This document shows positions 1 to 64,000 of a stretch of DNA of 64,000 nt, in pieces. Positions within the stretch are counted from its first letter, which is position 1. Every line of letters starts with the position of its first letter. This stretch comes from Bacteroides sp. (GTDB lineage Bacteria; Bacteroidota; Bacteroidia; Bacteroidales; Muribaculaceae): NCBI GenBank assembly GCA_014802265.1, contig JAAVCP010000028.1, positions 1-64,000 on the forward strand, given 5' to 3'. A program made the position numbers and the translations under genes. Below the pieces are notes generated by a model. It did no database searches. It was not told the DNA's origin and saw nothing but the letters and a program-made list of their open reading frames with translations.

Positions 1-114
1 CAAAAATTTCTTCGGATTGTTACGTACCTCTGTGTATTTCATAGTCTGCTTTTATATTAAAACGTAAAAACTCGCGCGCACGTATAATATAAACATTAAA
101 TTTATTTAATCTCT

Positions 115-265
115 AATATATATGAGTTGTACTCATTACGGGCAAATTCCTCAACTATTGTTGACTTTCCTATGCGTCGTGCACCCTCAATGAGAAGTGC
201 TTTTCACCATTAACGGTATTCTTCCAATCAAGAAGTCTATCATATATCTTTCTTTTGAATATCAT
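115..265 (-). pseudogene. N-terminal remnant of AAA/DUF4143-type ATPase
   Basis: Read from an ATG at 265, the first residues (MIFKRKIYDRLLDWKN) match the usual start of the AAA_14/DUF4143 ATPases that are abundant in Bacteroidetes. After about 22 codons a one-base shift is needed to continue into a Walker A segment (LLIEGARRIGKST, about 160-215). The match ends near 115 in A+T-rich DNA. No downstream domain is present in the window, so this is a dead fragment. It lies just upstream of an intact member of the same broad family, in the same orientation. The identification rests on the start and the P-loop, which are characteristic but short. Confidence 0.6.
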
Positions 266-269
266 ATAA

Positions 270-465
270 CCTGATTATTACGTATTTAAAATGCACAGAT
301 AATAACGTCTAATAAATACGCAGGTAAATAAATGTTAAAGATAGGGTTAATACGCATATTTAGATATGTTAAAAATATGGGTAATACGCATATATAACAG
401 TTAAAATATATTAACAACTTGCTGCGATTTAATTTCTCTGGTAGAAATTTCTAACCAAACACTGC
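270..465. repeat. A+T-rich spacer with direct repeats
   Basis: This spacer has no convincing coding content. It carries two near-identical copies of GGG(T)TAATACGCATAT at 344-359 and 379-394, plus related ACGTATTT/AAATACG pieces around 285-330. The repeats lie between the ATPase relic and the 3' end of the next ATPase gene. No function can be assigned. Confidence 0.4.
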
Positions 466-1641
466 TCAGTAATTCAGTCCGAAAGTCCAAAGTGGAACTA
501 TTTCACCCGCACCGTATTCAATATCGTCGCGCACTACAACCCCATTAGGATTACCGGCAAGCTGCTTCTTACCTTTCTTTGCCCCACCAACTTCAAATAT
601 GGTATCACCAATTCTGAAGTCAGTGATTTTAGAAGAGACAAGATCATTTTTGACACGCATCTGATTATAAAAGAAAGTCTCCCTAATATTTCCCACATTA
701 GCCTTGTCTGATCCCAAAGCTATCATAAGGTTTGGGTTATCAATGTAGATTTTTTCCACTTTTCCCAATCCCCTGAATCCTCCGGTATCATCTCGCAACT
801 GGCCAATCATCCCTGCCATCTCGAGATATACAAGATAATCCGGCAAATCATTCTTACTGACACTTAATTCAACACACAGATTCGACATATTCGGTTTATA
901 GGGAGCCGATTGCGACAAAACCGACAATAACCGGCGCAATTTACGCGAGGTGGCAACATTCATTCCGGCATATTGTGGGATGTCAACTTCAATTGTCTGT
1001 GCCATTATCTGTTGAAGCCTTATATCATACCCCGGTAAAGAACTAAACGGGTAATAGCCTTTTTGAAGATACTCCCTAAACAATGGAAGAGGATGGAAAT
1101 CCAAAGGAACTTCAACCCTATGATTTATAATTTCATTCAACGAATAGACAGGAAAGTCTATGCCATGAGTCATTGACAAATATTCCCGAAAAGAAAGTCC
1201 CTGCATTGAGAACATCAGGACGCGCCTGCTAAGATCTGCAACTCCTTTATGAATATCTAACACAGAACTGCCCGTAAAAATTGTCTGCAAGGTTGAAAGA
1301 GAATCATAAATTTGCTTTAATTCCCTTGACCAACCGGGATACTTATGTATCTCATCAATAATAATATGCCGTCCACCTTCCATAACCCATTGCCGGGCTA
1401 CTTCTTCAAGCGTATGGGTTGTGAAGTAAGTATGGTCAGCAGAAATATAAAGCCATTTATCATAGTCCGGTTGTTTCATCATATATTGCTTCACCATAGT
1501 AGACTTACCTACGCCGCGAGGTCCCACCAGACCGATCATTCGATCCTCCCATGGTATACGGGAATACATATAACGATGAAACTGTGTTGGAGTTCTACGC
1601 ACCTCATCGTTCATATAAGTAAGCAGATTCAAATCAATCAT
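466..1641 (-). CDS. AAA+ ATPase (AAA_14/DUF4143 type)
   Basis: A 391-residue P-loop ATPase. Walker A is GPRGVGKST at about residues 40-48 and Walker B is HIIIDEIHKY with D95/E96, followed by the sensor-like segment FTGSS. The C-terminal half fits the DUF4143/nuclease-like region of this family. I place the start at the ATG at 1641 (MIDLNLLTYM). A longer frame to 1710 would run through the putative -7 element TATATTTG (1658-1665) and has an atypical N-terminus. Cellular role is unknown; relatives are multicopy and often sit in variable regions. A perfect 15-bp inverted repeat lies just upstream (1690-1738). Family assignment is secure at the level of P-loop ATPase; function is not. Confidence 0.8.
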   Translation of the reverse strand: MIDLNLLTYMNDEVRRTPTQFHRYMYSRIPWEDRMIGLVGPRGVGKSTMVKQYMMKQPDYDKWLYISADHTYFTTHTLEEVARQWVMEGGRHIIIDEIHKYPGWSRELKQIYDSLSTLQTIFTGSSVLDIHKGVADLSRRVLMFSMQGLSFREYLSMTHGIDFPVYSLNEIINHRVEVPLDFHPLPLFREYLQKGYYPFSSLPGYDIRLQQIMAQTIEVDIPQYAGMNVATSRKLRRLLSVLSQSAPYKPNMSNLCVELSVSKNDLPDYLVYLEMAGMIGQLRDDTGGFRGLGKVEKIYIDNPNLMIALGSDKANVGNIRETFFYNQMRVKNDLVSSKITDFRIGDTIFEVGGAKKGKKQLAGNPNGVVVRDDIEYGAGEIVPLWTFGLNY

Positions 1642-1657
1642 AACTTCAAATTTTCTG

Positions 1658-1665
1658 CAAATATA
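1658..1665 (-). promoter_or_regulatory. -7 element of ATPase promoter
   Basis: On the minus strand this reads TATATTTG, matching the Bacteroidetes TAnnTTTG -7 box, and ends 17 bp upstream of the ATG at 1641. No TTG is seen at the ideal 19-20 bp spacing, so this is a one-box match only. Confidence 0.45.
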
Positions 1666-1676
1666 ATAAATATTCC

Positions 1677-1756
1677 CCTTCAAGAGGAAACTATTTATGA
1701 AAAACGTCACCTATAAAGGGAACTTTTTCATAAATAGTATCACCTTCAAGAGGAAA
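1677..1756. repeat. 15-bp perfect inverted repeat with flanking direct repeats
   Basis: ACTATTTATGAAAAA (1690-1704) and its exact reverse complement (1724-1738) are separated by 19 nt. The pair is bracketed by two identical 14-bp copies of CCTTCAAGAGGAAA (1677-1690 and 1743-1756). The array sits immediately upstream of the DUF4143-type ATPase promoter and is a plausible operator. It could also be the trace of a mobile element. Confidence 0.6.
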
Positions 1757-1874
1757 ATATCGTCAATTGTTTTTAATTAAAGCTAAAATAAATAGACGTA
1801 TTGTTACAAGAGAAAGAAATAGACTCTTACTAATTCGTCTCGGTCTGGCAAGAAAATAAATAAGATTCAGGGAA

Positions 1875-2888
1875 TTAGTTTTCAAGTTTACGGACGAGAC
1901 GCAGCTTGTCGCCGGAAAGATCTACCTCCCAGAAATTGGGACGGCGAATGTAACGACCGTTAATGTCTGCATGGCTATGGGCAGAAAGGATTGTATGTCC
2001 GTTAAGATCTTGGAAAATCATGCCATGTCCATAGTTAGGAGGGGTTATAGGTTCCGGTTCTTGAATCCAGGGACCGTCAAGTGTACCGCTTTCCGAATAT
2101 GCCACGCCCATAGTATAGTCACCTAATACCCATGAAGTCCAAATCATGCCAAGTCTACCCGTATCTGTGCGAAACAACCACGGCCCGTCAGTCACACGGT
2201 TAAACTGTTCCTTCCCGTTAATCATTTCACGACTCCAAGGAGAGTCTGAAGCACGAAAAAGAAGCTGAGGCTCTCCCACAGGATGACTAAGATCAGACGA
2301 AAGTTCTATTTTCTCAATAGTTCCATTTTGATTATGCAACCACTCACCACAGAATACCATGTAGGGTTTTCCATCAGTGTCAACCCAGAATGTACCGTCA
2401 AGAGTAGGGCGGTCAGCCGGTAAATAGTCAGCTTTTGACACAGGACGATAGGGACCTTCCGGCTTATCACTTACCAATATGTGTGATGCACGTCGGGGAA
2501 TTTTTCCTTCCTGATTCTCCTCAATGATGAGATCATCATTAGTGAAAGTGGCGAAATAATAATACTTATCGCCATATTTATGCAGTTCAGCTGCCCATAT
2601 GGCAGGATGACTTCCCATCCATGATGTAGTGTCAACTTCTGCAACTGCAAAAGGACCGTCCCATAGCTTGAGATCATGACTTTTCCATAATAATCCTCCT
2701 GTGCCAGTCATATAATAGGTGCCGGTTGCAGGTTCGGCAAGCACAGCCGGATCCGACAGGATTATAGAATCTGTAGGCACATCTGTCTTCGGCTCCGGCA
2801 CAAATCGGTGTGCCCCCTCCGCCTCTACGCTTACACCTACAAATGTCATCAAACCCAATATGCTCAATAATAAATTTCTTTTTTTCAT
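1875..2888 (-). CDS. Secreted family-43-like glycoside hydrolase
   Basis: 337 residues with a Sec signal peptide (MKKRNLLLSILGLMTFVGVSV). The body has hallmarks of a five-bladed beta-propeller of the GH43/GH117 type: an N-terminal DPAVLAEPATGTYYMTGT strand with the usual catalytic-base Asp, a central LDGTFWVDTDGKPYMVFCG segment, and a C-terminal YGHGMIFQDLNGHTILSAH strand. Such enzymes hydrolyse arabino-, xylo- or galactosidic linkages in plant or host glycans; the substrate cannot be told here. No SusC/SusD pair is adjacent, so it is not in an obvious polysaccharide utilisation locus. The neighbouring genes are remnants. Confidence 0.8.
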   Translation of the reverse strand: MKKRNLLLSILGLMTFVGVSVEAEGAHRFVPEPKTDVPTDSIILSDPAVLAEPATGTYYMTGTGGLLWKSHDLKLWDGPFAVAEVDTTSWMGSHPAIWAAELHKYGDKYYYFATFTNDDLIIEENQEGKIPRRASHILVSDKPEGPYRPVSKADYLPADRPTLDGTFWVDTDGKPYMVFCGEWLHNQNGTIEKIELSSDLSHPVGEPQLLFRASDSPWSREMINGKEQFNRVTDGPWLFRTDTGRLGMIWTSWVLGDYTMGVAYSESGTLDGPWIQEPEPITPPNYGHGMIFQDLNGHTILSAHSHADINGRYIRRPNFWEVDLSGDKLRLVRKLEN

Positions 2889-2910
2889 AACATCATAGTA
2901 TTAAAACATT

Positions 2911-3354
2911 CTATATAATCACCCACTTACCATTTCTTGCCCCACCTATTGTCACTTCATATCCGGTAATAGTTGTCCAATCCAGAATTTATCAATCACA
3001 TAGCCACCATTTTCTGAAATTTTTACCAATTTAAAAAACGCAATAAATTAGGATTTCACGGCCGACACACTAACGTCCGTCCCTACAACATCAAGATTTA
3101 CGGAAAAACCACCCGTATTCTGAAACTGTATCCTATTATCAAACGTTCGCACAGTTGAGTGTATCTCACTAAAGTAATCAGCATGAGCAAACATATTTAC
3201 AAATATTCCAAAAAACAATCCAACCTCCGTAGGAATTGGAAAAGGCACTAACCATTTCTCAAACATTTTTGGGTATATCGCTTTTTGCTTCCTTGACTTC
3301 AAAGTCATTCCACTCCAGCCCGTTTAGCCACCTCAATAGTTCTCCCTTAGTCAT
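2911..3354 (-). pseudogene. Decayed AlbA_2 / HATPase_c_4 (RecG-like) protein
   Basis: The ATG at 3354 opens with MTKGELLRWLNGLEW, typical of the AlbA_2 (Schlafen-like) domain of Bacteroidetes 'ATP-dependent DNA helicase RecG-related' proteins. Codon 32 is TGA (3259-3261) where the family has Trp (KNV-stop-EMVSAFSN). The central part of the gene is deleted. A frame change then enters the C-terminal region (AHADYFSEIHSTVRTFDNR and IQFQNTGGFSVNL), a TAA at about 3050 interrupts it, and reading continues as FIAFFKLVKISENGGYVIDK. A last shift ends at TAG 2911-2913. At least four lesions are visible. The promoter still looks intact (TATCTTTG, 3375-3382). Confidence 0.7.
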
Positions 3355-3374
3355 GTCTTATATGATTTAATCTG

Positions 3375-3382
3375 CAAAGATA
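3375..3382 (-). promoter_or_regulatory. -7 element before AlbA_2 relic
   Basis: On the minus strand this reads TATCTTTG followed by C, a match to the Bacteroidetes -7 consensus, 20 bp upstream of the relic's ATG. Confidence 0.4.
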
Positions 3383-3573
3383 TATAAAAAATACGATTTT
3401 ACACTCAGTAAATAATAAAGTCCACGAGTGGAGCATGAAATTTTATGATAAAAATAATATATAAGTTGGATAGTATTCAATGACACAAAAATGGCACTAT
3501 CTAATTTATATTTAACAGACCTATCGGTAGTCTTTACTAAAAAATTATATCACACGAATTCGAATAATAATTT

Positions 3574-3603
3574 TTGAGAAATAATTCATATTTATTATTT
3601 TTG
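3574..3603 (+). promoter_or_regulatory. Promoter of WYL regulator
   Basis: TTG at 3574-3576, a 19-bp spacer, and TATTTTTG at 3596-3603 match the Bacteroidetes sigma-ABfr promoter (TTG-N19-TAnnTTTG). This supports an ATG start at 3669 rather than the TTG at 3618. Confidence 0.6.
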
Positions 3604-3668
3604 CATTGTGAAAGCGATTGTTAGTCTCTGAAAAACACATTCGGTTTCGGGTATGTCGGTTTCATAAG

Positions 3669-4508
3669 ATGGTAATACACAAGTTTAGTAGAAAATTGTC
3701 AGCATCTCAATTAAAAAGAATCTTGTGGGTGATGCATCAGATTATTACATCGTCCACTCGGGGTGTCTCACGCGAAGAATTGTGTCGGAGGTGGGAAAGA
3801 TCCTCTATGAACGATGAGAAGGAGAATGGCTTTTCTGAACGTACCTTCCATCGAATAAGACGGACACTTGAAAGTGTATTTGATATAGATATAGAATGCG
3901 TGAAAGCTTCAGAGCCTCGTTATCGTATTTCCACTGACGATCTTGGTCCGGGTGAGAGCAGTATATTAAGTATGATTCTCAGTAAAACTGATATGCGCAA
4001 TTCCAACAAATCCTCTTCTCTGAGAGATATAATGGAATTACTTACTGTAGGCTCTAAAGTGCCGAAAGAAGATTTGGATATCGTAAAATCCATATCTCAT
4101 AAACTCCGACGAATCCCCTACGAATATGGCAAACTCCTGATTAAAGCTGTGGAACGTGGAGAAGTAGCCGGAGCAAATAAGGCTGCCTGTGACGAAGACT
4201 ATCGCCGTTATGTGTGTGTATGGAATCATGATGACTATCATCGTAATGACCTTTGGCTTTCGATTGGAATTGATGAAGACTCTATGCTTTTTTACATAGT
4301 AACTTCTCAGCAGGATGTGGAAATCCGAGAACGTATGGCACGTGAACTGAGTCTTGACAATGGCATAAAATACCGCCGTGATTATTGGTGGTATGAGCCA
4401 GCAGACAAATCAAAGTTTCAAATTAACTTCGAAACCTTCCCGGATATGGAGATTTTAAAGGCTCACACTGAAAAATTAGTAGCCCTGATAGCACTATTTA
4501 ATCCTTAA
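3669..4508 (+). CDS. WYL-domain transcriptional regulator
   Basis: 279 residues. The N-terminal third (SASQLKRILWVMHQII, then ERTFHRIRRTLESVF) has the winged-helix layout of the WYL regulators. The middle and C-terminal region follow the WYL plus C-terminal extension arrangement (YEYGKLLIKAVERGE; FYIVTSQQDVEIRERMA). These proteins bind DNA and are thought to sense ligands through the WYL fold; many control accessory or defence genes. The ATG at 3669 is preferred over the upstream TTG because a consensus promoter and a 65-bp leader fit it. The next gene, 276 bp downstream on the same strand, has a palindromic site in its promoter and is the obvious candidate target. Confidence 0.75.
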   Translation: MVIHKFSRKLSASQLKRILWVMHQIITSSTRGVSREELCRRWERSSMNDEKENGFSERTFHRIRRTLESVFDIDIECVKASEPRYRISTDDLGPGESSILSMILSKTDMRNSNKSSSLRDIMELLTVGSKVPKEDLDIVKSISHKLRRIPYEYGKLLIKAVERGEVAGANKAACDEDYRRYVCVWNHDDYHRNDLWLSIGIDEDSMLFYIVTSQQDVEIRERMARELSLDNGIKYRRDYWWYEPADKSKFQINFETFPDMEILKAHTEKLVALIALFNP

Positions 4509-4569
4509 AATCAAGTTCTTAACTCTTAATAAAATAGAAAAAAATCCGGTTTAAATATTTTTTGAACCA

Positions 4570-4604
4570 CTGTCAGAAGTTGACAGTCGGCGTAACTAAT
4601 TTTG
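4570..4604 (+). promoter_or_regulatory. Promoter with palindromic operator candidate
   Basis: TAATTTTG (4597-4604) fits the -7 box. Eleven bp upstream lies the perfect inverted repeat CTGTCA-GAAGT-TGACAG (4570-4586), covering the -33 region. No TTG lies at ideal spacing, as expected for a regulated promoter. The adjacent WYL regulator is the likely binder, by inference only. Confidence 0.5.
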
Positions 4605-4686
4605 CATCGTGAAAATCAAAGAAACATCGGGTATTTTTCACAATGTATTAATTTATATAAATAGCTGATAATAATAAATATATACT

Positions 4687-4776
4687 ATGCCATCATTTTT
4701 GAAGCAGCGCATTGACCAACTTTCAAGGAGGTGTACCCATTTATTATTGTCAGATACTTTTAATAAATATTTATAA
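4687..4776 (+). CDS. Possible 29-residue leader peptide
   Basis: An ATG-initiated frame of 29 codons (MPSFLKQRIDQLSRRC...) ends in TAA 8 bp before the start codon of the secreted protein. It lies inside the mRNA leader predicted from the promoter at 4597-4604. It is basic and contains a GGAGG string. No family is recognised. It may be a regulatory leader or chance. Confidence 0.25.
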   Translation: MPSFLKQRIDQLSRRCTHLLLSDTFNKYL

Positions 4777-4784
4777 TCTTTATT

Positions 4785-6332
4785 ATGAAAAGAACTTTAC
4801 TACAAGCGTGTTTGCTAACCGGAAGTATGGCTTGTATGGCACAAATGCCCTATACGCCCTCACAACCTGAAGGAGATGTGACTCTCTATTCTAAAAATTC
4901 ACATTCCTATTATGTGCTTTGGGGTTTCCTCCAAGAAACTTTTGAGAAAGGTCTTGTAATGAAATCAGTTGAGGCAGATAATGGGAAAGTATATCTTAAT
5001 AATCAGATAGCAAGTTACAATTATACACCAGAAAATTGGCTTGAATTTGAAAAAGATGAAAATGTACTAACCTTCCACGGTCCGCAACTTCTGAGGGGCA
5101 ACCTTGACACACCCACCAACTGCGACTATGCTATGGTGTTTGAGTTTAACAAGACTACTAAGGAATACCTTCCCACCGAAAAGCAAGAGTTCTCATATCG
5201 TCTTACCGAAGATGGCATGGAACCCATGGATAATAATATGATAATAGGCTATGGGGTACTCCGTCCTGCTGACGAAAATTCTGCAGAAGATTATTATGTT
5301 TGGAACGGTTATGGTGATTGTGAATTACGAATAACCCGTCATACTGCTACTACTGTGGAGATTCCTGCGAAAGTGAATATGGAGAACCGTTATATTGTGT
5401 CAGCTGATGGTGTGGCTCATGATATAAAGCTTGGCCGTGACGGCGATAAAGTATATGTACAGGGCATATATAAAGAACTTCCTGAAAGTGCCATCGTGGG
5501 TACGATGAACGATGGCCTCGTAGACTTCGGACACGCTACTTATCTTGGAATCAATACAGCTAACAATCACTATGTCTACGCTATGGGTGGCCAGGTACAA
5601 CCGGTATGGGACGAGAATAACCAAACATATATTGATCAAGTGACCTCTCTACTACCCTCACTTGAAATGGAGTATGATGCTTCGACTGACCTATATAGTT
5701 GTGTGGAATCAATGGCTTTCAATTCCACTTCCAATGAACTCTACGAACTTAGCCTTTGGAAAGATCCACTGCTCAAGATATGTCACCATACTCCCGGTGT
5801 GCCTCCTGCAGATCCTAATACACTACGTTTTATTACACTTGATCCGGGTCTCGGATGGGGTACCTATGCCCTACGCTGTAAAATTCCTATGATTGACGTA
5901 GAAGATAATGTGCTTGATACTTCACGTCTAAGCTATGTCTATTGGCTTAATGGGGAAGAATATACCCTAACCAAAGATAAATACCCCATGTGTCCGGAAG
6001 ATATGACCTTCATCCCATTTAATTACACCGAAAACTGGTGGATATATGTTGTAGATGAAGTGAGTCGCCTGGTATACTTCTTCTTTGAGGATTATACCAC
6101 CTTCGGCGTACAGAGTGTCTATCAAGAGGAAGATGGCACAGAGTTACGTTCAAGAATAATATATGTAGGTGAGACAGGAATAAATGAAATCGCTTCAGAT
6201 ACATCTGATATAATTTCAACTGCCTATTATACCCTCACAGGTCAGCGCGTGATAAATCCCAGTGGACTCGTAATAAAAGTGGATACATTCTCTGACGGCA
6301 CACGCCGCTCAACTAAAGAAATAATCCAATAA
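4785..6332 (+). CDS. Secreted protein with C-terminal sorting-like tail
   Basis: 515 residues with a signal peptide (MKRTLLQACLLTGSMACMA, cleaved about residue 19-20). The body is rich in Trp, Tyr and acidic residues with many predicted beta strands, and I recognise no catalytic motif. The last 65 residues (TAYYTLTGQRVINPSGLVIKVDTFSDGTRR) match the short tail common on secreted Muribaculaceae/Prevotella proteins, resembling Por/T9SS-type C-terminal domains (YYTLxGxRV...VIKVxxxxDG). It is therefore probably exported and surface-attached or released. A WYL gene precedes it and a terminator follows (6369-6407). Function unknown. Confidence 0.75.
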   Translation: MKRTLLQACLLTGSMACMAQMPYTPSQPEGDVTLYSKNSHSYYVLWGFLQETFEKGLVMKSVEADNGKVYLNNQIASYNYTPENWLEFEKDENVLTFHGPQLLRGNLDTPTNCDYAMVFEFNKTTKEYLPTEKQEFSYRLTEDGMEPMDNNMIIGYGVLRPADENSAEDYYVWNGYGDCELRITRHTATTVEIPAKVNMENRYIVSADGVAHDIKLGRDGDKVYVQGIYKELPESAIVGTMNDGLVDFGHATYLGINTANNHYVYAMGGQVQPVWDENNQTYIDQVTSLLPSLEMEYDASTDLYSCVESMAFNSTSNELYELSLWKDPLLKICHHTPGVPPADPNTLRFITLDPGLGWGTYALRCKIPMIDVEDNVLDTSRLSYVYWLNGEEYTLTKDKYPMCPEDMTFIPFNYTENWWIYVVDEVSRLVYFFFEDYTTFGVQSVYQEEDGTELRSRIIYVGETGINEIASDTSDIISTAYYTLTGQRVINPSGLVIKVDTFSDGTRRSTKEIIQ

Positions 6333-6368
6333 TAAGCCTGTACAGATAAATATGACAGCATAGAAAAG

Positions 6369-6407
6369 ATTGGCGACACTCAGTATCTAATCTTGAGTGC
6401 CGCCAAT
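6369..6407 (+). terminator. Intrinsic terminator hairpin
   Basis: ATTGGCGACACTCA (6369-6382) pairs with TGAGTGCCGCCAAT (6394-6407) with one mismatch and an 11-nt loop, followed by TATTTTT. It sits between two convergent genes and can serve the plus-strand gene. Confidence 0.6.
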
Positions 6408-6413
6408 TATTTT

Positions 6414-8294
6414 TCAGTCAAGGAGATAACCATTGTTACTGCAAATGTTTTTTAATCTGTAAAGGAAACTTCTCTTTACGAGTAATATTCCTTGTTCTGC
6501 CAATATAACATTGGATCTTATATCCTTGTTCGTAGTAATAATTTTGACCAACCCTGGCAAATCAGGTCTTAGTTTTAGTATTACATAGTCATCGGGCAAA
6601 TACTCAGCACATTTTACACGCTTATCCACCTCATCAATCACTGCCTTTAATCCCGGCGACTTCTCAACATCAATTATTGCTTCCAGATTATCAAGCCGAT
6701 CATACACCTTATGGTATGAATCACAGTTCTTAAGAAGGCTTTCAGGAGTAATATGGAAGCGGTTAGTACTTATCGCTACGGAAATCTGCTGTAGGAACAG
6801 AGTGTAAGGGCAGTTATCAGAAAGAACAGTAATTATGCAATTACTATCGTCAATCTCAAATTCCGTGCTAATAGTAGCCTTTATAGGGGTATACTTATTA
6901 TCAAATCCATAAGCATACCTACCTAACGGAGTCAGCCGTACGTAGCGTATCCCTTCCAACATATCGTCTTTTAATTCCCCCGAATTCTTCTCTTCAGCTA
7001 TCTCTAAAAGCCCTGCACCACAAAGGAATCTGATCCAATGCACCACAAAGGGAAAATCGACTTCATTAACCCAATCTATCCCTTTTGATCTCATGTCGTA
7101 GGTGTCAAGATTATCACTTTTCCTTTTTAGTGTATGGCGACTTATCGACTCTAAACTAAACAGATGCGTATAGCTTGAGCTCCCTGAACTACCTGTACAC
7201 AAGTAACGTAGACGCAGATTTTCAAGTGACAACCATCCATCTGCAGCAGTGCTAAGAAGCTTACCTATTATTTTTGTTATTGTCCCTGCATTCGAACTAT
7301 CAGTCCATGTTTTCGTGAAACCTTTGAAAGCAGGTAAAAATGCACCGAATTTTGTGGAACTCAAACAAAGAGGCAGAGTATCAACAATAAACTTTGCAAA
7401 CTTCGCGGGATTCTTAGTATCTACTTTTTCACCATATTTACCTCCATACGTGTCAAACAGAAAAAAGGCATTGACAAGCATCTCAATTCTGTCAATTGAC
7501 CATTCATTAGTGACAGTTTGAAACTCAAGAGTCTTAAAAGTCTTTTTAAGGCTCTTAATCTTAGCCGCTGTGACTGCACCGGTAGAGCTAAGCACACTGT
7601 CTGTCATAGCTATCCCTGAAAGGAAGGACAGATCTGAAGATATACATTTCTCAAAGTTTTCTATAATCAAATCTTTTCCCTCCGGTAGCTTCTCCATTAC
7701 TATCGGCTCCAAAGCCTTCTCTCCAAAAAATGCTTTTACCAGTTTTTCCCTGCTGTCGGTAAGAAGAGTAAACTTATATTTGTTATCACGATTGCCGGAA
7801 AATGAATACCTATATCTATCTATCTCCAAAACTATTAATGGTGAGAAAATTAACTCACAAAAATAACTGGTACCCCAGTAAGGAGTAGACACCACGTTCA
7901 GCTTTCTTTTAAGCACATCCTCTATATCTACAGAACTAATCTCCGGAGAATTAAGTATCAGTTTCCATGCTTCTTCAAGCCTACTGTCGCAACGTGCCAC
8001 AGCATATATATTTTTGAGATCTGTCCCAAACGATATGTAAAGTTGGGCAAGCTGCTCCTTAAGTAGTTTATTAAAATATTTTATATTGGATATTTGGCTC
8101 ATCATGTGTGCTATGTCAGGTGATGATCCTTTTGTTGCACTGACTGCATACGGTTGCAGGAAATAAGCAAGGGGGATAATAATATCCCGAAGATTATCTT
8201 TCCCTAACTTCATCAGCTCAGTGCCCTGCTTTTGAATATCCACCGCCTTGAGCATCAACTCTATTCTATAGTCAGTTTTTTTATTTTCAGTCAT
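6414..8294 (-). CDS. Partner of SNF2 helicase; XPB/Ssl2-N-like C-terminus
   Basis: 626 residues, starting 14 bp after the stop of the SNF2 helicase gene, so almost certainly co-transcribed. There is no signal peptide or membrane segment. The first 450 residues are helical with no recognised motif. The final 170 residues (from about FEIDDSNCIITVLSD through SLLKNCDSYHKVYDRL to KRSFLYRLKNICSNNGYLL) follow the strand-helix order of the XPB/Ssl2 N-terminal helicase-associated domain (Helicase_C_3), as judged by eye. The protein may be a dedicated accessory or DNA-recognition subunit of the helicase. That is inference from gene pairing. Confidence 0.6.
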   Translation of the reverse strand: MTENKKTDYRIELMLKAVDIQKQGTELMKLGKDNLRDIIIPLAYFLQPYAVSATKGSSPDIAHMMSQISNIKYFNKLLKEQLAQLYISFGTDLKNIYAVARCDSRLEEAWKLILNSPEISSVDIEDVLKRKLNVVSTPYWGTSYFCELIFSPLIVLEIDRYRYSFSGNRDNKYKFTLLTDSREKLVKAFFGEKALEPIVMEKLPEGKDLIIENFEKCISSDLSFLSGIAMTDSVLSSTGAVTAAKIKSLKKTFKTLEFQTVTNEWSIDRIEMLVNAFFLFDTYGGKYGEKVDTKNPAKFAKFIVDTLPLCLSSTKFGAFLPAFKGFTKTWTDSSNAGTITKIIGKLLSTAADGWLSLENLRLRYLCTGSSGSSSYTHLFSLESISRHTLKRKSDNLDTYDMRSKGIDWVNEVDFPFVVHWIRFLCGAGLLEIAEEKNSGELKDDMLEGIRYVRLTPLGRYAYGFDNKYTPIKATISTEFEIDDSNCIITVLSDNCPYTLFLQQISVAISTNRFHITPESLLKNCDSYHKVYDRLDNLEAIIDVEKSPGLKAVIDEVDKRVKCAEYLPDDYVILKLRPDLPGLVKIITTNKDIRSNVILAEQGILLVKRSFLYRLKNICSNNGYLLD

Positions 8295-8308
8295 AATAAT
8301 CGTGTGCC

Positions 8309-11104
8309 TTATGATAATATGAAGTCTATATCCTTTTCTGAAAGGTATTTTGAAGATGCGCTGTCAGCACTGATAAGCTCATTGAAAAGCTCACTCTTCT
8401 GCTCCTGAAGCTGTAATATTTTCTCCTCTATAGTGCCTACGGTTATCAGAGAAAATGCACTGACTGTTGACCGCTGCCCGATTCGGTGCAGCCGGTTGAT
8501 TGCCTGCTCTTCGGCTGCCTTGTTCCACCATGGCTCAAACATATAGACAGTATCAGCTGCCGTAAGGTTTAAGCCCACACCTCCCACTTTCAAGGTGAGA
8601 AGCATTACCATGCAATCCGGATCATTTTGGAATCTCTCCACTATCCGCTTTCTTGCTGAGGTGGAAGTTGAACCCGTCATGGTCTCAAATTCTATGCCAA
8701 GTTTCTCAAGGCGCGACATAACTATCTCAAGACCCGCAATGAAGTTGAAGAATACAACCGACTTATGCCCATTACTTACTGAGGCGGCCAGCGACTCTAC
8801 AAGCTCCTCTATCTTGGGCGAAGACACTGTGTTACCCGACACGCTTTCCGGCACGGACGCAATTCTGCGCAATTCATTTAACGCCTGAAACATAAGGAAC
8901 TGTGATTTTTGCACACCATCTTTTGCAATTACCTCACCGATCTGTTGCCTGTAGCTCAATCTGCGCTCATTATAAAGGCGTTGCTGCTTTTCCGACATCT
9001 CTACATACAGGGTCTGATCAATGCGTGGAGGAAGATCATCAAGCACATCTTTCTTTAGCCTGCGTAAGATGAAAGGGAAGATCTTACGTCTTAGGCTGTC
9101 TGAGGCATCTTTGTCACCGAATTTCTGTATCGGTGCTGTGTAAGATGCATTGAAATCTTCTATGGTGCCAAACATTGTCGGGTTAAGGAAGCGGAAAAGA
9201 GAGTAAAGCTCCGTTAGATTATTCTCCATGGGAGTGCCACTGAGCGCAAAGCGATGATCAGAATTGAGAAGCTGAATTGCCATGGTGGTCTGTGAAGTAT
9301 AGTTCTTTATATTTTGCGACTCGTCAAGCACTATGACATGAAACTTATGATCCTTAAGCTTCATTACGTCGTTACGCGCCACTGCATACGTTGTAAGCAT
9401 CACATTGGCATTCATTGCTTCGTCAAGATTGCGGTCAGTGCCATAATACGTAGAAAAAGTAATTGCCGGACAGAAGCGTTTAAACTCTTTCTCCCAGTTA
9501 AACAGCAGGCTACGTGGCATTATTATGAGGGTAGGGCTATCACACCCGGGATAAATCATTGAAAGCAATGCAATCGTCTGCAAGGTCTTTCCTAAACCCA
9601 TATCATCGGCAAGGCAACCACCCAACTTATTATCATAAAGATATTTAAGCCATTTTACGCCCTCGTTTTGATATGGTCGTAGTGTGGCTTTTACCTCGTA
9701 ATCCGGGTTGGGCGCACTCTTAAGCCCGTTAAATCCCTCAAGCACTGACCGAGATCGGTTGGCAAACTCCCCCGTTATCTTCGACTGAATCATCTCCTCC
9801 ACTTCCGGAAGATCAAAAAGATTCACCTTTATGCGTCCATCTTTATCGCGTCTTCTGAAAAGACGCTGAAGCCTGTTAATGTAGCTTTCATCAATTATTC
9901 CTCGGTTGCCATCGCTAAGTTGCACATAGCGTTTCTTGGCATATTGGTTCAGGATATCGGCTATGGTAAAGTGTTCTTCACCGATAGTCACGTCTCCTTC
10001 CCCCTCAAGGAAGTCTATCCCCGACGAGAAATTAAGATGCAGTTTCGGCATAGCTGCCACCACCTTATATTCCTTTAGCTTCTCGCTGCCCACGAGTCTG
10101 AACTCCTCAAGCACTTGGGGCAGTCGGTTAAGCAAAAACGGTCCGGCAGTGGCTTCCGGAATTATGAAGAAATTGCCGTCACGGTAAACCTCTTTCTTTG
10201 CCATGCGGTCAGGTGCACTTCCAAGAATCATTGATTCAAGTCGTGCGGTATACCCCTCTATGTCGCAACCCTCCACATCACGTATTGACATTTGTTGCTT
10301 GCTGTTAATCCTCACTGCGCATGTAGGTTCTATTCCGGGTGGAAGTGTGTCACCAATTGACTCCACAGTAATACCGGTGCGTAGATAAAGAGCCTTGTCG
10401 GCTGCGACTTTCTCAAGATAAAGCGTCGGCACCGCATGTTCAGTGTGTGATGACTTACGTGCCAAAGTGCCATTAAGCTCCGGTAGAATATTAACTACAT
10501 AGGAAAGAAACAACGTAAGAAACGATTCAAGAAGATCCTTATCAACAGCAGTCACCAGCGAGGCGATGCGTGTATAGTTTGCTCCCACTGATTTTATCTC
10601 ATACACGTTGTCTCCACAAAGCACATGTGTATCGTCCATAAACACTACTCCTTCAAGTTCATTGCCGTCTGTGCGCAGTCGGAGGGCTATATCTGCAGTA
10701 GATGCGGTGTCAGTAGTAGTTATTTTCAGAATCAAAGTGGAAGGTATATCCGCAAAGGTCACTGTTCCTCCGTTCGGTCCTTCAACAGAGGTTCTATTCT
10801 CTATCAAGTGTATAAGATATGGGCTTTCCCAAAAAGATACTCTGAGTTTACCGTATGTCTGTGCACTAATTCCGAAGATATCATCTGACTCCGATATTCT
10901 CTTAATCTCATTGTAGATACGGATATCACCTGCTGACATTTCAGCAAGATTTAAAGCAGCTTCCGTGACTTCTAAAAACGGCTCACTATTACTCACTGTA
11001 ATTTTAAAAATAGCTTTCTTCTTACGCTCTCCATCGGAAGGACGTGGCATTCTCAAAGGAGTCAACGCAGAGAATATATTACTAAATATGTTTGGTTCTG
11101 CCAT
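8309..11104 (-). CDS. SNF2-family DNA-dependent ATPase/helicase
   Basis: 931 residues. After an N-terminal region of about 460 residues without clear motifs, the SNF2 core starts at RPYQNEGVKWL. Motif I is ADDMGLGKT (about 499-507), motif II is LDESQ (593-597, the DESQ variant of DEAH), motif III is ALSGTPMENN, and motif VI is AINRLHRIGQRS. It should be an ATP-driven double-stranded-DNA translocase or remodeller in the cytoplasm. The long N-terminal extension and the downstream partner gene suggest a two-protein complex. No nuclease or methyltransferase is adjacent, so it is not DISARM. Whether it serves repair, transcription or defence cannot be decided from sequence. Confidence 0.9.
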   Translation of the reverse strand: MAEPNIFSNIFSALTPLRMPRPSDGERKKKAIFKITVSNSEPFLEVTEAALNLAEMSAGDIRIYNEIKRISESDDIFGISAQTYGKLRVSFWESPYLIHLIENRTSVEGPNGGTVTFADIPSTLILKITTTDTASTADIALRLRTDGNELEGVVFMDDTHVLCGDNVYEIKSVGANYTRIASLVTAVDKDLLESFLTLFLSYVVNILPELNGTLARKSSHTEHAVPTLYLEKVAADKALYLRTGITVESIGDTLPPGIEPTCAVRINSKQQMSIRDVEGCDIEGYTARLESMILGSAPDRMAKKEVYRDGNFFIIPEATAGPFLLNRLPQVLEEFRLVGSEKLKEYKVVAAMPKLHLNFSSGIDFLEGEGDVTIGEEHFTIADILNQYAKKRYVQLSDGNRGIIDESYINRLQRLFRRRDKDGRIKVNLFDLPEVEEMIQSKITGEFANRSRSVLEGFNGLKSAPNPDYEVKATLRPYQNEGVKWLKYLYDNKLGGCLADDMGLGKTLQTIALLSMIYPGCDSPTLIIMPRSLLFNWEKEFKRFCPAITFSTYYGTDRNLDEAMNANVMLTTYAVARNDVMKLKDHKFHVIVLDESQNIKNYTSQTTMAIQLLNSDHRFALSGTPMENNLTELYSLFRFLNPTMFGTIEDFNASYTAPIQKFGDKDASDSLRRKIFPFILRRLKKDVLDDLPPRIDQTLYVEMSEKQQRLYNERRLSYRQQIGEVIAKDGVQKSQFLMFQALNELRRIASVPESVSGNTVSSPKIEELVESLAASVSNGHKSVVFFNFIAGLEIVMSRLEKLGIEFETMTGSTSTSARKRIVERFQNDPDCMVMLLTLKVGGVGLNLTAADTVYMFEPWWNKAAEEQAINRLHRIGQRSTVSAFSLITVGTIEEKILQLQEQKSELFNELISADSASSKYLSEKDIDFILS

Positions 11105-11203
11105 AGTGTTTTTATATTTCTAACAAATTAGATTCTCAATATTCTATTCTCCTTACCCGTTTTCTATTCTTAAACAAAACTTACCCAGTCTTTCAGACGC
11201 TTA

Positions 11204-12253
11204 TTAGCGAATTTTAGATTGAATATCTTTCATAGCATTATTATAATTATCCATAATGACACCAGATTTTAAAATACCGCTGTCAAATAATCGAATAAGA
11301 AAATTATTATACGATTCATTGGGCATACGATTTGGCAGATTTACATATATTATTGGAGCCAAAACCAAACTGCCATCAACGTATTGTGAAAATTCATCAA
11401 AAACACTTTGATTGTCTCGAATCCCTAAATTATTTGATATATATACTTCTGCTGCAACAACGAAAGCTTCATTTCTACCTTCACCATGTTTTTGTGCAAT
11501 ATCTTCATTACTCCTATAAAATGGGTCACTATCAAGGTTACACAGCTTTTCCATAAGTTCAGGTGAAAGGTATAGGTTATGTAAATTTTCGTGAATATAG
11601 ATATTCATAAAATTTAATCTTAACTGCTTCTCTATTTCCAGATTGAGAATAAGTGGAGTGCAGCAAAATGATTCATCCGAAAGATTGAAAGCATTCTCAA
11701 TATCCAAAATAAATATTTTGGATTGAGTATCAGACAAAAATTCCGGTGAGAAAAAATCAGTGAGGCTTTGGCGTATATTGTTCAGAAGGTTCTTATTCAA
11801 GTTATAGCCGTCGATATGAGACTGTAGTTTGGGATAGATCGTATTATCCCAATATTCTGAATATCCATTTTCAACTAATTTTTGAAGAATATAAGAAAGT
11901 TGTGGTTGAACAGACAGGATATCTTTCGCCCATTCGACATCCCGAGCAAGGCTATCTAAATGCTGAACAGTGAATAGGCATCTTGAAATATCGTCTTTAT
12001 CCCCGTGTAGTTCAGAATACAGATTGCAAAGTTTAGATGCACTGCAATTAGAATTAACGTCAGCAATATTAGAGACAAAAACGGAATCAGCACAAAGCGC
12101 AGCAAACCGTGTATCTTCTTTAATATGGTCTATATATTGAGGTAGACATAATAAATCAAAGGACTTAGACGTGTTAAATACCTCTCCAAAAGAAATATTC
12201 CAAGAAAGCAAAGAATATGTTACTAACGTAAGAAATCTAAATAGAGCATTCAT
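11204..12253 (-). CDS. Putative exported HExxH metallopeptidase
   Basis: 349 residues with a hydrophobic N-terminus (LFRFLTLVTYSLLSWNISFG) that looks like a signal peptide. The segment NIYIHENLHNLYL carries HENLH at 221-225, a fit to HExxH. About 37 residues later NEAFVVAAEVY (E262, E269) could supply the third zinc ligand, as in gluzincins. The rest is helical. Many Bacteroidetes DUF4932-like proteins have this layout, but I cannot confirm the family. The gene is monocistronic, lying between the SNF2 pair and an IS110 element. The HExxH match is short, so the enzymatic assignment is tentative. Confidence 0.5.
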   Translation of the reverse strand: MNALFRFLTLVTYSLLSWNISFGEVFNTSKSFDLLCLPQYIDHIKEDTRFAALCADSVFVSNIADVNSNCSASKLCNLYSELHGDKDDISRCLFTVQHLDSLARDVEWAKDILSVQPQLSYILQKLVENGYSEYWDNTIYPKLQSHIDGYNLNKNLLNNIRQSLTDFFSPEFLSDTQSKIFILDIENAFNLSDESFCCTPLILNLEIEKQLRLNFMNIYIHENLHNLYLSPELMEKLCNLDSDPFYRSNEDIAQKHGEGRNEAFVVAAEVYISNNLGIRDNQSVFDEFSQYVDGSLVLAPIIYVNLPNRMPNESYNNFLIRLFDSGILKSGVIMDNYNNAMKDIQSKIR

Positions 12254-12282
12254 GCTTGATTCATTTTTTTGTAAATATAGAT

Positions 12283-12300
12283 AAAAATCCTGAGATTTTT
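12283..12300. terminator. Small hairpin at IS110 left flank
   Basis: AAAAATC-CTGA-GATTTTT is a perfect 7-bp hairpin with a T-run on its 3' side, between the HExxH gene and the IS110 transposase. It may terminate transcription or mark the edge of the element. Confidence 0.35.
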
Positions 12301-12407
12301 ACACCGGCAGGATAAAAAACAAGGTCGGCTCGCTGATTTGTGTCGCCTCCTGCGTGCTCTTAGTCACAATTTTAGTAATTTGGAGGAATAATTATAAATT
12401 TCAAAAT
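12301..12407 (+). ncRNA. Candidate bridge-RNA region of IS110 element
   Basis: The 107 nt before the transposase start are non-coding and self-complementary: GCAGGA (12307-12312) can pair with TCCTGC (12348-12353), enclosing an inner loop. IS110-group elements encode their guide (bridge) RNA in the 5' non-coding end, so this is where it would lie. No boundary or target match could be computed here. Confidence 0.25.
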
Positions 12408-13607
12408 ATGGACAGAAACCGAACGGTAGGCGGCCTTGATGTCCACAAAGATAGCATTTATCTTTGTATTATGGGTCATGACGAGGCAATTATTTTTGAA
12501 AAAACCTATGGAGTGCTGACTCCGGATCTGCGTCAGATGTGCAATGACATGATGGACCGGGGTGTCACCGAAGCCGCAATGGAGAGTACCGCAGTCTACT
12601 GGATACCAGTATGGAACGAGCTTTGCGAGTCAGTGGAACTTAAACTCGTGAATCCATACTTCATTAAGCAACTTCCGGGACGTAAGAGCGATGTCAGGGA
12701 TGCGCAATGGATAGCCGAGTGTCTGCTGAAAAATCTAATCAAGGGAAGTTTTGTCCCCGAGCCCATAGTTCAGGATATGCGTAAACTTAACCGACGTATC
12801 TTTGACCTGCAGGAGGACATCACCTATTATTCCAATAAGCTTGATGCGGCCTTACAAAGATGTGGTCTCCGACTGAGCAACTATGTCTCCACAATTGTTG
12901 GCAAGAGTTACCGAAAGTCTGTGGCGGCAGTCGCATCAGGCATAACGGGTCCCGGTGAACTCATCAGATGTATTCACGGTCGAATTGTCAACAAGCATGG
13001 AAAAGATACGATACTTGCAGCCATTACAGGTTCATTCTCCCGGACAGACATTACCGTCATAAGACAATATTGGGAATTGCTGGAGATTTACTCCCGGCAG
13101 TCCGGGGAATGCCAGTCTCAACTGACGGCATTATGCGAGACCCATTTCCCCACAGAATACAGACGACTTCAGACCATACCCGGTGTCAAGGAACGCGCCG
13201 CCACAGCCATAATTGCGGAGACCGGTGTTGACATGAAGATGTTTGCCACAGCCGCAGCGCTTGTGGGTTGGTGCGGACTAAAGCCCAGAAATGATGTGAG
13301 CAACGGACGCTACAAAAGCCGGAAGATAACCCATGGCAACAGGTACCTGCGTCATATCCTTATCGAAATCTCATGGACTGCCTCACGAAAACGTAACTGC
13401 TTCTTCTCAAATTTCAGCTATATGCAGACAACGGTAAAGAAGAAAAGCAAGATGAAAATACAGGTGGCTATTGCCCGTAAGATACTTGTCGCCGTATGGC
13501 ATATGCTCTCAAAGCAGGAGGACTTCACCGACATCTATCTCAAGCGTCTTGAACAGCAGAGACTGATGGAGGAGAAACTCAAATCACTTGAATCGAAAAT
13601 GACCTGA
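12408..13607 (+). CDS. IS110-family transposase
   Basis: 399 residues from the ATG at 12408. The N-terminal RuvC-like DEDD domain shows GGLDVHKDSIYLC (first Asp), AMESTAVYWIPVW and KSDVRDAQWIAE (last two acidic residues). The C-terminal Transposase_20 domain has IPGVKERAATAIIAE, the GWCGLKPRND segment, and THGNRYLRHILIEISWTAS with the conserved Ser region. Length is normal and no lesion is seen, so the element may be active. A frame extends upstream to 12354, but the consensus start is MDRNRTVGGLDVHKD. A 7-bp inverted repeat, TGCAATG/CATTGCA (13631-13661), follows the stop. Confidence 0.93.
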   Translation: MDRNRTVGGLDVHKDSIYLCIMGHDEAIIFEKTYGVLTPDLRQMCNDMMDRGVTEAAMESTAVYWIPVWNELCESVELKLVNPYFIKQLPGRKSDVRDAQWIAECLLKNLIKGSFVPEPIVQDMRKLNRRIFDLQEDITYYSNKLDAALQRCGLRLSNYVSTIVGKSYRKSVAAVASGITGPGELIRCIHGRIVNKHGKDTILAAITGSFSRTDITVIRQYWELLEIYSRQSGECQSQLTALCETHFPTEYRRLQTIPGVKERAATAIIAETGVDMKMFATAAALVGWCGLKPRNDVSNGRYKSRKITHGNRYLRHILIEISWTASRKRNCFFSNFSYMQTTVKKKSKMKIQVAIARKILVAVWHMLSKQEDFTDIYLKRLEQQRLMEEKLKSLESKMT

Positions 13608-13829
13608 CCGCCATTCGACATACCTTCCGTTGCAATGTAATTAACTTTATGGTGCATTGCAGCCCGGTTCGTAAATTTGCAGAAGCATCGGAAGGAGTTG
13701 GATACCGGCATAAGCTATCCAAGCTTGTAGAGGAAAGTAACAATCTTATATCTGTATCCATGGCTGAAACGTCTTGGGTTGCATTGTCGTGTCTATACGA
13801 CAGAAAATATGGCTTTCTTGACCATACTT

Positions 13830-14010
13830 AAGATGTTTGGGGGAGAAGTTGCCAATTACGTTTTAGAGGAAGTTACTGAAATTTTTTGTACTGCAGATGA
13901 TTTTTGCAAAGAATTTGAGATCCAGATGGCAAAAAAACGCTCTTTCGTACTCTTCGGATACGCCTAAACGCCGTAGAAAACACATGATTTCTCCTGTCCG
14001 ATCCTGAGGT
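13830..14010 (+). pseudogene. N-terminal remnant of IS982-type transposase
   Basis: The translation shows EEVTEIFCTADDFCKEFEIQMAKK, the usual start of IS982-family transposases, then a frame change to TPKRRRKHMIS and another to LSDPEVIEK, which continue the family's N-terminal region (…KRRRxxxLSxxEVMTI…). Everything beyond is lost. It lies at the left edge of the decayed island. A C-terminal piece of the same family, in the same orientation, lies at 18812-19024. Confidence 0.55.
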
Positions 14011-14130
14011 CATTGAAAAGCCACCATGCACGTATCCGCTCACCGATGGAAGGCCTGACAATCCAGAAGTTCTACCGGATACGGATGTAGATGTTTAACA
14101 GCATAATTTCAATTTTTGTCATCTACTAAA

Positions 14131-14868
14131 ATGGCAGATATGTACTCAATCGTCAAGAAACAAGATGAGAAGATTGACGGACTTCTCAAGATTGCAAATG
14201 AAAATAAGTATCTACTCTTGGACATAGATACCAGATTGGCATCCGAGCCGGGCACAAGCGGCTCAGTCAGTATATGGCGTCCCTGAAAAAATACAAGTGG
14301 AACTACCTGCGAATATCGCCACAAAAGAAAACGTGTTAGGGGCGGTGAATCAGGCACTCAAAAATCAGACCGACTATACGGCACGAGTGATTACTAAGCT
14401 CTATACTGATGTATTGCCGAAACAATCTACATCACAGCCGTCATCCCCAGCGGTCAGTGATGAACAGATTACAAAAGTCGCTGATGCAGCAGCCAACAAG
14501 ACAGTAGCAAAGCGATACGAGAAACTGGATGCTATGGCAGACACAGTGACGCACCGCATCTACAATATTGTTAACGATGCTATCTGAGCAGCACTTCCGA
14601 AATGGGCATACACCATCTTCGCAATCGCTGTCCTCACCGCCGGAGGATTCGGTTATGGGTTCTTCTATCAACTCAATGAAAATCAAAACTGAAAGATGTC
14701 GAATGGCTCTACCGCTATGAGAGAGGACTCAACCGTGACCTGAATATAGTAATGCACCGAGAACGTCTTATGCTACACGGAACACCACACGAAGTTGACA
14801 GTATGAGATCACTAATCCGCTTTAACGAGCAACGAGTCAAAGCAGATACTACTTTTATCTTTAAATAA
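14131..14868 (+). pseudogene. Broken mobilisation-associated membrane protein
   Basis: Three collinear pieces reconstruct one protein of about 245 residues. They are MADMYSIVKKQDEKIDGLLK (14131-14286), VELPANIATKENVLGAVNQ up to a TGA at 14585-14587, and then ALPKWAYTIFAIAVLTAGGF, a membrane helix, to 14692. A return to the first frame gives LKDVEWLYRYERGLNRDLN, ending at 14868. The layout (N-terminal helical region, one TM segment, short RYE/RDL tail) matches small membrane proteins found beside MobA/relaxase genes in Bacteroides mobile elements. Two frameshifts and one nonsense codon are present. The first shift is at CCC-TGA, a classic +1 slippery context, but the other lesions argue for decay. 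Confidence 0.6.
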
Positions 14869-14920
14869 CTGATATTGCTATTACCACGACAAGAGCATTA
14901 TATCTTGCCGGGGTATCAAT

Positions 14921-16009
14921 TTATCTAACAATAACTTTACATTCCTGATTATAGTTTATCTCAAACAACCTATCATCACGTAAGTAATCTATTTGTTTAA
15001 AATGAGGACAATTTATAGCATTAGATGGCATCGGGAATTGCTTTGTTCCTTTTGATTTGTACAATATACACATCGAGCGCATATAGTAATCATTCATTCT
15101 ATAGAACTTACACATTGTGCAATACCTTATACCTAATCCAGATTCCGACAATTTCCAAAAAGCAAAATCCCTGCCAATTGGAGATTTTGATTCTATTCTG
15201 AATCGGGAATTTTCAATCTCAGGTGGGTTTAAGCTTAGACATTTTACGGATTCGTCATAATCCTCAATTTCGTCAAATTTAAAATATCCTTTTGAATCTA
15301 TCCAAAATCGAAACTTATATGCTTGATGAATGGTGTTGGGGACTTCGTATGAATCAGCCTTAAAATTATAAAACCGAATTTTTCTATCTTGCTCTTTCCT
15401 CCAATGGTTAACATCTACGTCGTCTTCAATAATAGACGCACTGGAAACAATCTGTTCAATGTCCTCTTCAGATTCAATGTGAATCTCAATAATACGATGG
15501 CTTGAATTCAGCTTTTCTTCAGTTGATTTGTGTGTTACGTATATTTCTATAAGAACAGGAGGTGTATTATTCGACTGATTAGATATCATTAAATCAGCTC
15601 TGAATTTATCAATTGCAACTTCTTCTTCGCAATGGTCATAATATTTCTTTAGATCAAATACCTTTGTAGAGTTCCACGAACAAGGTTGACTTGCTCCTAA
15701 AGGACATTCTACAATGGCACAGGTGGATTTTGGTTGAAATGACACGGTGAATCGTTGTGATTTATTAAAACACTCGCATATACGTTTTTTTGCAACTTTA
15801 TGTAGATATGTTTCATATGAACAATCTACAAGACTACCCTTGTGAGCAAAATGCCACCGTCTTTTACTTCCTTGTCGCGGAATCATAGTTTTACCACAAC
15901 AAGGACAATAATAATCATTTCCTTTTATTGCATCTATAACATTAACCAAATGCAAATCTTTATCCATTGAATAGGAATAATCCTGCTTTACCACCATATC
16001 AAATGTCAA
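14921..16009 (-). CDS. CoiA-like nuclease-domain protein
   Basis: 362 residues. The N-terminus has a zinc-finger-like CPCCGKTM followed by KRRWHFAHK, the signature opening of CoiA-like proteins. Then comes YLHKVAKKRI, and a restriction-endonuclease-like core with FRADLMI and PVLIEIYVTHKSTEEK, where Asp and Glu of a PD-(D/E)xK site are expected. A second Cys cluster (YCTMCKFY, SMCILY, NCPHF) near the C-terminus may bind metal. CoiA acts in DNA uptake or recombination in Firmicutes; stand-alone relatives in Bacteroidetes are uncharacterised. The start overlaps the XRE gene stop by 11 bp, so they form one operon. Confidence 0.7.
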   Translation of the reverse strand: MTFDMVVKQDYSYSMDKDLHLVNVIDAIKGNDYYCPCCGKTMIPRQGSKRRWHFAHKGSLVDCSYETYLHKVAKKRICECFNKSQRFTVSFQPKSTCAIVECPLGASQPCSWNSTKVFDLKKYYDHCEEEVAIDKFRADLMISNQSNNTPPVLIEIYVTHKSTEEKLNSSHRIIEIHIESEEDIEQIVSSASIIEDDVDVNHWRKEQDRKIRFYNFKADSYEVPNTIHQAYKFRFWIDSKGYFKFDEIEDYDESVKCLSLNPPEIENSRFRIESKSPIGRDFAFWKLSESGLGIRYCTMCKFYRMNDYYMRSMCILYKSKGTKQFPMPSNAINCPHFKQIDYLRDDRLFEINYNQECKVIVR

Positions 16010-16505
16010 CTAAATCAAGTTTTTTACCCAAAGAAGTGGCAATCTTTGATAATATATCAATACCCACTGAATATTTGCCGTTCTCAATTCTACTTAAATT
16101 AGCGGCATCTATGCCAGCCAATTTTGCAAGATCTCGCGCTTCTATTCCTCTTTCCTCTCTAATCTGACGTATTCTATTGCCTATGCGAGTACGTTCACCT
16201 TGCCTGTCTCCTGAACTTATCCCCAAGAATGATATGCCATTCAGCATAGCATCTCTCCAAATATTGTTAATCATAAGCTCTTTATCTGGAGAATAGTTCT
16301 TGTCGAAAATCGCTTCTACGAGATGTAGCTCATACTTACGCGTTTCTTCACTAATATATTTGCCAATTTGACACAATACCTGAAACACTTCACCATCGGG
16401 TGCAGTAACTTTAACGATTTTTGAGTCCAAAACTTCAGCCTGAGTTTTGAACTCCATAGACATAAATTTCTTAAGTTCTTTATTCATTATCATATTTTGC
16501 CGCAT
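15999..16505 (-). CDS. XRE-family regulator, C-terminal HTH
   Basis: 168 residues. The last 65 form a canonical XRE helix-turn-helix (IRQIREERGIEARDLAKLAG then NLSRIENGKYSVGIDILSKIA). The N-terminal 100 residues are of unknown fold and may sense a signal. Starts at 16505, 16493 and 16487 are all possible; 16505 fits the promoter TTG-N19-TAATTTTG at 16543-16572. The HTH at the C-terminus rather than the N-terminus is common among regulators of small nuclease or toxin operons in Bacteroidetes. The downstream overlapping gene encodes a CoiA-like protein that it probably controls. Confidence 0.85.
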   Translation of the reverse strand: MRQNMIMNKELKKFMSMEFKTQAEVLDSKIVKVTAPDGEVFQVLCQIGKYISEETRKYELHLVEAIFDKNYSPDKELMINNIWRDAMLNGISFLGISSGDRQGERTRIGNRIRQIREERGIEARDLAKLAGIDAANLSRIENGKYSVGIDILSKIATSLGKKLDLVDI

Positions 16506-16542
16506 TTAAAGTGTTGCCGCCACCTTTATAAGTTTGATGTTG

Positions 16543-16572
16543 CAAAATTAGTAAAAATATTTTAATTGGCAA
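16543..16572 (-). promoter_or_regulatory. Promoter of XRE-CoiA operon
   Basis: On the minus strand TTG (16572-16570), a 19-bp spacer and TAATTTTG (16550-16543) match the Bacteroidetes consensus exactly. Confidence 0.65.
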
Positions 16573-16642
16573 ATACAACAATCCCAAATTACAATATACA
16601 TTAATATCCGATGCCCCGAGACTAATTATGCGCTTATTTCGA

Positions 16643-16672
16643 TTGTAATCTCAGAATTTATTTGTAACTTTG
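16643..16672 (+). promoter_or_regulatory. Promoter of broken HTH operon
   Basis: TTG (16643-16645), a 19-bp spacer and TAACTTTG (16665-16672) match the consensus exactly. The HTH gene starts at 16717. Confidence 0.65.
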
Positions 16673-16716
16673 CGTTTAACATCAAAGTATTGTAACAAGT
16701 AAGCAAAGCAAGTGAA

Positions 16717-16926
16717 ATGGAATCACAGAAGATAAATAGGATAAAAGTTGCGTTAGTTGAGAACGGTAAAACTGGTAAATGACTTGCCGAACAGGTCGGT
16801 AAAAATGAAGCTACAGTTTCCCGATGGTGTTCCAATAAAATGCAACCCTCACTTGATACACTTGTGAGGATTTCTGAGTTACTTGATATTGATGTTAAAG
16901 ACTTAATCATAAGCAACAAAACATAG
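16717..16926 (+). pseudogene. Small XRE HTH gene with in-frame TGA
   Basis: The 70-codon frame from ATG 16717 to TAG 16926 encodes a complete small XRE HTH protein (MESQKINRIKVALVENGKTGK-stop-LAEQVGKNEATVSRW). A TGA at 16780-16782 (codon 22) occupies the position where this family has Trp (KTxKWLAEQ). Everything after it is conserved, so a TGG to TGA change appears recent. The promoter is intact. Without suppression only a 21-residue peptide would be made. The DUF3791-like gene starts 2 bp after the stop. Confidence 0.8.
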
Positions 16927-16928
16927 TT

Positions 16929-17153
16929 ATGGACAAGAAAGAAATATTTAACCGAATAGAATATGTAGTGGCGTGTGTTGGAGCTTTCGCGCAACGATAT
17001 AAACTCTCCAATATGCAGGCCTACGCATATCTGCGCCGTTTTATCGGAATAGATTTCCTTCTCAATTTATGTTGCCGAACATACCCTTTCTATCGACGAT
17101 GCTGTCTCAGATCTCCAAGTCATTTGCCAACGGGAAGGGGTAGGATATGTTAA
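16929..17153 (+). pseudogene. DUF3791-like protein, frameshifted
   Basis: It starts MDKKEIFNRIEYVVACVGAF then QRYKLSNMQAYAYLRRF, matching the start of DUF3791 proteins. After GIDFL a one-base shift near 17060-17075 is needed to recover HTLSIDDAVSDLQVICQREG, the family's C-terminal part; the original frame instead ends in a Cys/Arg-rich non-homologous tail. DUF3791 genes often sit in small clusters with DUF3990 genes. No DUF3990 gene is present here. Confidence 0.6.
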
Positions 17154-17371
17154 CACAAGACATCCAGTTTCAGATAGAATGCCTTGCGGCAGAACTCGCA
17201 GAAATGCTTATGGCGGAATATGGCTGGGATATACACCGCGCCCTTGATAAGCTATATTCATCAACCACCTTCGCCAAGCTAAACGATCCCGAATGCGGCC
17301 TCTACTATCAAGGCGCAGTCTATATCTTCCAATTCCTCAAATCAGAAATCGAAACCGGCAAGGTTGCATAA
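17147..17371 (+). CDS. Small conserved protein of DUF3791 cluster
   Basis: 74 residues, predicted all-helical (MLTQDIQFQIECLAAELAEM ... YYQGAVYIFQFL). Small proteins with the same C-terminal 'GLYYQ' region commonly follow DUF3791/DUF3990 genes in Bacteroidetes. It overlaps the end of the frameshifted DUF3791-like gene by 7 bp. Function unknown. Confidence 0.6.
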   Translation: MLTQDIQFQIECLAAELAEMLMAEYGWDIHRALDKLYSSTTFAKLNDPECGLYYQGAVYIFQFLKSEIETGKVA

Positions 17372-17392
17372 CCATACAATGACTGAATAACT

Positions 17393-18031
17393 ATGGCTAA
17401 AGAAAACAATATAGGGATTGTGTATGTATTATCAAACCGAGCAATGCCCGGTCTGGTAAAGATAGGCATGACCACCCACCCTGAACTCGATGCGCGGCTC
17501 AAGGAATTATATACAACTGGTGTGCCAGTACCGTTTGATGTGGAGTATGCCTGCGAAGTTAAGGCTTCCAACTGCGCAAAATTAGAGAAGGCTCTACATA
17601 AAGCATTTGAGCCCAATCGTCTAAATGTCAACCGTGAGTTTTTCCAAATTAAAAAGGAACAGGCTATTGCTATTCTCGAAATCTTCAACGAGAAAGAGAT
17701 TACTACTGAAGTCAGCGATGAAATGAACAACGACCTTAATGCGGATGATATTGCCTCCAAAAGTAAGGCTACCAAACACCGTCCACCGCTTAATTTCAGC
17801 CAGATGGGTATTCCTGTAGTTAGCATTCTTACTTATAATGCCGATCCGTCTGTATCCGTTTCAGTGATTACTGAAAAAAAGGTTGAGTATCTCGGAGAAG
17901 AAACGTCTCTGACAGCCGTAACTACCAAACTCCTTAACTCCAAATATGCAGTGCAACCAACACCCCGTTGGAGCTTTAACGGTACCAACCTACAAGAAAT
18001 CTACGACGCAACCTATCCTATCGAAGACTGA
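17393..18031 (+). CDS. GIY-YIG (T5orf172-type) nuclease-domain protein
   Basis: 212 residues. The N-terminal domain (about 1-100) is a GIY-YIG-fold T5orf172/MUG113 type: GIVYVLSNRAMPGLVKIGMT supplies the two short motifs, then RLKELYTTGVPVPFDVEYA and KLEKALHKAFEPNRLNVNREFF with the conserved His, Arg and Glu. The C-terminal 60 residues (YLGEETSLTAVTTKLLN) resemble small DNA-associated modules found with such nucleases. No frameshift is seen. It follows the preceding small gene by 21 bp and may belong to the same transcript. A role in restriction of foreign DNA is plausible but unproven. Confidence 0.8.
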   Translation: MAKENNIGIVYVLSNRAMPGLVKIGMTTHPELDARLKELYTTGVPVPFDVEYACEVKASNCAKLEKALHKAFEPNRLNVNREFFQIKKEQAIAILEIFNEKEITTEVSDEMNNDLNADDIASKSKATKHRPPLNFSQMGIPVVSILTYNADPSVSVSVITEKKVEYLGEETSLTAVTTKLLNSKYAVQPTPRWSFNGTNLQEIYDATYPIED

Positions 18032-18143
18032 ACTATGTGCACTGGGTATTTTAACGAACTTGAATTTAATGGGCATTACACAGAATTGATTTCTGAACGC
18101 TTTCAAAAAAATACTCGATTTTCCATTATATCGTGAGAATCCA

Positions 18144-18770
18144 ATGAATATTACATTGGACTCTTTCCTCCATGGTTGTGTCGAACGGCAATCAGGCATA
18201 AGATATACACGTGTCTCAGACTATTTCTATAATGCTATTTTCAAGTTTTGTACGTTAGTTACAGTCGGACCAAGTGGCTTTGATAATACTTTCGAGGATA
18301 ACTATACGCTGATTATTGATAGTGACAATGGATATAGCTCAATAACGTTATATGACTCAAATCTTTTGTCGTATGAGGGAGATGAAATTATGCCGTGGAT
18401 GAGTACGTTGAATGAAAGACCTATCAGACTTTTAGAGGACACTTGGAATGCTAAAGATCAAATATGGTTTCTAAGTTACTGGGACAAAGTAAAAAGGGCG
18501 TCCCATGACTATGTTAATCATTTCTATTTTACTAACATAATTAGTTTAGAACATCTTAAAAAAGAGATGATAAAAGCTCAAATATTTGTGCTTAATAGAA
18601 TATTAGAAGATCCTACACTAATAGAGGATGATGACTTTATTAGTTGGACTTGTTGTTCGCCTCCTGAAGAATACGAGCGACTTCTAAAACAGTGTGTCTG
18701 TATTTTTAATCAACACTTTAGGCATAAATATTTAGAACTGCTAAAATCGCGGCAGAAAATAAACTTATAA
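18144..18770 (+). CDS. Hypothetical protein
   Basis: 208 residues of unknown family, acidic, with Tyr/Trp-rich segments (YFYNAIFKFCTLVTVGPSG, WMSTLNERPIRLLEDTW) and no signal peptide or TM segment. A shorter frame in the preceding 110 bp is interrupted by stops, so the gene could once have started further upstream. Its C+G content is lower than that of the genes around it, which suits acquired DNA. The IS982-type fragment follows at once. Confidence 0.5.
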   Translation: MNITLDSFLHGCVERQSGIRYTRVSDYFYNAIFKFCTLVTVGPSGFDNTFEDNYTLIIDSDNGYSSITLYDSNLLSYEGDEIMPWMSTLNERPIRLLEDTWNAKDQIWFLSYWDKVKRASHDYVNHFYFTNIISLEHLKKEMIKAQIFVLNRILEDPTLIEDDDFISWTCCSPPEEYERLLKQCVCIFNQHFRHKYLELLKSRQKINL

Positions 18771-18793
18771 CAAGGTCAAACTTGAAACCATGA

Positions 18794-18811
18794 AACGCGA
18801 GTTCGGGATAA
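18794..18811 (-). repeat. IS-end-like motif, inverted copy
   Basis: The minus strand reads TTATCCCGAACTCGCGTT, nearly identical to the motif at 19112-19133 and to that at 30127-30148. With the 19112 copy it forms an inverted pair about 300 bp apart enclosing the IS982 C-terminal fragment, like the termini of an internally deleted IS. Confidence 0.55.
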
Positions 18812-19024
18812 GATAATACTGCGCAAACGAAGCATCATTGAGTCAGTCAATGACATGCTCAGGAATGTGGCTCAGTTGATCCATTCCCATTACCGTAGCG
18901 TGCACAACTTCCTGATGAACATGCCGGCAGCACTGGGGCATATTGCTTTTTCAGCACTAAGCCCGGCGTAAACTTTGACTTTGAGATCCCGGAGACTGAC
19001 GGACAACTCCTCTTCTGGTACTAA
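18812..19024 (+). pseudogene. C-terminal remnant of IS982-type transposase
   Basis: The translation IILRKRSIIESVNDMLRNVA then QLIHSHYRSVHNFLMNM matches the conserved end of IS982-family transposases. After PAALG a one-base shift restores AYCFFSTKPGVNFDFEIPE and the final residues to TAA 19022-19024. Only the last third of the gene remains. It begins directly inside the inverted motif at 18794-18811. Confidence 0.65.
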
Positions 19025-19111
19025 GGATTGTCTCTGAACTACTTTCAGGCAACCATTATGTGGTCGCCCGATGACATATGCAACTACGGATATGTGTGAA
19101 ATCTATGATAT

Positions 19112-19133
19112 TTATCCCGAACTCACGTTATTA
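19112..19133 (+). repeat. IS-end-like motif overlapping jetD stop
   Basis: TTATCCCGAACTCACGTTATTA. On the other strand this sequence supplies the TGA stop and last codons of jetD, so the element end abuts or slightly truncates the gene. Confidence 0.55.
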
Positions 19134-19986
19134 TGTATCCTTCTTGGTCGTATGTGCGACGATATTTATGGATTAAGGAGATCAGATGGTCTAATTTTTC
19201 ATCCGTAGTAGTTAAGTTAGAGTATTTTTGATAGTGCTCGTCGTATCGTTTTCTTGAACCATTCTTTAGACGACTTTCGATGTCTGATGGTATTAGAAAA
19301 TAGCCTCTTTCTCCCACATGTGGCTTGAATTGATTCAGGAAGATGGCAATTCCTGCTAAATCGAAATCTCCAAAGTGAACGTATCTGTTGGGGATTCCAG
19401 CCAACCAATTCATTAGATCAGAGGAAAATGCATATCTTGATACGAAAAGGATAGCAGACTCTTTCTGTTGCAGACAGTCTTCGAAAAGTTTCTTCTGTTC
19501 GCGTATCCTAAGGAAATTCTCAGTATTTTCTATCCCGATAATCAGTGTCGAAACAGGTGGTATGAAAGATTGCCAATCGGCTATGTATAGGGTACTTCCT
19601 TCTATAGGGTCAATTGTAAATGGTTGTCCGCATAGTATACAATCTATGCGGGTGTAACTGTTCACAAGGAATCCAGGCATCGTCCTTTTGCTATTTGTTT
19701 TGGAATTTCCCGATAATGCGGCTTGTGCTACCCGTGAATTGTCTTCTGTCAGCAATCTCGCCGCTGCATCCAGATCTTTAAGAGCCTCATTATATTGTGG
19801 AAGTGCTCCGGCTAATGCATCAGTATTCCGAGCGATAATGCAACGTCTGGTTCCATGATGAGCTACAGATAGCAACCCTTCCTCAACAAATGGCTCAACC
19901 AACGATTTTGGCAATGAAGAGTATGGAATTGATTCTCCTCTAAAGAGTCGTTACAGGTTTTCAATCAGTCGTAAGGTGAGTTTCAT
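19123..19986 (-). pseudogene. jetD: JetD (Wadjet TOPRIM nuclease) with early nonsense codon
   Basis: The natural start is ATG 19986, overlapping the jetC stop as ATGA. Codon 12 is TAA (19951-19953): MKLTLRLIENL-stop-RLFRGESIPY. The sequence after it is conserved, so a Gln codon (CAA) was probably lost. The remaining 275 residues carry the DUF2220/TOPRIM core: IIGIENTENFL with the catalytic Glu (about 153) and HFGDFDLAGIA with the DxD pair (about 207/209). In Wadjet, JetD cleaves DNA extruded by the JetABC SMC complex. It is somewhat shorter than typical type I JetD. Reinitiation at the in-frame TTG 19914 could make a near-complete protein, so loss of function is likely but not certain. Confidence 0.8.
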
Positions 19987-22900
19987 TGTAATTCTGCTTC
20001 GCGTGTTGAAAGGATGGGTTGTACGATGGTGTTTGCTTCCTTATCTTTTGAAAGCATAAAGAGCCGGCGGTATGAGAGCGGTCGATGTGCCTTTGGAGAT
20101 GAGTTCACAATAAATATGCCCCGTTGATTGGCGAAATTCAGTATTCCCTGGATATTTTCGTCGGCAAGACGCCCGATCTCGTCCATCATGCAGTGAAGTC
20201 GGAAATCCCCTCCTTGTCCTGCGCGGTTCTTGAATACACTTATAAGGAGAATATTAATGATGGCTTTTACCAGTATATCCGTACCCTCCGAACCGATAGA
20301 CCTGATATTCTCCACCCAGTCCGTCATATTGTCATTTTCCTGAATCCTGAATTTCAATGCGAAAGTCTGCTCCAAAGAAAGTTTCTTTAACTCTGACGCG
20401 GTTTGGAGTGCGTTCGCGAGGGATTTCAGGTACTTGATTGATTCTTTATTGAGGTCCGTATGCTTATCGGTGGAGAAGAGATTGACCTCACCCAGTTCGT
20501 ACTGATTCGCATTCCAGAAGTCTGTTATGTTCTGGAGTTGCATTATGATGGGCATCGTGCTACGGTCAAGCCTTAGCTCAATGTTCCGGATAACTCCGGC
20601 AAAGGTCTTTTTCTCAAAGTCATGGTTTATGGCTTTGACGAGTCTGACTATCTCGGATTCATGTCCTAAAAGGATATTGAAATCAGACGCAGCCCTTGAA
20701 AGGATATCCCGGTAAAGATTGCTCGTTACTTGTTGGAATTCCTTTATCTTGTGGTTGCTGACGAAATCCTCCAGGCTATCTGCATAGCGATGGTAGTCTT
20801 CGAGTGTGTCGAAGACTGTAGGGAATTTGAAGGTATTGTTTGCCGAAAAGCGCTTGCGGAATTCATTGGTTGTCTCCTTAAGTCTGTCAGATAGTTTATG
20901 GATATCGACTATCAGTGCTTGGATACTCGATATAATAGCAATGCAATCCAGTTCTGTATGTATAAGGGTACATTCTTTAAGCTCAGGTGGGCATACTTTT
21001 GATGCAGTGAACTCATCCGCCTGCTGTTTTGACTCCATGACCCGATGACAGGATATACGAAGTAAGACTACGGCTTTCTCCTCTTCCTGTCTCTTTAGGT
21101 TATACCTTTGGTAACGGTCTTCATATTTCTTTTGTAGGTTGGTTAGATTGTCATCAAGCATCTTTCGGTTGGTTTGCATCTGAGGTACATGATCAAGTAG
21201 CTCACTGCAGATTTTATGATAGACAGCGATATGATCCCTTTCACCGTCAATGCGATCTATAGCTATGGAAATTTCAGCTATTTCCTTCTTTGTCGTGTCG
21301 AGCATACGGATATCTGCGCCTAACTCCTTGAGTTCAGTCACTTCATCCTTTTCAAGTTGTTTTAATCTTGTAGCATGCTCCTTAGTGTATTCGGTCGCTT
21401 CTTCGTCGAGTGACGCCAGCAAATTGTCTTTTCTGGTCCTATCGGCTTTCTCTTCATTGGAGATTGTCTTATTGACCTTACGCAGTTCGCCATCGCATGT
21501 GCTGTCGAGGTTTTTTCGTTCTTTGGATAGACTGTCTATCTTAGATTGTAGCTCATGGATCTCATCATCGAAAGTCTTTAGTATATCTTCAAGATATCTC
21601 CTCTCTTCCTCTTTGATTTTCTCCAGGTGGAGCGACTCTTCTTTTAACCGTGATTGATTTATAAGAATTCTCTGGGACTGTTTGTCGATTTCAGTTTGGA
21701 CTGATTTCATCTGGTTTCTGATTTCCTTCCCAGCTTCGGCGATACGTTTCTGAGTCTCTTCTCGAATTTGAATTATGTTGTTTGACAATGATTGGATTTC
21801 TTTATCAAGAGACTTGACGGACTCCTTTATCATTGATGGGGTGCGCACATTTTTCTCGATAGAATAGAGATCAAGGCTTATACCGAAGATGGTATCGGTT
21901 TCGCTGTCAGTAAGCCGGGGACTGAGGTTCTGAGAATAAAGCACGCTCTTTTCATCGGCTATCTTGCCGATAGATTTCTCCCAACCCACTACATTATTGT
22001 CGAGCCATTCGCATAGTGATCCTTGCGCTCTTTTGAGAAGATACAGTTCCTCTTGCCGTCGGGATTCACGCTGTTGGATGTCACTTTCAATATCCTTGAT
22101 CTTTATGGTAGACTCAGCCTCTATCTCGCGGCATTTGAGTTCCAGTGCATTACTTAAGGCATCTATATGTTTTTCTTCTTTCAGCCTGGTTTCGGTGGAT
22201 TGATGGATTCTATCTTCAGTCTCGGTGATTTTTCGTTGGGATGCCTCGATATCATGCTTTCGGGGAGAGGATACGGCGGTCTTTGCTCGCTGTTCCTTAT
22301 GGTCCATCAGGCACTCTCGCAATGAATTGAGCGTTTCGTCGATTCCTGTTGTCTGAATCTTGAACCTGTTGCGTATTTCTGATTCAAGCCCCGATTTCCT
22401 CTTCATCCTCTCCATCTGGCGATTATTGAAATCGCTGATGATATTACTTTCTCTTCCCTTTAAGCATTGCAGATATTGCTCTTGGTCAAGATTGATTCGG
22501 TCGCGCAGCATTCCATACTTATCAGAGATGGAGTGGTGGCTCGATGTTAGTTGGGCGAGAATACGCTCTTTCTGTTCTTTTTGCAGTTTTAGACCGTCCA
22601 GTGTGGCTGCCCGCTCGATCATCTCTTCGATGCCTATGCGATGATATTCTTTCTTTTTTGAGGAGGCTTCCTTAAGTTTATTGTCAAGTACGGCTATTTG
22701 GCCGTCTAATGTCCTTCGCTCCTTATCATATTCATTGGTCAAGTGCTGTATCTTATTATCCAGCTTACTTATCTCCTCTTCCTTTTTGGCAATTTTGCTT
22801 CGTAGTGTTGGAATGTCACGTTCTGCCTTCTTCATAGCATAGCTGAGCATTCCGCATTGTTCGAGCAAGGAGAATCTGGCAGCCTTTATATCGTGTGAAG

Positions 22901-23669
22901 TGGCGATGAGTCTGTCAGCATCCCGACGTGTCTCAACGATGCCTTGGCGGTTCTTTTCTGTCCAAAGGGAAATATCTCTGTGTTCCTCATTGAAATGAAT
23001 GAGTTTTGACCGGAAGAAATTCAGGTCGACGGCGATTTCCTCGTCTTCTCCTGTGATGCTGTTGATGATGATATTTTTGATGAATCCCGCATCCACTCGC
23101 TCGTTGAGGAAAACGTTTTGTATGATGCGTGGTATGTTTTGGTATCGTTGGCTCCTGAGCAGATAGTATTTCAACAAGTCTTTGCTTAGGTGCGCGCTAC
23201 GGTTTCCATACAGTATATCAAGATATTCCAATCGTCTATCTATGATTTTACTGACATCGATTCCGAAATTCCGGATACGTTGTGCTAAAGTCGCCCGGTC
23301 CGTGACCACAGTTCCCAGGCTATCGACAAACCAGTCTTTGGAGTATGGCGCATCTACGAAACGGAAAGCGGCTCTATTGTGATGTCTGAAAAGGATGATA
23401 GAGAAAGGAGGTTCCTCCTCTCCGCGCGATACTTCGTAGATTATATATGAAGATAGGTCAGAGACATAGAAATCGTCAAATCCCTGCTGCCCCTGTGGTC
23501 TGATGCCGAGTTTCTCTTTACGACAGTTATAGAAAAAAAGGAGTGCGCGGAGGAGAGTAGTCTTGCCTACACCCTGTGTTCCTGTGAAATGCACATTGCC
23601 GTCCATTGCCACTTCAGCATATCGGATGTGTGCGCTGTTGATGAATATTATTTTATTCAGGTGTCTCAT
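19983..23669 (-). CDS. jetC: JetC, SMC/MukB-like ATPase of Wadjet
   Basis: 1228 residues. The N-terminal ATPase half has Walker A GTQGVGKTTLL (30-40) in the MukB-like 'RHLNKIIFINSAHIRY' context. Long coiled coils (about 270-480 and 600-900) flank a less regular central region. The C-terminal half ends with LHCMMDEIGRLADENI (Walker B with D and E) and the FIVNSSPKAHRP segment. The complex is expected to extrude loops on small circular DNA and, with JetD, cut plasmids. The start overlaps jetB by 17 bp and the stop overlaps the jetD start by 4 bp. No lesion is seen. Confidence 0.9.
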   Translation of the reverse strand: MRHLNKIIFINSAHIRYAEVAMDGNVHFTGTQGVGKTTLLRALLFFYNCRKEKLGIRPQGQQGFDDFYVSDLSSYIIYEVSRGEEEPPFSIILFRHHNRAAFRFVDAPYSKDWFVDSLGTVVTDRATLAQRIRNFGIDVSKIIDRRLEYLDILYGNRSAHLSKDLLKYYLLRSQRYQNIPRIIQNVFLNERVDAGFIKNIIINSITGEDEEIAVDLNFFRSKLIHFNEEHRDISLWTEKNRQGIVETRRDADRLIATSHDIKAARFSLLEQCGMLSYAMKKAERDIPTLRSKIAKKEEEISKLDNKIQHLTNEYDKERRTLDGQIAVLDNKLKEASSKKKEYHRIGIEEMIERAATLDGLKLQKEQKERILAQLTSSHHSISDKYGMLRDRINLDQEQYLQCLKGRESNIISDFNNRQMERMKRKSGLESEIRNRFKIQTTGIDETLNSLRECLMDHKEQRAKTAVSSPRKHDIEASQRKITETEDRIHQSTETRLKEEKHIDALSNALELKCREIEAESTIKIKDIESDIQQRESRRQEELYLLKRAQGSLCEWLDNNVVGWEKSIGKIADEKSVLYSQNLSPRLTDSETDTIFGISLDLYSIEKNVRTPSMIKESVKSLDKEIQSLSNNIIQIREETQKRIAEAGKEIRNQMKSVQTEIDKQSQRILINQSRLKEESLHLEKIKEEERRYLEDILKTFDDEIHELQSKIDSLSKERKNLDSTCDGELRKVNKTISNEEKADRTRKDNLLASLDEEATEYTKEHATRLKQLEKDEVTELKELGADIRMLDTTKKEIAEISIAIDRIDGERDHIAVYHKICSELLDHVPQMQTNRKMLDDNLTNLQKKYEDRYQRYNLKRQEEEKAVVLLRISCHRVMESKQQADEFTASKVCPPELKECTLIHTELDCIAIISSIQALIVDIHKLSDRLKETTNEFRKRFSANNTFKFPTVFDTLEDYHRYADSLEDFVSNHKIKEFQQVTSNLYRDILSRAASDFNILLGHESEIVRLVKAINHDFEKKTFAGVIRNIELRLDRSTMPIIMQLQNITDFWNANQYELGEVNLFSTDKHTDLNKESIKYLKSLANALQTASELKKLSLEQTFALKFRIQENDNMTDWVENIRSIGSEGTDILVKAIINILLISVFKNRAGQGGDFRLHCMMDEIGRLADENIQGILNFANQRGIFIVNSSPKAHRPLSYRRLFMLSKDKEANTIVQPILSTREAELQ

Positions 23670-24198
23670 CTTCTTCAGTGAATGCTATAAGTTCTACCAT
23701 ATCTTCGAGATATCTGTATGCGGCGGCTACCTGATATCTTTGAGAGACATCATCGAGAAGCTCTATATATCCTTGGCGCGAAAGCTCCTCCATGAGTCGG
23801 TCGCATATTTCATCATTGCGTATCTTGCTTTCATAAAGTGATTTCGCTTTTTCCCGCAGTTCGATGTCTGAATCCATCTTCACCATCAGGTCTGCCTTAA
23901 TGAATGTGAATCCGGGTCCTAAGGCCGGATCCCATGCCTTGAGAAAATCAAGGATGTCTATCCAGTGACCAAACCTTTTCAGTTTATCCACGAGAGTGGT
24001 CTTTGATTCCTTTCGTGAAAAGTAGAAGTATCCGTTACCTTCTTCAAGTATGAATCCAATCTGTGTGAAGTATGCAGAGTATTCCTCTTTATGGTCGTCA
24101 AGGTCTATGAAGATATTTCGAGTCCCCTCGTCAACGCTGTTGGAAGATATGAATCCTCCTCGATTCAATCTGTCAAAAACCTACTGTATGTATTTCAT
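23653..24198 (-). pseudogene. jetB: JetB (MukE-like) with nonsense codon at position 6
   Basis: The natural start is ATG 24198, overlapping the jetA stop as ATGA. Codon 6 is TAG (24181-24183): MKYIQ-stop-VFDRLNRGGFISS. A CAG to TAG change is the simplest explanation. The remaining 175 residues are intact and fit the DUF4194/MukE-like winged-helix subunit (IFIDLDDHKEEYSAYFTQI; SRKESKTTLVDKLKRFG). JetB bridges the JetA kleisin and JetC heads. The TTG at 24168 could allow reinitiation 13 bp after the stop. The gene overlaps jetC by 17 bp. Confidence 0.8.
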
Positions 24199-25394
24199 GG
24201 GATATTGTAGATCATTGGGTAGTTTATATTGCCGTCTGTCCGCCAGTCTTCTGTGATCCGAAGACGCGAATGATGGTTGAGAATTATCTCGGTATAGTAT
24301 TCCACTTTCTGCTCCAACTCCTTCGGACTATCGTAAGGATAGTATTTCACGAATGAATAGAGATCCTTGGAAGAGGCGAAGAAAGCTTCAGCGATCTTGT
24401 CGGTATCGACGAAATCCTCAATCCTGTATCCAGGGTTGAGATCTTCGGCTTTCAAAGGGGGCACCACTAAGGCATTGGGCTTCTTTCGTTTTGATACGGA
24501 GGACTGAGCTGCTGATATCACATCTATACCTGTATCCGTGTCTCGTAAGAAGGAAAGGGATATTTTGGTGGTGTAGTTAGAGGTAGTCTCAAACAGCTGA
24601 TGGGAGCATCCGTTAAGAATCTGGCATACTGTAGTGGTCTTCTCCCATGTAAGCTGGTCTTTTAGGTACTTAAGTTTCCTTATGTGCTTAACTTTCCTGT
24701 TGTGGGCATCAATCTGGTGGAGGTAGTCGCGTATGGTGTGCTGCAGTTCAATTAGGAAGTGAAATACATCCTTGAATCGCAGTCTGACATCAATTGAAAT
24801 CCGTGTGATTATCTGATCCGGCGTCATGATGTCAAGGATATCCTTGCGTTCTTCAAGCAAACGTTCCGTTTGGCGGATAAGGGAGGCTATACTTTCTAAG
24901 GTGGACTGATACTCCTCAAGTTTCTGACGCTTTATCTCATAGTTGCGTTCGTGTCGGTAAGTATCGTTGATGACTCGCTTAAGTTCAAGGGTCTTAGCCT
25001 CAGCCTGTATGGAGATATTACGTAGAGATCGGATTATCTTATTGATGTATTTTCGCTGGGAATCATAATTTGATCGCTCTTTGAGATAAAAATCTATATT
25101 GTTCTTAAGTTGCTTTAGGTTTTCTTCTACCGTCGTGCTTGTAATGTTCTCGTTGAGACGGAGAATCTCCTCGAAAAAGTGTTGGTAAGTCTCTTCCAAT
25201 TCGAGCATTTCTCCTTCCTGACGCACGATTCCGTAGTCGATAAGCAGGCGCAGGTTGCGTTCGTGGTTGACGAATTCCAACGCGTCCTCATACCGGAAAT
25301 TATATTTCTGTCGGGCCTGAAAAAGCTCGTGGAGAAGCTTCCGCTCTGTGTGCAGGCGGCTTAGCAGTTCCGTAAGATTTAAGAACACTTTCAT
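24195..25394 (-). CDS. jetA: JetA, MukF-like kleisin subunit of Wadjet
   Basis: 399 residues. An N-terminal winged-helix-like region (LTELLSRLHTERKLLHELFQ) is followed by a helical/coiled middle (about 110-260) and a C-terminal segment with DTDKIAEAFFASSKDLYSF, the layout of MukF/JetA kleisins. It should connect the two ATPase heads of JetC. It begins 34 bp after the stop of a DUF4143-type ATPase with no consensus promoter in between, so readthrough from the promoter at 26814-26844 may express the whole set. The Wadjet type is not assigned. Identity rests mainly on the JetBCD context. Confidence 0.8.
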   Translation of the reverse strand: MKVFLNLTELLSRLHTERKLLHELFQARQKYNFRYEDALEFVNHERNLRLLIDYGIVRQEGEMLELEETYQHFFEEILRLNENITSTTVEENLKQLKNNIDFYLKERSNYDSQRKYINKIIRSLRNISIQAEAKTLELKRVINDTYRHERNYEIKRQKLEEYQSTLESIASLIRQTERLLEERKDILDIMTPDQIITRISIDVRLRFKDVFHFLIELQHTIRDYLHQIDAHNRKVKHIRKLKYLKDQLTWEKTTTVCQILNGCSHQLFETTSNYTTKISLSFLRDTDTGIDVISAAQSSVSKRKKPNALVVPPLKAEDLNPGYRIEDFVDTDKIAEAFFASSKDLYSFVKYYPYDSPKELEQKVEYYTEIILNHHSRLRITEDWRTDGNINYPMIYNIP

Positions 25395-25428
25395 AGTTGT
25401 ATATGGGGTACTATTTTCATAACTAATT

Positions 25429-26751
25429 TCAGCTTAATTCAGATAATAAATCTTCTAATAAGAAAGGTATTACCCCAACATACGTCACCCCGTCTTCATC
25501 AGTCCATAATTTGGAATTGCCATCAACAACTATGATCTTTTTAAAGAAGTCTCCTGTATTCCGTAGTGAAAACGTTTCCTGAGCTTTCTTTTCCGGAGTG
25601 TCTACATGTAGTGCTGATTGGATATACACTTTATTATTACCCAGATTGACTACGAAGTCTATCTCATATTGTGACGATTTTCTTTTGCCGTCTATTACAC
25701 GGCTCACTTCCACGATTCCGACATCAACGGAGTATCCTCTAAGAATCAGTTCGTTGTAGATCAAATTCTCCATAAGGTGTGATCTTTCTTGTTGGCGGAA
25801 GTTCAGACGAGCGTTTCTGAGTCCGAGATCCATGGCATAGTATTTCTGAATAGTATCGAAATACTTCCTACCCTTGACATCCCATCTTCTGGCACTCTGG
25901 AAGAGATAGGAGTCTTCCAAAAACTGGAGATAATTTTTAACTGTATTATGGGAGGGTGTCTTTCCCAAAGCAGATCCGGCTGTATTTGCTAATCTATTGG
26001 AGTTTGTCAGTGATCCTATTGCAGATGACAAGGCATCTACAAGAGGACCCAGTATGCTATTGTCTTTTAGTTTGTAGCGTTCTACTATGTCTTTAATGTA
26101 TACGTTAGTGAACAATCCTTGAAGATACTTGCGTTTCTCCTTTTCATCAGATTCAAGAACAGCTAAAGGCATTCCTCCATACATCAAATATTCTTCAAGC
26201 GCATCGGATTTGTCCTTATCTGAAACAGTGATGAACTCAGAGAATGAGAGGGGATATACCTTTATTTCCGATCCTCTGTCTCTGAAATTGGTCACTATAT
26301 CTTTCGAAAGCATTTTTGAGTTGGATCCAGTCACATATATGTCAAGATTTGGACGCCTGAGAAGATCGTTAAGTATGTCATAGAAAGTAGTATACAACAT
26401 TTCACGGTCTTCCTCAGGCACCAAATTTTCATCTATCTCATCATTCTTAATCTTATATGATAACTGTATCTCATCAATAAAGATATAGAAATTTTGGGTT
26501 ATATCCTGAGTCTGTTGCATTATATGATCATATAGCAGATTGGGATTACGGAATTTTATGTCTGACTTGCGATCCAGGGCTATTTCGATAAAATCATTTG
26601 GTGACACTCCGGTTTCTATCAGCTGCCTTTTGAATAGGGTAGACAGCAGGAATGATTTGCCGGAACGTCTGATTCCAGTGATGATCTTAACTTTGCCGTT
26701 CCATTTTTTTGCCAACAACTGATTGAGGTAATGTTTTCTTTCTATAACCAT
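25429..26751 (-). CDS. AAA+ ATPase with DUF4143 domain
   Basis: 440 residues from the ATG at 26751 (MVIERKHYLNQLLAKKW). Walker A is GIRRSGKS (26-33), Walker B is FYIFIDEIQ, and a sensor-like VTGSNS follows. The C-terminal DUF4143 region (about 220-440) contains the PD-(D/E)xK-like strand SSQYEIDFVVNLGNNKVYIQ. The frame extends to 26844, but the promoter (TTG-N20-TAAATTTG, 26814-26844) lies inside that extension, so the start at 26751 is preferred. It is co-directional with and 34 bp from jetA. A 40-nt hairpin sits at the predicted transcription start. Function of this family remains unclear. Confidence 0.85.
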   Translation of the reverse strand: MVIERKHYLNQLLAKKWNGKVKIITGIRRSGKSFLLSTLFKRQLIETGVSPNDFIEIALDRKSDIKFRNPNLLYDHIMQQTQDITQNFYIFIDEIQLSYKIKNDEIDENLVPEEDREMLYTTFYDILNDLLRRPNLDIYVTGSNSKMLSKDIVTNFRDRGSEIKVYPLSFSEFITVSDKDKSDALEEYLMYGGMPLAVLESDEKEKRKYLQGLFTNVYIKDIVERYKLKDNSILGPLVDALSSAIGSLTNSNRLANTAGSALGKTPSHNTVKNYLQFLEDSYLFQSARRWDVKGRKYFDTIQKYYAMDLGLRNARLNFRQQERSHLMENLIYNELILRGYSVDVGIVEVSRVIDGKRKSSQYEIDFVVNLGNNKVYIQSALHVDTPEKKAQETFSLRNTGDFFKKIIVVDGNSKLWTDEDGVTYVGVIPFLLEDLLSELS

Positions 26752-26773
26752 AATCAATCGACATTCATATTTA

Positions 26774-26813
26774 CACTGACAAAATTGTTGCATTTGCAAT
26801 CGTTTTGTCAGTG
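26774..26813. repeat. 40-nt nested palindrome at ATPase transcription start
   Basis: CACTGACAAAA (26774-26784) and its exact reverse complement (26803-26813) enclose an inner TTGCA-TT-TGCAA palindrome. It begins immediately downstream of the -7 box, at the predicted transcription start, which is an operator position for repression. Confidence 0.6.
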
Positions 26814-26844
26814 CAAATTTAGTTGAATTTCCTGAGATATACAA
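26814..26844 (-). promoter_or_regulatory. Promoter of DUF4143 ATPase (and possibly jetABCD)
   Basis: On the minus strand: TTG (26844-26842), a 20-bp spacer and TAAATTTG (26821-26814). Confidence 0.6.
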
Positions 26845-27577
26845 ATTTGAGGAATGTAATCAATATCAAAATGCCCTCTGCCAAGAGCCGATTTGATCTG
26901 TCAACTCATTTTTCTAATATTGAAGAGTTAATTGGGAAAAATGAGAAAATTCTCAGACTTGCCTGCCGAAAAATGCAGCCTAATGGTATTCACCTATATA
27001 AGACAATGGATTTCAATTTCCATAATTCACCATATTGGTTATCGAAGTGTTGAGAATGGCAAAAGAAATAGGTTTTGAATTAGCAGATAAATATACATGT
27101 ATATTGACCCAAATCACAATAAAATAGACCGTAAGCGGACACGCTATACTACTTCTGTGCCAGCCCACGCCTATTTCTTTGTTTTCAGAAAAAAATAACT
27201 AATTATGCTGACCTCTCCATTCTCATCACCATAGACAATATACATTGACCCGGCTTAACGGGGGTAAGTTAGGAAATGCGTGAAGCAGTGGTTTAATATG
27301 GTTCCTAAGCAACTACGGTAGAAACTATGAGCTGAAAAATTAAAAACTAGAGTTGGTGTGACTGCACCGACGAGGGTGTGTTTACTATTTTTATTAAATC
27401 AAAATCCATGATATATTTATTTTTGAGAATATAGGACATTATATTGGTAAATCAGACTATGATTTCCATAAACTTACATACGGGTCAATGTGTTTTATTA
27501 TCAAATACAAATTTACAGATAACTATTAAAAGCAAGAACAATCAAATAATAAATATGAACTCTTAAAAATATTAATT
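26845..27577. other. Long intergenic region with paired elements
   Basis: No secure gene. A 60-codon plus-strand frame (26874-27053, MPSAKSRFDLSTHFSNIEEL...) is not recognised. From 27230 to 27400 the sequence has RNA-like pairing, notably TTAGGAA (27269-27275) with TTCCTAA (27302-27308), followed by short G+C-rich stems. No known riboswitch or small-RNA family could be matched by eye. Confidence 0.35.
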
Positions 27578-27751
27578 ATGGATCACGAAAAAAGTATTGC
27601 CCATTCAGGGCTGCATCTTGGTTTTGAAATTATCAAAATAGGACTCAAAATCGCCGCGGTTGCGGCAGCCTTCTGCACAGTGAACGAACTACGTAAGCTC
27701 CACGAATCGATGGAGAAGCACCGTGAGCATCATCTTCTCCCTCATAAATAA
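27578..27751 (+). CDS. Small single-TM protein
   Basis: 57 residues (MDHEKSIAHSGLHLGFEIIK ... LLPHK) with one hydrophobic helix (about residues 16-37, IIKIGLKIAAVAAAFCTV) and a His/Glu/Lys-rich C-terminus (HESMEKHREHH). The start follows an A+T-rich leader. Amphipathic and charge-biased composition suggests a genuine small membrane protein. Family and function unknown. Confidence 0.5.
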   Translation: MDHEKSIAHSGLHLGFEIIKIGLKIAAVAAAFCTVNELRKLHESMEKHREHHLLPHK

Positions 27752-27902
27752 ATCCTAATCCGAACTGCATCTCAAAAGTTTGACAAAAAGTTTTTGAGGT
27801 GCAGTAATATTAATACGGGGACTGTTTTTTATTATATTGGAGAAATAAAAAGAGTCCAAGTGGTTGGAACTTATTGAAACCCAAATCAAAAATAAATAAT
27901 TA

Positions 27903-30101
27903 GTGAGGACTTATTTTCTTACATTATTCTTGGTTGCCGTCTCTCTCATCGGATACGGCAACCAACGTGTCGGTCTTGTGCTGAGTGGCGGGGGTGCCAA
28001 GGGAGTAGCCCATATCGGAGTAATTAAAGCTCTCGAAGAGAATGATATCCCAATCGACTATATAGCGGGCACCTCTATGGGGGCTATCATTGCCGGACTT
28101 TATGCAAGCGGGTACTCTCCTGATGAAATGCTTCAATTAGTAACATCACAAGATTTCCAATATTGGAGCAGTGGTGTTATCGACCCTGAGTTACGGGTCT
28201 ATATAAGCACTCCCGAAGAATCACCGGCTATGGTAAGCTTTCCCATCGGCAATGACTCAGTAGCAAAGAGTGTACCTCAGTGTCTTATCGGGCCGAATGC
28301 CATGAATTTTCCATTTATGAGACTATTCTTAGCCCAAACTGTAGCTTGTGATGGCAATTTTGATAAGCTGTTTGTACCGTTGCGCACTGTAAGTTCCAAC
28401 CTTGAGGCTCAACGACCTGAGATAGCACGTTCCGGCGACCTTACTACTGCCATACGTGCATCAATGTCTATCCCGGTGGTTTTCTGTCCTGTTGAAATCC
28501 GTGACACTCTTCATTATGATGGGGGAATATTTGATAATTTTCCTGTTGATGTGATGCGTGAGGATTTTCATCCGGATATCATTATTGGTTCTGACGTGCA
28601 TACACCCAATCCTCATCCGGTGCCTAATATAGTCAATCAGGTTGAAGATCTTGCCGTGCGTCCACAATCATACGAACTTCCTGCCGAAGAGGGGATTAAA
28701 ATACACATGAACCTCTCAAAATATAATATACTTGATTTTGCACGCGGAAAGGAAATTTTTGAAGTAGGCTATCGTAAAGGTCTTTCCATGATTGACAGTA
28801 TTTCACAACGGATAACCGCACGCCGTCCGGCAACTGAAGTAGCATATCGAAGGACTGAGTTTAAAAACAGCCTCCCTGACATAGAATTTGAAAAAGTAAT
28901 CTGTGACGGCGGCACAACAAAACAAAACAACTATATCGCATCCCAATTCCAGTCGGGAAAATCAGGCAAAATCTCAATAGAAGATGCTCGTCTTGGATAT
29001 TACAGTGCGATATCTTCCGAGCAGATTGCCAATCTGAATATCCAAGGAAAGATTAATGTCACCGGTGGTCTTGATCTGCAACTCAAAGCTTATCCACGCT
29101 CTCCATGGAGCATTGATTTAGGAGCATATATTACAACTACAACCACCAACATGCTATATGCAGCCCTTAACTATCGAACTCTTAAAGCAAAATCAATAAA
29201 TACTGCCTTACGAGGCTGGGTGGGGATTAACTATATGGCATCGGAACTGCTTGCATCAATCCGCTTTGGTGGAGAGCGTCCTTACAGTCTTGGATTGCAA
29301 GCTGTGGTGTCGCGCCATAATCTGAATATAGGTGAAAAATATTTCTTCCAGATTCACGATGCCCGCTATGTCAAGAACTTTGAGGGATTTGGAAGAGCCG
29401 ACCTCATTACTGTGGCAACGGGTACTCACGGGATTGCCCGCCTTCAGGCAGGGTATGGCTATATCTCTTCTCAACTCCACCATCCCGAGGGTGGCAACCT
29501 AAAGATTAACCATCAACTTGGTCAGCTTGCAATGCGATATGACTATAATACTTTAAACGCTATAATGTATCCCCTATATGGTTTCGCCGTACACAGTTCT
29601 TTCATGGGGCTTATCGGTAAGCATCATGAAAAATGGCTTCAACTTGATACAGAAGTGACTAAATATTGGAAACTTACCAGACGCTTTTCATTAGGTGGAT
29701 ACGGACATTTGCTTGCCTCAGGACGAAAGATTCCGCGAAATATCGAGACCGCATATATTGATGCCCCGGCATTTATGCCCACACCCTCTTGCTTTAATGC
29801 ACTGAACCCTTCGTTTCGGGCATATTCATTCTTGGGGATGGGAATTAATACGGTATGGTTGCCCTTCGGCAATGTGCAACTCCGCGGTTCGTTCAATATA
29901 TTTGTCCCATGGCAAAGAATCGGAAGTGACCGGAAGGTAGATAGCTGTGAGTTTCTCGGGCAGCTTGCAGCCGTGTTCCATATAAAGAAAGTAATGGCAA
30001 GTGCTTATGGGAACTATCGCACAGGTAATGACAGGGACAAGGGTTTTCATGCCGGAATATCAATCGGGGTTCTTCTTCCAGCTCCTCAGTTTCTACGCTA
30101 A
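27903..30101 (+). CDS. Patatin-like phospholipase with outer-membrane barrel
   Basis: 732 residues starting at GTG; an in-frame stop two codons upstream excludes an earlier start. A signal peptide is followed by the patatin domain: oxyanion GGGAKG (29-34), nucleophile GTSMG with S58, and catalytic Asp in DGG (D206). A POTRA-like segment (about 310-400) and a C-terminal beta-barrel of the BamA/TamA type follow, as in PlpD (type Vd autotransporters). The patatin domain is probably displayed at or released from the cell surface and hydrolyses phospholipids. The C-terminal aromatic (Phe/Leu-Arg) suits a barrel end. Monocistronic. Confidence 0.9.
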   Translation: MRTYFLTLFLVAVSLIGYGNQRVGLVLSGGGAKGVAHIGVIKALEENDIPIDYIAGTSMGAIIAGLYASGYSPDEMLQLVTSQDFQYWSSGVIDPELRVYISTPEESPAMVSFPIGNDSVAKSVPQCLIGPNAMNFPFMRLFLAQTVACDGNFDKLFVPLRTVSSNLEAQRPEIARSGDLTTAIRASMSIPVVFCPVEIRDTLHYDGGIFDNFPVDVMREDFHPDIIIGSDVHTPNPHPVPNIVNQVEDLAVRPQSYELPAEEGIKIHMNLSKYNILDFARGKEIFEVGYRKGLSMIDSISQRITARRPATEVAYRRTEFKNSLPDIEFEKVICDGGTTKQNNYIASQFQSGKSGKISIEDARLGYYSAISSEQIANLNIQGKINVTGGLDLQLKAYPRSPWSIDLGAYITTTTTNMLYAALNYRTLKAKSINTALRGWVGINYMASELLASIRFGGERPYSLGLQAVVSRHNLNIGEKYFFQIHDARYVKNFEGFGRADLITVATGTHGIARLQAGYGYISSQLHHPEGGNLKINHQLGQLAMRYDYNTLNAIMYPLYGFAVHSSFMGLIGKHHEKWLQLDTEVTKYWKLTRRFSLGGYGHLLASGRKIPRNIETAYIDAPAFMPTPSCFNALNPSFRAYSFLGMGINTVWLPFGNVQLRGSFNIFVPWQRIGSDRKVDSCEFLGQLAAVFHIKKVMASAYGNYRTGNDRDKGFHAGISIGVLLPAPQFLR

Positions 30102-30126
30102 TTGCCTTTGGACGCGGCTTCATTCC

Positions 30127-30148
30127 TTATCCCGAACTTGCGTTAATA
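30127..30148 (+). repeat. IS-end-like motif, third copy
   Basis: TTATCCCGAACTTGCGTTAATA, near-identical to 19112-19133 (two mismatches in the first 19 bp). It lies between the patatin stop and a truncated reading frame, as if one IS end remained after deletion. Confidence 0.5.
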
Positions 30149-30156
30149 CGAAAGTT

Positions 30157-30327
30157 GACAATAAACGATTTATCCGAGCAGCAATAAATGCTCTGAATGC
30201 CAAGTATCCTTTCAGACAATTTAAAGATGTATTATATCGGTATAATCTTGAAAATGATTGGTATGCTTACCAAGAGGAGGCATGCAAGTAATATGTGGCT
30301 GATGAGTTAGATATTGTTTTGAGATAG
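30157..30327 (+). pseudogene. C-terminal remnant of UPF0158-like protein
   Basis: The frame RFIRAAINALNAKYPFRQFK then DVLYRYNLENDWYAYQEEAC matches the end of UPF0158-family proteins (F+FKD...+WY.F+..A). A TAA at 30289-30291 interrupts it and YVADELDIVLR follows in the same frame. The N-terminal part is missing, replaced by the IS-end-like motif. Confidence 0.5.
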
Positions 30328-30343
30328 ATATGCCATCTAACCA

Positions 30344-30382
30344 ATTAATGCTCAATGGGAATAGTTACCATTGAGCATTAAT
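30344..30382. terminator. Bidirectional terminator hairpin
   Basis: ATTAATGCTCAATGG (30344-30358) and its exact complement (30368-30382) form a 15-bp stem with a 9-nt loop, followed by a short T-run, between convergent genes. Confidence 0.6.
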
Positions 30383-30442
30383 CTTTAGACATTTTAGGTC
30401 ATTATATTAAAAGTTTTCTTCATCTGAATGTTAGAAGCAAGC

Positions 30443-30943
30443 CTATTGTTTTACCCAGATTAATTTATCCGTGTCATATCCTCGCTTCTGAGCTTCAGTT
30501 AGGATCAGATCTTTTATTTTATCGGAAATTTGCGGAGTGCGTGAGAGAATCCACAGGTAATCATCACTGCCACTACCCACAAGGGCATATTGATAGTCAT
30601 CGTCAAGAAGCATAATACGATAATCAGAGTAAAACGGACCCCAGAATGAAACACGAAGCAGAGACGGTGTGTCGGTAAGTTTGGCGACTCCCTTTGCCTC
30701 GGATAGTTTTCCGTTTTTCATCCCCGTGTTCAACACGTCTACCTTTCCATCTTTGCGAAGATTATAGGTCGCCTTGGTCTGTTCCATACCACGTTCAAAC
30801 TTATGGTCGAAATGCGCAATTTCGTACCAGCTCCCTAAATATCGGTTCAGATCAAAGTCATTCACTACGGAATTGTCTACCGTCGGTTTGCTGCATCCTG
30901 CCAGTAGGCAAAGCAGCATGGATAAGTTAATCAGCTTTTTCAT
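30443..30943 (-). CDS. Lipocalin family lipoprotein (Blc-like)
   Basis: 166 residues. Lipobox LLAGC with C17 places it in the outer membrane. The lipocalin SCR1 motif appears as LGSWYEIAHFDHKFERG, SCR3-like YLWILSRTPQISD is near the end, and YDTDKLIWVKQ closes the barrel. Length and spacing match bacterial Blc, which binds fatty acids or lysophospholipids during envelope stress. The patatin phospholipase just upstream on the opposite strand produces such lipids, a suggestive pairing. No lesion. Confidence 0.9.
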   Translation of the reverse strand: MKKLINLSMLLCLLAGCSKPTVDNSVVNDFDLNRYLGSWYEIAHFDHKFERGMEQTKATYNLRKDGKVDVLNTGMKNGKLSEAKGVAKLTDTPSLLRVSFWGPFYSDYRIMLLDDDYQYALVGSGSDDYLWILSRTPQISDKIKDLILTEAQKRGYDTDKLIWVKQ

Positions 30944-31071
30944 GTTGCTTATATTTTTATTGATACCAAAGATACCTTATTAACAACAATCCCCCTAAAA
31001 AGCAACTGATCAGTAAAAATTTTAACGACTTTTATTTTTTAACATCCGATATTGTGTGCTCAAATAAGTGA

Positions 31072-31551
31072 TCAGCACAAGATCTCTTCCATTCCGACCT
31101 TCATAGGTTTCATGCCCAAAGCCTCATAGAAACGTATGGCACCAGGATTACAGCTCCAGACATTAAGCGTGAGATTATAGACCCCCTCGCCTTTCGCATA
31201 ATCCTTAATAAACTCATATATCTTTCTGCCAATTCCCTGTCCCCTATGATGAATATCAATGCATATGTCGTCAATATAAAGGGTCTTTACATTAGTTAGG
31301 TTATGGCTACCCGAATGATCCTGAAAAATACCGAAACAATACCCTGTTACCTCTCCATTTTTATCAATCACCACAAAGACCGGTGTATTTGGATCAGTAA
31401 TTATTTTCGTAAGGTCGACAGATGTATACTTGGTGCATCCATGCCGGAAAAGGTCAGGTCTGCCATCGGCATGCACGTCGTTCACTTGCCGAAGGAGATG
31501 CATTATTTTCCCTATGTCCTTGTTTTCTGCTTTTCTAATCTTCAATTCCAT
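31072..31551 (-). CDS. GNAT family N-acetyltransferase
   Basis: 159 residues with the GNAT fold order: N-terminal IRKAENKDIGKIMHLLRQV, central strand YIDDICIDIHHRGQGIGRKI (motif A, acetyl-CoA pyrophosphate loop RGQGIG), and C-terminal LNVWSCNPGAIRFYEALGM (motif B). It transfers an acetyl group from acetyl-CoA to an amine; the acceptor is unknown. Monocistronic. Confidence 0.9.
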   Translation of the reverse strand: MELKIRKAENKDIGKIMHLLRQVNDVHADGRPDLFRHGCTKYTSVDLTKIITDPNTPVFVVIDKNGEVTGYCFGIFQDHSGSHNLTNVKTLYIDDICIDIHHRGQGIGRKIYEFIKDYAKGEGVYNLTLNVWSCNPGAIRFYEALGMKPMKVGMEEILC

Positions 31552-31742
31552 TTTATAAGTAATTTTTATTACGAGTAGTTTGAAAAACCTTTTCCATCAG
31601 GTCATAAGATAATCACCAATGCAACTCGTTATGCAATGCAAAGATAATTATTTTTTATCGTCTTGGCAATAGGGATGAACTAATCTGAGGAATTTGATTT
31701 GAATAAATCAGCGATATTTTGTAATTTAGCAATGCAAGCTGC

Positions 31743-32445
31743 TTATCTGCCAGGGTTACAGCCGGTAGCGATAGCGGAATACTCTGCGTCATCACGCAGC
31801 CTGCCCACAACCTTGAATCCAAGCTTGTCAGCACCTGTGACAAAGTTGTAATTCGCAAACAGGCAGTCTCCCACAAGAATGTCAGAGATTTTGAGGAGCT
31901 GTTCCCTGTGGTCGGATATCGCCCTGAGGCACTTCGCTGTCTGACCTGTCACGTTTGTCCCTCATGTGCTCAAGACAGGACGGTGTGCGCCCCTTCGTGG
32001 AGAGTGGCATTGTCTGGACGGCGAAAAGGAACCCCGCATCGCTGAGACCTGCGGCAATCTAGGTGAACCCCAGGATCTCAAGACCCCGTTTCACCGTGCC
32101 GGCACACCCCGACCAATACCGTACAAGACCAGGGGTCTTGCCGTCGGATTTGCAGAGAAAGCTGTGGTCAAGCGCGATGGCGCACCTGTGTCCGGCTTCT
32201 TCAAGAGGCATACCGCTGTTGAAGGCGCACCAGTAGAACTCCCTCTTGAAGTTCTGTCTGAAGCGGCTCTCGCAGGAGCCCCCGTACCGTGCCATCGACA
32301 GACAACTGAGTCTTCCGTATATTGTCAATATCAGAATCATTGTCTCGGTGAGGAAACTTTCAAAATTTTTTCGTACCTTCGCAGCCCGGTTGAGAGCAGA
32401 CGCTACAATCGTTCTTACTTGGTCAAGTGGCTGAATTTTATTCAT
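31743..32445 (-). pseudogene. Broken IS4-type transposase
   Basis: The first 128 residues (MNKIQPLDQVRTIVASALNR ... FWCAFNSG; AIALDHSFLCKSDGKTPG then VRYWSGCAGTVKRGLEILGF) match Bacteroidetes IS4-type transposases up to GLEILGF. A stop and frame change follow, and a second piece (LLKISDILVGDCLFANYNF and LGFKVVGRLRDDAEY) continues the DDE domain at 31930-31743. The gene is interrupted by frameshifts and lacks its C-terminal third. Confidence 0.75.
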
Positions 32446-32602
32446 AACTTATTGGTTTACAGCTTCAAAATTATGACAAATTTGGCACTTGATCAAATTT
32501 TATTGACACTTATTTTACTGATAATCAATGATATAAATATGTTTTACAGCATATTTTCAATACTCAAAATTTTTAACGAACTATTGTAATTAAAATATAA
32601 GC

Positions 32603-32634
32603 GATTGACAAGTTTAAAAATAAACTTGTCAATC
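32603..32634. repeat. 14-bp perfect palindrome before ATPase relic
   Basis: GATTGACAAGTTTA (32603-32616), an AAAA loop, and the exact reverse complement (32621-32634), followed by a T-run. It could act as a terminator, but it lies in front of another DUF4143 ATPase relic, as do similar palindromes at 1690 and 26774. Confidence 0.55.
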
Positions 32635-32654
32635 ATTTTTTGTTGTGTTTTACT

Positions 32655-32891
32655 ACCTCAGCCAGTTAATCGGTGTTATGAATACTCCCGATATAAAGAT
32701 TGTGACCGGTATCAGACGATCCGGTAAATCACAACTTTTATAAGACATAAGCGACTTTCAAGCGAGATGTAGGGCCTCTGTTGCAGATACGGGATGCCAA
32801 TCCCAAATTGTTGCTTGCACGTACACGAAATGAGAAAACAGATTACGAAGACGTAAGAATAGTGGATATTCCTCGCTGGCTCATGAAATAA
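32655..32891 (+). pseudogene. Internally deleted AAA/DUF4143 ATPase
   Basis: The 5' piece reads [20 protein letters not shown] then RRSGKSQLL (Walker A) and stops at TAA about 32740. From 32776 a second piece, LLQIRDANPKLLLARTRNEK then TDYEDVRIVDIPRWL, is the typical C-terminal end of the same family. Only about 80 of 400 residues remain, so the gene suffered a large internal deletion. Confidence 0.65.
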
Positions 32892-33024
32892 CTGCAATAT
32901 GCGAAATATGATTGAAAGTAACGTATGAAAAAATTTATTTTCTTCCTGTAGTCTGCTATTCCTATACTGTAGGAGAAAATACCATAAATCAAAGATGTCC
33001 TTCTATAGAGTGTAGTAATATATC

Positions 33025-33135
33025 AACAAGTTATGCTTGGCTCCTGACTTAGCTCAGCTATGTGGAGTGCTGAATCAGGCAGTCAAGCGTAAGATTCAGC
33101 GTTTCCCTGATGGCCTCTATGTTACAGCTGACTAA
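33025..33135 (+). pseudogene. ORF6N-domain remnant
   Basis: The frame LAPDLAQLCGVLNQAVKR then KIQRFPDGLY resembles the ORF6N domain (DLAxLYGVxTKxLNxxVKRNxxRFP), with three residues missing between CGV and LNQ. ORF6N proteins are phage-derived DNA-binding proteins. Only this 35-residue core survives. Confidence 0.55.
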
Positions 33136-33149
33136 AGAAAGATCGGGGG

Positions 33150-33182
33150 TGTGGATAATTAAGGTTTATGGCACATCCCCCA
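33150..33182. terminator. G+C-rich hairpin near operon end
   Basis: GGGGGTGTG and CACATCCCCC pair with one bulge. The hairpin lies just past the stop of the reverse-strand lipoprotein gene (33196) and can terminate that operon. Confidence 0.4.
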
Positions 33183-33195
33183 TAATGACATAAAA

Positions 33196-33864
33196 TCAAT
33201 CGTGTACTGCCCTTACAGCATTTAGCGAATAGGGCTCGCACCAATAGAATTGACGTTGGCCGGATGACACATCAAACATTATATGATTTAGCCCCTCCTT
33301 CACAATATCGAAATCTGTAGGAGCGCCAAACCAATAGTTACCTTCACGATTAGGATCGGTTCCACCTTTATCAGGGATATCCAGGTCTTTGAAATTTTCA
33401 GGCTGATAATTGCTTCCTGTGCATGGCAAAAAGATGGAGTTACCGTTCCGACCAGTCACCCGATAGCCCTTGCGTCCATTGATGGTCTCCACCGTCCAAG
33501 TACATTCATCTCTCAACTCACGAAATTCATCGCCTGTAGGCATTCTCCAGCCATTACCCATCTTGGCAGATGCGATATCATATTCCGTATTGGTTATGTT
33601 CGATCCGTGATTCACATACTTCATCGTCCCTTTTGTATTACCCAGTGGTACACGTACACCAACCCCTTCCGGAGTATCAGCACCCACATTACATTCGGCT
33701 CAGTTGACACTGAGACCCAAATCCACTCCCGGCCTTTCCACAGCTTTCACAGTTTCTTCAACTCCAACCGCTATCGAATCAGCATTTCCACTATGCTTCG
33801 CTCCACAACTGACCATCCATATAGGTGTCAGGGCGAGAAGTATCATTCTTAAGGCATTCTTCAT
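33196..33864 (-). pseudogene. FISUMP-like lipoprotein with in-frame TGA
   Basis: From the ATG at 33864 a lipoprotein signal (MKNALRMILLALTPIWMVSC, C20) leads into VDLGLSVN-stop-AECNVGADTPEG. The TGA at 33700-33702 occupies the Trp position of the well-known LGLSVKWA(E/T)CNVGA segment. The remaining 163 residues are intact and typical of FISUMP-like domains (GNGWRMPTGDEFRELRDEC ... YWFGAPTD ... NAVRAVHD). It is the last gene of a reverse-strand set of four. A single TGG to TGA change explains the break. Confidence 0.8.
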
Positions 33865-33900
33865 AAAACATTTATCTTTTGTCATTACACACTATATTTC

Positions 33901-35184
33901 TTATATGCGTGGCAGTTCAAATTTTCTTACTCCCTGCCCGTGAATATTTACCAAAATAGGAACTGCCGACATTATTGGCTCTGCCACTTTGAATAGTGTC
34001 TCCAAATCATCATCGTTTATTTTAGAAAGATCCAGTTCATATCCATTCTTTGTCAATTCTTCCCCATAGAAAACAAAATTGCTTTCGTCTATATTAATTC
34101 GTTTGCCTTTCTCTCTGGAACAAAGGAGCCAACCTAACATCCATTTGAAGATAACCATACCGTCAATCTCCTTTCCCATCAGCAAAGGAGCCTCTCCACA
34201 ATCGGGCAATTCTCCAATCATGAGCCACAACCCGGGATAGGCAGTAGAAGACATCTTATGTACCCTGCTCCTGAGTTCCTCGTTAGAAATCTGCTCAACG
34301 CTTACCAGTGGGTCTCGCTGCATCTGTCTGACAAATTTTGATGAAACAACAGGTTCATAACTAAAATTATCTACAACTATTTCAGTCCACCCTTCCGGAT
34401 CGTATGATTCCGTAGACGATGCAAAAACTGCTCCCTGCTCCGGATGCCAAGGCATGAATGTACGTGTAAAAACTTGGGTATCTATATCCGCATCCTCAGA
34501 TTGCAACCAATATCCTTCTTCCTCATAGCCAGGACGCGGCTTGAAGTATCCGAGCCTTGGAGCTTTGGAATCTCTGTAGCAGCGTACGTTAACTCCGGGG
34601 GCTGTGATTGAATATAAACTCAGATTTGGTTTTTTTAGGGATTCCATGGAATGACGAGTGAACTTCCAAGGTTTTAGACCGATTGAGTATGTTTTACTGA
34701 GTGGCTGACCTTTATTGACTCCGGGGAGGTTTACAGGCTCTGATTCATCAACCCAGCCTTTCAAGTATACATAATCGTCGGTTACATCAATGTCTACCTC
34801 GCCGTAGCCACCTGTCAGAGTAATCATCGGGAGGGCTTTATGATTGCCGGACACCTGATACACCGTCTGATAATCTATCTCCATTCCTCCCCCATTTTCT
34901 ATAAAAAACACACAGTTAGAAGCACTGTCATACCATGGGGTAAATATTCTCCATCCGATTCCGACACCGTCATAACCATCTATCTGAGTATCCTCCCCAC
35001 GTTTAGTATTGTAGCAATGCAGCTCTCCATTATCAAAATAATAGACTCGCCCGGGGATTGTGATTAATTTATCGTTACCATCAATCCGGGGCATCGGTTT
35101 TTTTACAGTCGTTCCCGCGCAGACTGTAAGGACAAACAGTGTTCCCAATACTACTGTCATCCAATTTCTAAGATTATATTTCAT
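33901..35184 (-). CDS. Secreted hypothetical protein
   Basis: 427 residues from the ATG at 35184, with a signal peptide (MKYNLRNWMTVVLGTLFVLT). The first half contains repeated beta segments (IPGRVYYFDNGELHCYNT; GWRIFTPWYDSASNCVFFIE; DVTDDYVYLKGWVDE) that may form a propeller. The second half is mixed alpha/beta. No catalytic motif is recognised. It follows the lipoprotein gene by 20 bp and precedes the FISUMP-like gene by 36 bp, so it is part of a reverse-strand operon for envelope proteins. Confidence 0.65.
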   Translation of the reverse strand: MKYNLRNWMTVVLGTLFVLTVCAGTTVKKPMPRIDGNDKLITIPGRVYYFDNGELHCYNTKRGEDTQIDGYDGVGIGWRIFTPWYDSASNCVFFIENGGGMEIDYQTVYQVSGNHKALPMITLTGGYGEVDIDVTDDYVYLKGWVDESEPVNLPGVNKGQPLSKTYSIGLKPWKFTRHSMESLKKPNLSLYSITAPGVNVRCYRDSKAPRLGYFKPRPGYEEEGYWLQSEDADIDTQVFTRTFMPWHPEQGAVFASSTESYDPEGWTEIVVDNFSYEPVVSSKFVRQMQRDPLVSVEQISNEELRSRVHKMSSTAYPGLWLMIGELPDCGEAPLLMGKEIDGMVIFKWMLGWLLCSREKGKRINIDESNFVFYGEELTKNGYELDLSKINDDDLETLFKVAEPIMSAVPILVNIHGQGVRKFELPRI

Positions 35185-35204
35185 AATATATGGATTATTA
35201 ATCA

Positions 35205-35792
35205 TCACTCATTCAATATTTCTCCCTGCGATACAGGAATATTCACGAAGTCCATACGGTTGGCAGCAAGAACTATATCTGTCGGCTTCACCTTGCTTAC
35301 ATTAACACTCATAGAGAAGGCGGTAGCATTGATATCAAAATCCTTGATTGTGAAAGAGCCTCTGATGGTTTGATTGGGAAGAAACGTTACCTGTCGACCT
35401 TGACCGGAAGTGCTGTATCTATCTCCATTGATGGTAGCGATCACGTCTGAATCAAACGCAGTGGCAGAACAGATATAGGTATTGCCAAGGTTGTCATGGC
35501 CTGCATCCCGGTTTAGATAGAAGGTAAGCGTTACGTCCTGACCAAAACCGGTGTTGGTAAGTGTATATTCAATCTGGAGGGATGTGCCGTTACGTTGCAC
35601 ACTTAGCATACGGAAATCCATACGATAGTCAAACAATCTGATGTAAGATTGGGGATACTCTATCCATGGATAGACATTAAGACTCTGCTCCGGTTCATCC
35701 TCTTTGTTGCTGCACGAAGATAGCAGTGTGCATAGTGAGGGGGCAATGAACATTAAAATTGCCCAAGGCAAAAAATAATAAGATTTTTTCAT
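35205..35792 (-). CDS. Hypothetical lipoprotein
   Basis: 195 residues. The signal peptide ends in LLSSC (C27), followed by SNKEDEPEQ, an acidic linker that often directs Bacteroidetes lipoproteins to the cell surface. The rest is predicted beta sandwich (LQIEYTLTNTGFGQDVTLTF; VTFLPNQTIRGSFTIKD). No family assigned. It sits between the zinc-ribbon membrane protein and the secreted protein in the same orientation. Confidence 0.65.
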   Translation of the reverse strand: MKKSYYFLPWAILMFIAPSLCTLLSSCSNKEDEPEQSLNVYPWIEYPQSYIRLFDYRMDFRMLSVQRNGTSLQIEYTLTNTGFGQDVTLTFYLNRDAGHDNLGNTYICSATAFDSDVIATINGDRYSTSGQGRQVTFLPNQTIRGSFTIKDFDINATAFSMSVNVSKVKPTDIVLAANRMDFVNIPVSQGEILNE

Positions 35793-35862
35793 TGTATTTT
35801 GTATTTTTTGAAATGATTAGTCATGTTTTAAAGTTTAATTTGCGTTTCTAATTATTTACTCG

Positions 35863-38100
35863 TTATCGTCTCAGCTTAAAGGGCATTTCCTTAGTGCCGT
35901 CTGCGCTAACCCATGAGCCGGAGAATACCAATCCGTTATAGTGACCGGTGAAGTTTCCGGTCATGTTTCCGTCAACCGATTCTTTAAGCGAAACCTCATG
36001 CTGGCCTCCACTCTGAGTATATTGTCCTGTCAGGTAGATAGGGACATTGTTCTTCACATACATATAATGACCTGAGATAGAACCGTCAGGATACTCCGTG
36101 ATCTTCATTTTTACCGCATACTTACCATCAATGTACCCCTCCATTTCTAATGCTCCGCCAAACTGTGGATCCTTATTAGACTGCGCCTCATCGGGATATT
36201 CCGTAAGCTCATAGCCATTGCGATTTTTGTCGGTTGCTTTCGTATATGTTACGTCATACCCCTTCCCTTTCTTCCTGAACTTCACATCAGAGACACCACT
36301 ATTGCCTTCTTTTACCGGTTCGCTATAGAGATATACAGGCTCTCTTGGGTTGCCGGGGCTATGGAGATCCGGTGTGCTGTAAAGGAAAAATGTCCTGTCT
36401 CCATTCCTATCTTCATTGCTCAATATGAATCCTACGCATTCTTCTGAAGGGTTTGTACCGCGCACTGTAAGAATTTTTAAATTTGGTTGTCTATAATCAT
36501 ATCTATCCAAGATATCTATTTTCCAGTTCCCCTCACTTCGCTTCAAGGCATATAGGAGAGCAAGGCGTTCACTATTGTAAGGAATGCAGTCTCCCATGTT
36601 ACTGTCTGACAACCCCGCCTTTTCCAACAATAGGTAATCTTCCGGATTAATCAGGTCACCCTTTGCCATGTAGCCGCTCATCACCTTTCCATCTTTTTCA
36701 ATGGCTACCTTAATCCAGATACCCTCTTTATCAAATTCCGAGGGCAAACACTCAACTGGTGTACCATATTCCAAATCCTCTATAGGGTCTATGCCTACAC
36801 CATCTTCCACACTCTTGAATATGACAGTATGGTTTGCCAGCACATTCGCGTTTGGCTCCATCCTATTCGAATGGAACAATAGAGTACATACTACACCGAC
36901 AATCGCTACACCTGCAGCTATCCCACCCCAAAGCAGCCATTTTTTACGATTACTGTTTTCTTCATCTTCGTACGTCTCATCATATTCACCGGTTGATTCT
37001 GCACACGGCTGTTCTGTGGCACCATCTTCCAAATCAGTGATATTTTGCTCCGTGATTTGCGGTTCTCCGATTCTCTCTGAGTCTATTCTCTCCGAAACAA
37101 CGCTCTCAGGCACCCGTGTCCCACAACCCGGACAGAACAATGAACCTTCCGGTAGTTCCAAGCCGCATTTGTGGCAGAACCGTCCAAAGCCGGAATATGA
37201 TCCCGTGTTTACTAAATTTGAAAGATTCTCCTGAATCTCGTCATTACCCCCGATCTGTATCCTATGCCAGCCCATTATTCTGTAAATTGCCTGTAGCAAT
37301 CCAAAGAATAAGTATATAAAACTGAAAAGCACAATCTCTCCTTTGATGGTATTAAGGTAATTATCCACCATATTTGTTACCGAGCTAACTCTTTCAAATG
37401 CTCCATTAATTCCATAAGATTGGTATGAACCGGATTTAATCTGTTTCATGAATGAATAGACTGTGAAAGCTATTACACAACATCCAATTATTATGGTCAC
37501 CACCTGTGATAATATACAAGTGTAACTGAATTTCACATCGTCTGCACCTTTACGCGCTTTGTCAGACCAAGTTTCCTCCTTCGCAAGTGATTTGAACTGG
37601 ATTAGCAGAAAGATGACCGCTGCTATTGAGACTATAAAAACCACGACCAGCAGTGTCACTACTAATTTTAAATCTTTTAAAAATACATAATACCAGTAAT
37701 TATACAAAAAAACAACAAACAGCAGAATCCAGAGTGCCGGCATAATTAGCTCTGTCAGCATTATATTTCTTATCCTCAATTCGGAGTCAATTGACTTTTG
37801 CGCACCCTTGAAAAGACATATTCCTATTAAGTAAAATATATACCCTAGTAAAGATATAAAAATACACAAAAATATAATCGCTCCGTATGCCGCGAATGTG
37901 TCTTCATAATAATCCATACTCATATTGAATATGGAAGGCAGGATGCCACGACTCACTATATCAGTTAAATTATAGCACAAATATGAACTGATTACCAAAC
38001 AGATATAACAGAATATAGTCTGAATCATCGTTCCCCAGAAAACAAGTGCCGTAGATCTCTTCCACTTTACATTTTCAATAAAATTATCCATAATATTCAT
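35863..38100 (-). CDS. Zinc-ribbon polytopic membrane protein
   Basis: 745 residues from the ATG at 38100 (38091 is an alternative). Several TM helices occupy about the first 280 residues. A zinc ribbon (FCHKCGLELPEGSLFCPGCG) and an acidic linker follow, then another TM (WLLWGGIAAGVAIVGVVCTL) and a long C-terminal domain. That domain has an SH3-like part (ANHTVIFKSVEDGVGIDP...MSGYMAKGDL) and beta-repeat segments (YIDGKYAVKMKITEYPDGSI, GNFTGHYNGLVFSGSW). A cytoplasmic zinc ribbon coupled to an external domain suggests sensing or scaffolding. First gene of a four-gene reverse operon with an unusually long leader. Confidence 0.7.
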   Translation of the reverse strand: MNIMDNFIENVKWKRSTALVFWGTMIQTIFCYICLVISSYLCYNLTDIVSRGILPSIFNMSMDYYEDTFAAYGAIIFLCIFISLLGYIFYLIGICLFKGAQKSIDSELRIRNIMLTELIMPALWILLFVVFLYNYWYYVFLKDLKLVVTLLVVVFIVSIAAVIFLLIQFKSLAKEETWSDKARKGADDVKFSYTCILSQVVTIIIGCCVIAFTVYSFMKQIKSGSYQSYGINGAFERVSSVTNMVDNYLNTIKGEIVLFSFIYLFFGLLQAIYRIMGWHRIQIGGNDEIQENLSNLVNTGSYSGFGRFCHKCGLELPEGSLFCPGCGTRVPESVVSERIDSERIGEPQITEQNITDLEDGATEQPCAESTGEYDETYEDEENSNRKKWLLWGGIAAGVAIVGVVCTLLFHSNRMEPNANVLANHTVIFKSVEDGVGIDPIEDLEYGTPVECLPSEFDKEGIWIKVAIEKDGKVMSGYMAKGDLINPEDYLLLEKAGLSDSNMGDCIPYNSERLALLYALKRSEGNWKIDILDRYDYRQPNLKILTVRGTNPSEECVGFILSNEDRNGDRTFFLYSTPDLHSPGNPREPVYLYSEPVKEGNSGVSDVKFRKKGKGYDVTYTKATDKNRNGYELTEYPDEAQSNKDPQFGGALEMEGYIDGKYAVKMKITEYPDGSISGHYMYVKNNVPIYLTGQYTQSGGQHEVSLKESVDGNMTGNFTGHYNGLVFSGSWVSADGTKEMPFKLRR

Positions 38101-38466
38101 AATAAATGCGATCCTCGGCTCCTGGAAAGCATAATGTTGAGATTCGTTACGGGTATATAAAAAGCGTGAGAGCCGTACTGTTGCTCGTTCCACTATCTGA
38201 GGCCCTGGAATTGCCCATCACTGTTGAACGAGCAAACCTGCAGAAGCCTCACGCGGAATATATGTAAATACACCAATGGTTAGCACTCGCGTGTTTACCA
38301 TTGGCGGAATATACATATCCACAAGGCATCTACTGTTTGCTACATTCTTGACAGTGATTGAAATTTTCCAGGTTTCAGATAGTCAAGAAGAGCGTCAAGT
38401 AAACGCTTCCAAAATGTCTGCCGACCCACCCACGTTACCCTGACCGGGCTTCCGCGTTGCGGTCAG
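38101..38466 (-). ncRNA. Long structured 5' leader
   Basis: A strong promoter at 38473-38503 predicts transcription from about 38466, leaving about 365 nt before the start codon. The leader contains an extended hairpin (CCAATGGT 38273-38280 with ACCATTGG 38297-38304, with flanking ATATGTA/TACATAT pairing) and G+C-rich 5' segments. No protein frame of convincing composition exists in it. It may be a regulatory leader or an independent small RNA. I could not name a family. Confidence 0.45.
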
Positions 38467-38472
38467 CAACTG

Positions 38473-38503
38473 CAAAGTTAGAAAATTTTTTTGAGCCTGC
38501 CAA
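38473..38503 (-). promoter_or_regulatory. Promoter of zinc-ribbon operon leader
   Basis: On the minus strand: TTG (38503-38501), a 20-bp spacer and TAACTTTG (38480-38473). Confidence 0.6.
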
Positions 38504-38566
38504 TAGTCGATACCTTATAATCAAGATTTTTATCAAGAAATCCTACTGAATATCAGAATTTTTAAG

Positions 38567-38574
38567 TAACTTTG
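38567..38574 (+). promoter_or_regulatory. -7 element before pseudouridine synthase operon
   Basis: TAACTTTG matches the -7 consensus. It is divergent from the leader promoter and is the best candidate for the genes starting at 38727. Confidence 0.4.
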
Positions 38575-38726
38575 TGCATGGAAAAGGTCAGATTTTCGAT
38601 GCCTACGATCGGTGCCTCCTTTAGAGATCTCAGTAAGAAACTCTTCGTCTTATCCAATATGGAGATTATAACAGGTACTGAATTAATGGCTGGACTGTAA
38701 ACATTAAGTATAATTTTTGTATTTCT

Positions 38727-39149
38727 ATGAACCTACATTTTTTCTTTTTTCAACTGGCACCCGCCCTGAATTTTATTTTTAAAATAAGCTACATTCCGCA
38801 GGACGAAGACTTCAAAGAGTTGACACCTGAACAATATGAGGCATTTAACCAGAGAGGTTCGGAAGAGGATCAAAAGAATTTGGCAAATCAAAAACTTTTT
38901 GCCTTTCTCCCCGATGATCCTAAAGTATCCAACCACGTTTTTAAGTTGTCTGGAAACAATCTGTTTATAGTGACGGAAGAAGAAATCAATGCCTTTGCAT
39001 CTGCTTCTGCACTAATCGACAAATGTTGCAGCGATAGCAACCATCATTTTGATAGCCTGATGGATAAACTTACCTATCTAAGACAGACTATGCCTGATGT
39101 CTTCACCGAAGGAACTCCCTACGCCATTCACGGAAAACGCAGAAAATGA
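38727..39149 (+). CDS. Hypothetical protein coupled to RluA-family gene
   Basis: 140 residues, mostly helical after a hydrophobic start (MNLHFFFFQLAPALNFIF). The core has FKELTPEQYEAFNQRG, LPDDPKVSNHVFKLSG and VTEEEINAFASASALIDKC. No family recognised. The stop overlaps the next start as ATGA, so translation is coupled to the pseudouridine synthase. The first 20 residues are odd for a cytosolic protein and may be mis-assigned, though no later Met is suitable. Confidence 0.55.
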   Translation: MNLHFFFFQLAPALNFIFKISYIPQDEDFKELTPEQYEAFNQRGSEEDQKNLANQKLFAFLPDDPKVSNHVFKLSGNNLFIVTEEEINAFASASALIDKCCSDSNHHFDSLMDKLTYLRQTMPDVFTEGTPYAIHGKRRK

Positions 39150-40768
39150 ACAACCCTTTTGATTACATACCGGATGCCATGTGTGATGAGGCATTCCGAA
39201 AATTGATTGTCAAGCTGGATACCCTAAAGAAAAGTGACCGGCATGAGGACATTAATTTCTGTCGTGAACTTGAGGCAGGGAAAATGCTCGGTGTACTCAT
39301 TGCCATTGACTCATGCGGAATACGTCATACCTTATACGCTTTCTCCGGGCAGTTAGGCGAGGGTGGGTTCTATCATAACGGATTTGTAAATCCTGTGTTC
39401 GATTATCTCCAGCCGGACGGTTATTTCAAAACAAGGGAATCCGATATATCCCGCCAAAACATTGAAATCAAACTCTTTGAAGAAGAAGGCTTTGCAAAGA
39501 TAAAAAGTAATTATGAGCGTGCAAAAAGGGTATTAGATGCCGAAGTTGAAGAATATAAGGAAAAATGTCGCTTGTCTAAATTGGAAAGAAACGCAAAAAG
39601 GGAGTCGGGCATTATAAATGAAGTTGAAAGGGCAGCCATGATACGCCAAAGTCAGTTTGAGAAAGCAGAACTTCACCGTCTTAAAAAAAGAGTGGCAAAC
39701 AGTCTTGAACCTCTTACTGCAAATCTAAAGGAAGCCCAATCACGTCTTGATGCTCTGAAAGAAAAGCGTCACTCTGATTCCGAAGCCTTACAGAAATGGG
39801 TATTCACTAACTTCAAACTTCTCAATGCTCGCGGTGAAAGCAAGAGTCTAAGTGAAATCTTTGCTGAGACGCCCATGAAAATTCCTCCTTCCGGTGCCGG
39901 CGAATGTTGTGCTCCAAAACTGTTACAGGCTGCCTATCTGCGAGGTTGGAACCCTTTATCAATAGCTGAATACTGGTATGGGAAATCTAAAGGTGGGGAA
40001 GTGAGGATACATGGCGAGCATTACCCGGCATGCCGTGGCAAATGCCTTCCTGTGCTCAGCTGGATGCTTCAAGGACTTTGCATACAACCACCTCTCGATA
40101 ATGATTACCAGTCTACTGCGCGGCATAATCCGGAAATTATATACGAAAACCAATGGTTTTGCATAGTTAATAAACCCAGTGGAATGCTCTCTGTCCCCGG
40201 TAAAGGAGAGGTAATTTCGGTGCAGCAATGGCTCGAAACCAAATATGGAGCTGATCGGGTTGTGAAAATGGCTCACCGCCTTGACCAAGATACTTCCGGA
40301 TTACTCATAGCTACCTTCGGCTCCCTTTCATTCAAGGTGATGCAATCTCTTTTTGCTATGAGGAGAGTAAAAAAGACGTATGTTGCCGAACTAACAGGTG
40401 ACTACCAATCACATGGTCTCCCCCCTCAGGGACACATAGCCCTTCCTATTTCCCCCGATTGGCTTGATCGTCCTCGCCAACATATAGACTTTAATAATGG
40501 TAAGGAGGCAGCAACAGATTATGAGTTTATTGGTGTCTCGAAAAACCGCAGCCGCATAATTTTACACCCACTTACCGGGCGTACTCACCAACTGCGGGTG
40601 CATGCAGCATCAGAAATGGGACTTGGATTACCAATCGTGGGAGACCGCCTATATGGTAAAAATATAAACAATGACTCGGAGCGGCTTCTTCTTCATGCTC
40701 AAAAATTAGAATTCATATTCCCAATAGATGGCAACCACTATTGTTTTGAGTCACCTCTTCCATTTTGA
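39146..40768 (+). CDS. RluA-family pseudouridine synthase with long N-terminal extension
   Basis: 540 residues. Residues about 330-540 are the RluA catalytic domain: IVNKPSGMLSVPG, the catalytic HRLDQDTSGLLI with D380, RRVKKTYVAELTG, and HPLTGRTHQLRVHAA. The N-terminal 320 residues contain a coiled coil (about 110-215) and a Cys/His cluster (PSGAGECCAPKLLQAA; HYPACRGKCLP) seen in a subset of RluA-like proteins. It isomerises uridine in rRNA or tRNA; the exact site is unknown. The start codon overlaps the upstream gene. Confidence 0.88.
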   Translation: MNNPFDYIPDAMCDEAFRKLIVKLDTLKKSDRHEDINFCRELEAGKMLGVLIAIDSCGIRHTLYAFSGQLGEGGFYHNGFVNPVFDYLQPDGYFKTRESDISRQNIEIKLFEEEGFAKIKSNYERAKRVLDAEVEEYKEKCRLSKLERNAKRESGIINEVERAAMIRQSQFEKAELHRLKKRVANSLEPLTANLKEAQSRLDALKEKRHSDSEALQKWVFTNFKLLNARGESKSLSEIFAETPMKIPPSGAGECCAPKLLQAAYLRGWNPLSIAEYWYGKSKGGEVRIHGEHYPACRGKCLPVLSWMLQGLCIQPPLDNDYQSTARHNPEIIYENQWFCIVNKPSGMLSVPGKGEVISVQQWLETKYGADRVVKMAHRLDQDTSGLLIATFGSLSFKVMQSLFAMRRVKKTYVAELTGDYQSHGLPPQGHIALPISPDWLDRPRQHIDFNNGKEAATDYEFIGVSKNRSRIILHPLTGRTHQLRVHAASEMGLGLPIVGDRLYGKNINNDSERLLLHAQKLEFIFPIDGNHYCFESPLPF

Positions 40769-40804
40769 TAAGTTCTCACTGCCAATGAAAGAGTTTAATA
40801 TTTA

Positions 40805-41593
40805 ATGAATAAGCCAAAAATCCTGATTACCTCTGTTAGAGATCAAAGTAAGCGTATGGAAACAGCCTCAAAAAATGTAACTGAAAGATACGGAATTCTC
40901 TTTGTGCATGGCATTGTAGGGAATAATCGTATTTTTGATTTTTTACGACCATTAATTTCCCCTAATCAGGGTAGATATGTGATAAAGAATGTTGAGCTTA
41001 ATGGTCACGGTGGTAATGCTCTTGATTTCTCCAGAGCTTCAATGTCACAATGGAAAACTCAGGTTGAAGAAGCGGTAACTGATTTGGGAAAGCAATGTGA
41101 GAAAATTGTGGCGATAGGTCATTCAATGGGTTGCCTGTTGGTGATGGAGCAGGCTTCAAAAAACCGCATGGCAGGTCTATTTCTATTAAACCCTCCGATG
41201 CGCATAAAACTGAGACTCCAACTGTTTACAAATGCATTAAAAGTAATAACCGGAAATACACTACAAGATCCGGTTGCCTCAGCAGCTAAGGAAGCATACG
41301 GCATCTCACTGGATTTTAATCCATTACACTATTATGGATGGCATAAACGCTATATTGAGCTATTTGCTGAAATCATTAGGGCTAAGAAAAGCCTTTTACC
41401 GGATATAGATTGCCCTGTCAAGGTTATACTTTCGCGTAGAGACGAGATGGTTTCTCTTTCCTCAGCTGAAGTTTTCAAGGAATTATCCAATTTCAATGTA
41501 ACAATATTACCTGATTCCACACATTATTATTATTCTGCCAAGGATCGTGAATTAATATGCAGAGAGTTTACGAGTTTCATGTCAAATCTATAG
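40805..41593 (+). CDS. Alpha/beta hydrolase
   Basis: 262 residues. The nucleophile elbow is GHSMG (S107), the oxyanion region is VHGIVGNNRIFD, the acid is probably Asp in LSRRDEMVSL, and the His is in LPDSTHYYY. This fits a serine lipase/esterase-like fold (Hydrolase_4). Substrate unknown. It follows the pseudouridine synthase by 36 bp, possibly in the same transcript. An internal Met at residue 18 is an alternative start. Confidence 0.82.
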   Translation: MNKPKILITSVRDQSKRMETASKNVTERYGILFVHGIVGNNRIFDFLRPLISPNQGRYVIKNVELNGHGGNALDFSRASMSQWKTQVEEAVTDLGKQCEKIVAIGHSMGCLLVMEQASKNRMAGLFLLNPPMRIKLRLQLFTNALKVITGNTLQDPVASAAKEAYGISLDFNPLHYYGWHKRYIELFAEIIRAKKSLLPDIDCPVKVILSRRDEMVSLSSAEVFKELSNFNVTILPDSTHYYYSAKDRELICREFTSFMSNL

Positions 41594-41696
41594 TAAAATG
41601 TCATCACTGTATATAATTCATTAATAAGGTTGTTACATTGAATCTGTAATTGCTTTAACCCTACTACCCTGCTGATGGAATTTATTCAGACTGTTT

Positions 41697-42160
41697 TTAG
41701 AGGGTGACGGTTATTTTCTTAGCTTGTCCGGCTTTTATGGTCACCGGTATAAAGCGGTCTACAAAAGCATTATCCCCCAGTGGCTTTACAGCTTTATCCT
41801 CACTTTCAGCCATTACAGTATATGTTGCATCCATATTTGTAGGGTTTATGATTTCCAAAGTCACCTTATTGCCGGCAATTTTTATCACCCTTGCTTCAGC
41901 ATGGTCAAAGACCATCAGATCCTTTTCTCCTCTCACATATATTCCCGGGATTTCCAACGCCATCAATGCCCCATTAGTTTCATTCCAGCCGGTTTTAGAT
42001 CAGTGACTCCATGAGCTGGAAATTTTACTTCCATAGCACTCATTGTCAGCGTGTCCCCCTTGGAAAAGTTCATAGCACAATCAAGGCTCTCACTGAAGCC
42101 GATAAATTGAGGCTTTCTCTCCCTCACTCTTATCATTGATATAGATTGATTTTTACTCAA
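41697..42160 (-). pseudogene. Fragment of a hypothetical secreted protein, frameshifted
   Basis: The 5' part (FIGFSESLDCAMNFSKGDTL ... KFPAHGVTDLKPAG) and the 3' part (NETNGALMALEIPGIYVRGE ... RFIPVTIKAGQAKKITVTL) are collinear but in different frames. One base appears lost near 41985. The 3' part is a beta-sandwich end of the kind found at the C-terminus of large secreted enzymes. There is no signal peptide and the upstream portion is missing, so this is the tail of a lost gene. Family unknown. Confidence 0.55.
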
Positions 42161-42355
42161 TGATATGAAATAATAAAATGAATTTTCTTATTAAAATCAG
42201 AAAGAAGAAAAAACAGATAATTATGATCTGGCGGTAATTTTGTCTATTTTTATAGCAGCTATGTAATAAATCAGTCTTTTTTACATGGTTATCATACATC
42301 TATTTGAAACATTATTATTAAATTTACCACAAAATTAATATAAATTGAAAATCCT

Positions 42356-43417
42356 ATGGAAAATTTGTATAAAAAAGATATGATAGAGGCAGCCTTGAGA
42401 TTCAGAGCTGCCAAACTATGGGAAGTGCTTGACGACAGCATGATATTCGCTGTGCGTCTACCTGACGGGAAAACAGGATATTGTTGCGTAATGGGTAATG
42501 CCGGAGAACACTACGCTATTGCACTCTATAAAGGGTCAGTAGGGTTTACAACCTATCTGAACTCTATAACCAATAAGGCATTGATGAATCCATTTGAGAT
42601 CTTCATGACATACGAGTGCATAAATTGTGACTTTGAAAATGCTACTGACTCTGGGCTAAATACCCACCAAAAAGCTCTAATAAAAGAGGTAGCTAAAGAA
42701 AACAATCTCAAAATTTGCCGTCCTAAAGGTTATCCTACCGTAATACGCCATAACCGAGGCATCATGATTACCGATGTTGACCAATCTGATGCCGAATCAA
42801 TTACCTGCGCCTTGAAAGCCGGACTTGAAGTGGCATCTAAAATTAAAAATATCCCAACCTCAGAACTAAATACTCTTGGATTTGGAAAACCTCATACTTA
42901 CCCTCCTGTAAAAGGAGGGAAGAAGATTCCTTTCCTTATTCCTCAAGATGACGGAACATATCAATGGAGCCTTACGAAAACTCCTGCTTTAGGTAAAGAT
43001 ACTTATCTGCGTCCTAAGTATTCAAATATAATGACTATTGGGCGTCTCAAATCAATTGATCATAAAGGCGAATATCAAGTAAAGCTATTCCACATGCCTG
43101 CCACTGTGAAATGTGCTGGAGGTAGCTATTATCCCATGATGATGATACTTGTTAACAAAGCCGACGGTATGTTAGTGCCTATTATGAGCCAATCAGAACA
43201 GCCCCATGACTATGAGGACCTCCTTAATCAGCTTGCATTCACTTTCCTAAATATGGATGGGTGCCCTCAATCAATAGAGATATGTGACCCCATGACTGAA
43301 TCATTCCTTTCCGATTTCTGTTCAAAAGTTAACATCGAGCTTGTTAAGGTTTCTCAACTTCCTATAGTAGATCACGCTATCACAATATTGGGAACCTCTC
43401 TGGGTTTCGGCTTCTAA
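42356..43417 (+). CDS. Hypothetical protein (DUF7309/DUF6930-like)
   Basis: 353 residues, cytoplasmic. The N-terminal half (KLWEVLDDSMIFAVRLPDGK; TGYCCVMGNAGEHYAIALYK) and the C-terminal half (LFHMPATVKCAGGSYYPMMM; PQSIEICDPMTESFLSDFC) resemble the DUF7309 and DUF6930 pair found in Bacteroidetes and Firmicutes. I assign this with limited confidence. No catalytic site is evident. It is monocistronic with a strong terminator immediately after it (43433-43477). Confidence 0.6.
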   Translation: MENLYKKDMIEAALRFRAAKLWEVLDDSMIFAVRLPDGKTGYCCVMGNAGEHYAIALYKGSVGFTTYLNSITNKALMNPFEIFMTYECINCDFENATDSGLNTHQKALIKEVAKENNLKICRPKGYPTVIRHNRGIMITDVDQSDAESITCALKAGLEVASKIKNIPTSELNTLGFGKPHTYPPVKGGKKIPFLIPQDDGTYQWSLTKTPALGKDTYLRPKYSNIMTIGRLKSIDHKGEYQVKLFHMPATVKCAGGSYYPMMMILVNKADGMLVPIMSQSEQPHDYEDLLNQLAFTFLNMDGCPQSIEICDPMTESFLSDFCSKVNIELVKVSQLPIVDHAITILGTSLGFGF

Positions 43418-43432
43418 GTCATCTTAAATAAT

Positions 43433-43477
43433 ATATGATAATGGGGTGTATCAATTTGGTACACCCCATTATCATAT
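43433..43477 (+). terminator. Intrinsic terminator, 18-bp perfect stem
   Basis: ATATGATAATGGGGTGTA (43433-43450) pairs perfectly with 43460-43477 around a 9-nt loop, 16 bp after the stop of the preceding gene. The rest of the 43418-43713 gap shows nothing recognisable. Confidence 0.75.
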
Positions 43478-43713
43478 CCCTCTTGCATATATCTCCTATC
43501 TGTATTATAGTTCCATCTTACTTTCTGTGAGTGAACCCAAAGATTCACTGTCCACCCCCGGTTGAATTAATTTTAATACTAAACCAGAGGACACTCAATA
43601 TTACGGCTATGAAAACATTATAGGCAAGAATTGTTAAAAATTTTTGGTCAATTACTCATAATTGTGTAAATTCGGATTCTATTTCTATCCGGATAAAAAC
43701 TTAAACAAATTTT

Positions 43714-44679
43714 ATGGATATTACAATTAAATTTATTGGATTTTGGTCAACTTTTAATATTCACGATAATATCTTCGTGAAAACCCTGTCTCAGTGTCAT
43801 AATGTAACCGTTCTCGAGAAAGGGAATGTTCAAACTCCTGATATTCTTTTCTATTCACGCTATAGCAATGGAGCGCATCTAAAACCGGATTGTATAAAGG
43901 TCTACTATACGGGTGAAAATGATTTTCCGAATTTCAATGAGTGTGATTATGCCCTGTCATTTTATAATTTTGAATATCTTGACCGCCATTTGCGTTACCC
44001 TCTTTATAAATTTTATGAATATGATCAACTGGAACGTCCTCTGGTGATAAATGATTCTGATGCAGTAAATAGAAACTTCTGTTCGCTTCTGATGAGAAAT
44101 TATTATAACTGTGACTCAAAAAGGATAGAGATAATTGATGCCGTGGAGAGTTATAAAAAGGTGAGTTATGGTGGACCGTTCAGAAATAATGTTGGGGGAT
44201 GCGTTGAAGAGAAAATCCCATTTATTCATAATTACAAATTCAATCTTGCACTTGAGAATAGCGACATCGATGGGTATGTCACTGAAAAAATCCTTGAGCC
44301 TTTTGTGGCAGCCACTGTTCCTATTTACTGGGGCACGGACTGTGTGTCAAAAGACTTTAACCCTGATGCCTTTATCAATGTCAGAGATTTTGACAACTTA
44401 CACAATCTTATTGACTTTATCAAAAGGCTTGATAATGATGCCTCTGAATATTTAAAAATGCTCAGAGCCCCCAAATTAATTAGCGGTTCTTCTCCCGACT
44501 TTGATTCAATGCTGTTGGATTTTTTAAATAATATCGTAATCAATCGAAAAAAATATGTCCATCCACATGGGGAAATTAATGTGCTCAATAGCCGTAATAC
44601 TCTGATGTGGCAAATGTATAATAGTAAATTCCTAAGACTCTATACCAAAGCAATGCGAAAAATGGGACTTTCTAAATAA
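43714..44679 (+). CDS. Glycosyltransferase family 10 (fucosyltransferase)
   Basis: 321 residues. The central C-terminal region shows the GT10 alpha-1,3/4-fucosyltransferase signature: KFNLALENSDIDGYVTEKI then LEPFVAATVPIYWGT, followed by FINVRDFDN. The N-terminal part (DITIKFIGFWSTFN; DILFYSRYSNGAH; KVYYTGENDFPNF) also follows the family. It transfers L-fucose from GDP-fucose onto a GlcNAc-containing acceptor, probably in surface glycan or LPS. It stands alone with no glycan cluster directly beside it. Lower C+G than its neighbours hints at transfer. Confidence 0.88.
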   Translation: MDITIKFIGFWSTFNIHDNIFVKTLSQCHNVTVLEKGNVQTPDILFYSRYSNGAHLKPDCIKVYYTGENDFPNFNECDYALSFYNFEYLDRHLRYPLYKFYEYDQLERPLVINDSDAVNRNFCSLLMRNYYNCDSKRIEIIDAVESYKKVSYGGPFRNNVGGCVEEKIPFIHNYKFNLALENSDIDGYVTEKILEPFVAATVPIYWGTDCVSKDFNPDAFINVRDFDNLHNLIDFIKRLDNDASEYLKMLRAPKLISGSSPDFDSMLLDFLNNIVINRKKYVHPHGEINVLNSRNTLMWQMYNSKFLRLYTKAMRKMGLSK

Positions 44680-44778
44680 GCTTACCAAAACATAGATAAA
44701 GATTAAACTGTTTAGTTATTTCGGGTATAGATTTCAGTAATTATGGTAAACCCTTTTTCTTAGAATAAATGTTATATA

Positions 44779-44815
44779 AAAGGACAATGTAAAAAAATAT
44801 CGTCAATTGTCCTTT
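44779..44815 (+). repeat. Inverted repeat in transketolase leader
   Basis: AAAGGACAAT (44779-44788) and ATTGTCCTTT (44806-44815) form a 10-bp stem with a 17-nt loop, 70 bp before the start codon. Possible operator or leader hairpin. Confidence 0.45.
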
Positions 44816-44884
44816 AAGCCGGCATTCGTTAAATCATTGAATCCGGACTTATCATATAAAACTGAAATATTATCAAAATATACT

Positions 44885-46642
44885 ATGGAATTAGAACAAA
44901 TTAAATCTCCGGCAGATATCAGGGATCTATCAGTCACTGAACTCTCCGCCCTTTGTGATAAACTACGCCAAGCTTTCTTAGTTAAAATATCCGCTCACGG
45001 CGGCCACGTGGGTCCTAACCTTGGACTTGTGGAAGCAACCGTAGCATTGCATTATGTCTTCAATACACCTCAGGATAAAATAGTATTCGACGTATCACAT
45101 CAGACCTATATACACAAAATGCTCACCGGGCGAATAATGGCATTCCTGGATCCGAAGAAATATGATGACGTCACGGGTTACACTAATCCTAACGAATCTC
45201 AATATGATCTTTTCACAATAGGCCATACCTCAACTTCCGTGAGCCTTGCCGGAGGAATAGCAAAAGGACGTGATCTCCAGGGTGAGAAATATAACGTCAT
45301 AGCACTTATCGGCGACGGTTCCCTAAGCGGCGGGGAGGCTTTTGAAGGGCTTGACGAGGGTGCCACGCTTAAATCTAATTTTATTGTGGTGGTAAACGAC
45401 AACAATATGTCAATTGCTGAAAACCATGGCGGATTATATTCCGGACTTGCAAAACTTAGAGAAACAAAAGGGACAGCCAAAGACAATTATTTCAAGGCTC
45501 TCGGTTACGATTATATTTATGTTGACAACGGTAATGACATAATATCACTTGTAGAAGCCTTTAAAAAGGTAAAGGACATTGATCACCCTGTAGTAGTGCA
45601 TATCCACACTGACAAAGGACACGGTTATGAGCCGGCTGTGGAGAATAAGGAACGTTTCCACTGGTCAATGCCATTCAATCTGAAGACCGGTCAACTACTT
45701 AATCCTGATGAGGGAGAAGACTATTCTGATATTTTCTCATCTGAGATGATGCGCCAGATGAAAGCCGACCCAAAAGTGTGTGTGCTTACAGCCGGGACTC
45801 CCGGTGTACTCGGATTTACACCGGAACTCCGTAAGGAGGCAGGAAGACAGTTTATTGATGTTGGTATTGCTGAGCAGGAGGCTGTGGCAATGGCTTCCGG
45901 AATAGCAAAATCCGGGGCACGACCCTGTTTTGGGGTAGTAAGTTCATTTGTTCAGAGAGCCTATGATCAGTTATCACAAGACGTGGCAATCAACGGAATG
46001 CCTGTAGTTGTGAATATCTTTGCAGGCACAGTGCTCGGTATGAACGATGTAACCCACCTCGGTTGGTTTGATATTGCCCTTATCTCCAACATACCCTCAT
46101 GGGTGTTCCTTGCTCCTACCACAGCAGAAGAATATCTCGCCATGCAACGTTGGGCTATGCAGCAGACATCATATCCGGTGGCAATTAAACTTCCGGGAGG
46201 TGAAGTAAGACACAGTTCAGAACCTGTTGACACTGACTATTCTGACCTTAACAAGTTTAAGATAATGAGAAAAGGTTCGGAAGTAGCCATCATTGGAGCC
46301 GGTACATTCTTCGGTGTTGCTGAGCAAGCAGCAGATCTCCTTTCTAAAGAAGGAATTGATGCCACTGTTATTAATCCACGTTATCTTTCAGGGCTTGACA
46401 GCGAGATACTTGACAATTTGAAAACAGATCATTCACTTGTAGTCACCATAGAAGACGGAGTAATAAGTGGCGGATTTGGTGAGAAGGTAGCAAAATATTA
46501 TGGCGACAGCGACATGAAGGTAAGCTGTTATGGCATCGCCAAGAAATTCCTTGACCGTTACAATCATGCCGAGGTTTTGAAGGAGAATCGTCTTACCGCT
46601 CCGCAGATTGCAGAAGATATCTGTAAAATTATCAAGAAATAA
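44885..46642 (+). CDS. DXS-like transketolase (TPP enzyme)
   Basis: 585 residues from the ATG at 44885; a longer frame opens with a TTG and a non-homologous lead. Family landmarks are GGHVGPNLGLVEATVALHYV, FDVSHQTYIHKML, the TPP-binding IGDGSLSGGEAFEGL...NDNNMSIAENHGG, the second-half DVGIAEQEAVAMASGIAKSG, and a transketolase C-terminal domain. It is closest to 1-deoxy-D-xylulose-5-phosphate synthase in layout and length, yet several residues differ from housekeeping Dxs (HVGPNLG for HFGSNLG). It may be a paralogue with another substrate. Confidence 0.85.
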   Translation: MELEQIKSPADIRDLSVTELSALCDKLRQAFLVKISAHGGHVGPNLGLVEATVALHYVFNTPQDKIVFDVSHQTYIHKMLTGRIMAFLDPKKYDDVTGYTNPNESQYDLFTIGHTSTSVSLAGGIAKGRDLQGEKYNVIALIGDGSLSGGEAFEGLDEGATLKSNFIVVVNDNNMSIAENHGGLYSGLAKLRETKGTAKDNYFKALGYDYIYVDNGNDIISLVEAFKKVKDIDHPVVVHIHTDKGHGYEPAVENKERFHWSMPFNLKTGQLLNPDEGEDYSDIFSSEMMRQMKADPKVCVLTAGTPGVLGFTPELRKEAGRQFIDVGIAEQEAVAMASGIAKSGARPCFGVVSSFVQRAYDQLSQDVAINGMPVVVNIFAGTVLGMNDVTHLGWFDIALISNIPSWVFLAPTTAEEYLAMQRWAMQQTSYPVAIKLPGGEVRHSSEPVDTDYSDLNKFKIMRKGSEVAIIGAGTFFGVAEQAADLLSKEGIDATVINPRYLSGLDSEILDNLKTDHSLVVTIEDGVISGGFGEKVAKYYGDSDMKVSCYGIAKKFLDRYNHAEVLKENRLTAPQIAEDICKIIKK

Positions 46643-46652
46643 CTAAGTAACT

Positions 46653-46710
46653 AAATATAAGAATTTGGCGTGGCAATTATCGATAATTGCCACGCCAAAT
46701 TCTTATATTT
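46653..46710. terminator. 58-bp perfect palindrome (bidirectional terminator)
   Basis: Two exactly complementary 29-bp arms (46653-46681 and 46682-46710) meet at a central TATCGATA with no loop. The G+C-rich middle (TTTGGCGTGGCAATTAT) is flanked by A/T tracts on both sides. It separates two convergent genes and can terminate both. Confidence 0.85.
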
Positions 46711-46724
46711 CATAAGCAGTAGAT

Positions 46725-47354
46725 TTAACCTTCAGTATGGAAGCTGGTAAATTTATCATGCTCCTGCACCGGTAGCCCGGATTCTTTCTTTGCCATTTCA
46801 ATTCCTTTCAGGAGGAAAGCCATGTTTTTACCAAGGTTGCGCATTGTCTGTAAACCTTCAAGGTCATCTTCCACATCAGCAGCAGTAAAGCCATGCACCT
46901 CATTCCAGTATGTGCTTGACACTATGGGCATGGAGCAGATAGTGAAATATTTATTGATTTCATCAAAAGCAGAAGTTGAACCAGCACGACGTGACGACAC
47001 TACGGCAGCCCCAACTTTCATTGTTTTGTCAAACACCCCCGATGTGCTGTAGAACAATCGGTCAAGAAACGCCAATAATTGTCCATTGGCACCGGCATAA
47101 TATACCGGACTACCCACCAACAAGCCGTCTGCCTCAGCAAATTTCGGAGCAGTCTCGTTTACGAGGTCATTAAACACGCAACGCCCGTGTTCACGACAGA
47201 AGTTACAGCCAATACATCCTCGTATGTCTTTATTCCCCACGTTAATACGCTCTACCTCAACTCCGGAGGCTTTCAATGTTTCCTCCACTTCGCGGAGTCC
47301 ACGGTCAGTGCAGCCATTCAGATGCGGGCTGCCGTTGATTACCAATACTTTCAT
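46725..47354 (-). CDS. Flavodoxin-fold NAD(P)H-dependent reductase
   Basis: 209 residues. VINGSPHLNGCTDRGLREVE is the FMN phosphate loop. CIGCNFCREHGRCVFND is a Cys-rich segment (CxxCxxC) of the iron-sulfur-flavoprotein-like NADPH:FMN reductase group, and LLVGSPVYYAGANGQLLAFL binds the flavin ring. It is a cytosolic flavoprotein, possibly iron-sulfur linked. Physiological partner unknown. Monocistronic. Confidence 0.88.
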   Translation of the reverse strand: MKVLVINGSPHLNGCTDRGLREVEETLKASGVEVERINVGNKDIRGCIGCNFCREHGRCVFNDLVNETAPKFAEADGLLVGSPVYYAGANGQLLAFLDRLFYSTSGVFDKTMKVGAAVVSSRRAGSTSAFDEINKYFTICSMPIVSSTYWNEVHGFTAADVEDDLEGLQTMRNLGKNMAFLLKGIEMAKKESGLPVQEHDKFTSFHTEG

Positions 47355-47653
47355 TTGTCTATAAAATAATAAGAATTTATAATCAAAACAGCGCCACTAA
47401 AAAATTTGTTCTACAAACATCATATTAATATGCGCCTTTCATAATGAAATATGAATCCTATTTCCCTATATAATACTGGTTCTTGGCAAACAACGGTGTC
47501 TATTAGTCTGGTATAACACTCACAATTTAAATAAATACATTGCCTAAATTAAAAAACTTTAAATTTATGTGCCTGTTTATAAAGAAATTTTAAAGTTATG
47601 TTGTTATAAAGGTATAATAAAATAAAATACACACACGATTACACGAAACTACT
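47355..47653. other. Non-coding gap before fimbrillin operon
   Basis: 299 bp of A+T-rich sequence between divergent genes. No convincing TAnnTTTG box was found before 47654, nor any hairpin or frame of note. Confidence 0.4.
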
Positions 47654-48706
47654 ATGAAAACAACACATCTCTTATTCATACCGGCAGCCCTTTTAGGATT
47701 AGGACTTACTTCATGTGCTCAAGACGAACCGGTTAGTGAAACCCATGGAAGAAGCATCAACTTCCGTCCGGCAATCAGTACACGTGCCACCGAGACAACT
47801 AATGCTAATCTTTCTGCTATAAAGGTCGCGGCATTCATGGGCGGTTCCACATTTTTTGAACCACTTGACTTCACAAAAGGATCTGACAATTTCTTCACAT
47901 CATCTCCAACTTACAACTGGCCCGGTGATGACAGCGAAATATCTTTCTTTGCATACGCTCCTACCTCAATGAGCGGAGTGACCTTAACTCCCGATACAAA
48001 AACTCTCGCTGCCTATTCTCCTGCGGCTGACATAGCAAACCAAGTAGACTTCATAACCGCTTCAGCCTCCGGCAAACGCTCTACCAATGAGGCAAGTGGT
48101 GTGCCCTTGACTTTCAATCATCAGCTCTCTCAGATTGAAGTGCATGCAAAAGCTGACAATGATGCTTACATATTTAAAATTTCCGGCGTGCGTATCGGTC
48201 AGCCGGTATCAAAAGGCGATTTTGACTTCACCAACTCAACATGGACACCAGGCACTGATAAGGCTATCTATGATGAAACATACACTACTCCTGTCACCCT
48301 CACCTCTACAGCTACCAGCGTGATGGGCGAAGGAGGCAACGCAATGCTGATTCCTCAGCAACTTACTGCCTGGGATCCTGAAAATGACGCTTCTAACGCT
48401 AATGAAGGTGCATACATATCTGTAAAACTTCAGATTAATACTGTGGCAGGCGCGCAGATATATCCTTTCGAGTCTAACACAGACTGCCAATGGGCGGCTA
48501 TACCTCTAAATACTAATTGGGAAGCAGGCAAGAAATATGTCTATACTCTTGATCTCTCCAGTGGAGCAGGCTATGTTGATCCCAAAGATCCAGAACCGGG
48601 CACACCAGTTCTTGGTGGACCTATCAAATTCACAGTAGATGTTGTCGACTGGAATCCATCAGAACAAGATCTTCCCATGACTACGACGGGTGAAGACAAT
48701 AACTAA
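47654..48706 (+). CDS. Fimbrillin family lipoprotein
   Basis: 350 residues. The lipobox LTSC (C21) is followed by the typical fimbrillin opening, INFRPAISTRATETT and then IKVAAFMGGSTFFEPLDF, and the conserved YNWPGDDSEISFFAYAP. These match FimA/Mfa1-like (Mfa-like_1) adhesive pilin subunits. Such proteins are exported, lipidated, cleaved at the cell surface (often after an Arg) and polymerised by strand exchange. It is the first gene of a pair; the second fimbrillin starts 10 bp later. Confidence 0.88.
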   Translation: MKTTHLLFIPAALLGLGLTSCAQDEPVSETHGRSINFRPAISTRATETTNANLSAIKVAAFMGGSTFFEPLDFTKGSDNFFTSSPTYNWPGDDSEISFFAYAPTSMSGVTLTPDTKTLAAYSPAADIANQVDFITASASGKRSTNEASGVPLTFNHQLSQIEVHAKADNDAYIFKISGVRIGQPVSKGDFDFTNSTWTPGTDKAIYDETYTTPVTLTSTATSVMGEGGNAMLIPQQLTAWDPENDASNANEGAYISVKLQINTVAGAQIYPFESNTDCQWAAIPLNTNWEAGKKYVYTLDLSSGAGYVDPKDPEPGTPVLGGPIKFTVDVVDWNPSEQDLPMTTTGEDNN

Positions 48707-48716
48707 TAACATATTT

Positions 48717-51323
48717 ATGAAGATACCTTCAACACATACAATCCTCTCAACAACAATAAAAGTAGTGTCGGTCGGCATCATGGCAGTAACCGCTGTGGCG
48801 TGTACCGACACTGCTTTTGATGCTCCCCTCTCATCACAGCGGGAGATACAGTTTGATGTGAGCATATCAGATAAATGGAATTCCTTGAACGATGCAACAC
48901 GAAGCAGTGAACTCACAATTCCTAAGGTGATCACACTCTCATCGGGAGAAAAAACCTTATACCTTGTCCCGACTGTAGAAGAAGGTATCTCAATTTCTGC
49001 ACCTACCTCCACAACAAGAGGCATACAGACCTCCGGTGACAATATCACAGATTTCGGAGTATTCGCCTCTGTTGTCGGCTCTGAATCAGGACCTGATTAT
49101 ATGTATAATGAGGAAGTGACCAGTGAACGTAACTGGACAACACTTCATAACTATCTGTGGCCCGGTGAAGGTGAACTTCATATAAATGCGTACTCACCCT
49201 ATACTGGCGCGCCAACCACGGAAGGGATTACCTCTCTACCCTCCCCCACTGCCGTCGGGAATCTAAAGATCGACTACACAGTCCCCGCAGAGGTAGCAAA
49301 GCAGCAAGATCTGATGTGGAGTAACCCATGCGATGCCTCTGCCTCCCCTTGCGACATTACTTTCAATCATGCATTAACAGCTATTCGCTTCTCTGCCGGC
49401 TCAGAACTGGCACCATGCACCGTAAAGGAAATAGCCATAAAGGGAGTAGCAAACACCGCTACTCTTGACCTTGAGACCGGAGAATGGACTACACCCACCG
49501 GCTCTGCGTCATATTCGGTAAGTCCAAACCTCTCTCTCTCTGCCACAGAGGGTTCAGAATATGTGGCTTACGGCACTCCTATTATTGACAGTGACAACAC
49601 ATTTCTCCTCATGCCTCAAGACTTGGATGCAGACGCATCTGTAGTGCTTACCATCGATACTAACGGAACCGAGACCACATTAGAGGCATCTTTTGACGGA
49701 CAGATGTGGATACCAGGCAAAACTATCACTTACCATCTCTCAGCAGATCCCAACCAGGAGGTGCTGGTGCTTGATGTGACAGGAGATTTCGCATCGACAT
49801 ATACAGGCGGTACGGATAACTTTGCCGTCACCAGTAATCTGATTAAAGGTGGACAAACTATCCCGGTAAAATGGATAGCAGAGTTTGTTGATGATAACGG
49901 TATAGTGATTGACAGACCTGATTGGATTACAGACATGACTGACTCCGGGGAAGGTAACTCTGACTGTACTGCCCATACTATAATTCAGGAGCCTATATTT
50001 AATCAGCTAAGTCAACAGTCACAAATTTTACAGAATGCCGCCGACATAAACTCTACAAGCGGTAACACCCCCTATAATCTTTCCTCATCAACCGGACAAG
50101 CGACCATAGAAAATACTGCCAATACATACATTATAAATGCTCCGGGGAAATATTCAATTCCATTAGTTTATGGCAATGCAATCAAAAACGGTGCTACCAA
50201 CTCATCTGCATATACCTCCTCCTCTCATAACAGATATGCCCTGAAAAATTTTGTTAATCATCTTGGTAATGCCATAACTGATCCTTACATCTATAATAAC
50301 TCAGGGTGTGAGCCGGCTGAGGTCATGTTGATATGGGAAGATGCCCTTAGTCTGGTGAGAAATGTATCGCTTTCGTCTGATAAAAAGAGCATTGAGTTTG
50401 ATGTGCCTCAAAACTCTATCAGGCAAGGGAATGCCCTTATCGCCGTATATGATAAAGATGGTTCCATAATGTGGAGTTGGCAACTTTGGATAACCGATTA
50501 CACACCTGCAAACGAGACCATCGGAATTAACGTATCAGGCAAAACACATAATATATATACACGTAGTATAGGCGATATTATGGGCGGAGATATAACTGAT
50601 TTCCAACCTCGTAGCGTCAAGGTTCGTTTTACTCAGACAGATGTGCCTGAGGGACTTGAACCTCTTCAGAAGATAGTTGACTTCACCCAGACAGGTATAA
50701 CAATTTCTACACCTGATTGCTTTACCTACTACCAATGGGGCCGCAAAGACCCGATGATGTCTGAGATGATGCAATGGTATGACAAAGATCATAAAGAAAT
50801 CACTTCCCTTAAATTAAATAATATTAAGAATGATCTTCCTGACGGACAGACCATAGAGCAATATTGGATATTGACCCCCAATATTTTCTGGGAAAGTGAA
50901 CATCAATTTAATTTCCAGTATACCAATCTTTGGAACACCAATCTGTCTGAATCATCTCCGATTAAAACTATTTACGATCCCTCTCCCCTAGGAAGCATGG
51001 TGCCTCTACGCACCATATTTCGAAGCATAATTGAAGATGGCACCTTGACCATAGAATCCACTGCTACTGCCTCTCGCAAAATTGGTTATTATTTCACTCT
51101 GTCTGATGGAGAAGTCTATTTCCCATTATTCGGTTATAGAGAAGGCACAAGCGGTGGGATTGGCAATGTCGGAATAGCCGGAGAATACTGGAGCAGCTAT
51201 TCTGTCAATAGGTCGGAAAGTGCGGCATTAGTGCTCAAAGCTATTGACCAAAAAGCTCCGGCAAATATTGAGCAGGAACCACGTGCCCATGGTTTCGGTG
51301 TCCGTCCAATGCTCGAACAATAG
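48717..51323 (+). CDS. Large fimbrillin family protein with FISUMP-like end
   Basis: 868 residues from the ATG at 48717; the upstream GTG overlaps the previous gene and is unlikely. Lipobox AVAC (C29). The N-terminal fimbrillin domain has DFGVFASVVGSESGPDYMYN, NYLWPGEGELHINAYSPYTG and DITFNHALTAIRFSAG. The C-terminal part (YQWGRKDPMM; VYFPLFGYREG; GEYWSSYSVNRSESAALVLK; HGFGVRPML) is a FISUMP-like beta domain. It is probably a tip or accessory fimbrial subunit, paired with the smaller fimbrillin upstream. Confidence 0.85.
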   Translation: MKIPSTHTILSTTIKVVSVGIMAVTAVACTDTAFDAPLSSQREIQFDVSISDKWNSLNDATRSSELTIPKVITLSSGEKTLYLVPTVEEGISISAPTSTTRGIQTSGDNITDFGVFASVVGSESGPDYMYNEEVTSERNWTTLHNYLWPGEGELHINAYSPYTGAPTTEGITSLPSPTAVGNLKIDYTVPAEVAKQQDLMWSNPCDASASPCDITFNHALTAIRFSAGSELAPCTVKEIAIKGVANTATLDLETGEWTTPTGSASYSVSPNLSLSATEGSEYVAYGTPIIDSDNTFLLMPQDLDADASVVLTIDTNGTETTLEASFDGQMWIPGKTITYHLSADPNQEVLVLDVTGDFASTYTGGTDNFAVTSNLIKGGQTIPVKWIAEFVDDNGIVIDRPDWITDMTDSGEGNSDCTAHTIIQEPIFNQLSQQSQILQNAADINSTSGNTPYNLSSSTGQATIENTANTYIINAPGKYSIPLVYGNAIKNGATNSSAYTSSSHNRYALKNFVNHLGNAITDPYIYNNSGCEPAEVMLIWEDALSLVRNVSLSSDKKSIEFDVPQNSIRQGNALIAVYDKDGSIMWSWQLWITDYTPANETIGINVSGKTHNIYTRSIGDIMGGDITDFQPRSVKVRFTQTDVPEGLEPLQKIVDFTQTGITISTPDCFTYYQWGRKDPMMSEMMQWYDKDHKEITSLKLNNIKNDLPDGQTIEQYWILTPNIFWESEHQFNFQYTNLWNTNLSESSPIKTIYDPSPLGSMVPLRTIFRSIIEDGTLTIESTATASRKIGYYFTLSDGEVYFPLFGYREGTSGGIGNVGIAGEYWSSYSVNRSESAALVLKAIDQKAPANIEQEPRAHGFGVRPMLEQ

Positions 51324-51350
51324 TATCTTTACATATATTAATCTATTATC

Positions 51351-52577
51351 ATGGAACATCTTTCGCGCTATGTCTCCGACGGATTTGAGACAGCAAAAAA
51401 TGGGAATGCCAATATGGTTTATCAAAATGTAGTGAAGTATCTTGAAAACGGGCAACTTCCCTTAAGGAGTCATTATGCCTTTGGATGGATTATATATTAC
51501 GCGCTTCACCAACAACCGGACTCAGAAATAGTGGAGCGCAAAAAACTGCTTGCCAATTACCTTCGTCTCAGCGTTGCAAAACCCCACAAGCTCCATTCAA
51601 TGATTCTCACTGAAGCCATACGTCTATATAAAAATGCTAAAAATGCAGCCTATGGAAAGAAAGGATCTGAGGTGCAGAAATTTTCCATAGTGAAGTTCTC
51701 AGAATTATGGGATCTTTCCAATCTCCGTCCGGGCGACAAGCGAAGAAAGGAACATGAGGGAAAAGAATCATCATCTACAACGGAAAAACTTATCACCCTT
51801 TATATAGACGAGATTGAAAACACTAAAAACCAACCTTGCCGGAAATTTATAGGTGTTATTGAGGAGGCTCTTCAGATGTATCCTGAATCATACACTCTTC
51901 TGTCACAGCAAGCAATGTTAAAAGCACTATCATGTGAAACTGAAGAAGCCAGGAATCTGTTGCGTAAGGCTTTACTATTCGCTCCCGGAAAGTTTTTCCT
52001 TTGGAGCCGACTTGCCATGCTTGTTCCGGCAGATGAAGAACCGCGTAGGCATGTCGCTCTACTATACAAGGCTCTATGCTGCCCCGGTCCTGAGCAATTT
52101 AAAGGGAAAATCAGGTTAGCCCTTGCCGAAGCTTTCATTAAGAAAAATCAATTTCATTATGCCATGTGGGAATTAGACCGTGTAAAACAGATATATGAAA
52201 GCAACAGTTGGCACTTGCCTAAGGCACATATAATGGCAAGCGGTAGACTCCCACGGGAAACTGTGGCATCAGACCCGGTAGCATTGTACAGAAAATTAGT
52301 GTCACTCGCTGACGATGAGATTTACAATGCCCTACCGATAATTAAAGTAAGAAAGACCTACCATAAAAATCCCGATACTGACACTTCTCCACGTAGCGGC
52401 AACCGAAATTTCGGTAAGCCGGCGGTGGTATGGCGAGTGACAGATGCAGAGGGGAAAAACTACTGGCTTCAGCCTCATAAATTCGGTATACCGATGGATT
52501 TACCCCTCGGCACTACTCTTCAAATCCGCATACATGGTTCCCGTCCGGTAAAAGCACAACTTGACCCTGTTGTATGA
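51351..52577 (+). CDS. TPR-repeat protein with C-terminal beta-barrel-like domain
   Basis: 408 residues. Helical repeats with TPR spacing run through the first 300 residues (GNANMVYQNVVKYLENGQLP, LSQQAMLKALSCETEEARNL, FLWSRLAMLVPADEE). The last 60 (FGKPAVVWRVTDAEGKNYWL then FGIPMDLPLGTTLQIRIHGS) look like a small OB/S1-type domain. This resembles the TPR plus S1/CSD-like proteins associated with TOTE conflict systems, but no other TOTE component is nearby, so the assignment is tentative. The gene is 27 bp after the fimbrillin and ends 8 bp from a convergent gene. Confidence 0.65.
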   Translation: MEHLSRYVSDGFETAKNGNANMVYQNVVKYLENGQLPLRSHYAFGWIIYYALHQQPDSEIVERKKLLANYLRLSVAKPHKLHSMILTEAIRLYKNAKNAAYGKKGSEVQKFSIVKFSELWDLSNLRPGDKRRKEHEGKESSSTTEKLITLYIDEIENTKNQPCRKFIGVIEEALQMYPESYTLLSQQAMLKALSCETEEARNLLRKALLFAPGKFFLWSRLAMLVPADEEPRRHVALLYKALCCPGPEQFKGKIRLALAEAFIKKNQFHYAMWELDRVKQIYESNSWHLPKAHIMASGRLPRETVASDPVALYRKLVSLADDEIYNALPIIKVRKTYHKNPDTDTSPRSGNRNFGKPAVVWRVTDAEGKNYWLQPHKFGIPMDLPLGTTLQIRIHGSRPVKAQLDPVV

Positions 52578-52585
52578 TTTCTAAA

Positions 52586-54070
52586 CTATTTACCACCTAA
52601 ATTAAATCTGAAGCCGACATTGAGATTAAAATCACACGGATGCTTCTTATAGATGGTATTCAACGAGGAGCCATCTTTAAAATAATAGCTTATCCCGGGT
52701 TCCAAATATATTCCCAAGAAATTGTTAAGATTAATCTGAAATCCCACCGAACCATTGATTGAAAACTGAACAGGGCGTTCAGTTATATTGAATACTGTGG
52801 AGGTGGCACCATTAGGTTTAATTTTAGCATAATATCGTTTTGTTGAACCGGACACACATTTATCAACCTCTAATCCACCGGAAAGATATAAGTTGAACCA
52901 TTTCCATGACAGCGGACGGTATTTCAGATTGACAGGTATGCCGATATAGTGAAGCGATTGCTCACCGCTACTGAACAGACTATTCTCAGTGGGAACATAT
53001 TTCACATCGGAAGAAAGGTAGGTATAGACCAATCCGGTTTCAATTCCTACACTTTTGCTTAAATGATAAAGAAAAGTCACACCTATTTTTATCGGCATGT
53101 GATGACTATAATCCTCTCTGTATTGGGTAGTCTCATCATTTTGTGATGCCTCATTATCGTATGGGTAAAGGGCTTTTTTCAGTGGTAATTTTTTATCTTC
53201 GGGTGTTGAGTCATCTCCATTTTCATCATCGCCATTCCCATAATTATTAGAATTATCCCAATCGCCATTGTCATCAGAGGGAGTAGTCGGAAGAGGTTCA
53301 TCGTCATCCCCTGGGGTTGTAGGAGTAGGATCATCGCCGATGGGATCGTTCAAGTTTGGAGGAATCACTCCATTTCCTATATTGCTATTACCGGAATCAT
53401 AATAACTGCTCTGACTATAAGCACCGGCAGAGGTCATAACTCCCAATGCTAATTTATCCGAATATGTCTTAGGTACTTTTCTTATTATAGTTGTTCTTGC
53501 GGCAGCCATAATATTAACATCACCATCTCCACTGCGTAATGACAGTTTTATATCATTCCTATCGTTGTCGTTGCCGCTATCTATCCTTTCCGAGTCCAAT
53601 CCACTGTCATGACAATTATCCAAATCAATAATTTCATCATTTACAGTATCCGGGTAAGCTTCATCTGTTTCTTCTCGTTTATAGTCTGCAACATTCTTTC
53701 CCTTACCAACCTGTGCAATCCTGCGGATTATGTTCCCTCCCCCCGATGATCCATTATTATTAATCTCCATAATTCCGGAGTCCACAAAAGCTTCTTCTAC
53801 TATTTCATTATTAATATCATTATATTCAGGCACATAAGCTCTGAGATCCAAATTTTCATCCTTATGCCACATATTAGATACAACTCCACTTATAATCATT
53901 ATTACAGCAATAGCTGCTGCATACCGATAAAATCTTAGACGATATGCAGGTTTTACCGCACTCTTACTTCCATCGAGAGAAGGGTCTACCTTCTCCCAAA
54001 GTCCCTCCGGCACTTCCATCTTATAGTCCGAAAGTTTATTTTTTATATCGTCAAGCCATTTATCTTCCAT
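52586..54070 (-). CDS. Dual-membrane-spanning anti-sigma factor
   Basis: 494 residues. The N-terminal about 45 residues (MEDKWLDDIKNKLSDYKMEV) form a cytoplasmic anti-sigma-like helix, followed by one TM helix (YRYAAAIAVIMIISGVVSNM). A long disordered acidic linker follows (about 200-300, rich in Asp/Asn/Gly/Pro), then a C-terminal outer-membrane beta-barrel of about 190 residues (IKIGVTFLYHLSKSVGIETG ... LNVGFRFNLGGK). This is the architecture reported for Dma proteins of Bacteroides thetaiotaomicron, which span both membranes and regulate vesiculation. Its start overlaps the ECF sigma gene by 11 bp. The domains are visible in the sequence; the function is by analogy. Confidence 0.82.
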   Translation of the reverse strand: MEDKWLDDIKNKLSDYKMEVPEGLWEKVDPSLDGSKSAVKPAYRLRFYRYAAAIAVIMIISGVVSNMWHKDENLDLRAYVPEYNDINNEIVEEAFVDSGIMEINNNGSSGGGNIIRRIAQVGKGKNVADYKREETDEAYPDTVNDEIIDLDNCHDSGLDSERIDSGNDNDRNDIKLSLRSGDGDVNIMAAARTTIIRKVPKTYSDKLALGVMTSAGAYSQSSYYDSGNSNIGNGVIPPNLNDPIGDDPTPTTPGDDDEPLPTTPSDDNGDWDNSNNYGNGDDENGDDSTPEDKKLPLKKALYPYDNEASQNDETTQYREDYSHHMPIKIGVTFLYHLSKSVGIETGLVYTYLSSDVKYVPTENSLFSSGEQSLHYIGIPVNLKYRPLSWKWFNLYLSGGLEVDKCVSGSTKRYYAKIKPNGATSTVFNITERPVQFSINGSVGFQINLNNFLGIYLEPGISYYFKDGSSLNTIYKKHPCDFNLNVGFRFNLGGK

Positions 54071-54632
54071 GTGACGTAGAGATTTCTTGGTTAATATATT
54101 CCCTTATCTTCTCCGCAAGCAAAGCCTTTGCTCTAAGAAACTGAGAGGCAGATGAATTAACCCTTATATCTAACATTTTAGCTATCTCCTTATGACTCTT
54201 TTCTTCATAGACACGTAAATTAAACACCACCCGGTAGCCGGAAGGTAATTCACGAATCATCTGCAATAAAACAGATTCCGGTATTATCCCAATATCTACA
54301 CCGGGAGATTCAATTTCATCTGTCTGATTTGTGATCGGTACAAATTTAAGTCTGCCCTTCTCCTTAAGAAAATTAAGAGACTGATTGGCAACAATTCTGG
54401 CAAGCCAAGCTTTCAATGAGCCTTTACCTTTATATTTGAAAGAAGCCAATGAAGAAAAAATCTTTATAAAACTATCTTGCAAAACATCTTTTAAATCATC
54501 GTCATCGGATATATAGCGAGCACATACACCGGCAAGATAGCCGGCATATGCATCATATATTTGTCTTGCCGCTTGATTGTCTTTTTGGTTTAACAATTTG
54601 ACAATCTGCAATTCACAATCGCCATTATCCAT
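54060..54632 (-). CDS. ECF-type RNA polymerase sigma factor
   Basis: 190 residues. Sigma2 is AYAGYLAGVCARYISDDDDL then KDVLQDSFIKIFSSL, and the region through FKYKGKGSLKAWLARIVANQ is characteristic. Sigma4 has LPSGYRVVFNLRVYEEKSHK then EIAKMLDIRVNSSASQFLRA. It should direct RNA polymerase to a small regulon and be held inactive by the overlapping anti-sigma gene. Serpin, sigma and anti-sigma genes follow each other with a 22-bp gap and an 11-bp overlap, so they are likely one operon. Confidence 0.93.
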   Translation of the reverse strand: MDNGDCELQIVKLLNQKDNQAARQIYDAYAGYLAGVCARYISDDDDLKDVLQDSFIKIFSSLASFKYKGKGSLKAWLARIVANQSLNFLKEKGRLKFVPITNQTDEIESPGVDIGIIPESVLLQMIRELPSGYRVVFNLRVYEEKSHKEIAKMLDIRVNSSASQFLRAKALLAEKIREYINQEISTSHGR

Positions 54633-54654
54633 TTACAGGGTTTATTCACATACA

Positions 54655-55920
54655 CTATGAAAAATCTGTCACTGCTCCGATAAACAGAATTATGCCCGAT
54701 GTCTTTTCTTGAATTAAATATATAAAAGGTCGGTTGAATACAAGCGGCTCCAACGGAACAGGATCAGGAGAAGCACTGTCAATCATTCCAGCCATACTGG
54801 CGGCAGCACCTTCCGTACCAGATTCATCTATAATTACTTTTGAGGCATGTAGAAATAATTTCAAAACAGGATCACTACCATCTTCTACAATAGAATTAAA
54901 TCCATATCTCACATCACATGCTTTACTTAATCCCATCTTTTTCAACACCTCAATCATATCTGCCTTATTACTACTCTCAAACTTCGGGAACAACAGACTG
55001 TGGTGATATGTTTTACGGAATGTCCCGTTAAGTTGTGTAAGATTATCATTGTCAAGACATTCTAATAAAGGGGTATGATTAAATTTGTCTGACGGTAATA
55101 TAGCCGTCATATAGAAACTCCCATTTCCGTATGGCAATCTCACAGCCTTTGTCCCGTCTTCCGTCTCACCATATTCAAACTCTTCTTTATACATGAAATC
55201 TACTTTGGAAAGACTGCCGTTAAGATTTCGGAAATCATTTTTTATAGTCTTCTCTTTATAAAACTCCTCACTCCATTCACCCTTGAAATAGATGGTATTA
55301 ATAAATGCTGAGGTTATGTCATTAAGTGGTCGCTCTATAAAATTCTTTATCATGCCGTTAGTGAAAGTCTCCACAAATTTATTTATAGCCTCTTTACCTT
55401 CTTCCCCTGAAGGAGTCTGAGCATAAACAGATGCAAACATTGACTCGGCAATCTTGTTTTTAAAGTCATCCCGAATTATCATATTTGGATTGTGCCAATA
55501 TGAATTGGTGAAGACACAAGTAGTAGCCGGATCAAGATATGAAATATTTGAGAGCATTACGCGGTTGAAGTTATTCAATCCGGCAAGTCCTTCACTTCCA
55601 TTCCCAAACCCTAACAATGTCAATAATTCATCACGTACCTCACCGTCATCACCGTTGGCAAGCATCGATATCACAGCAGAAATACTTACAGGGGAAAGAC
55701 ATATATTGCCAGGGAACTTGCTTTCGGTTGTTTTCAGCAATTCCAAAGCGAATTCATTCACACAGTCTATGTTGCTCCTTGTCAAGTCAGTTATTGAGCC
55801 TACGGGAGAAGGATTGACAGGACATGTCACGATTATTTTTTCCGGCTCCTTTACATCGCTGGAGCATGCTCCGGCAATAAATATAAGCATTGAAAGTCCG
55901 ATTAATTTCAATTTATTCAT
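54655..55920 (-). CDS. Serpin (serine protease inhibitor) lipoprotein
   Basis: 421 residues. Lipobox IAGAC (C19) makes it an envelope lipoprotein. The serpin fold shows FINTIYFKGEWSEEF, MTAILPSDKFNHTPLLECL and FNRPFIYLIQEKTSGIILFI. The reactive-centre hinge ESGTEGAAASM is of the inhibitory type. By hinge counting P1 falls at or near Ser, suggesting elastase-like targets. Gut Bacteroidales serpins are thought to block host or bacterial proteases. It heads the predicted operon with the ECF sigma factor. The upstream region (55921-56000) lacks the housekeeping -7 box, compatible with ECF control. Confidence 0.92.
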   Translation of the reverse strand: MNKLKLIGLSMLIFIAGACSSDVKEPEKIIVTCPVNPSPVGSITDLTRSNIDCVNEFALELLKTTESKFPGNICLSPVSISAVISMLANGDDGEVRDELLTLLGFGNGSEGLAGLNNFNRVMLSNISYLDPATTCVFTNSYWHNPNMIIRDDFKNKIAESMFASVYAQTPSGEEGKEAINKFVETFTNGMIKNFIERPLNDITSAFINTIYFKGEWSEEFYKEKTIKNDFRNLNGSLSKVDFMYKEEFEYGETEDGTKAVRLPYGNGSFYMTAILPSDKFNHTPLLECLDNDNLTQLNGTFRKTYHHSLLFPKFESSNKADMIEVLKKMGLSKACDVRYGFNSIVEDGSDPVLKLFLHASKVIIDESGTEGAAASMAGMIDSASPDPVPLEPLVFNRPFIYLIQEKTSGIILFIGAVTDFS

Positions 55921-56336
55921 TTAATGTAATGTTTGCGAGGTTTGTGAATTTTTTAATTTAACAGCTGTTTAACCCTTAAACCTCATTTAATCCCAAATCT
56001 TGCATCTGCTAACATAATTTTTTGAAAAAATCTGTTTTATCCGGATAGATTCTATATAACCCACAGATTTTTACTTACTTTACAACCCTATAAGAAATGA
56101 ATATAGGAAAGATAAATATCCGGTTAGGAGTCACATCTTTTCCGAAATAATGGGTAAGACATAATACAGTCTACGGCATCAGCAAGACAGAATTAGCTTA
56201 CCTTTGCCAACCAGGCATCAAAGTGATTGCGGATGACCTCTGACTGACCGCAGAGGAGACTGCCGAAAAACTGAGGAAGGTGATGTACCTTATCATGAAG
56301 CTCATAGGGCTCTACGTGCGTACTTAGCACAGAACC
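55921..56336. other. Spacer with remnant coding
   Basis: 416 bp. The first 180 bp are the serpin upstream region. From about 56150 the plus strand shows protein-like but stop-broken sequence (for example IKVIADDL, TAEETAEKLRKVM) that may be earlier parts of the PDDEXK relic that follows. Nothing else is recognised. Confidence 0.35.
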
Positions 56337-56550
56337 AGTGACGGACGCACAGACATAGTTGTGAAGGCAGCCCGATACATCTATGTCATGGATTTTAAAC
56401 TGAAGTCAACCTCAAAGTCAGCGATTCAGCAGATACGCGATAAGGAGTATACACTACCTTTCCTCTCCGATGGACGTGAGGTAATAATACTTATCGGTGC
56501 TGCTTTCAGTGCAAAAACCGTCGGCAAAAAAATGGATTATCGAAAAAGTT
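56337..56550 (+). pseudogene. C-terminal PDDEXK_9 remnant of AAA-ATPase-like protein
   Basis: The frame SDGRTDIVVKAARYIYVMDF then KLKSTSKSAIQQIRDKEYTL and PFLSDGREVIILIGAAFSAK is the C-terminal nuclease-fold end (PDDEXK_9/DUF1703) of the AAA-ATPase_like family. The N-terminal ATPase is absent and the ExK Glu is Asp (MDFKL). It overlaps the 3' end of the convergent MAF-like gene. Confidence 0.65.
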
Positions 56551-56555
56551 TGAGA

Positions 56556-57401
56556 TTATTTTCGACGTGGGAAAGCGTCGATCATTGAACCGGGAGTAGC
56601 GTTAATAATCTCTACACCTTTTGAACGGGCATAGTCAGCTATTTGCCAATAGCTGCGAAAAGCTATCGTCATACTGCCCAGCACATCGTGGAGATGCAGA
56701 CCGGAATAAGCAGAGCGCACACGCTCATACTCTTTGTCATTATCCTTATAGAAATGTGGCTGTACACTCACCACGAAGTTCTCATCATCAATACTCAAGG
56801 TTTGTGTCCAAGTATGATCAGCCCCACAGAGATAAATCTTTCGGTATCCTTCCCTTATTCCCACCATAATTGCCGGAATCATTACATTACGCGGACGGGG
56901 CATTCCTAAACCGGCATCTATCAGAAAATGTGTCACCCCCTTAAATCCCTCCAACGGAGTAAGATTAAAACTTTTAAGTTTTATATTTCTATTATTCAAG
57001 ACAAAAGCTTTTACCAAGTGAATGGCTTTGCGTGGCACCCACAAAGTCATTTCCCAACTTATTTTCTCAATCTCCCCCCATAGACGAGCCACATTAGGGT
57101 CAGAAGCATTCCCGGAGAAGAAATGACCATCGGCAAGCACATAATATTGTGGACGTAACCTAAAAAAATCAGGCGTATTGGCAGCAAAGTTCACGGCAAG
57201 TAGGTCATGGGAACAAAGCCAATCATAATCATTGTCGATAGTATTACGTAATGAGGGACCATTACCCATAATAACTAACCCTCTACCCTCTTTTACAGGA
57301 GACTTGGCAGAAGTTCCGCGTGACATGAGTGCCACTTTAACAAGAGACCCAATAGTTGAGGTAAAATTACCCAACGTATTCTGTATACTGTCAAAATTCA
57401 T
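56556..57401 (-). CDS. MAF/DUF115-like glycan-associated protein
   Basis: 281 residues. The GRGLVIMGNGPSLRNTI loop and LAVNFAANTPDFFRLRPQYY and IYLCGADHTWTQTLS segments resemble the 6-hydroxymethylpterin pyrophosphokinase MptE-like / MAF (DUF115) Rossmann fold. Relatives occur with surface glycan and LPS biosynthesis genes. It overlaps the upstream epimerase gene by 4 bp (ATGA), so the two are translationally coupled. Exact reaction unknown. Confidence 0.75.
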   Translation of the reverse strand: MNFDSIQNTLGNFTSTIGSLVKVALMSRGTSAKSPVKEGRGLVIMGNGPSLRNTIDNDYDWLCSHDLLAVNFAANTPDFFRLRPQYYVLADGHFFSGNASDPNVARLWGEIEKISWEMTLWVPRKAIHLVKAFVLNNRNIKLKSFNLTPLEGFKGVTHFLIDAGLGMPRPRNVMIPAIMVGIREGYRKIYLCGADHTWTQTLSIDDENFVVSVQPHFYKDNDKEYERVRSAYSGLHLHDVLGSMTIAFRSYWQIADYARSKGVEIINATPGSMIDAFPRRK

Positions 57402-58363
57402 TTTTCGTCGTATGGATAATCAGTATCGCGGCGCGCAATAACCTCTATTGTATTATAATAATTAATTCCAGTAACTTCAGCTATTCTGGTTCCATCAATA
57501 GTCATGGTTTTAAGACGGTCGCCCACAATGGTTGGATTGAGGTTACGGTTTATTGCCGGAACCCAGCGGCATAGTCTCCACACCCATGCTGCCCATGAAG
57601 ACGGTAGCGTGGTAAGGCGTTTCTCCCTTCCGGCATTTGCCGTCATAGCTTGCACCATATCAATAAGCATCGGATTTTTTCCATCAGCCAGGTTGTAGAT
57701 ACCCCCACTTTGATACACAGCTACTATTGCCTTGGCAACGTCTAAGGCTGTCACGAGACTTACTTTAGCATTGTTGCCACGTATATGGATAAAACTGCCG
57801 TTAAGCGCATCATTAAAAATACGGAGTGTTTCGCCATGCACCCCTGTACCAAACATTCTTGCCGGACGAATAATGGTAAGCGTTACACCATTTTCCTGAG
57901 CCCAGTGAGACACTTCCCGTTCTGCCTTTTCCTTACTGCGGGCTGCAGAAGAATGAGGGGAAAGAATTGTATCTTCTGTGATGTTCTCACCCTCCTGACC
58001 ATAAACATTGGAGCTACTGATATAGACAAACCATTTTGGTAATCCGTCGGCTGACAATGCCTTTAGAAGATTATGTGTGCCTTCAGTATTAAGCGATTCC
58101 TCTGAATCATCTTCCGAACCGGCACAATGCACCACCAACTCATATTTCTGTGAACCAAGTTCAGGCACATCCTTAATTAGATTACACCTTATAGTATTAA
58201 CTTCGCCTCGCCCGAGAGAGTCTACATTAAAGTCGGCAGAGAGAAGCCGGCTCACATAAGCGCCAAGCATGCCCGAGGCTCCTGTCACCAATGCTTTCCT
58301 CTTTTTAATCTGTTTTGTCTGGGTATCCTCCATATCTCTTACCGCTGTTTTATCTATCTTCAC
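57398..58363 (-). CDS. NAD-dependent epimerase/dehydratase (SDR)
   Basis: 321 residues. The Rossmann NAD loop is VTGASGMLGAYVSRLL, and VVHCAGSEDDSEESLNTEGT and VYISSSNVYGQEGE follow. The catalytic YxxxK is expected in SSAARSKEKAE, but Ala stands where Tyr should be (the Lys is present). FGTGVHGETLRIFND is the substrate region. It is most similar to nucleotide-sugar epimerases/reductases of surface glycan pathways, and co-transcription with a MAF-like gene agrees. The missing Tyr makes ordinary SDR catalysis doubtful. Confidence 0.85.
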   Translation of the reverse strand: MKIDKTAVRDMEDTQTKQIKKRKALVTGASGMLGAYVSRLLSADFNVDSLGRGEVNTIRCNLIKDVPELGSQKYELVVHCAGSEDDSEESLNTEGTHNLLKALSADGLPKWFVYISSSNVYGQEGENITEDTILSPHSSAARSKEKAEREVSHWAQENGVTLTIIRPARMFGTGVHGETLRIFNDALNGSFIHIRGNNAKVSLVTALDVAKAIVAVYQSGGIYNLADGKNPMLIDMVQAMTANAGREKRLTTLPSSWAAWVWRLCRWVPAINRNLNPTIVGDRLKTMTIDGTRIAEVTGINYYNTIEVIARRDTDYPYDEK

Positions 58364-58695
58364 TGCTTTTTACTTTTGCAAATATCGCAATTATTTCACG
58401 ATTATAAAAATAATTGACATTAAAATTCATTGTCCTACTCACAAGAAAGAGTTTTACACACTATGAATAAAATCCGTACAAGGAAATATCAGAAATATCT
58501 ATAAATAATTCTAAGTCTATAAAACCGGTAACTCCTAACTAATATCCCTCAACACAATAATAAGGATACTGTTTCATTGGGGATGTCCTCTTTCAGACAC
58601 ACTCAATGAAACAGTATCGGCTCTTGAGAGTAAAAGAATACTATCCAATTTTTAGAAACTATGCCACTCCAATTACTGTTATCATTACCACTAAT
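58364..58695. other. Intergenic region with long-loop hairpin
   Basis: 332 bp, A+T-rich, no gene. It holds one perfect inverted repeat at 58565-58618. Confidence 0.5.
58565..58618 (-). terminator. Hairpin ending the methylase-kinase operon
   Basis: GATACTGTTTCATTG (58565-58579) and its exact complement (58604-58618) flank a 24-nt loop, 78 bp beyond the stop of the last operon gene. The long loop is unusual for a terminator. Confidence 0.5.
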
Positions 58696-59301
58696 TTATC
58701 CCCTAATTCGTTTTTGTAGATATTCTTTAATTTTAATTGCATCCTCATTATCAAGCAACTGTTTTATCGTGGAGTGATACGCTTGATCATAGATAGATAT
58801 ACGAATAATTGGTATGCCTGTTATAACAGAATAAATATCCTTTAAATAATCATAGAATGCCCGTTGTTTCCAACGGGAGGGACCATTACCTGAAAAATTT
58901 CCGTTTGGTCCACTTTCTCCGAATTGTTTATCAGCAGAAGGATTGCTCCAGCGTTTTTGTGACGTGGGGCATTTATATTCATACGCCAAACAATACTTAC
59001 GATATTGCTTTACATCAAAATTATTATATTTCTGATAGAGTGGAGCATCGAGTGTTATTAATCTATAACGATTAAAATGATTCTCCTCGTCAAGTTCAAT
59101 AATAAATGATTCCATGTCAATATCCCATTTCCCTGGGTTAACTGGTGGAACATCTAAGATTCCTCCTAAAGCTTTATATACTTTACATACCTCATCAAAT
59201 TTATCAGAGGATTTGATAAGGGCTAATGTGGGTCTTACATGCGAACCAGGCTTATAAATCCGGTTACAAATTGACTCTAAATATTTCTCTTTCTTTCCCA
59301 T
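58696..59301 (-). CDS. Hypothetical protein with nuclease-like motif
   Basis: 201 residues from the ATG at 59301, 13 bp after the preceding gene's stop; a longer frame back to 59439 would overlap that gene by 125 bp and is not preferred. The segment GKWDIDMESFIIELDEENHFNRYRL has an Asp followed at about ten residues by ExDE, the spacing of a PD-(D/E)xK-type site, and HFNRYR and YEYKCPTSQKRW are distinctive. The C-terminus (YDYLKDIYSVITGIPIIRISIY) resembles a nuclease-fold end. I cannot assign a Pfam family with certainty. It is the third gene of the locus and a candidate effector. Confidence 0.6.
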   Translation of the reverse strand: MGKKEKYLESICNRIYKPGSHVRPTLALIKSSDKFDEVCKVYKALGGILDVPPVNPGKWDIDMESFIIELDEENHFNRYRLITLDAPLYQKYNNFDVKQYRKYCLAYEYKCPTSQKRWSNPSADKQFGESGPNGNFSGNGPSRWKQRAFYDYLKDIYSVITGIPIIRISIYDQAYHSTIKQLLDNEDAIKIKEYLQKRIRG

Positions 59302-59314
59302 GATCAATACAATA

Positions 59315-60457
59315 TTAGCGTTTACGCTTAGGGTTATCACTTGAATTTTTATTCTCTTTAAGCATCCAAAAATCTTTAAGATTTTTCTCTTTATCTGGAT
59401 GTTCTCTAATAAAATTATTATACCATAAGATAAAATCACATAGCCCCATGGTTAGACAGCGAAGCATGTAAGGAGACTTACCGACAAGAGGAAGATACTT
59501 ATCAAGATTCGTTGTCAATTCTTCATCCGCACTTGAAGTATGAACAGCTCCTCCGGTTTGAAATATTGCTGCTTTTAGCCATTGAGAGAGTTGTTTAGGT
59601 AACAGTGGTTTACCTGTTATACGGTTCACTTTATCCCAAAATTTTTTCTCGCTATCAGTCAGAATTTCAATATTATCAGGAATTTCTTGACCAAGGAATA
59701 AGCTACTCCAAGAAAGATTAACATCATCTTTATTACCCTTATTAATTAAAATTGTTGGCAGAATCCCCATATCCACCATGTGACGGAAAATATTTTCAAG
59801 GGCTTTACGGAGATCAACGTATCGGCGATTATAGTCTTCATTTGATATTACACTAAAATGTATTGGCTCCAGTAAAGGCATAAGATAATATCCTACTTCA
59901 CTGGCTAAGTCTAAATTATCCAATGCCTTGAAAACATCCGGATAAAGATCGTATTCAATTTGCAATTCATGTCGGTAACACTTGACATGGTTCTTAATCC
60001 TATCAAACAGGATATGACGTTCGTGTTTTTTAGTATCTTTAATGGTAACCTTTCCATTCTTTGAATAGAAAGGACGGTTAACTAGGCGAATCCAGTCCTT
60101 GTCCCATTCATTAGTATCTGGAATCAAATTACGAATATCATCTTCACCTTGACCTGAAAGAACATACCAAGGTATAGTTCTATTCTTACGCGACGCAAGA
60201 TCCATAATCTTAACGAATACATGACTAAGAAATTTGTCTGCCATATCTGCATCATCTTTACGATAACGACACTTTGCATCCAAGATGATAGCATCCCAAC
60301 GATCGTAATTATTCTCAAGTTCAATTTCAGCCTCTTCCCAACAAGGGAATGGGTAGAGTTCAATTCCTGCCATCATGTCTGCTTCATTAGGAAATGAAGC
60401 GATAATTCTTGGGTCATTCTCAACCCATAATACTTGTATGTATTTATGATCACGCAT
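59315..60457 (-). CDS. Response-regulator-like protein
   Basis: 380 residues. Residues 1-150 follow the receiver fold: IQVLWVENDPRIIASF (acidic E13/D15), WDAIILDAKCRY with the phospho-acceptor Asp at D60, WYVLSGQGEDD (Ser), and RLVNRPFYSK with Arg in place of the conserved Lys before Pro-Phe. The C-terminal 230 residues are helical and unrecognised. No DNA-binding motif is obvious, so the output may be protein-protein. It starts 14 bp after the methylase-kinase stop, which makes it the natural phosphotransfer partner of that protein. Confidence 0.75.
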   Translation of the reverse strand: MRDHKYIQVLWVENDPRIIASFPNEADMMAGIELYPFPCWEEAEIELENNYDRWDAIILDAKCRYRKDDADMADKFLSHVFVKIMDLASRKNRTIPWYVLSGQGEDDIRNLIPDTNEWDKDWIRLVNRPFYSKNGKVTIKDTKKHERHILFDRIKNHVKCYRHELQIEYDLYPDVFKALDNLDLASEVGYYLMPLLEPIHFSVISNEDYNRRYVDLRKALENIFRHMVDMGILPTILINKGNKDDVNLSWSSLFLGQEIPDNIEILTDSEKKFWDKVNRITGKPLLPKQLSQWLKAAIFQTGGAVHTSSADEELTTNLDKYLPLVGKSPYMLRCLTMGLCDFILWYNNFIREHPDKEKNLKDFWMLKENKNSSDNPKRKR

Positions 60458-60471
60458 AATAATTATGATTA

Positions 60472-63462
60472 TTAGTTGTTAACTATGTCCGTTTTTTCAA
60501 AGGTTAGTTTATAAATCACAGGAAATTCCGCTTCAGGTTTAGAAATAACTTCAACCGAACCTAACCCTTCCATAAGAGATTTAATCTCAAATCCACCTTG
60601 ACCGGAATGAAGAGTTTCATCTAAACCCTCTTCATTTAAAGCAGTAGAAAAGCCGCTCATTAGTACATCTGAACAGGATACCCCTTCTTTCAATGGAAGA
60701 CCATTGTTGGCTATGGTAATGACGATATTTCCGTTTTCTGACATCCAATCAAAACGAATTTCGTTATTCTTGTGATCTAAACAAAAGCCATGCGCCATAG
60801 CATTTGCTACAATATTATCGAATATACGCTCCAATAATCTTTCTGGAGCATAGAATATCCTTTGGATAGCTTGAAACTTATGTAGTGTTTGGCTTGTCTC
60901 GTCACAAAAATCTTGAATTGAAGATTCATTGCCAATGTTAACCATTCTAACAGATGGTGTTGAATTAGTGGTTATGTAACCATTAATAAACTGATGTGGA
61001 TTTATGGCTATAGGTTTGCCCCAATCTGATTTTTCAAAACGTAAAGCTTCAACCTGACGTTGGAGCGTGGAGATGGAATATGCTATGCTACCCATTAAAT
61101 CTTTAACTGGCATTGGATTAATTCTTCCAATTATATCTGAAAGATTTAATTTGCCGCCTTTCATTTCTGTAAAAAAATTGAGTTGTTCCCAATTTGAGGA
61201 TAAGGCTGCTAATGTTTGAATCATGGCATGTCGTGTACTACGAACTTCTCTTTTATGGATTTCATAAGCCTTTTGAATTTCTTCTGAAAGTGTATCCCAC
61301 TCAGCGGCAATAATACAAATAATAAATTGGTCACGCGATTCCGCATTTACAATATTTAGTAGATTTATTCTTGACAATTCAAGTTGGTCAAGAGCAGGTA
61401 TAATAGCTCCTTCTATTTGGGCTTTAATTTGATTTAAAATCATATTGGGGGGGATTTCATCTGTTTTCTCTGCGAGAATATCGCATGCCAAAAGGGCAGC
61501 AAGATATTTTGCACTGACCCCTTCCCTTGGCTGAAGTATTTTCATAGTACCAGCAGGAAAGGCAACCTTCCCAACAAACCCATCAGTGTAAACCGTTCTA
61601 AGCTTACCATTAGCTAAAGTTAATATGACAGCACTATCTTCAAGAACCACACAGCTTAAGTTACTTGAAATATGCTCATTCTCAGTCGCAGTAGGTACAA
61701 ATGGCTTATAGTGCATTGCTTCTGGAATAGAAGTATTAGTAATATAATATTCCGGCTGAATATCATCGCATGTTAATTCTGGAACAGAAGTTGCAAGTTC
61801 AGAAAGAGCGATTCCATCTCCCGGTTTGGGTGTGAGATAGATAGAAGGTCTAAGATCTGACCCAATAAGTTCGGAATATACAATAGCGGCACCAGTTTGA
61901 TTTTCTGTTATATCTTCTCCATTTTGAGTATCTTCAATCTCAAATTCAAATTCGTCTATAAAACGCTCTAAATCAAGTGTGGTGGTTCGATAAATACTTT
62001 TTGCATATTGCACATAGTCAGTTGCATTGCCAAATTCTATTTCGTGATTCCTGCCATCTTTAGAGAGAACAATTAGAGCCTGTGGTACAGAGGTGCCCAT
62101 AAATATATTAGAAGGAAGCATAATAACACTTTTGATGGCGTGGTCTTTGATAAGCAATTCACGCAATTGAGTAGCAGAGTTATTCTTTGTATATAAGAAT
62201 CCTCCTGTCACTATACATACCATTTTGCCTCCATCTTCAAGCTTGGCATAAAGCCTACTTACGATGTCGGTAATTTCTTGCCCCTCTTGGTATAGATATG
62301 CCGGTGAGGCTATAATTGCGGGATACTTTTTAGCCGAATGTAATTCAATAAAAGAATCTCCTAATGTGATATCAACTCGTTTTTCCGACTGATGTGCAAA
62401 TAAACGAATTTGTCCAATTGCCCAACTTATAGGGTTAATTTCTTCTCCAACCACCCGGTTATGAAGCTTTAGTCCGTATGAAGCGGCACCTGCAAAGGGA
62501 TTATACACAGTCACGTCTTCCGAAAATGATGCTACATGACACATCAAGTCTGTTACTTCCTGAGGCTGAATAAATCCATCTGCACGTTGTCTTGCCATAT
62601 CATCAGAGACCAATACTTGATCAACTACTTTATCAAGATTCTCAGTAAGAAAAGCTATTTCCTTTTCATTCAATATGTTTGACTGAAATTCATATTGTCT
62701 CATTGCGGTCAGAACCTCAAGGTTTGCATGATTGCCAGCTGCAAGATGGTATAATTTAGTCATCAATCCTAAGCTTGGCTGCGGATGAAATAGGGATGCC
62801 TTACGTGTATAATGCCTCACAAGATCAACTACTTCAAATGGCTGAGAGATAAGTTTGTGGATCTTATTATCATGCTTTTGGGCAACCACTATAAGTTGTT
62901 CCTGCTCATTGATCGTTGGAATTGAGATCTTACCAATATTACGCACGATCTCCTCAGGAGTAATTTTTATTTCTCCAAATTGAGCATCACATCCAACTAT
63001 GCCTACATTATTCCAATTATAAACGTCATTATATCTATTTATCCGACGTTTAAGTAAGCGATCCCATTCTCCAGACTTACAGCAATAGAAGATATATTCC
63101 GGTGAAGAATATAGCGAGAGTCTGAATGCCATAAGGTATCCGTAATCTGGGTGTTTTTCATATTCACTTGGAATATATATAGGGATATTGTTGGTAGCAA
63201 GTAAATATACCATCTTAGCTTGTTTGGAAGTGATAAGAAGTGTAGGCATTGTTAGCTTACGCATTCCTTTCTTAGTTTTAAGATATTCGGAATCGAGAAT
63301 AGATGGTTTATAGTATATTGAATTCCAATCTGTAGCAAAGTACTTAGGATTAAAAACGTTTCCGAAAGCGTCATCAGCGGTTTGCTTCTCCCAATCTGCA
63401 GGAAGAAGAATATCTGAAATATTTAGAGAATGAAATGCGGAAGTTGAGTTGGTGTTAAACAT
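60472..63462 (-). CDS. N6-methyltransferase-like / histidine-kinase fusion
   Basis: 996 residues. A 300-residue N-terminal region is of unknown fold. Residues about 300-470 form an HsdM/N6_Mtase-like core with VYNPFAGAASYGLKL (SAM motif I, 321-330 for NPFAGAASYG) and IIASPAYLY (motif IV, SPAY at 386-389 rather than NPPY). A linker follows, then REVRSTRHAMIQTLAAL with a candidate phospho-acceptor H745. The last 120 residues are a HATPase: IFDNIVANAMAHG (N box, about 880), ITIANNGLPL (G1) and HSGQGGFEI (G2). It likely senses DNA or SAM-related signals and phosphorylates the downstream response regulator. I know no characterised system with this exact fusion. Confidence 0.8.
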   Translation of the reverse strand: MFNTNSTSAFHSLNISDILLPADWEKQTADDAFGNVFNPKYFATDWNSIYYKPSILDSEYLKTKKGMRKLTMPTLLITSKQAKMVYLLATNNIPIYIPSEYEKHPDYGYLMAFRLSLYSSPEYIFYCCKSGEWDRLLKRRINRYNDVYNWNNVGIVGCDAQFGEIKITPEEIVRNIGKISIPTINEQEQLIVVAQKHDNKIHKLISQPFEVVDLVRHYTRKASLFHPQPSLGLMTKLYHLAAGNHANLEVLTAMRQYEFQSNILNEKEIAFLTENLDKVVDQVLVSDDMARQRADGFIQPQEVTDLMCHVASFSEDVTVYNPFAGAASYGLKLHNRVVGEEINPISWAIGQIRLFAHQSEKRVDITLGDSFIELHSAKKYPAIIASPAYLYQEGQEITDIVSRLYAKLEDGGKMVCIVTGGFLYTKNNSATQLRELLIKDHAIKSVIMLPSNIFMGTSVPQALIVLSKDGRNHEIEFGNATDYVQYAKSIYRTTTLDLERFIDEFEFEIEDTQNGEDITENQTGAAIVYSELIGSDLRPSIYLTPKPGDGIALSELATSVPELTCDDIQPEYYITNTSIPEAMHYKPFVPTATENEHISSNLSCVVLEDSAVILTLANGKLRTVYTDGFVGKVAFPAGTMKILQPREGVSAKYLAALLACDILAEKTDEIPPNMILNQIKAQIEGAIIPALDQLELSRINLLNIVNAESRDQFIICIIAAEWDTLSEEIQKAYEIHKREVRSTRHAMIQTLAALSSNWEQLNFFTEMKGGKLNLSDIIGRINPMPVKDLMGSIAYSISTLQRQVEALRFEKSDWGKPIAINPHQFINGYITTNSTPSVRMVNIGNESSIQDFCDETSQTLHKFQAIQRIFYAPERLLERIFDNIVANAMAHGFCLDHKNNEIRFDWMSENGNIVITIANNGLPLKEGVSCSDVLMSGFSTALNEEGLDETLHSGQGGFEIKSLMEGLGSVEVISKPEAEFPVIYKLTFEKTDIVNN

Positions 63463-63493
63463 GAGTTGAAAGATTTAGATTTGTTTTACGCTG

Positions 63494-63501
63494 CAAAATT
63501 A
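63494..63501 (-). promoter_or_regulatory. -7 element of methylase-kinase operon
   Basis: On the minus strand: TAATTTTG followed by C, 31 bp upstream of the ATG at 63462 and overlapping the WYL gene stop. No TTG at ideal spacing, which suggests a regulated promoter. Confidence 0.5.
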
Positions 63502-64000
63502 CAAGGAACTTTTGCAGTCATTCTTCAAAAGTCCATAATTTTTACAACATTCTTTAAGAATAGTGGTGATCTCGTCTTTAAAAGATTGTGGTTCTAAGAC
63601 CTCCACATCTTTACCAAAACTGAGAATGGTAGCTGTCAATTCTCGATTCAGTAATAAATTAAGGGTAACAGTTCTATTAGAATCATTTTTTTGTTGTGAT
63701 GGATGAATAGGTTTGGCAATTACATAAGGATATCTGTGTTCACTAAATCGGAGTACAACTTTTTCCAAATACCTTTCCTTTGGAATAGTAACTCCAATCA
63801 CATCGTAGAAATAATCGTCAGGATCTATGATAAGGTTATCTTTAATAAACTGAATATCTGTAGGTTCAATATCTAGAATACGATCTAATGGAAATACAGA
63901 TATTGTATTATATTCACATGCTAATCCGAGCAAATACCACCTATTATTATATTGTTTCAAGTAATATGGGTGAATTATAGTTTCATACGGTGACTTATGA
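63499..64000 (-). CDS. WYL-domain regulator, 5' end outside window
   Basis: C-terminal 167 residues of a WYL protein: reading continues in frame to the window edge (SPYETIIHPYYLKQYNN then RWYLLGLACEYN), so 63960 is not a true start. The WYL core segment (PYYLxxxNxRWYLLGL, ISVFPLDRILDIEPT) and the WCX-like extension (VVLRFSEHRYPYVIAKPIHP; TLNLLLNRELTATILSFGKD) are clear. WYL regulators of this shape (BrxR/CapW-like) repress anti-phage operons. The next gene starts 36 bp downstream with a promoter and a palindrome inside the 3' end of this gene. Confidence 0.85.
   Translation of the reverse strand, partial: HKSPYETIIHPYYLKQYNNRWYLLGLACEYNTISVFPLDRILDIEPTDIQFIKDNLIIDPDDYFYDVIGVTIPKERYLEKVVLRFSEHRYPYVIAKPIHPSQQKNDSNRTVTLNLLLNRELTATILSFGKDVEVLEPQSFKDEITTILKECCKNYGLLKNDCKSSL
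63508..63532. promoter_or_regulatory. Candidate WYL operator
   Basis: ACTTTTG (63508-63514) and CAAAAGT (63526-63532) are exact inverted 7-bp arms with an 11-nt spacer, located just upstream of the -7 box of the methylase-kinase promoter. The position suits repressor binding; the assignment is inference. Confidence 0.4.

Follow-up and report, generated by a model that had tools for sequence, protein, structure and literature searches.

Detocs is a two-component phage defence system composed of a TPR sensor kinase, a receiver and a phosphorylase-type effector, and MADS combines the mad2 methylase with other mad genes. The locus described here lies in a 64,000-nucleotide stretch of a Bacteroides sp. 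contig (the window). It resembles Detocs in that a phosphorelay would be used in phage defence, but the gene set differs, as a first sequence-only reading had stated: none of the four window proteins matches a TPR or phosphorylase-type family in Pfam. The mad2 model matches the methylase stretch of the window (1.6e-13), and none of the other mad families was found among the four proteins, so the locus was not classed as MADS.

WYL regulators of the BrxR/CapW type occur beside diverse defence systems, with Type I restriction-modification (R-M) in 34 of 210 (PMC9122601). The loci compared here likewise have a WYL-domain regulator near diverse defence systems, whereas the BrxR/CapW regulators are one-component, and the accessible part of that article does not contain the word kinase (PMC9122601). 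CapK is an HTH-STAS-GHKL protein whose phosphorylation target is a serine in CapS, a STAS-wHTH repressor (EMBO J 2026, PMC13373217). The present pair differs in its HsdM/HsdS-like input and in a partner that resembles an aspartate receiver; no STAS domain was matched at E ≤ 1 by Pfam in the four window proteins. A fusion of a Schlafen RNase with a minimal histidine kinase and a wHTH has been reported from BREX-type loci (PMC12839542). Both cases join a histidine-kinase domain to a defence protein beside defence loci, although the fused part there is an RNase effector and the available text names no receiver. Dedicated control of a defence locus is also known from RptR, a small repressor controlling Type I R-M (PMC12255303), and from CRISPR-Cas, where a histidine kinase-response regulator pair is in control (PMC8523701); the accessible parts of these two articles do not describe a restriction-enzyme-derived sensor. 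As in Type I R-M, the sensor described below is made of HsdM- and HsdS-like parts, and HsdM and HsdS genes directly follow 13 of the 58 receiver genes counted. Unlike Type I R-M, its methylase motif IV is changed, it has gained a kinase core, and neither an HsdS nor an HsdR gene adjoins the window copy.

We have found a locus that probably carries a two-component front end derived from a Type I restriction enzyme, with swappable defence payloads under its control. Four consecutive genes lie on the minus strand, to which all gene coordinates below refer, with gaps of 36, 14 and 13 bp that agree with those first reported. They encode a WYL/WCX regulator, whose C-terminal part is in the window (63499..64000; Pfam WYL 2.2e-8, WCX 4.2e-11), a 996-aa fusion protein (60472..63462; Pfam and a profile of 50 homologues), a 380-aa response-regulator protein (59315..60457; profile-profile match and residue conservation) and a 201-aa DUF7255 protein, the candidate payload (58696..59301), whose start was placed at 59301 inside a 247-aa ORF (58696-59439). 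The window fusion comprises, in order, an N-terminal S-like half (residues 1-218; 62809..63462), an HsdM-like domain that is a probable pseudo-methyltransferase (about residues 250-540; 61843..62715; N6_Mtase E=1.1e-19 at residues 296-508), a second S-like, or TRD-like, half (about residues 541-715; 61318..61842), a DHp-like helix and a HATPase. Its homologues consist of HsdM-like, HsdS-like and histidine kinase parts, and the window type has the extra N-terminal S-like half. The profile of 50 homologues matched solved chains in the same order, namely HsdM (2.9e-45), HsdS (2.8e-13) and histidine kinase (2.5e-8).

It is hypothesized that the sensor arose from an HsdM and HsdS-like halves, probably losing methylation and gaining a histidine-kinase core. 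The S-M-S part would most likely bind DNA or a restriction-type complex and report its state, for instance DNA that is unmodified or invading, or a restriction enzyme that is blocked. Autophosphorylation of the kinase at His745 would follow, and the phosphate would pass to Asp60 of the adjacent receiver. The receiver C-terminal half and the WYL regulator may together switch on the neighbouring payload, which is often Type I R-M, at other loci other defence-type genes, and in the window DUF7255. We infer the phosphotransfer, the signal, the output and the role in defence. The fuller version of this reading is a class of immune sensor in which a decayed Type I enzyme serves as kinase input, DNA recognition of the restriction type feeds a relay that activates interchangeable payloads (restriction systems and abortive-infection-type genes among them) and the N-terminal half is exchanged between alleles; it is plausible but is put forward tentatively, at a little under even odds. 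If it is true, the restriction enzyme has changed its role from executioner to alarm: DNA would still be recognised, with phosphorylation as the signal in place of methylation. This would explain how R-M-type recognition is coupled to widely differing defence payloads, and would give a way into the control of Type I R-M upon entry into a new, unmodified host.

The fusion has the features of a two-component kinase, with a histidine in a DHp-like helix followed by N and G boxes. The candidate phospho-acceptor His745 (61228..61230) is invariant in all 50 homologues, as are Asn887, G921, G954 and G956 in the HATPase_c domain (residues 874-976; 60535..60843). The window protein alone matches HATPase_c at E=2.4e-4 with 22.0 bits, under the Pfam cut-off of 26.4, and 49 of the 50 homologues match it at E ≤ 0.01, which secures the assignment. 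The initial description of a 996-residue protein with an N6-methyltransferase core and a C-terminal HATPase is thus upheld by HMM searches. Alignment A4 was made without 437-448-aa kinases lacking the methylase and without the truncated L056 and L063; L011 and L016 were kept out of both A3 and A4.

The fusion, used as a single-protein query, found nothing in genome contigs or viral contigs, and the receiver alignment, used as a query, found 53 genome loci and no loci on viral contigs. A kinase lies directly upstream of all 58 receiver genes in 55 loci (L049, L060 and L068 were counted twice), an adjacency that is partly built in because loci were fetched through the receiver. In a reverse check of seven genomes, the receiver was beside the fusion in six and the contig was cut in the seventh. 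Dropped from the counts over 58 were L027, L030, L056 and L066, duplicates of L012, L013, L015 and L014, and L016, which is cut at a contig end. A same-strand WYL gene occurs within 5 kb of 41 of the 58 receiver genes; several of the 17 without one are at contig ends, and in L041, L071 and L072 a WYL gene is on the opposite strand. In the defence/signalling operon originally proposed, the conserved kinase-receiver pair with a WYL gene often nearby therefore stands, while the fourth gene varies. HsdR accompanies HsdM and HsdS at 11 of the 13 receiver genes with those downstream, and the other cargo includes NERD-helicase, DUF1848 with a helicase, HAD/PRTase with DprA (ShosTA-like), AIPR, YhcG, AbiEii, NERD, Fic and HNH. 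A recognised defence-type gene was found by reading beside the set in 28 of 55 loci (a raw count), and the other loci showed none among those of their neighbours that the scan covered.

Different payloads were observed beside closely related front ends. In the methylase-domain tree, nine fusions form a clade (support 100/100) within which the cargo differs: Type I R-M in L012, L026, L013 and L029, NERD-helicase in L028, DUF1848 with a helicase in L031 and DUF7255 in the window, with no recognised defence gene in L032 and L033. The expected recurrence of the set was also supported: it was seen near restriction and abortive-infection-type genes, on plasmid pFM-G13, and on one scaffold that also encodes TraM, an integrase and a coupling protein of the TraG type. 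The frequent position of the pair beside restriction and anti-virus genes in gut bacteria suggests a reusable alarm switch for immunity. The pair is not always linked to defence, since in L057, L058, L059 and L064 a 447-448-aa kinase accompanies the receiver among housekeeping genes, and both methylase and WYL are absent.

The window copy itself looks partly decayed, as its WYL gene is interrupted and restriction genes are absent. The WYL frame extends past the window to contig position 64233. Beyond the window edge, codon 76 of the translated WYL stretch is an in-frame TGA, and the N-terminal part, which would be the wHTH, lies upstream behind this stop. WYL and WCX were found, and the TGA cuts the frame that would join them to a wHTH; the homologues in L012 and L013 are 341 aa long. 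The L012 protein had no strong match among solved WYL regulators, the best being a 'transcriptional regulator-like protein' at E=0.0063. The sequence-only reading had placed a WYL repressor in front of the fusion; a WYL gene is indeed often near the pair, but the repressor of this genome is interrupted by the TGA, which a reading of the window could not reveal. No tRNA was found within 20 kb of the locus. The module is absent from the stretches beside the flanking 666-aa gene in five relatives, and the insertion edge could not be fixed because the L122 stretch ends at the contig end and gene order differs.

The DUF7255 protein scores 170.8 bits with PF23913, whose cut-off is 27 (E=2.2e-50). 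D59, D70, the H74-F-N-R motif and R79 are invariant in five DUF7255 sequences, and the protein may be nuclease-like; a comparison with solved structures gave no useful match. Among the 60 loci searched, DUF7255 is beside the pair in the window only, and L084, found later, is one further case, with DUF7255 directly after the kinase-receiver pair. The 201-residue gene was therefore rejected as a core component and as a standing member of the four-gene set, so that of the two partners first expected to co-occur with the fusion the receiver was retained and this gene was not. In L085, DUF7255 directly follows a WYL gene of the same family, with the WYL alone. Because it recurs after the pair and after the WYL, DUF7255 looks like real cargo.

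These observations bear on the strongest alternative, which we nonetheless consider unlikely: that in the window a regulated Type I R-M locus is dying out, having lost HsdM, HsdS and HsdR, with a broken WYL gene, the kinase and receiver as leftover frames and DUF7255 as an unrelated neighbour. The in-frame stop in the WYL gene fits a remnant, as does the lack of HsdM, HsdS and HsdR genes beside the window genes (relatives, L012 and L013 among them, do have HsdS and HsdR) and of an XRE-like ORF upstream of the window WYL. However, the kinase and receiver frames are intact and keep their conserved catalytic residues, DUF7255 recurs in L084 and L085, and the WYL stop could be an assembly error. 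A remnant would in any case concern the window copy and not the family.

The receiver protein consists of a divergent receiver (about residues 1-150) and a C-terminal half. The window protein has no Pfam family above cut-off, and Pfam Response_reg was matched in none of the 55 receiver homologues; as identification by Pfam failed throughout, profile-profile comparison with controls was used instead. Compared with 18 ordinary receivers encoded elsewhere in this genome, it aligned with a probability of 93.8%, and the N-terminal part alone reached 95.0%, with a score of 48.8 versus at most 16.9 in 30 column-shuffled controls. The acidic residue D/E13, the candidate phospho-acceptor Asp60 (60278..60280), S/T101 and K133 are each present in 55 of 55 homologues, giving the acidic pair, phospho-Asp, Ser/Thr and Lys of a receiver site. 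Profile match and invariant residues together support the receiver-domain protein that had been recognised next to the kinase. Alignment A3 left out L059, a near-copy, and L064, which is truncated.

No DNA-binding HTH output domain was found among Pfam matches at E ≤ 0.01 in the 55 receiver members; such an output domain is common in two-component systems, not obligatory. The receiver might instead act directly on the payload protein or be a toxic effector, in a Detocs-like phosphorelay rather than in transcription with the WYL regulator, a reading that we regard as rather doubtful. Besides the lack of a recognised DNA-binding domain, it draws on R217 (55 of 55 members), E221 (52) and H306 (54) in the C-terminal half, residues that line up with a DUF4145-like region of the HsdR N-terminus, and on lone members that match DUF4145 (E=0.005), OB_RNB and an S1/CSD-like family. 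The DUF4145 resemblance is not significant, however, with a probability of 6.4% and a score of 22.7 where shuffled controls reached 22.6, and a DUF4145/HsdR-like assignment was accordingly taken as only suggestive; frequent WYL-kinase adjacency fits transcriptional control.

The two S-like halves differ in how they vary. Between L012 and L026, the N-terminal half is 35% identical and the remaining fusion 90-99%. This half matched an HsdS profile with a probability of only 15.7%, with a score of 30.9 versus at most 20.7 in 30 shuffles. The second half has 60.6% mean identity among seven close relatives and is not hypervariable. The N-terminal half of L028, which looks like repeat junk, was kept in the alignments behind this mean identity and behind the N-terminal profile match. 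Pfam Methylase_S was found in 15 of 50 fusion members, and a stand-alone HsdS profile hit the region that separates methylase from kinase in many members, with no match on the window fusion itself. Ocr/ArdA-type inhibitors bind HsdM-S, and a pseudo HsdM-S could thus be a decoy that senses phage anti-restriction proteins, DNA mimics binding M-S complexes, and not DNA. A second half that is not hypervariable would suit such a fixed partner, but the N-terminal half varies like HsdS TRDs, for which changing DNA targets are a better fit, and we judge a decoy improbable.

In the preferred reading, the methylase half probably serves as a sensor without catalytic activity. The motif [ND]PP[FYW] occurs in 3 of 51 fusions, one of them off-site, versus 19 of 19 stand-alone HsdM (three of these being duplicates, leaving 16 distinct, and one, L037, lying on the other strand). 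As motif IV is altered in nearly all members, an active methylase was rejected as the default. The window protein has SPAY (residues 386-389; 62296..62307) where neighbouring HsdM have NPPF/Y. The general motif IV consensus is (D/N/S)PP(F/Y/W), from which SPAY is one residue off. Among 50 fusions, PP survives in 16, full NPPF in two, SPPF in one and NPPL in one; the L086 fusion also has NPPF. Given these survivals and the closeness of SPAY to consensus, inactivity of the window methylase is only likely. A compact R-M pair of active methylase and DUF7255 endonuclease could cite an N6_Mtase domain in the same operon as a DUF7255 protein that may be nuclease-like, together with the near-consensus SPAY, but it is very improbable given the loss of a motif kept in all 19 HsdM, the invariant kinase residues and a receiver left unexplained.

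The methylase-domain tree separates fused domains from stand-alone HsdM with support 98/93, a result that makes the fusion unlikely to be a recent copy of a neighbouring HsdM. Of the 51 fusions, 30 gave a profile match and 29 entered the tree, which has several long branches and gappy rows. The SPAY motif is an addition to the sequence-only reading. After the last gene of the window set lies a terminator-like inverted repeat (58565..58618, no strand assigned) with 23-nt arms that are 87% complementary.

The four genes lie on the minus strand with intergenic gaps of 36, 14 and 13 bp, as the sequence-only reading had described, in a host genome of 4.47 Mb (99 contigs, completeness 95.9%, contamination 5.6%). 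Because their contig spans 194,891 bases, the front of the operon could be read beyond the window. The first gene matched Pfam WYL and WCX, but an in-frame TGA interrupts it at codon 76 of the stretch translated, a position outside the window. The 996-aa protein matched N6_Mtase (1.1e-19) and, below threshold, HATPase_c (2.4e-4); the receiver protein matched no Pfam family above cut-off, and the last gene matched DUF7255 (2.2e-50). The kinase and receiver frames are intact, no restriction-modification (R-M) genes adjoin the set, and no XRE-like ORF was found ahead of the WYL gene. The window copy is either reduced or decaying.

The A1 receiver alignment, used as a search query, recovered 53 loci among 84,980 species genomes. 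Locus names are mostly Bacteroidota, the exceptions being L052 (Erysipelothrix), L060 (uncultured bacterium), L062 (Clostridia) and L071 (Oceanicaulis), with L037 assigned to neither group. The set is rare in sampled genomes: the fusion occurs in 4/295 of the order and 5/99 of the family, and the receiver in 9/395 of the phylum, the window's own genome being counted each time. Neighborhoods were counted with our own profiles after four duplicates and one cut locus were dropped, giving 58 receiver genes at 55 loci. A kinase lies directly upstream on the same strand of all 58, and it is a full-length fusion in 51. As the receiver itself had served as the query, linkage was also checked through the fusion in seven other genomes; a receiver adjoins in six (L012-L016, L084), and the seventh locus, L086, ends at a contig end. 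WYL genes on the same strand occur within 5 kb of 41/58 receiver genes and within 400 bp of 29/58. What survives of the proposed four-gene operon is its kinase-receiver core; it is not a fixed four-gene system, and the payloads change. At L049, L060 and L068 a single WYL gene is followed by two tandem kinase-receiver pairs; in L049 the second of the two kinases, 437 aa long, has the N-terminal half and kinase without the methylase. In L057, L058, L059 and L064 a kinase belonging to this family, 447-448 aa in length, is paired with its receiver, without methylase or WYL. By Pfam, the L057 kinase sits between a methionine-synthase-activation gene and LpxK, and upstream gene sizes are similar in the other three; this kinase may be a relative outside defense.

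A profile of the A4 alignment of 50 fusion homologues matched, in order, solved chains of the Type I R-M methylase HsdM (3lkd, 2.9e-45), the specificity subunit HsdS (3okg, 2.8e-13) and a histidine kinase (9m08, 2.5e-8). At E<=0.01, Pfam found HATPase_c in 49 of the 50, which upholds the HATPase assignment through the homologues, N6_Mtase in 29 and Methylase_S in 15. His745, Asn887, Gly921, Gly954 and Gly956 (numbering of the 996-aa protein) are invariant in 50/50. Motif IV as [ND]PP[FYW] is present in 19/19 stand-alone HsdM of the same loci (16 distinct) versus 3/51 fusions, one of which (L061) matches away from the motif IV place, and motifs I and IV are both unrecognizable in many members. 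With these kinase residues invariant and motif IV mostly altered, the family combines a strictly constrained kinase with a methylase mostly degenerated, to differing degrees. The general motif IV consensus is (D/N/S)PP(F/Y/W), from which the window's SPAY differs by one residue. This likeness weakens the degenerate-methylase reading, as do the 4/51 fusions that match when Ser is permitted at the first position, NPPL in two fusions, PP retained at the site in 16/50 aligned rows, and NPPF in the L086 fusion, which lies outside the counted sets. We raised our estimate for an active methylase slightly after this recheck and still regard it as very improbable; the methylase part of the window protein is likely inactive. 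In a tree of 29 fusions and 16 HsdM, in which long branches are present, fused and stand-alone methylase domains fall on opposite sides of one branch (support 98/93).

In many members, a profile from 12 stand-alone HsdS detected an S-like segment separating the methylase from the kinase; it had no match in the window protein. The window-type N-terminal half resembles HsdS weakly (hhalign probability 15.7%; score 30.9, against 20.7 for the best of 30 shuffles). L012 and L026 form the closest pair, with identities of 94% for HsdM, 93% for the restriction subunit HsdR and 95% for the receiver, and within the fusion 91% for the methylase part, 90% for the second S-like half and 99% for the kinase part, versus only ~30% for the HsdS target-recognition domains and 35% for the fusion N-terminal half. 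The L026 N-terminal half is closer to that of L013 (47%) than to that of L012. This single pair of metagenome-assembled records suggests that the N-terminal half is exchanged like HsdS specificity and carries variable recognition.

Pfam Response_reg matches no member of the receiver family (0/55). Compared profile against profile with 18 ordinary receivers encoded in the window's genome, the family gave 93.8% probability (N-terminal part alone: score 48.8 versus at most 16.9 in 30 shuffles), and its active-site set is complete (D/E13, Asp60, S/T101 and Lys133, each 55/55). Among these 55 members, Pfam recognized no output motif in the C-terminal half; single members match DUF4145, OB_RNB and an S1/CSD-like domain. 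R217, E221 and H306 are in register with a DUF4145-like stretch of HsdR in an alignment that is not significant.

HsdM and HsdS lie directly downstream in 13/58 cases, with HsdR in 11 of these. Other payloads, assigned by Pfam or PADLOC, are NERD with UvrD helicase (L028), DUF1848 with helicase (L031), ShosTA-like HAD/PRTase with DprA (L039, L040), AIPR (L061), NERD (L034) and HNH (L041). Between WYL and kinase lie YhcG (L048, L050, L054; ahead of WYL in L055), AbiEii (L045, L060), Fic (L044) and DUF4062 (L046). By our reading, a defense-type gene is present at 28/55 loci, a raw count rather than an enrichment figure that takes in R-M, the other listed payloads and the window DUF7255 and excludes DUF4062; at the remaining loci, none was found among those neighbors that were scanned. 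A small XRE-like ORF (66-84 aa; 109 aa in L014) precedes 7 of 50 WYL genes examined, at L012, L013, L014, L026, L029 and L089, all with Type I R-M cargo, and at L016, which is cut off; apart from L016 it occurs only with such cargo. It was not detected at further R-M loci, among them L011, L065, L070 and L073-L075. The ORF is reminiscent of R-M controller proteins, and the corresponding stretch looks disrupted in L028 and L031.

Myroides plasmid pFM-G13 bears the set ahead of Type I R-M genes. A scaffold deposited as bacteriophage carries the set along with HsdM, one following gene and HsdR; since it also encodes an integrase, TraM and a coupling protein of the TraG type, it is probably a conjugative element. 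A PIF1-like helicase lies near the set in 11 loci (L035, L036, L045-L050, L054, L055, L060), probably marking a shared chromosomal site and possibly an insertion hotspot; genes between WYL and kinase differ among them.

DUF7255 is found in 5/198 genomes of the order. Three of four further places were read: in L084 it follows fusion and receiver, in L085 a same-family WYL gene is directly 5' of it, and L087 has neither a neighboring fusion-receiver pair nor such a WYL. Because of its placement in L084 and L085, DUF7255 is a plausible payload of the window copy. The L085 arrangement (G098, about 4126-9442) is without kinase or receiver, and a 566-aa gene further down has an ATPase-like start by eye. 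Four Arthrobacter-type plasmid records carry DUF7255; the one examined has no annotated fusion-receiver module. The protein looks nuclease-like from residues invariant in five sequences (D59, D70, H74-F-N-R, R79); comparison with solved structures found no relative, and no open-access paper naming it was found.

The set is thus read as a front end made of a conserved kinase and receiver, whose sensor derives from R-M and is probably inactive, and whose payloads vary. Alongside the observed architecture, residue constraint, gene linkage, differing payloads beside related front ends and mobile-element presence, we infer a mechanism with confidence falling from step to step: phosphotransfer would run from His745 to Asp60, the methylase-like part may sense DNA or a restriction complex, the payload might be controlled jointly with WYL, and, most tentatively, the whole could serve defense. 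Immune-operon controllers and two-component systems are known as kinds; we regard the R-M-derived sensor as new. Among the matches listed from open-access literature, most subscription papers and preprints lying outside that search, no paper on such a fusion appeared, and the closest concept in the accessible text is CapK/CapS, a kinase and repressor encoded together ahead of immune operons of various kinds (PMC13373217), with BrxR/CapW (PMC9122601) and RptR (PMC12255303) also near. Two-component control of defense genes has reported precedents: one histidine kinase acts with its response regulator through CRISPR-Cas (PMC8523701), and ArsRS controls hsdM1 (PMC10810217). Minimal histidine kinases fused to Schlafen RNases near BREX are described in the available part of PMC12839542, and that of PMC7641849 describes no methylase-kinase fusion of this kind.

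Elsewhere in the window, 19983-26844 (minus strand) encodes a 1228-aa DUF3584 SMC-like protein, without a PADLOC match, near a 471-aa protein matching PADLOC candidate family PDC-S01 (2.5e-103), a possible second defense locus. A serpin-family protein (6.2e-71) is encoded at 54655-55920 (minus strand), and a 732-aa patatin-like phospholipase at 27903-30101 (plus strand), the patatin part of which weakly matches PADLOC phospholipase effectors.
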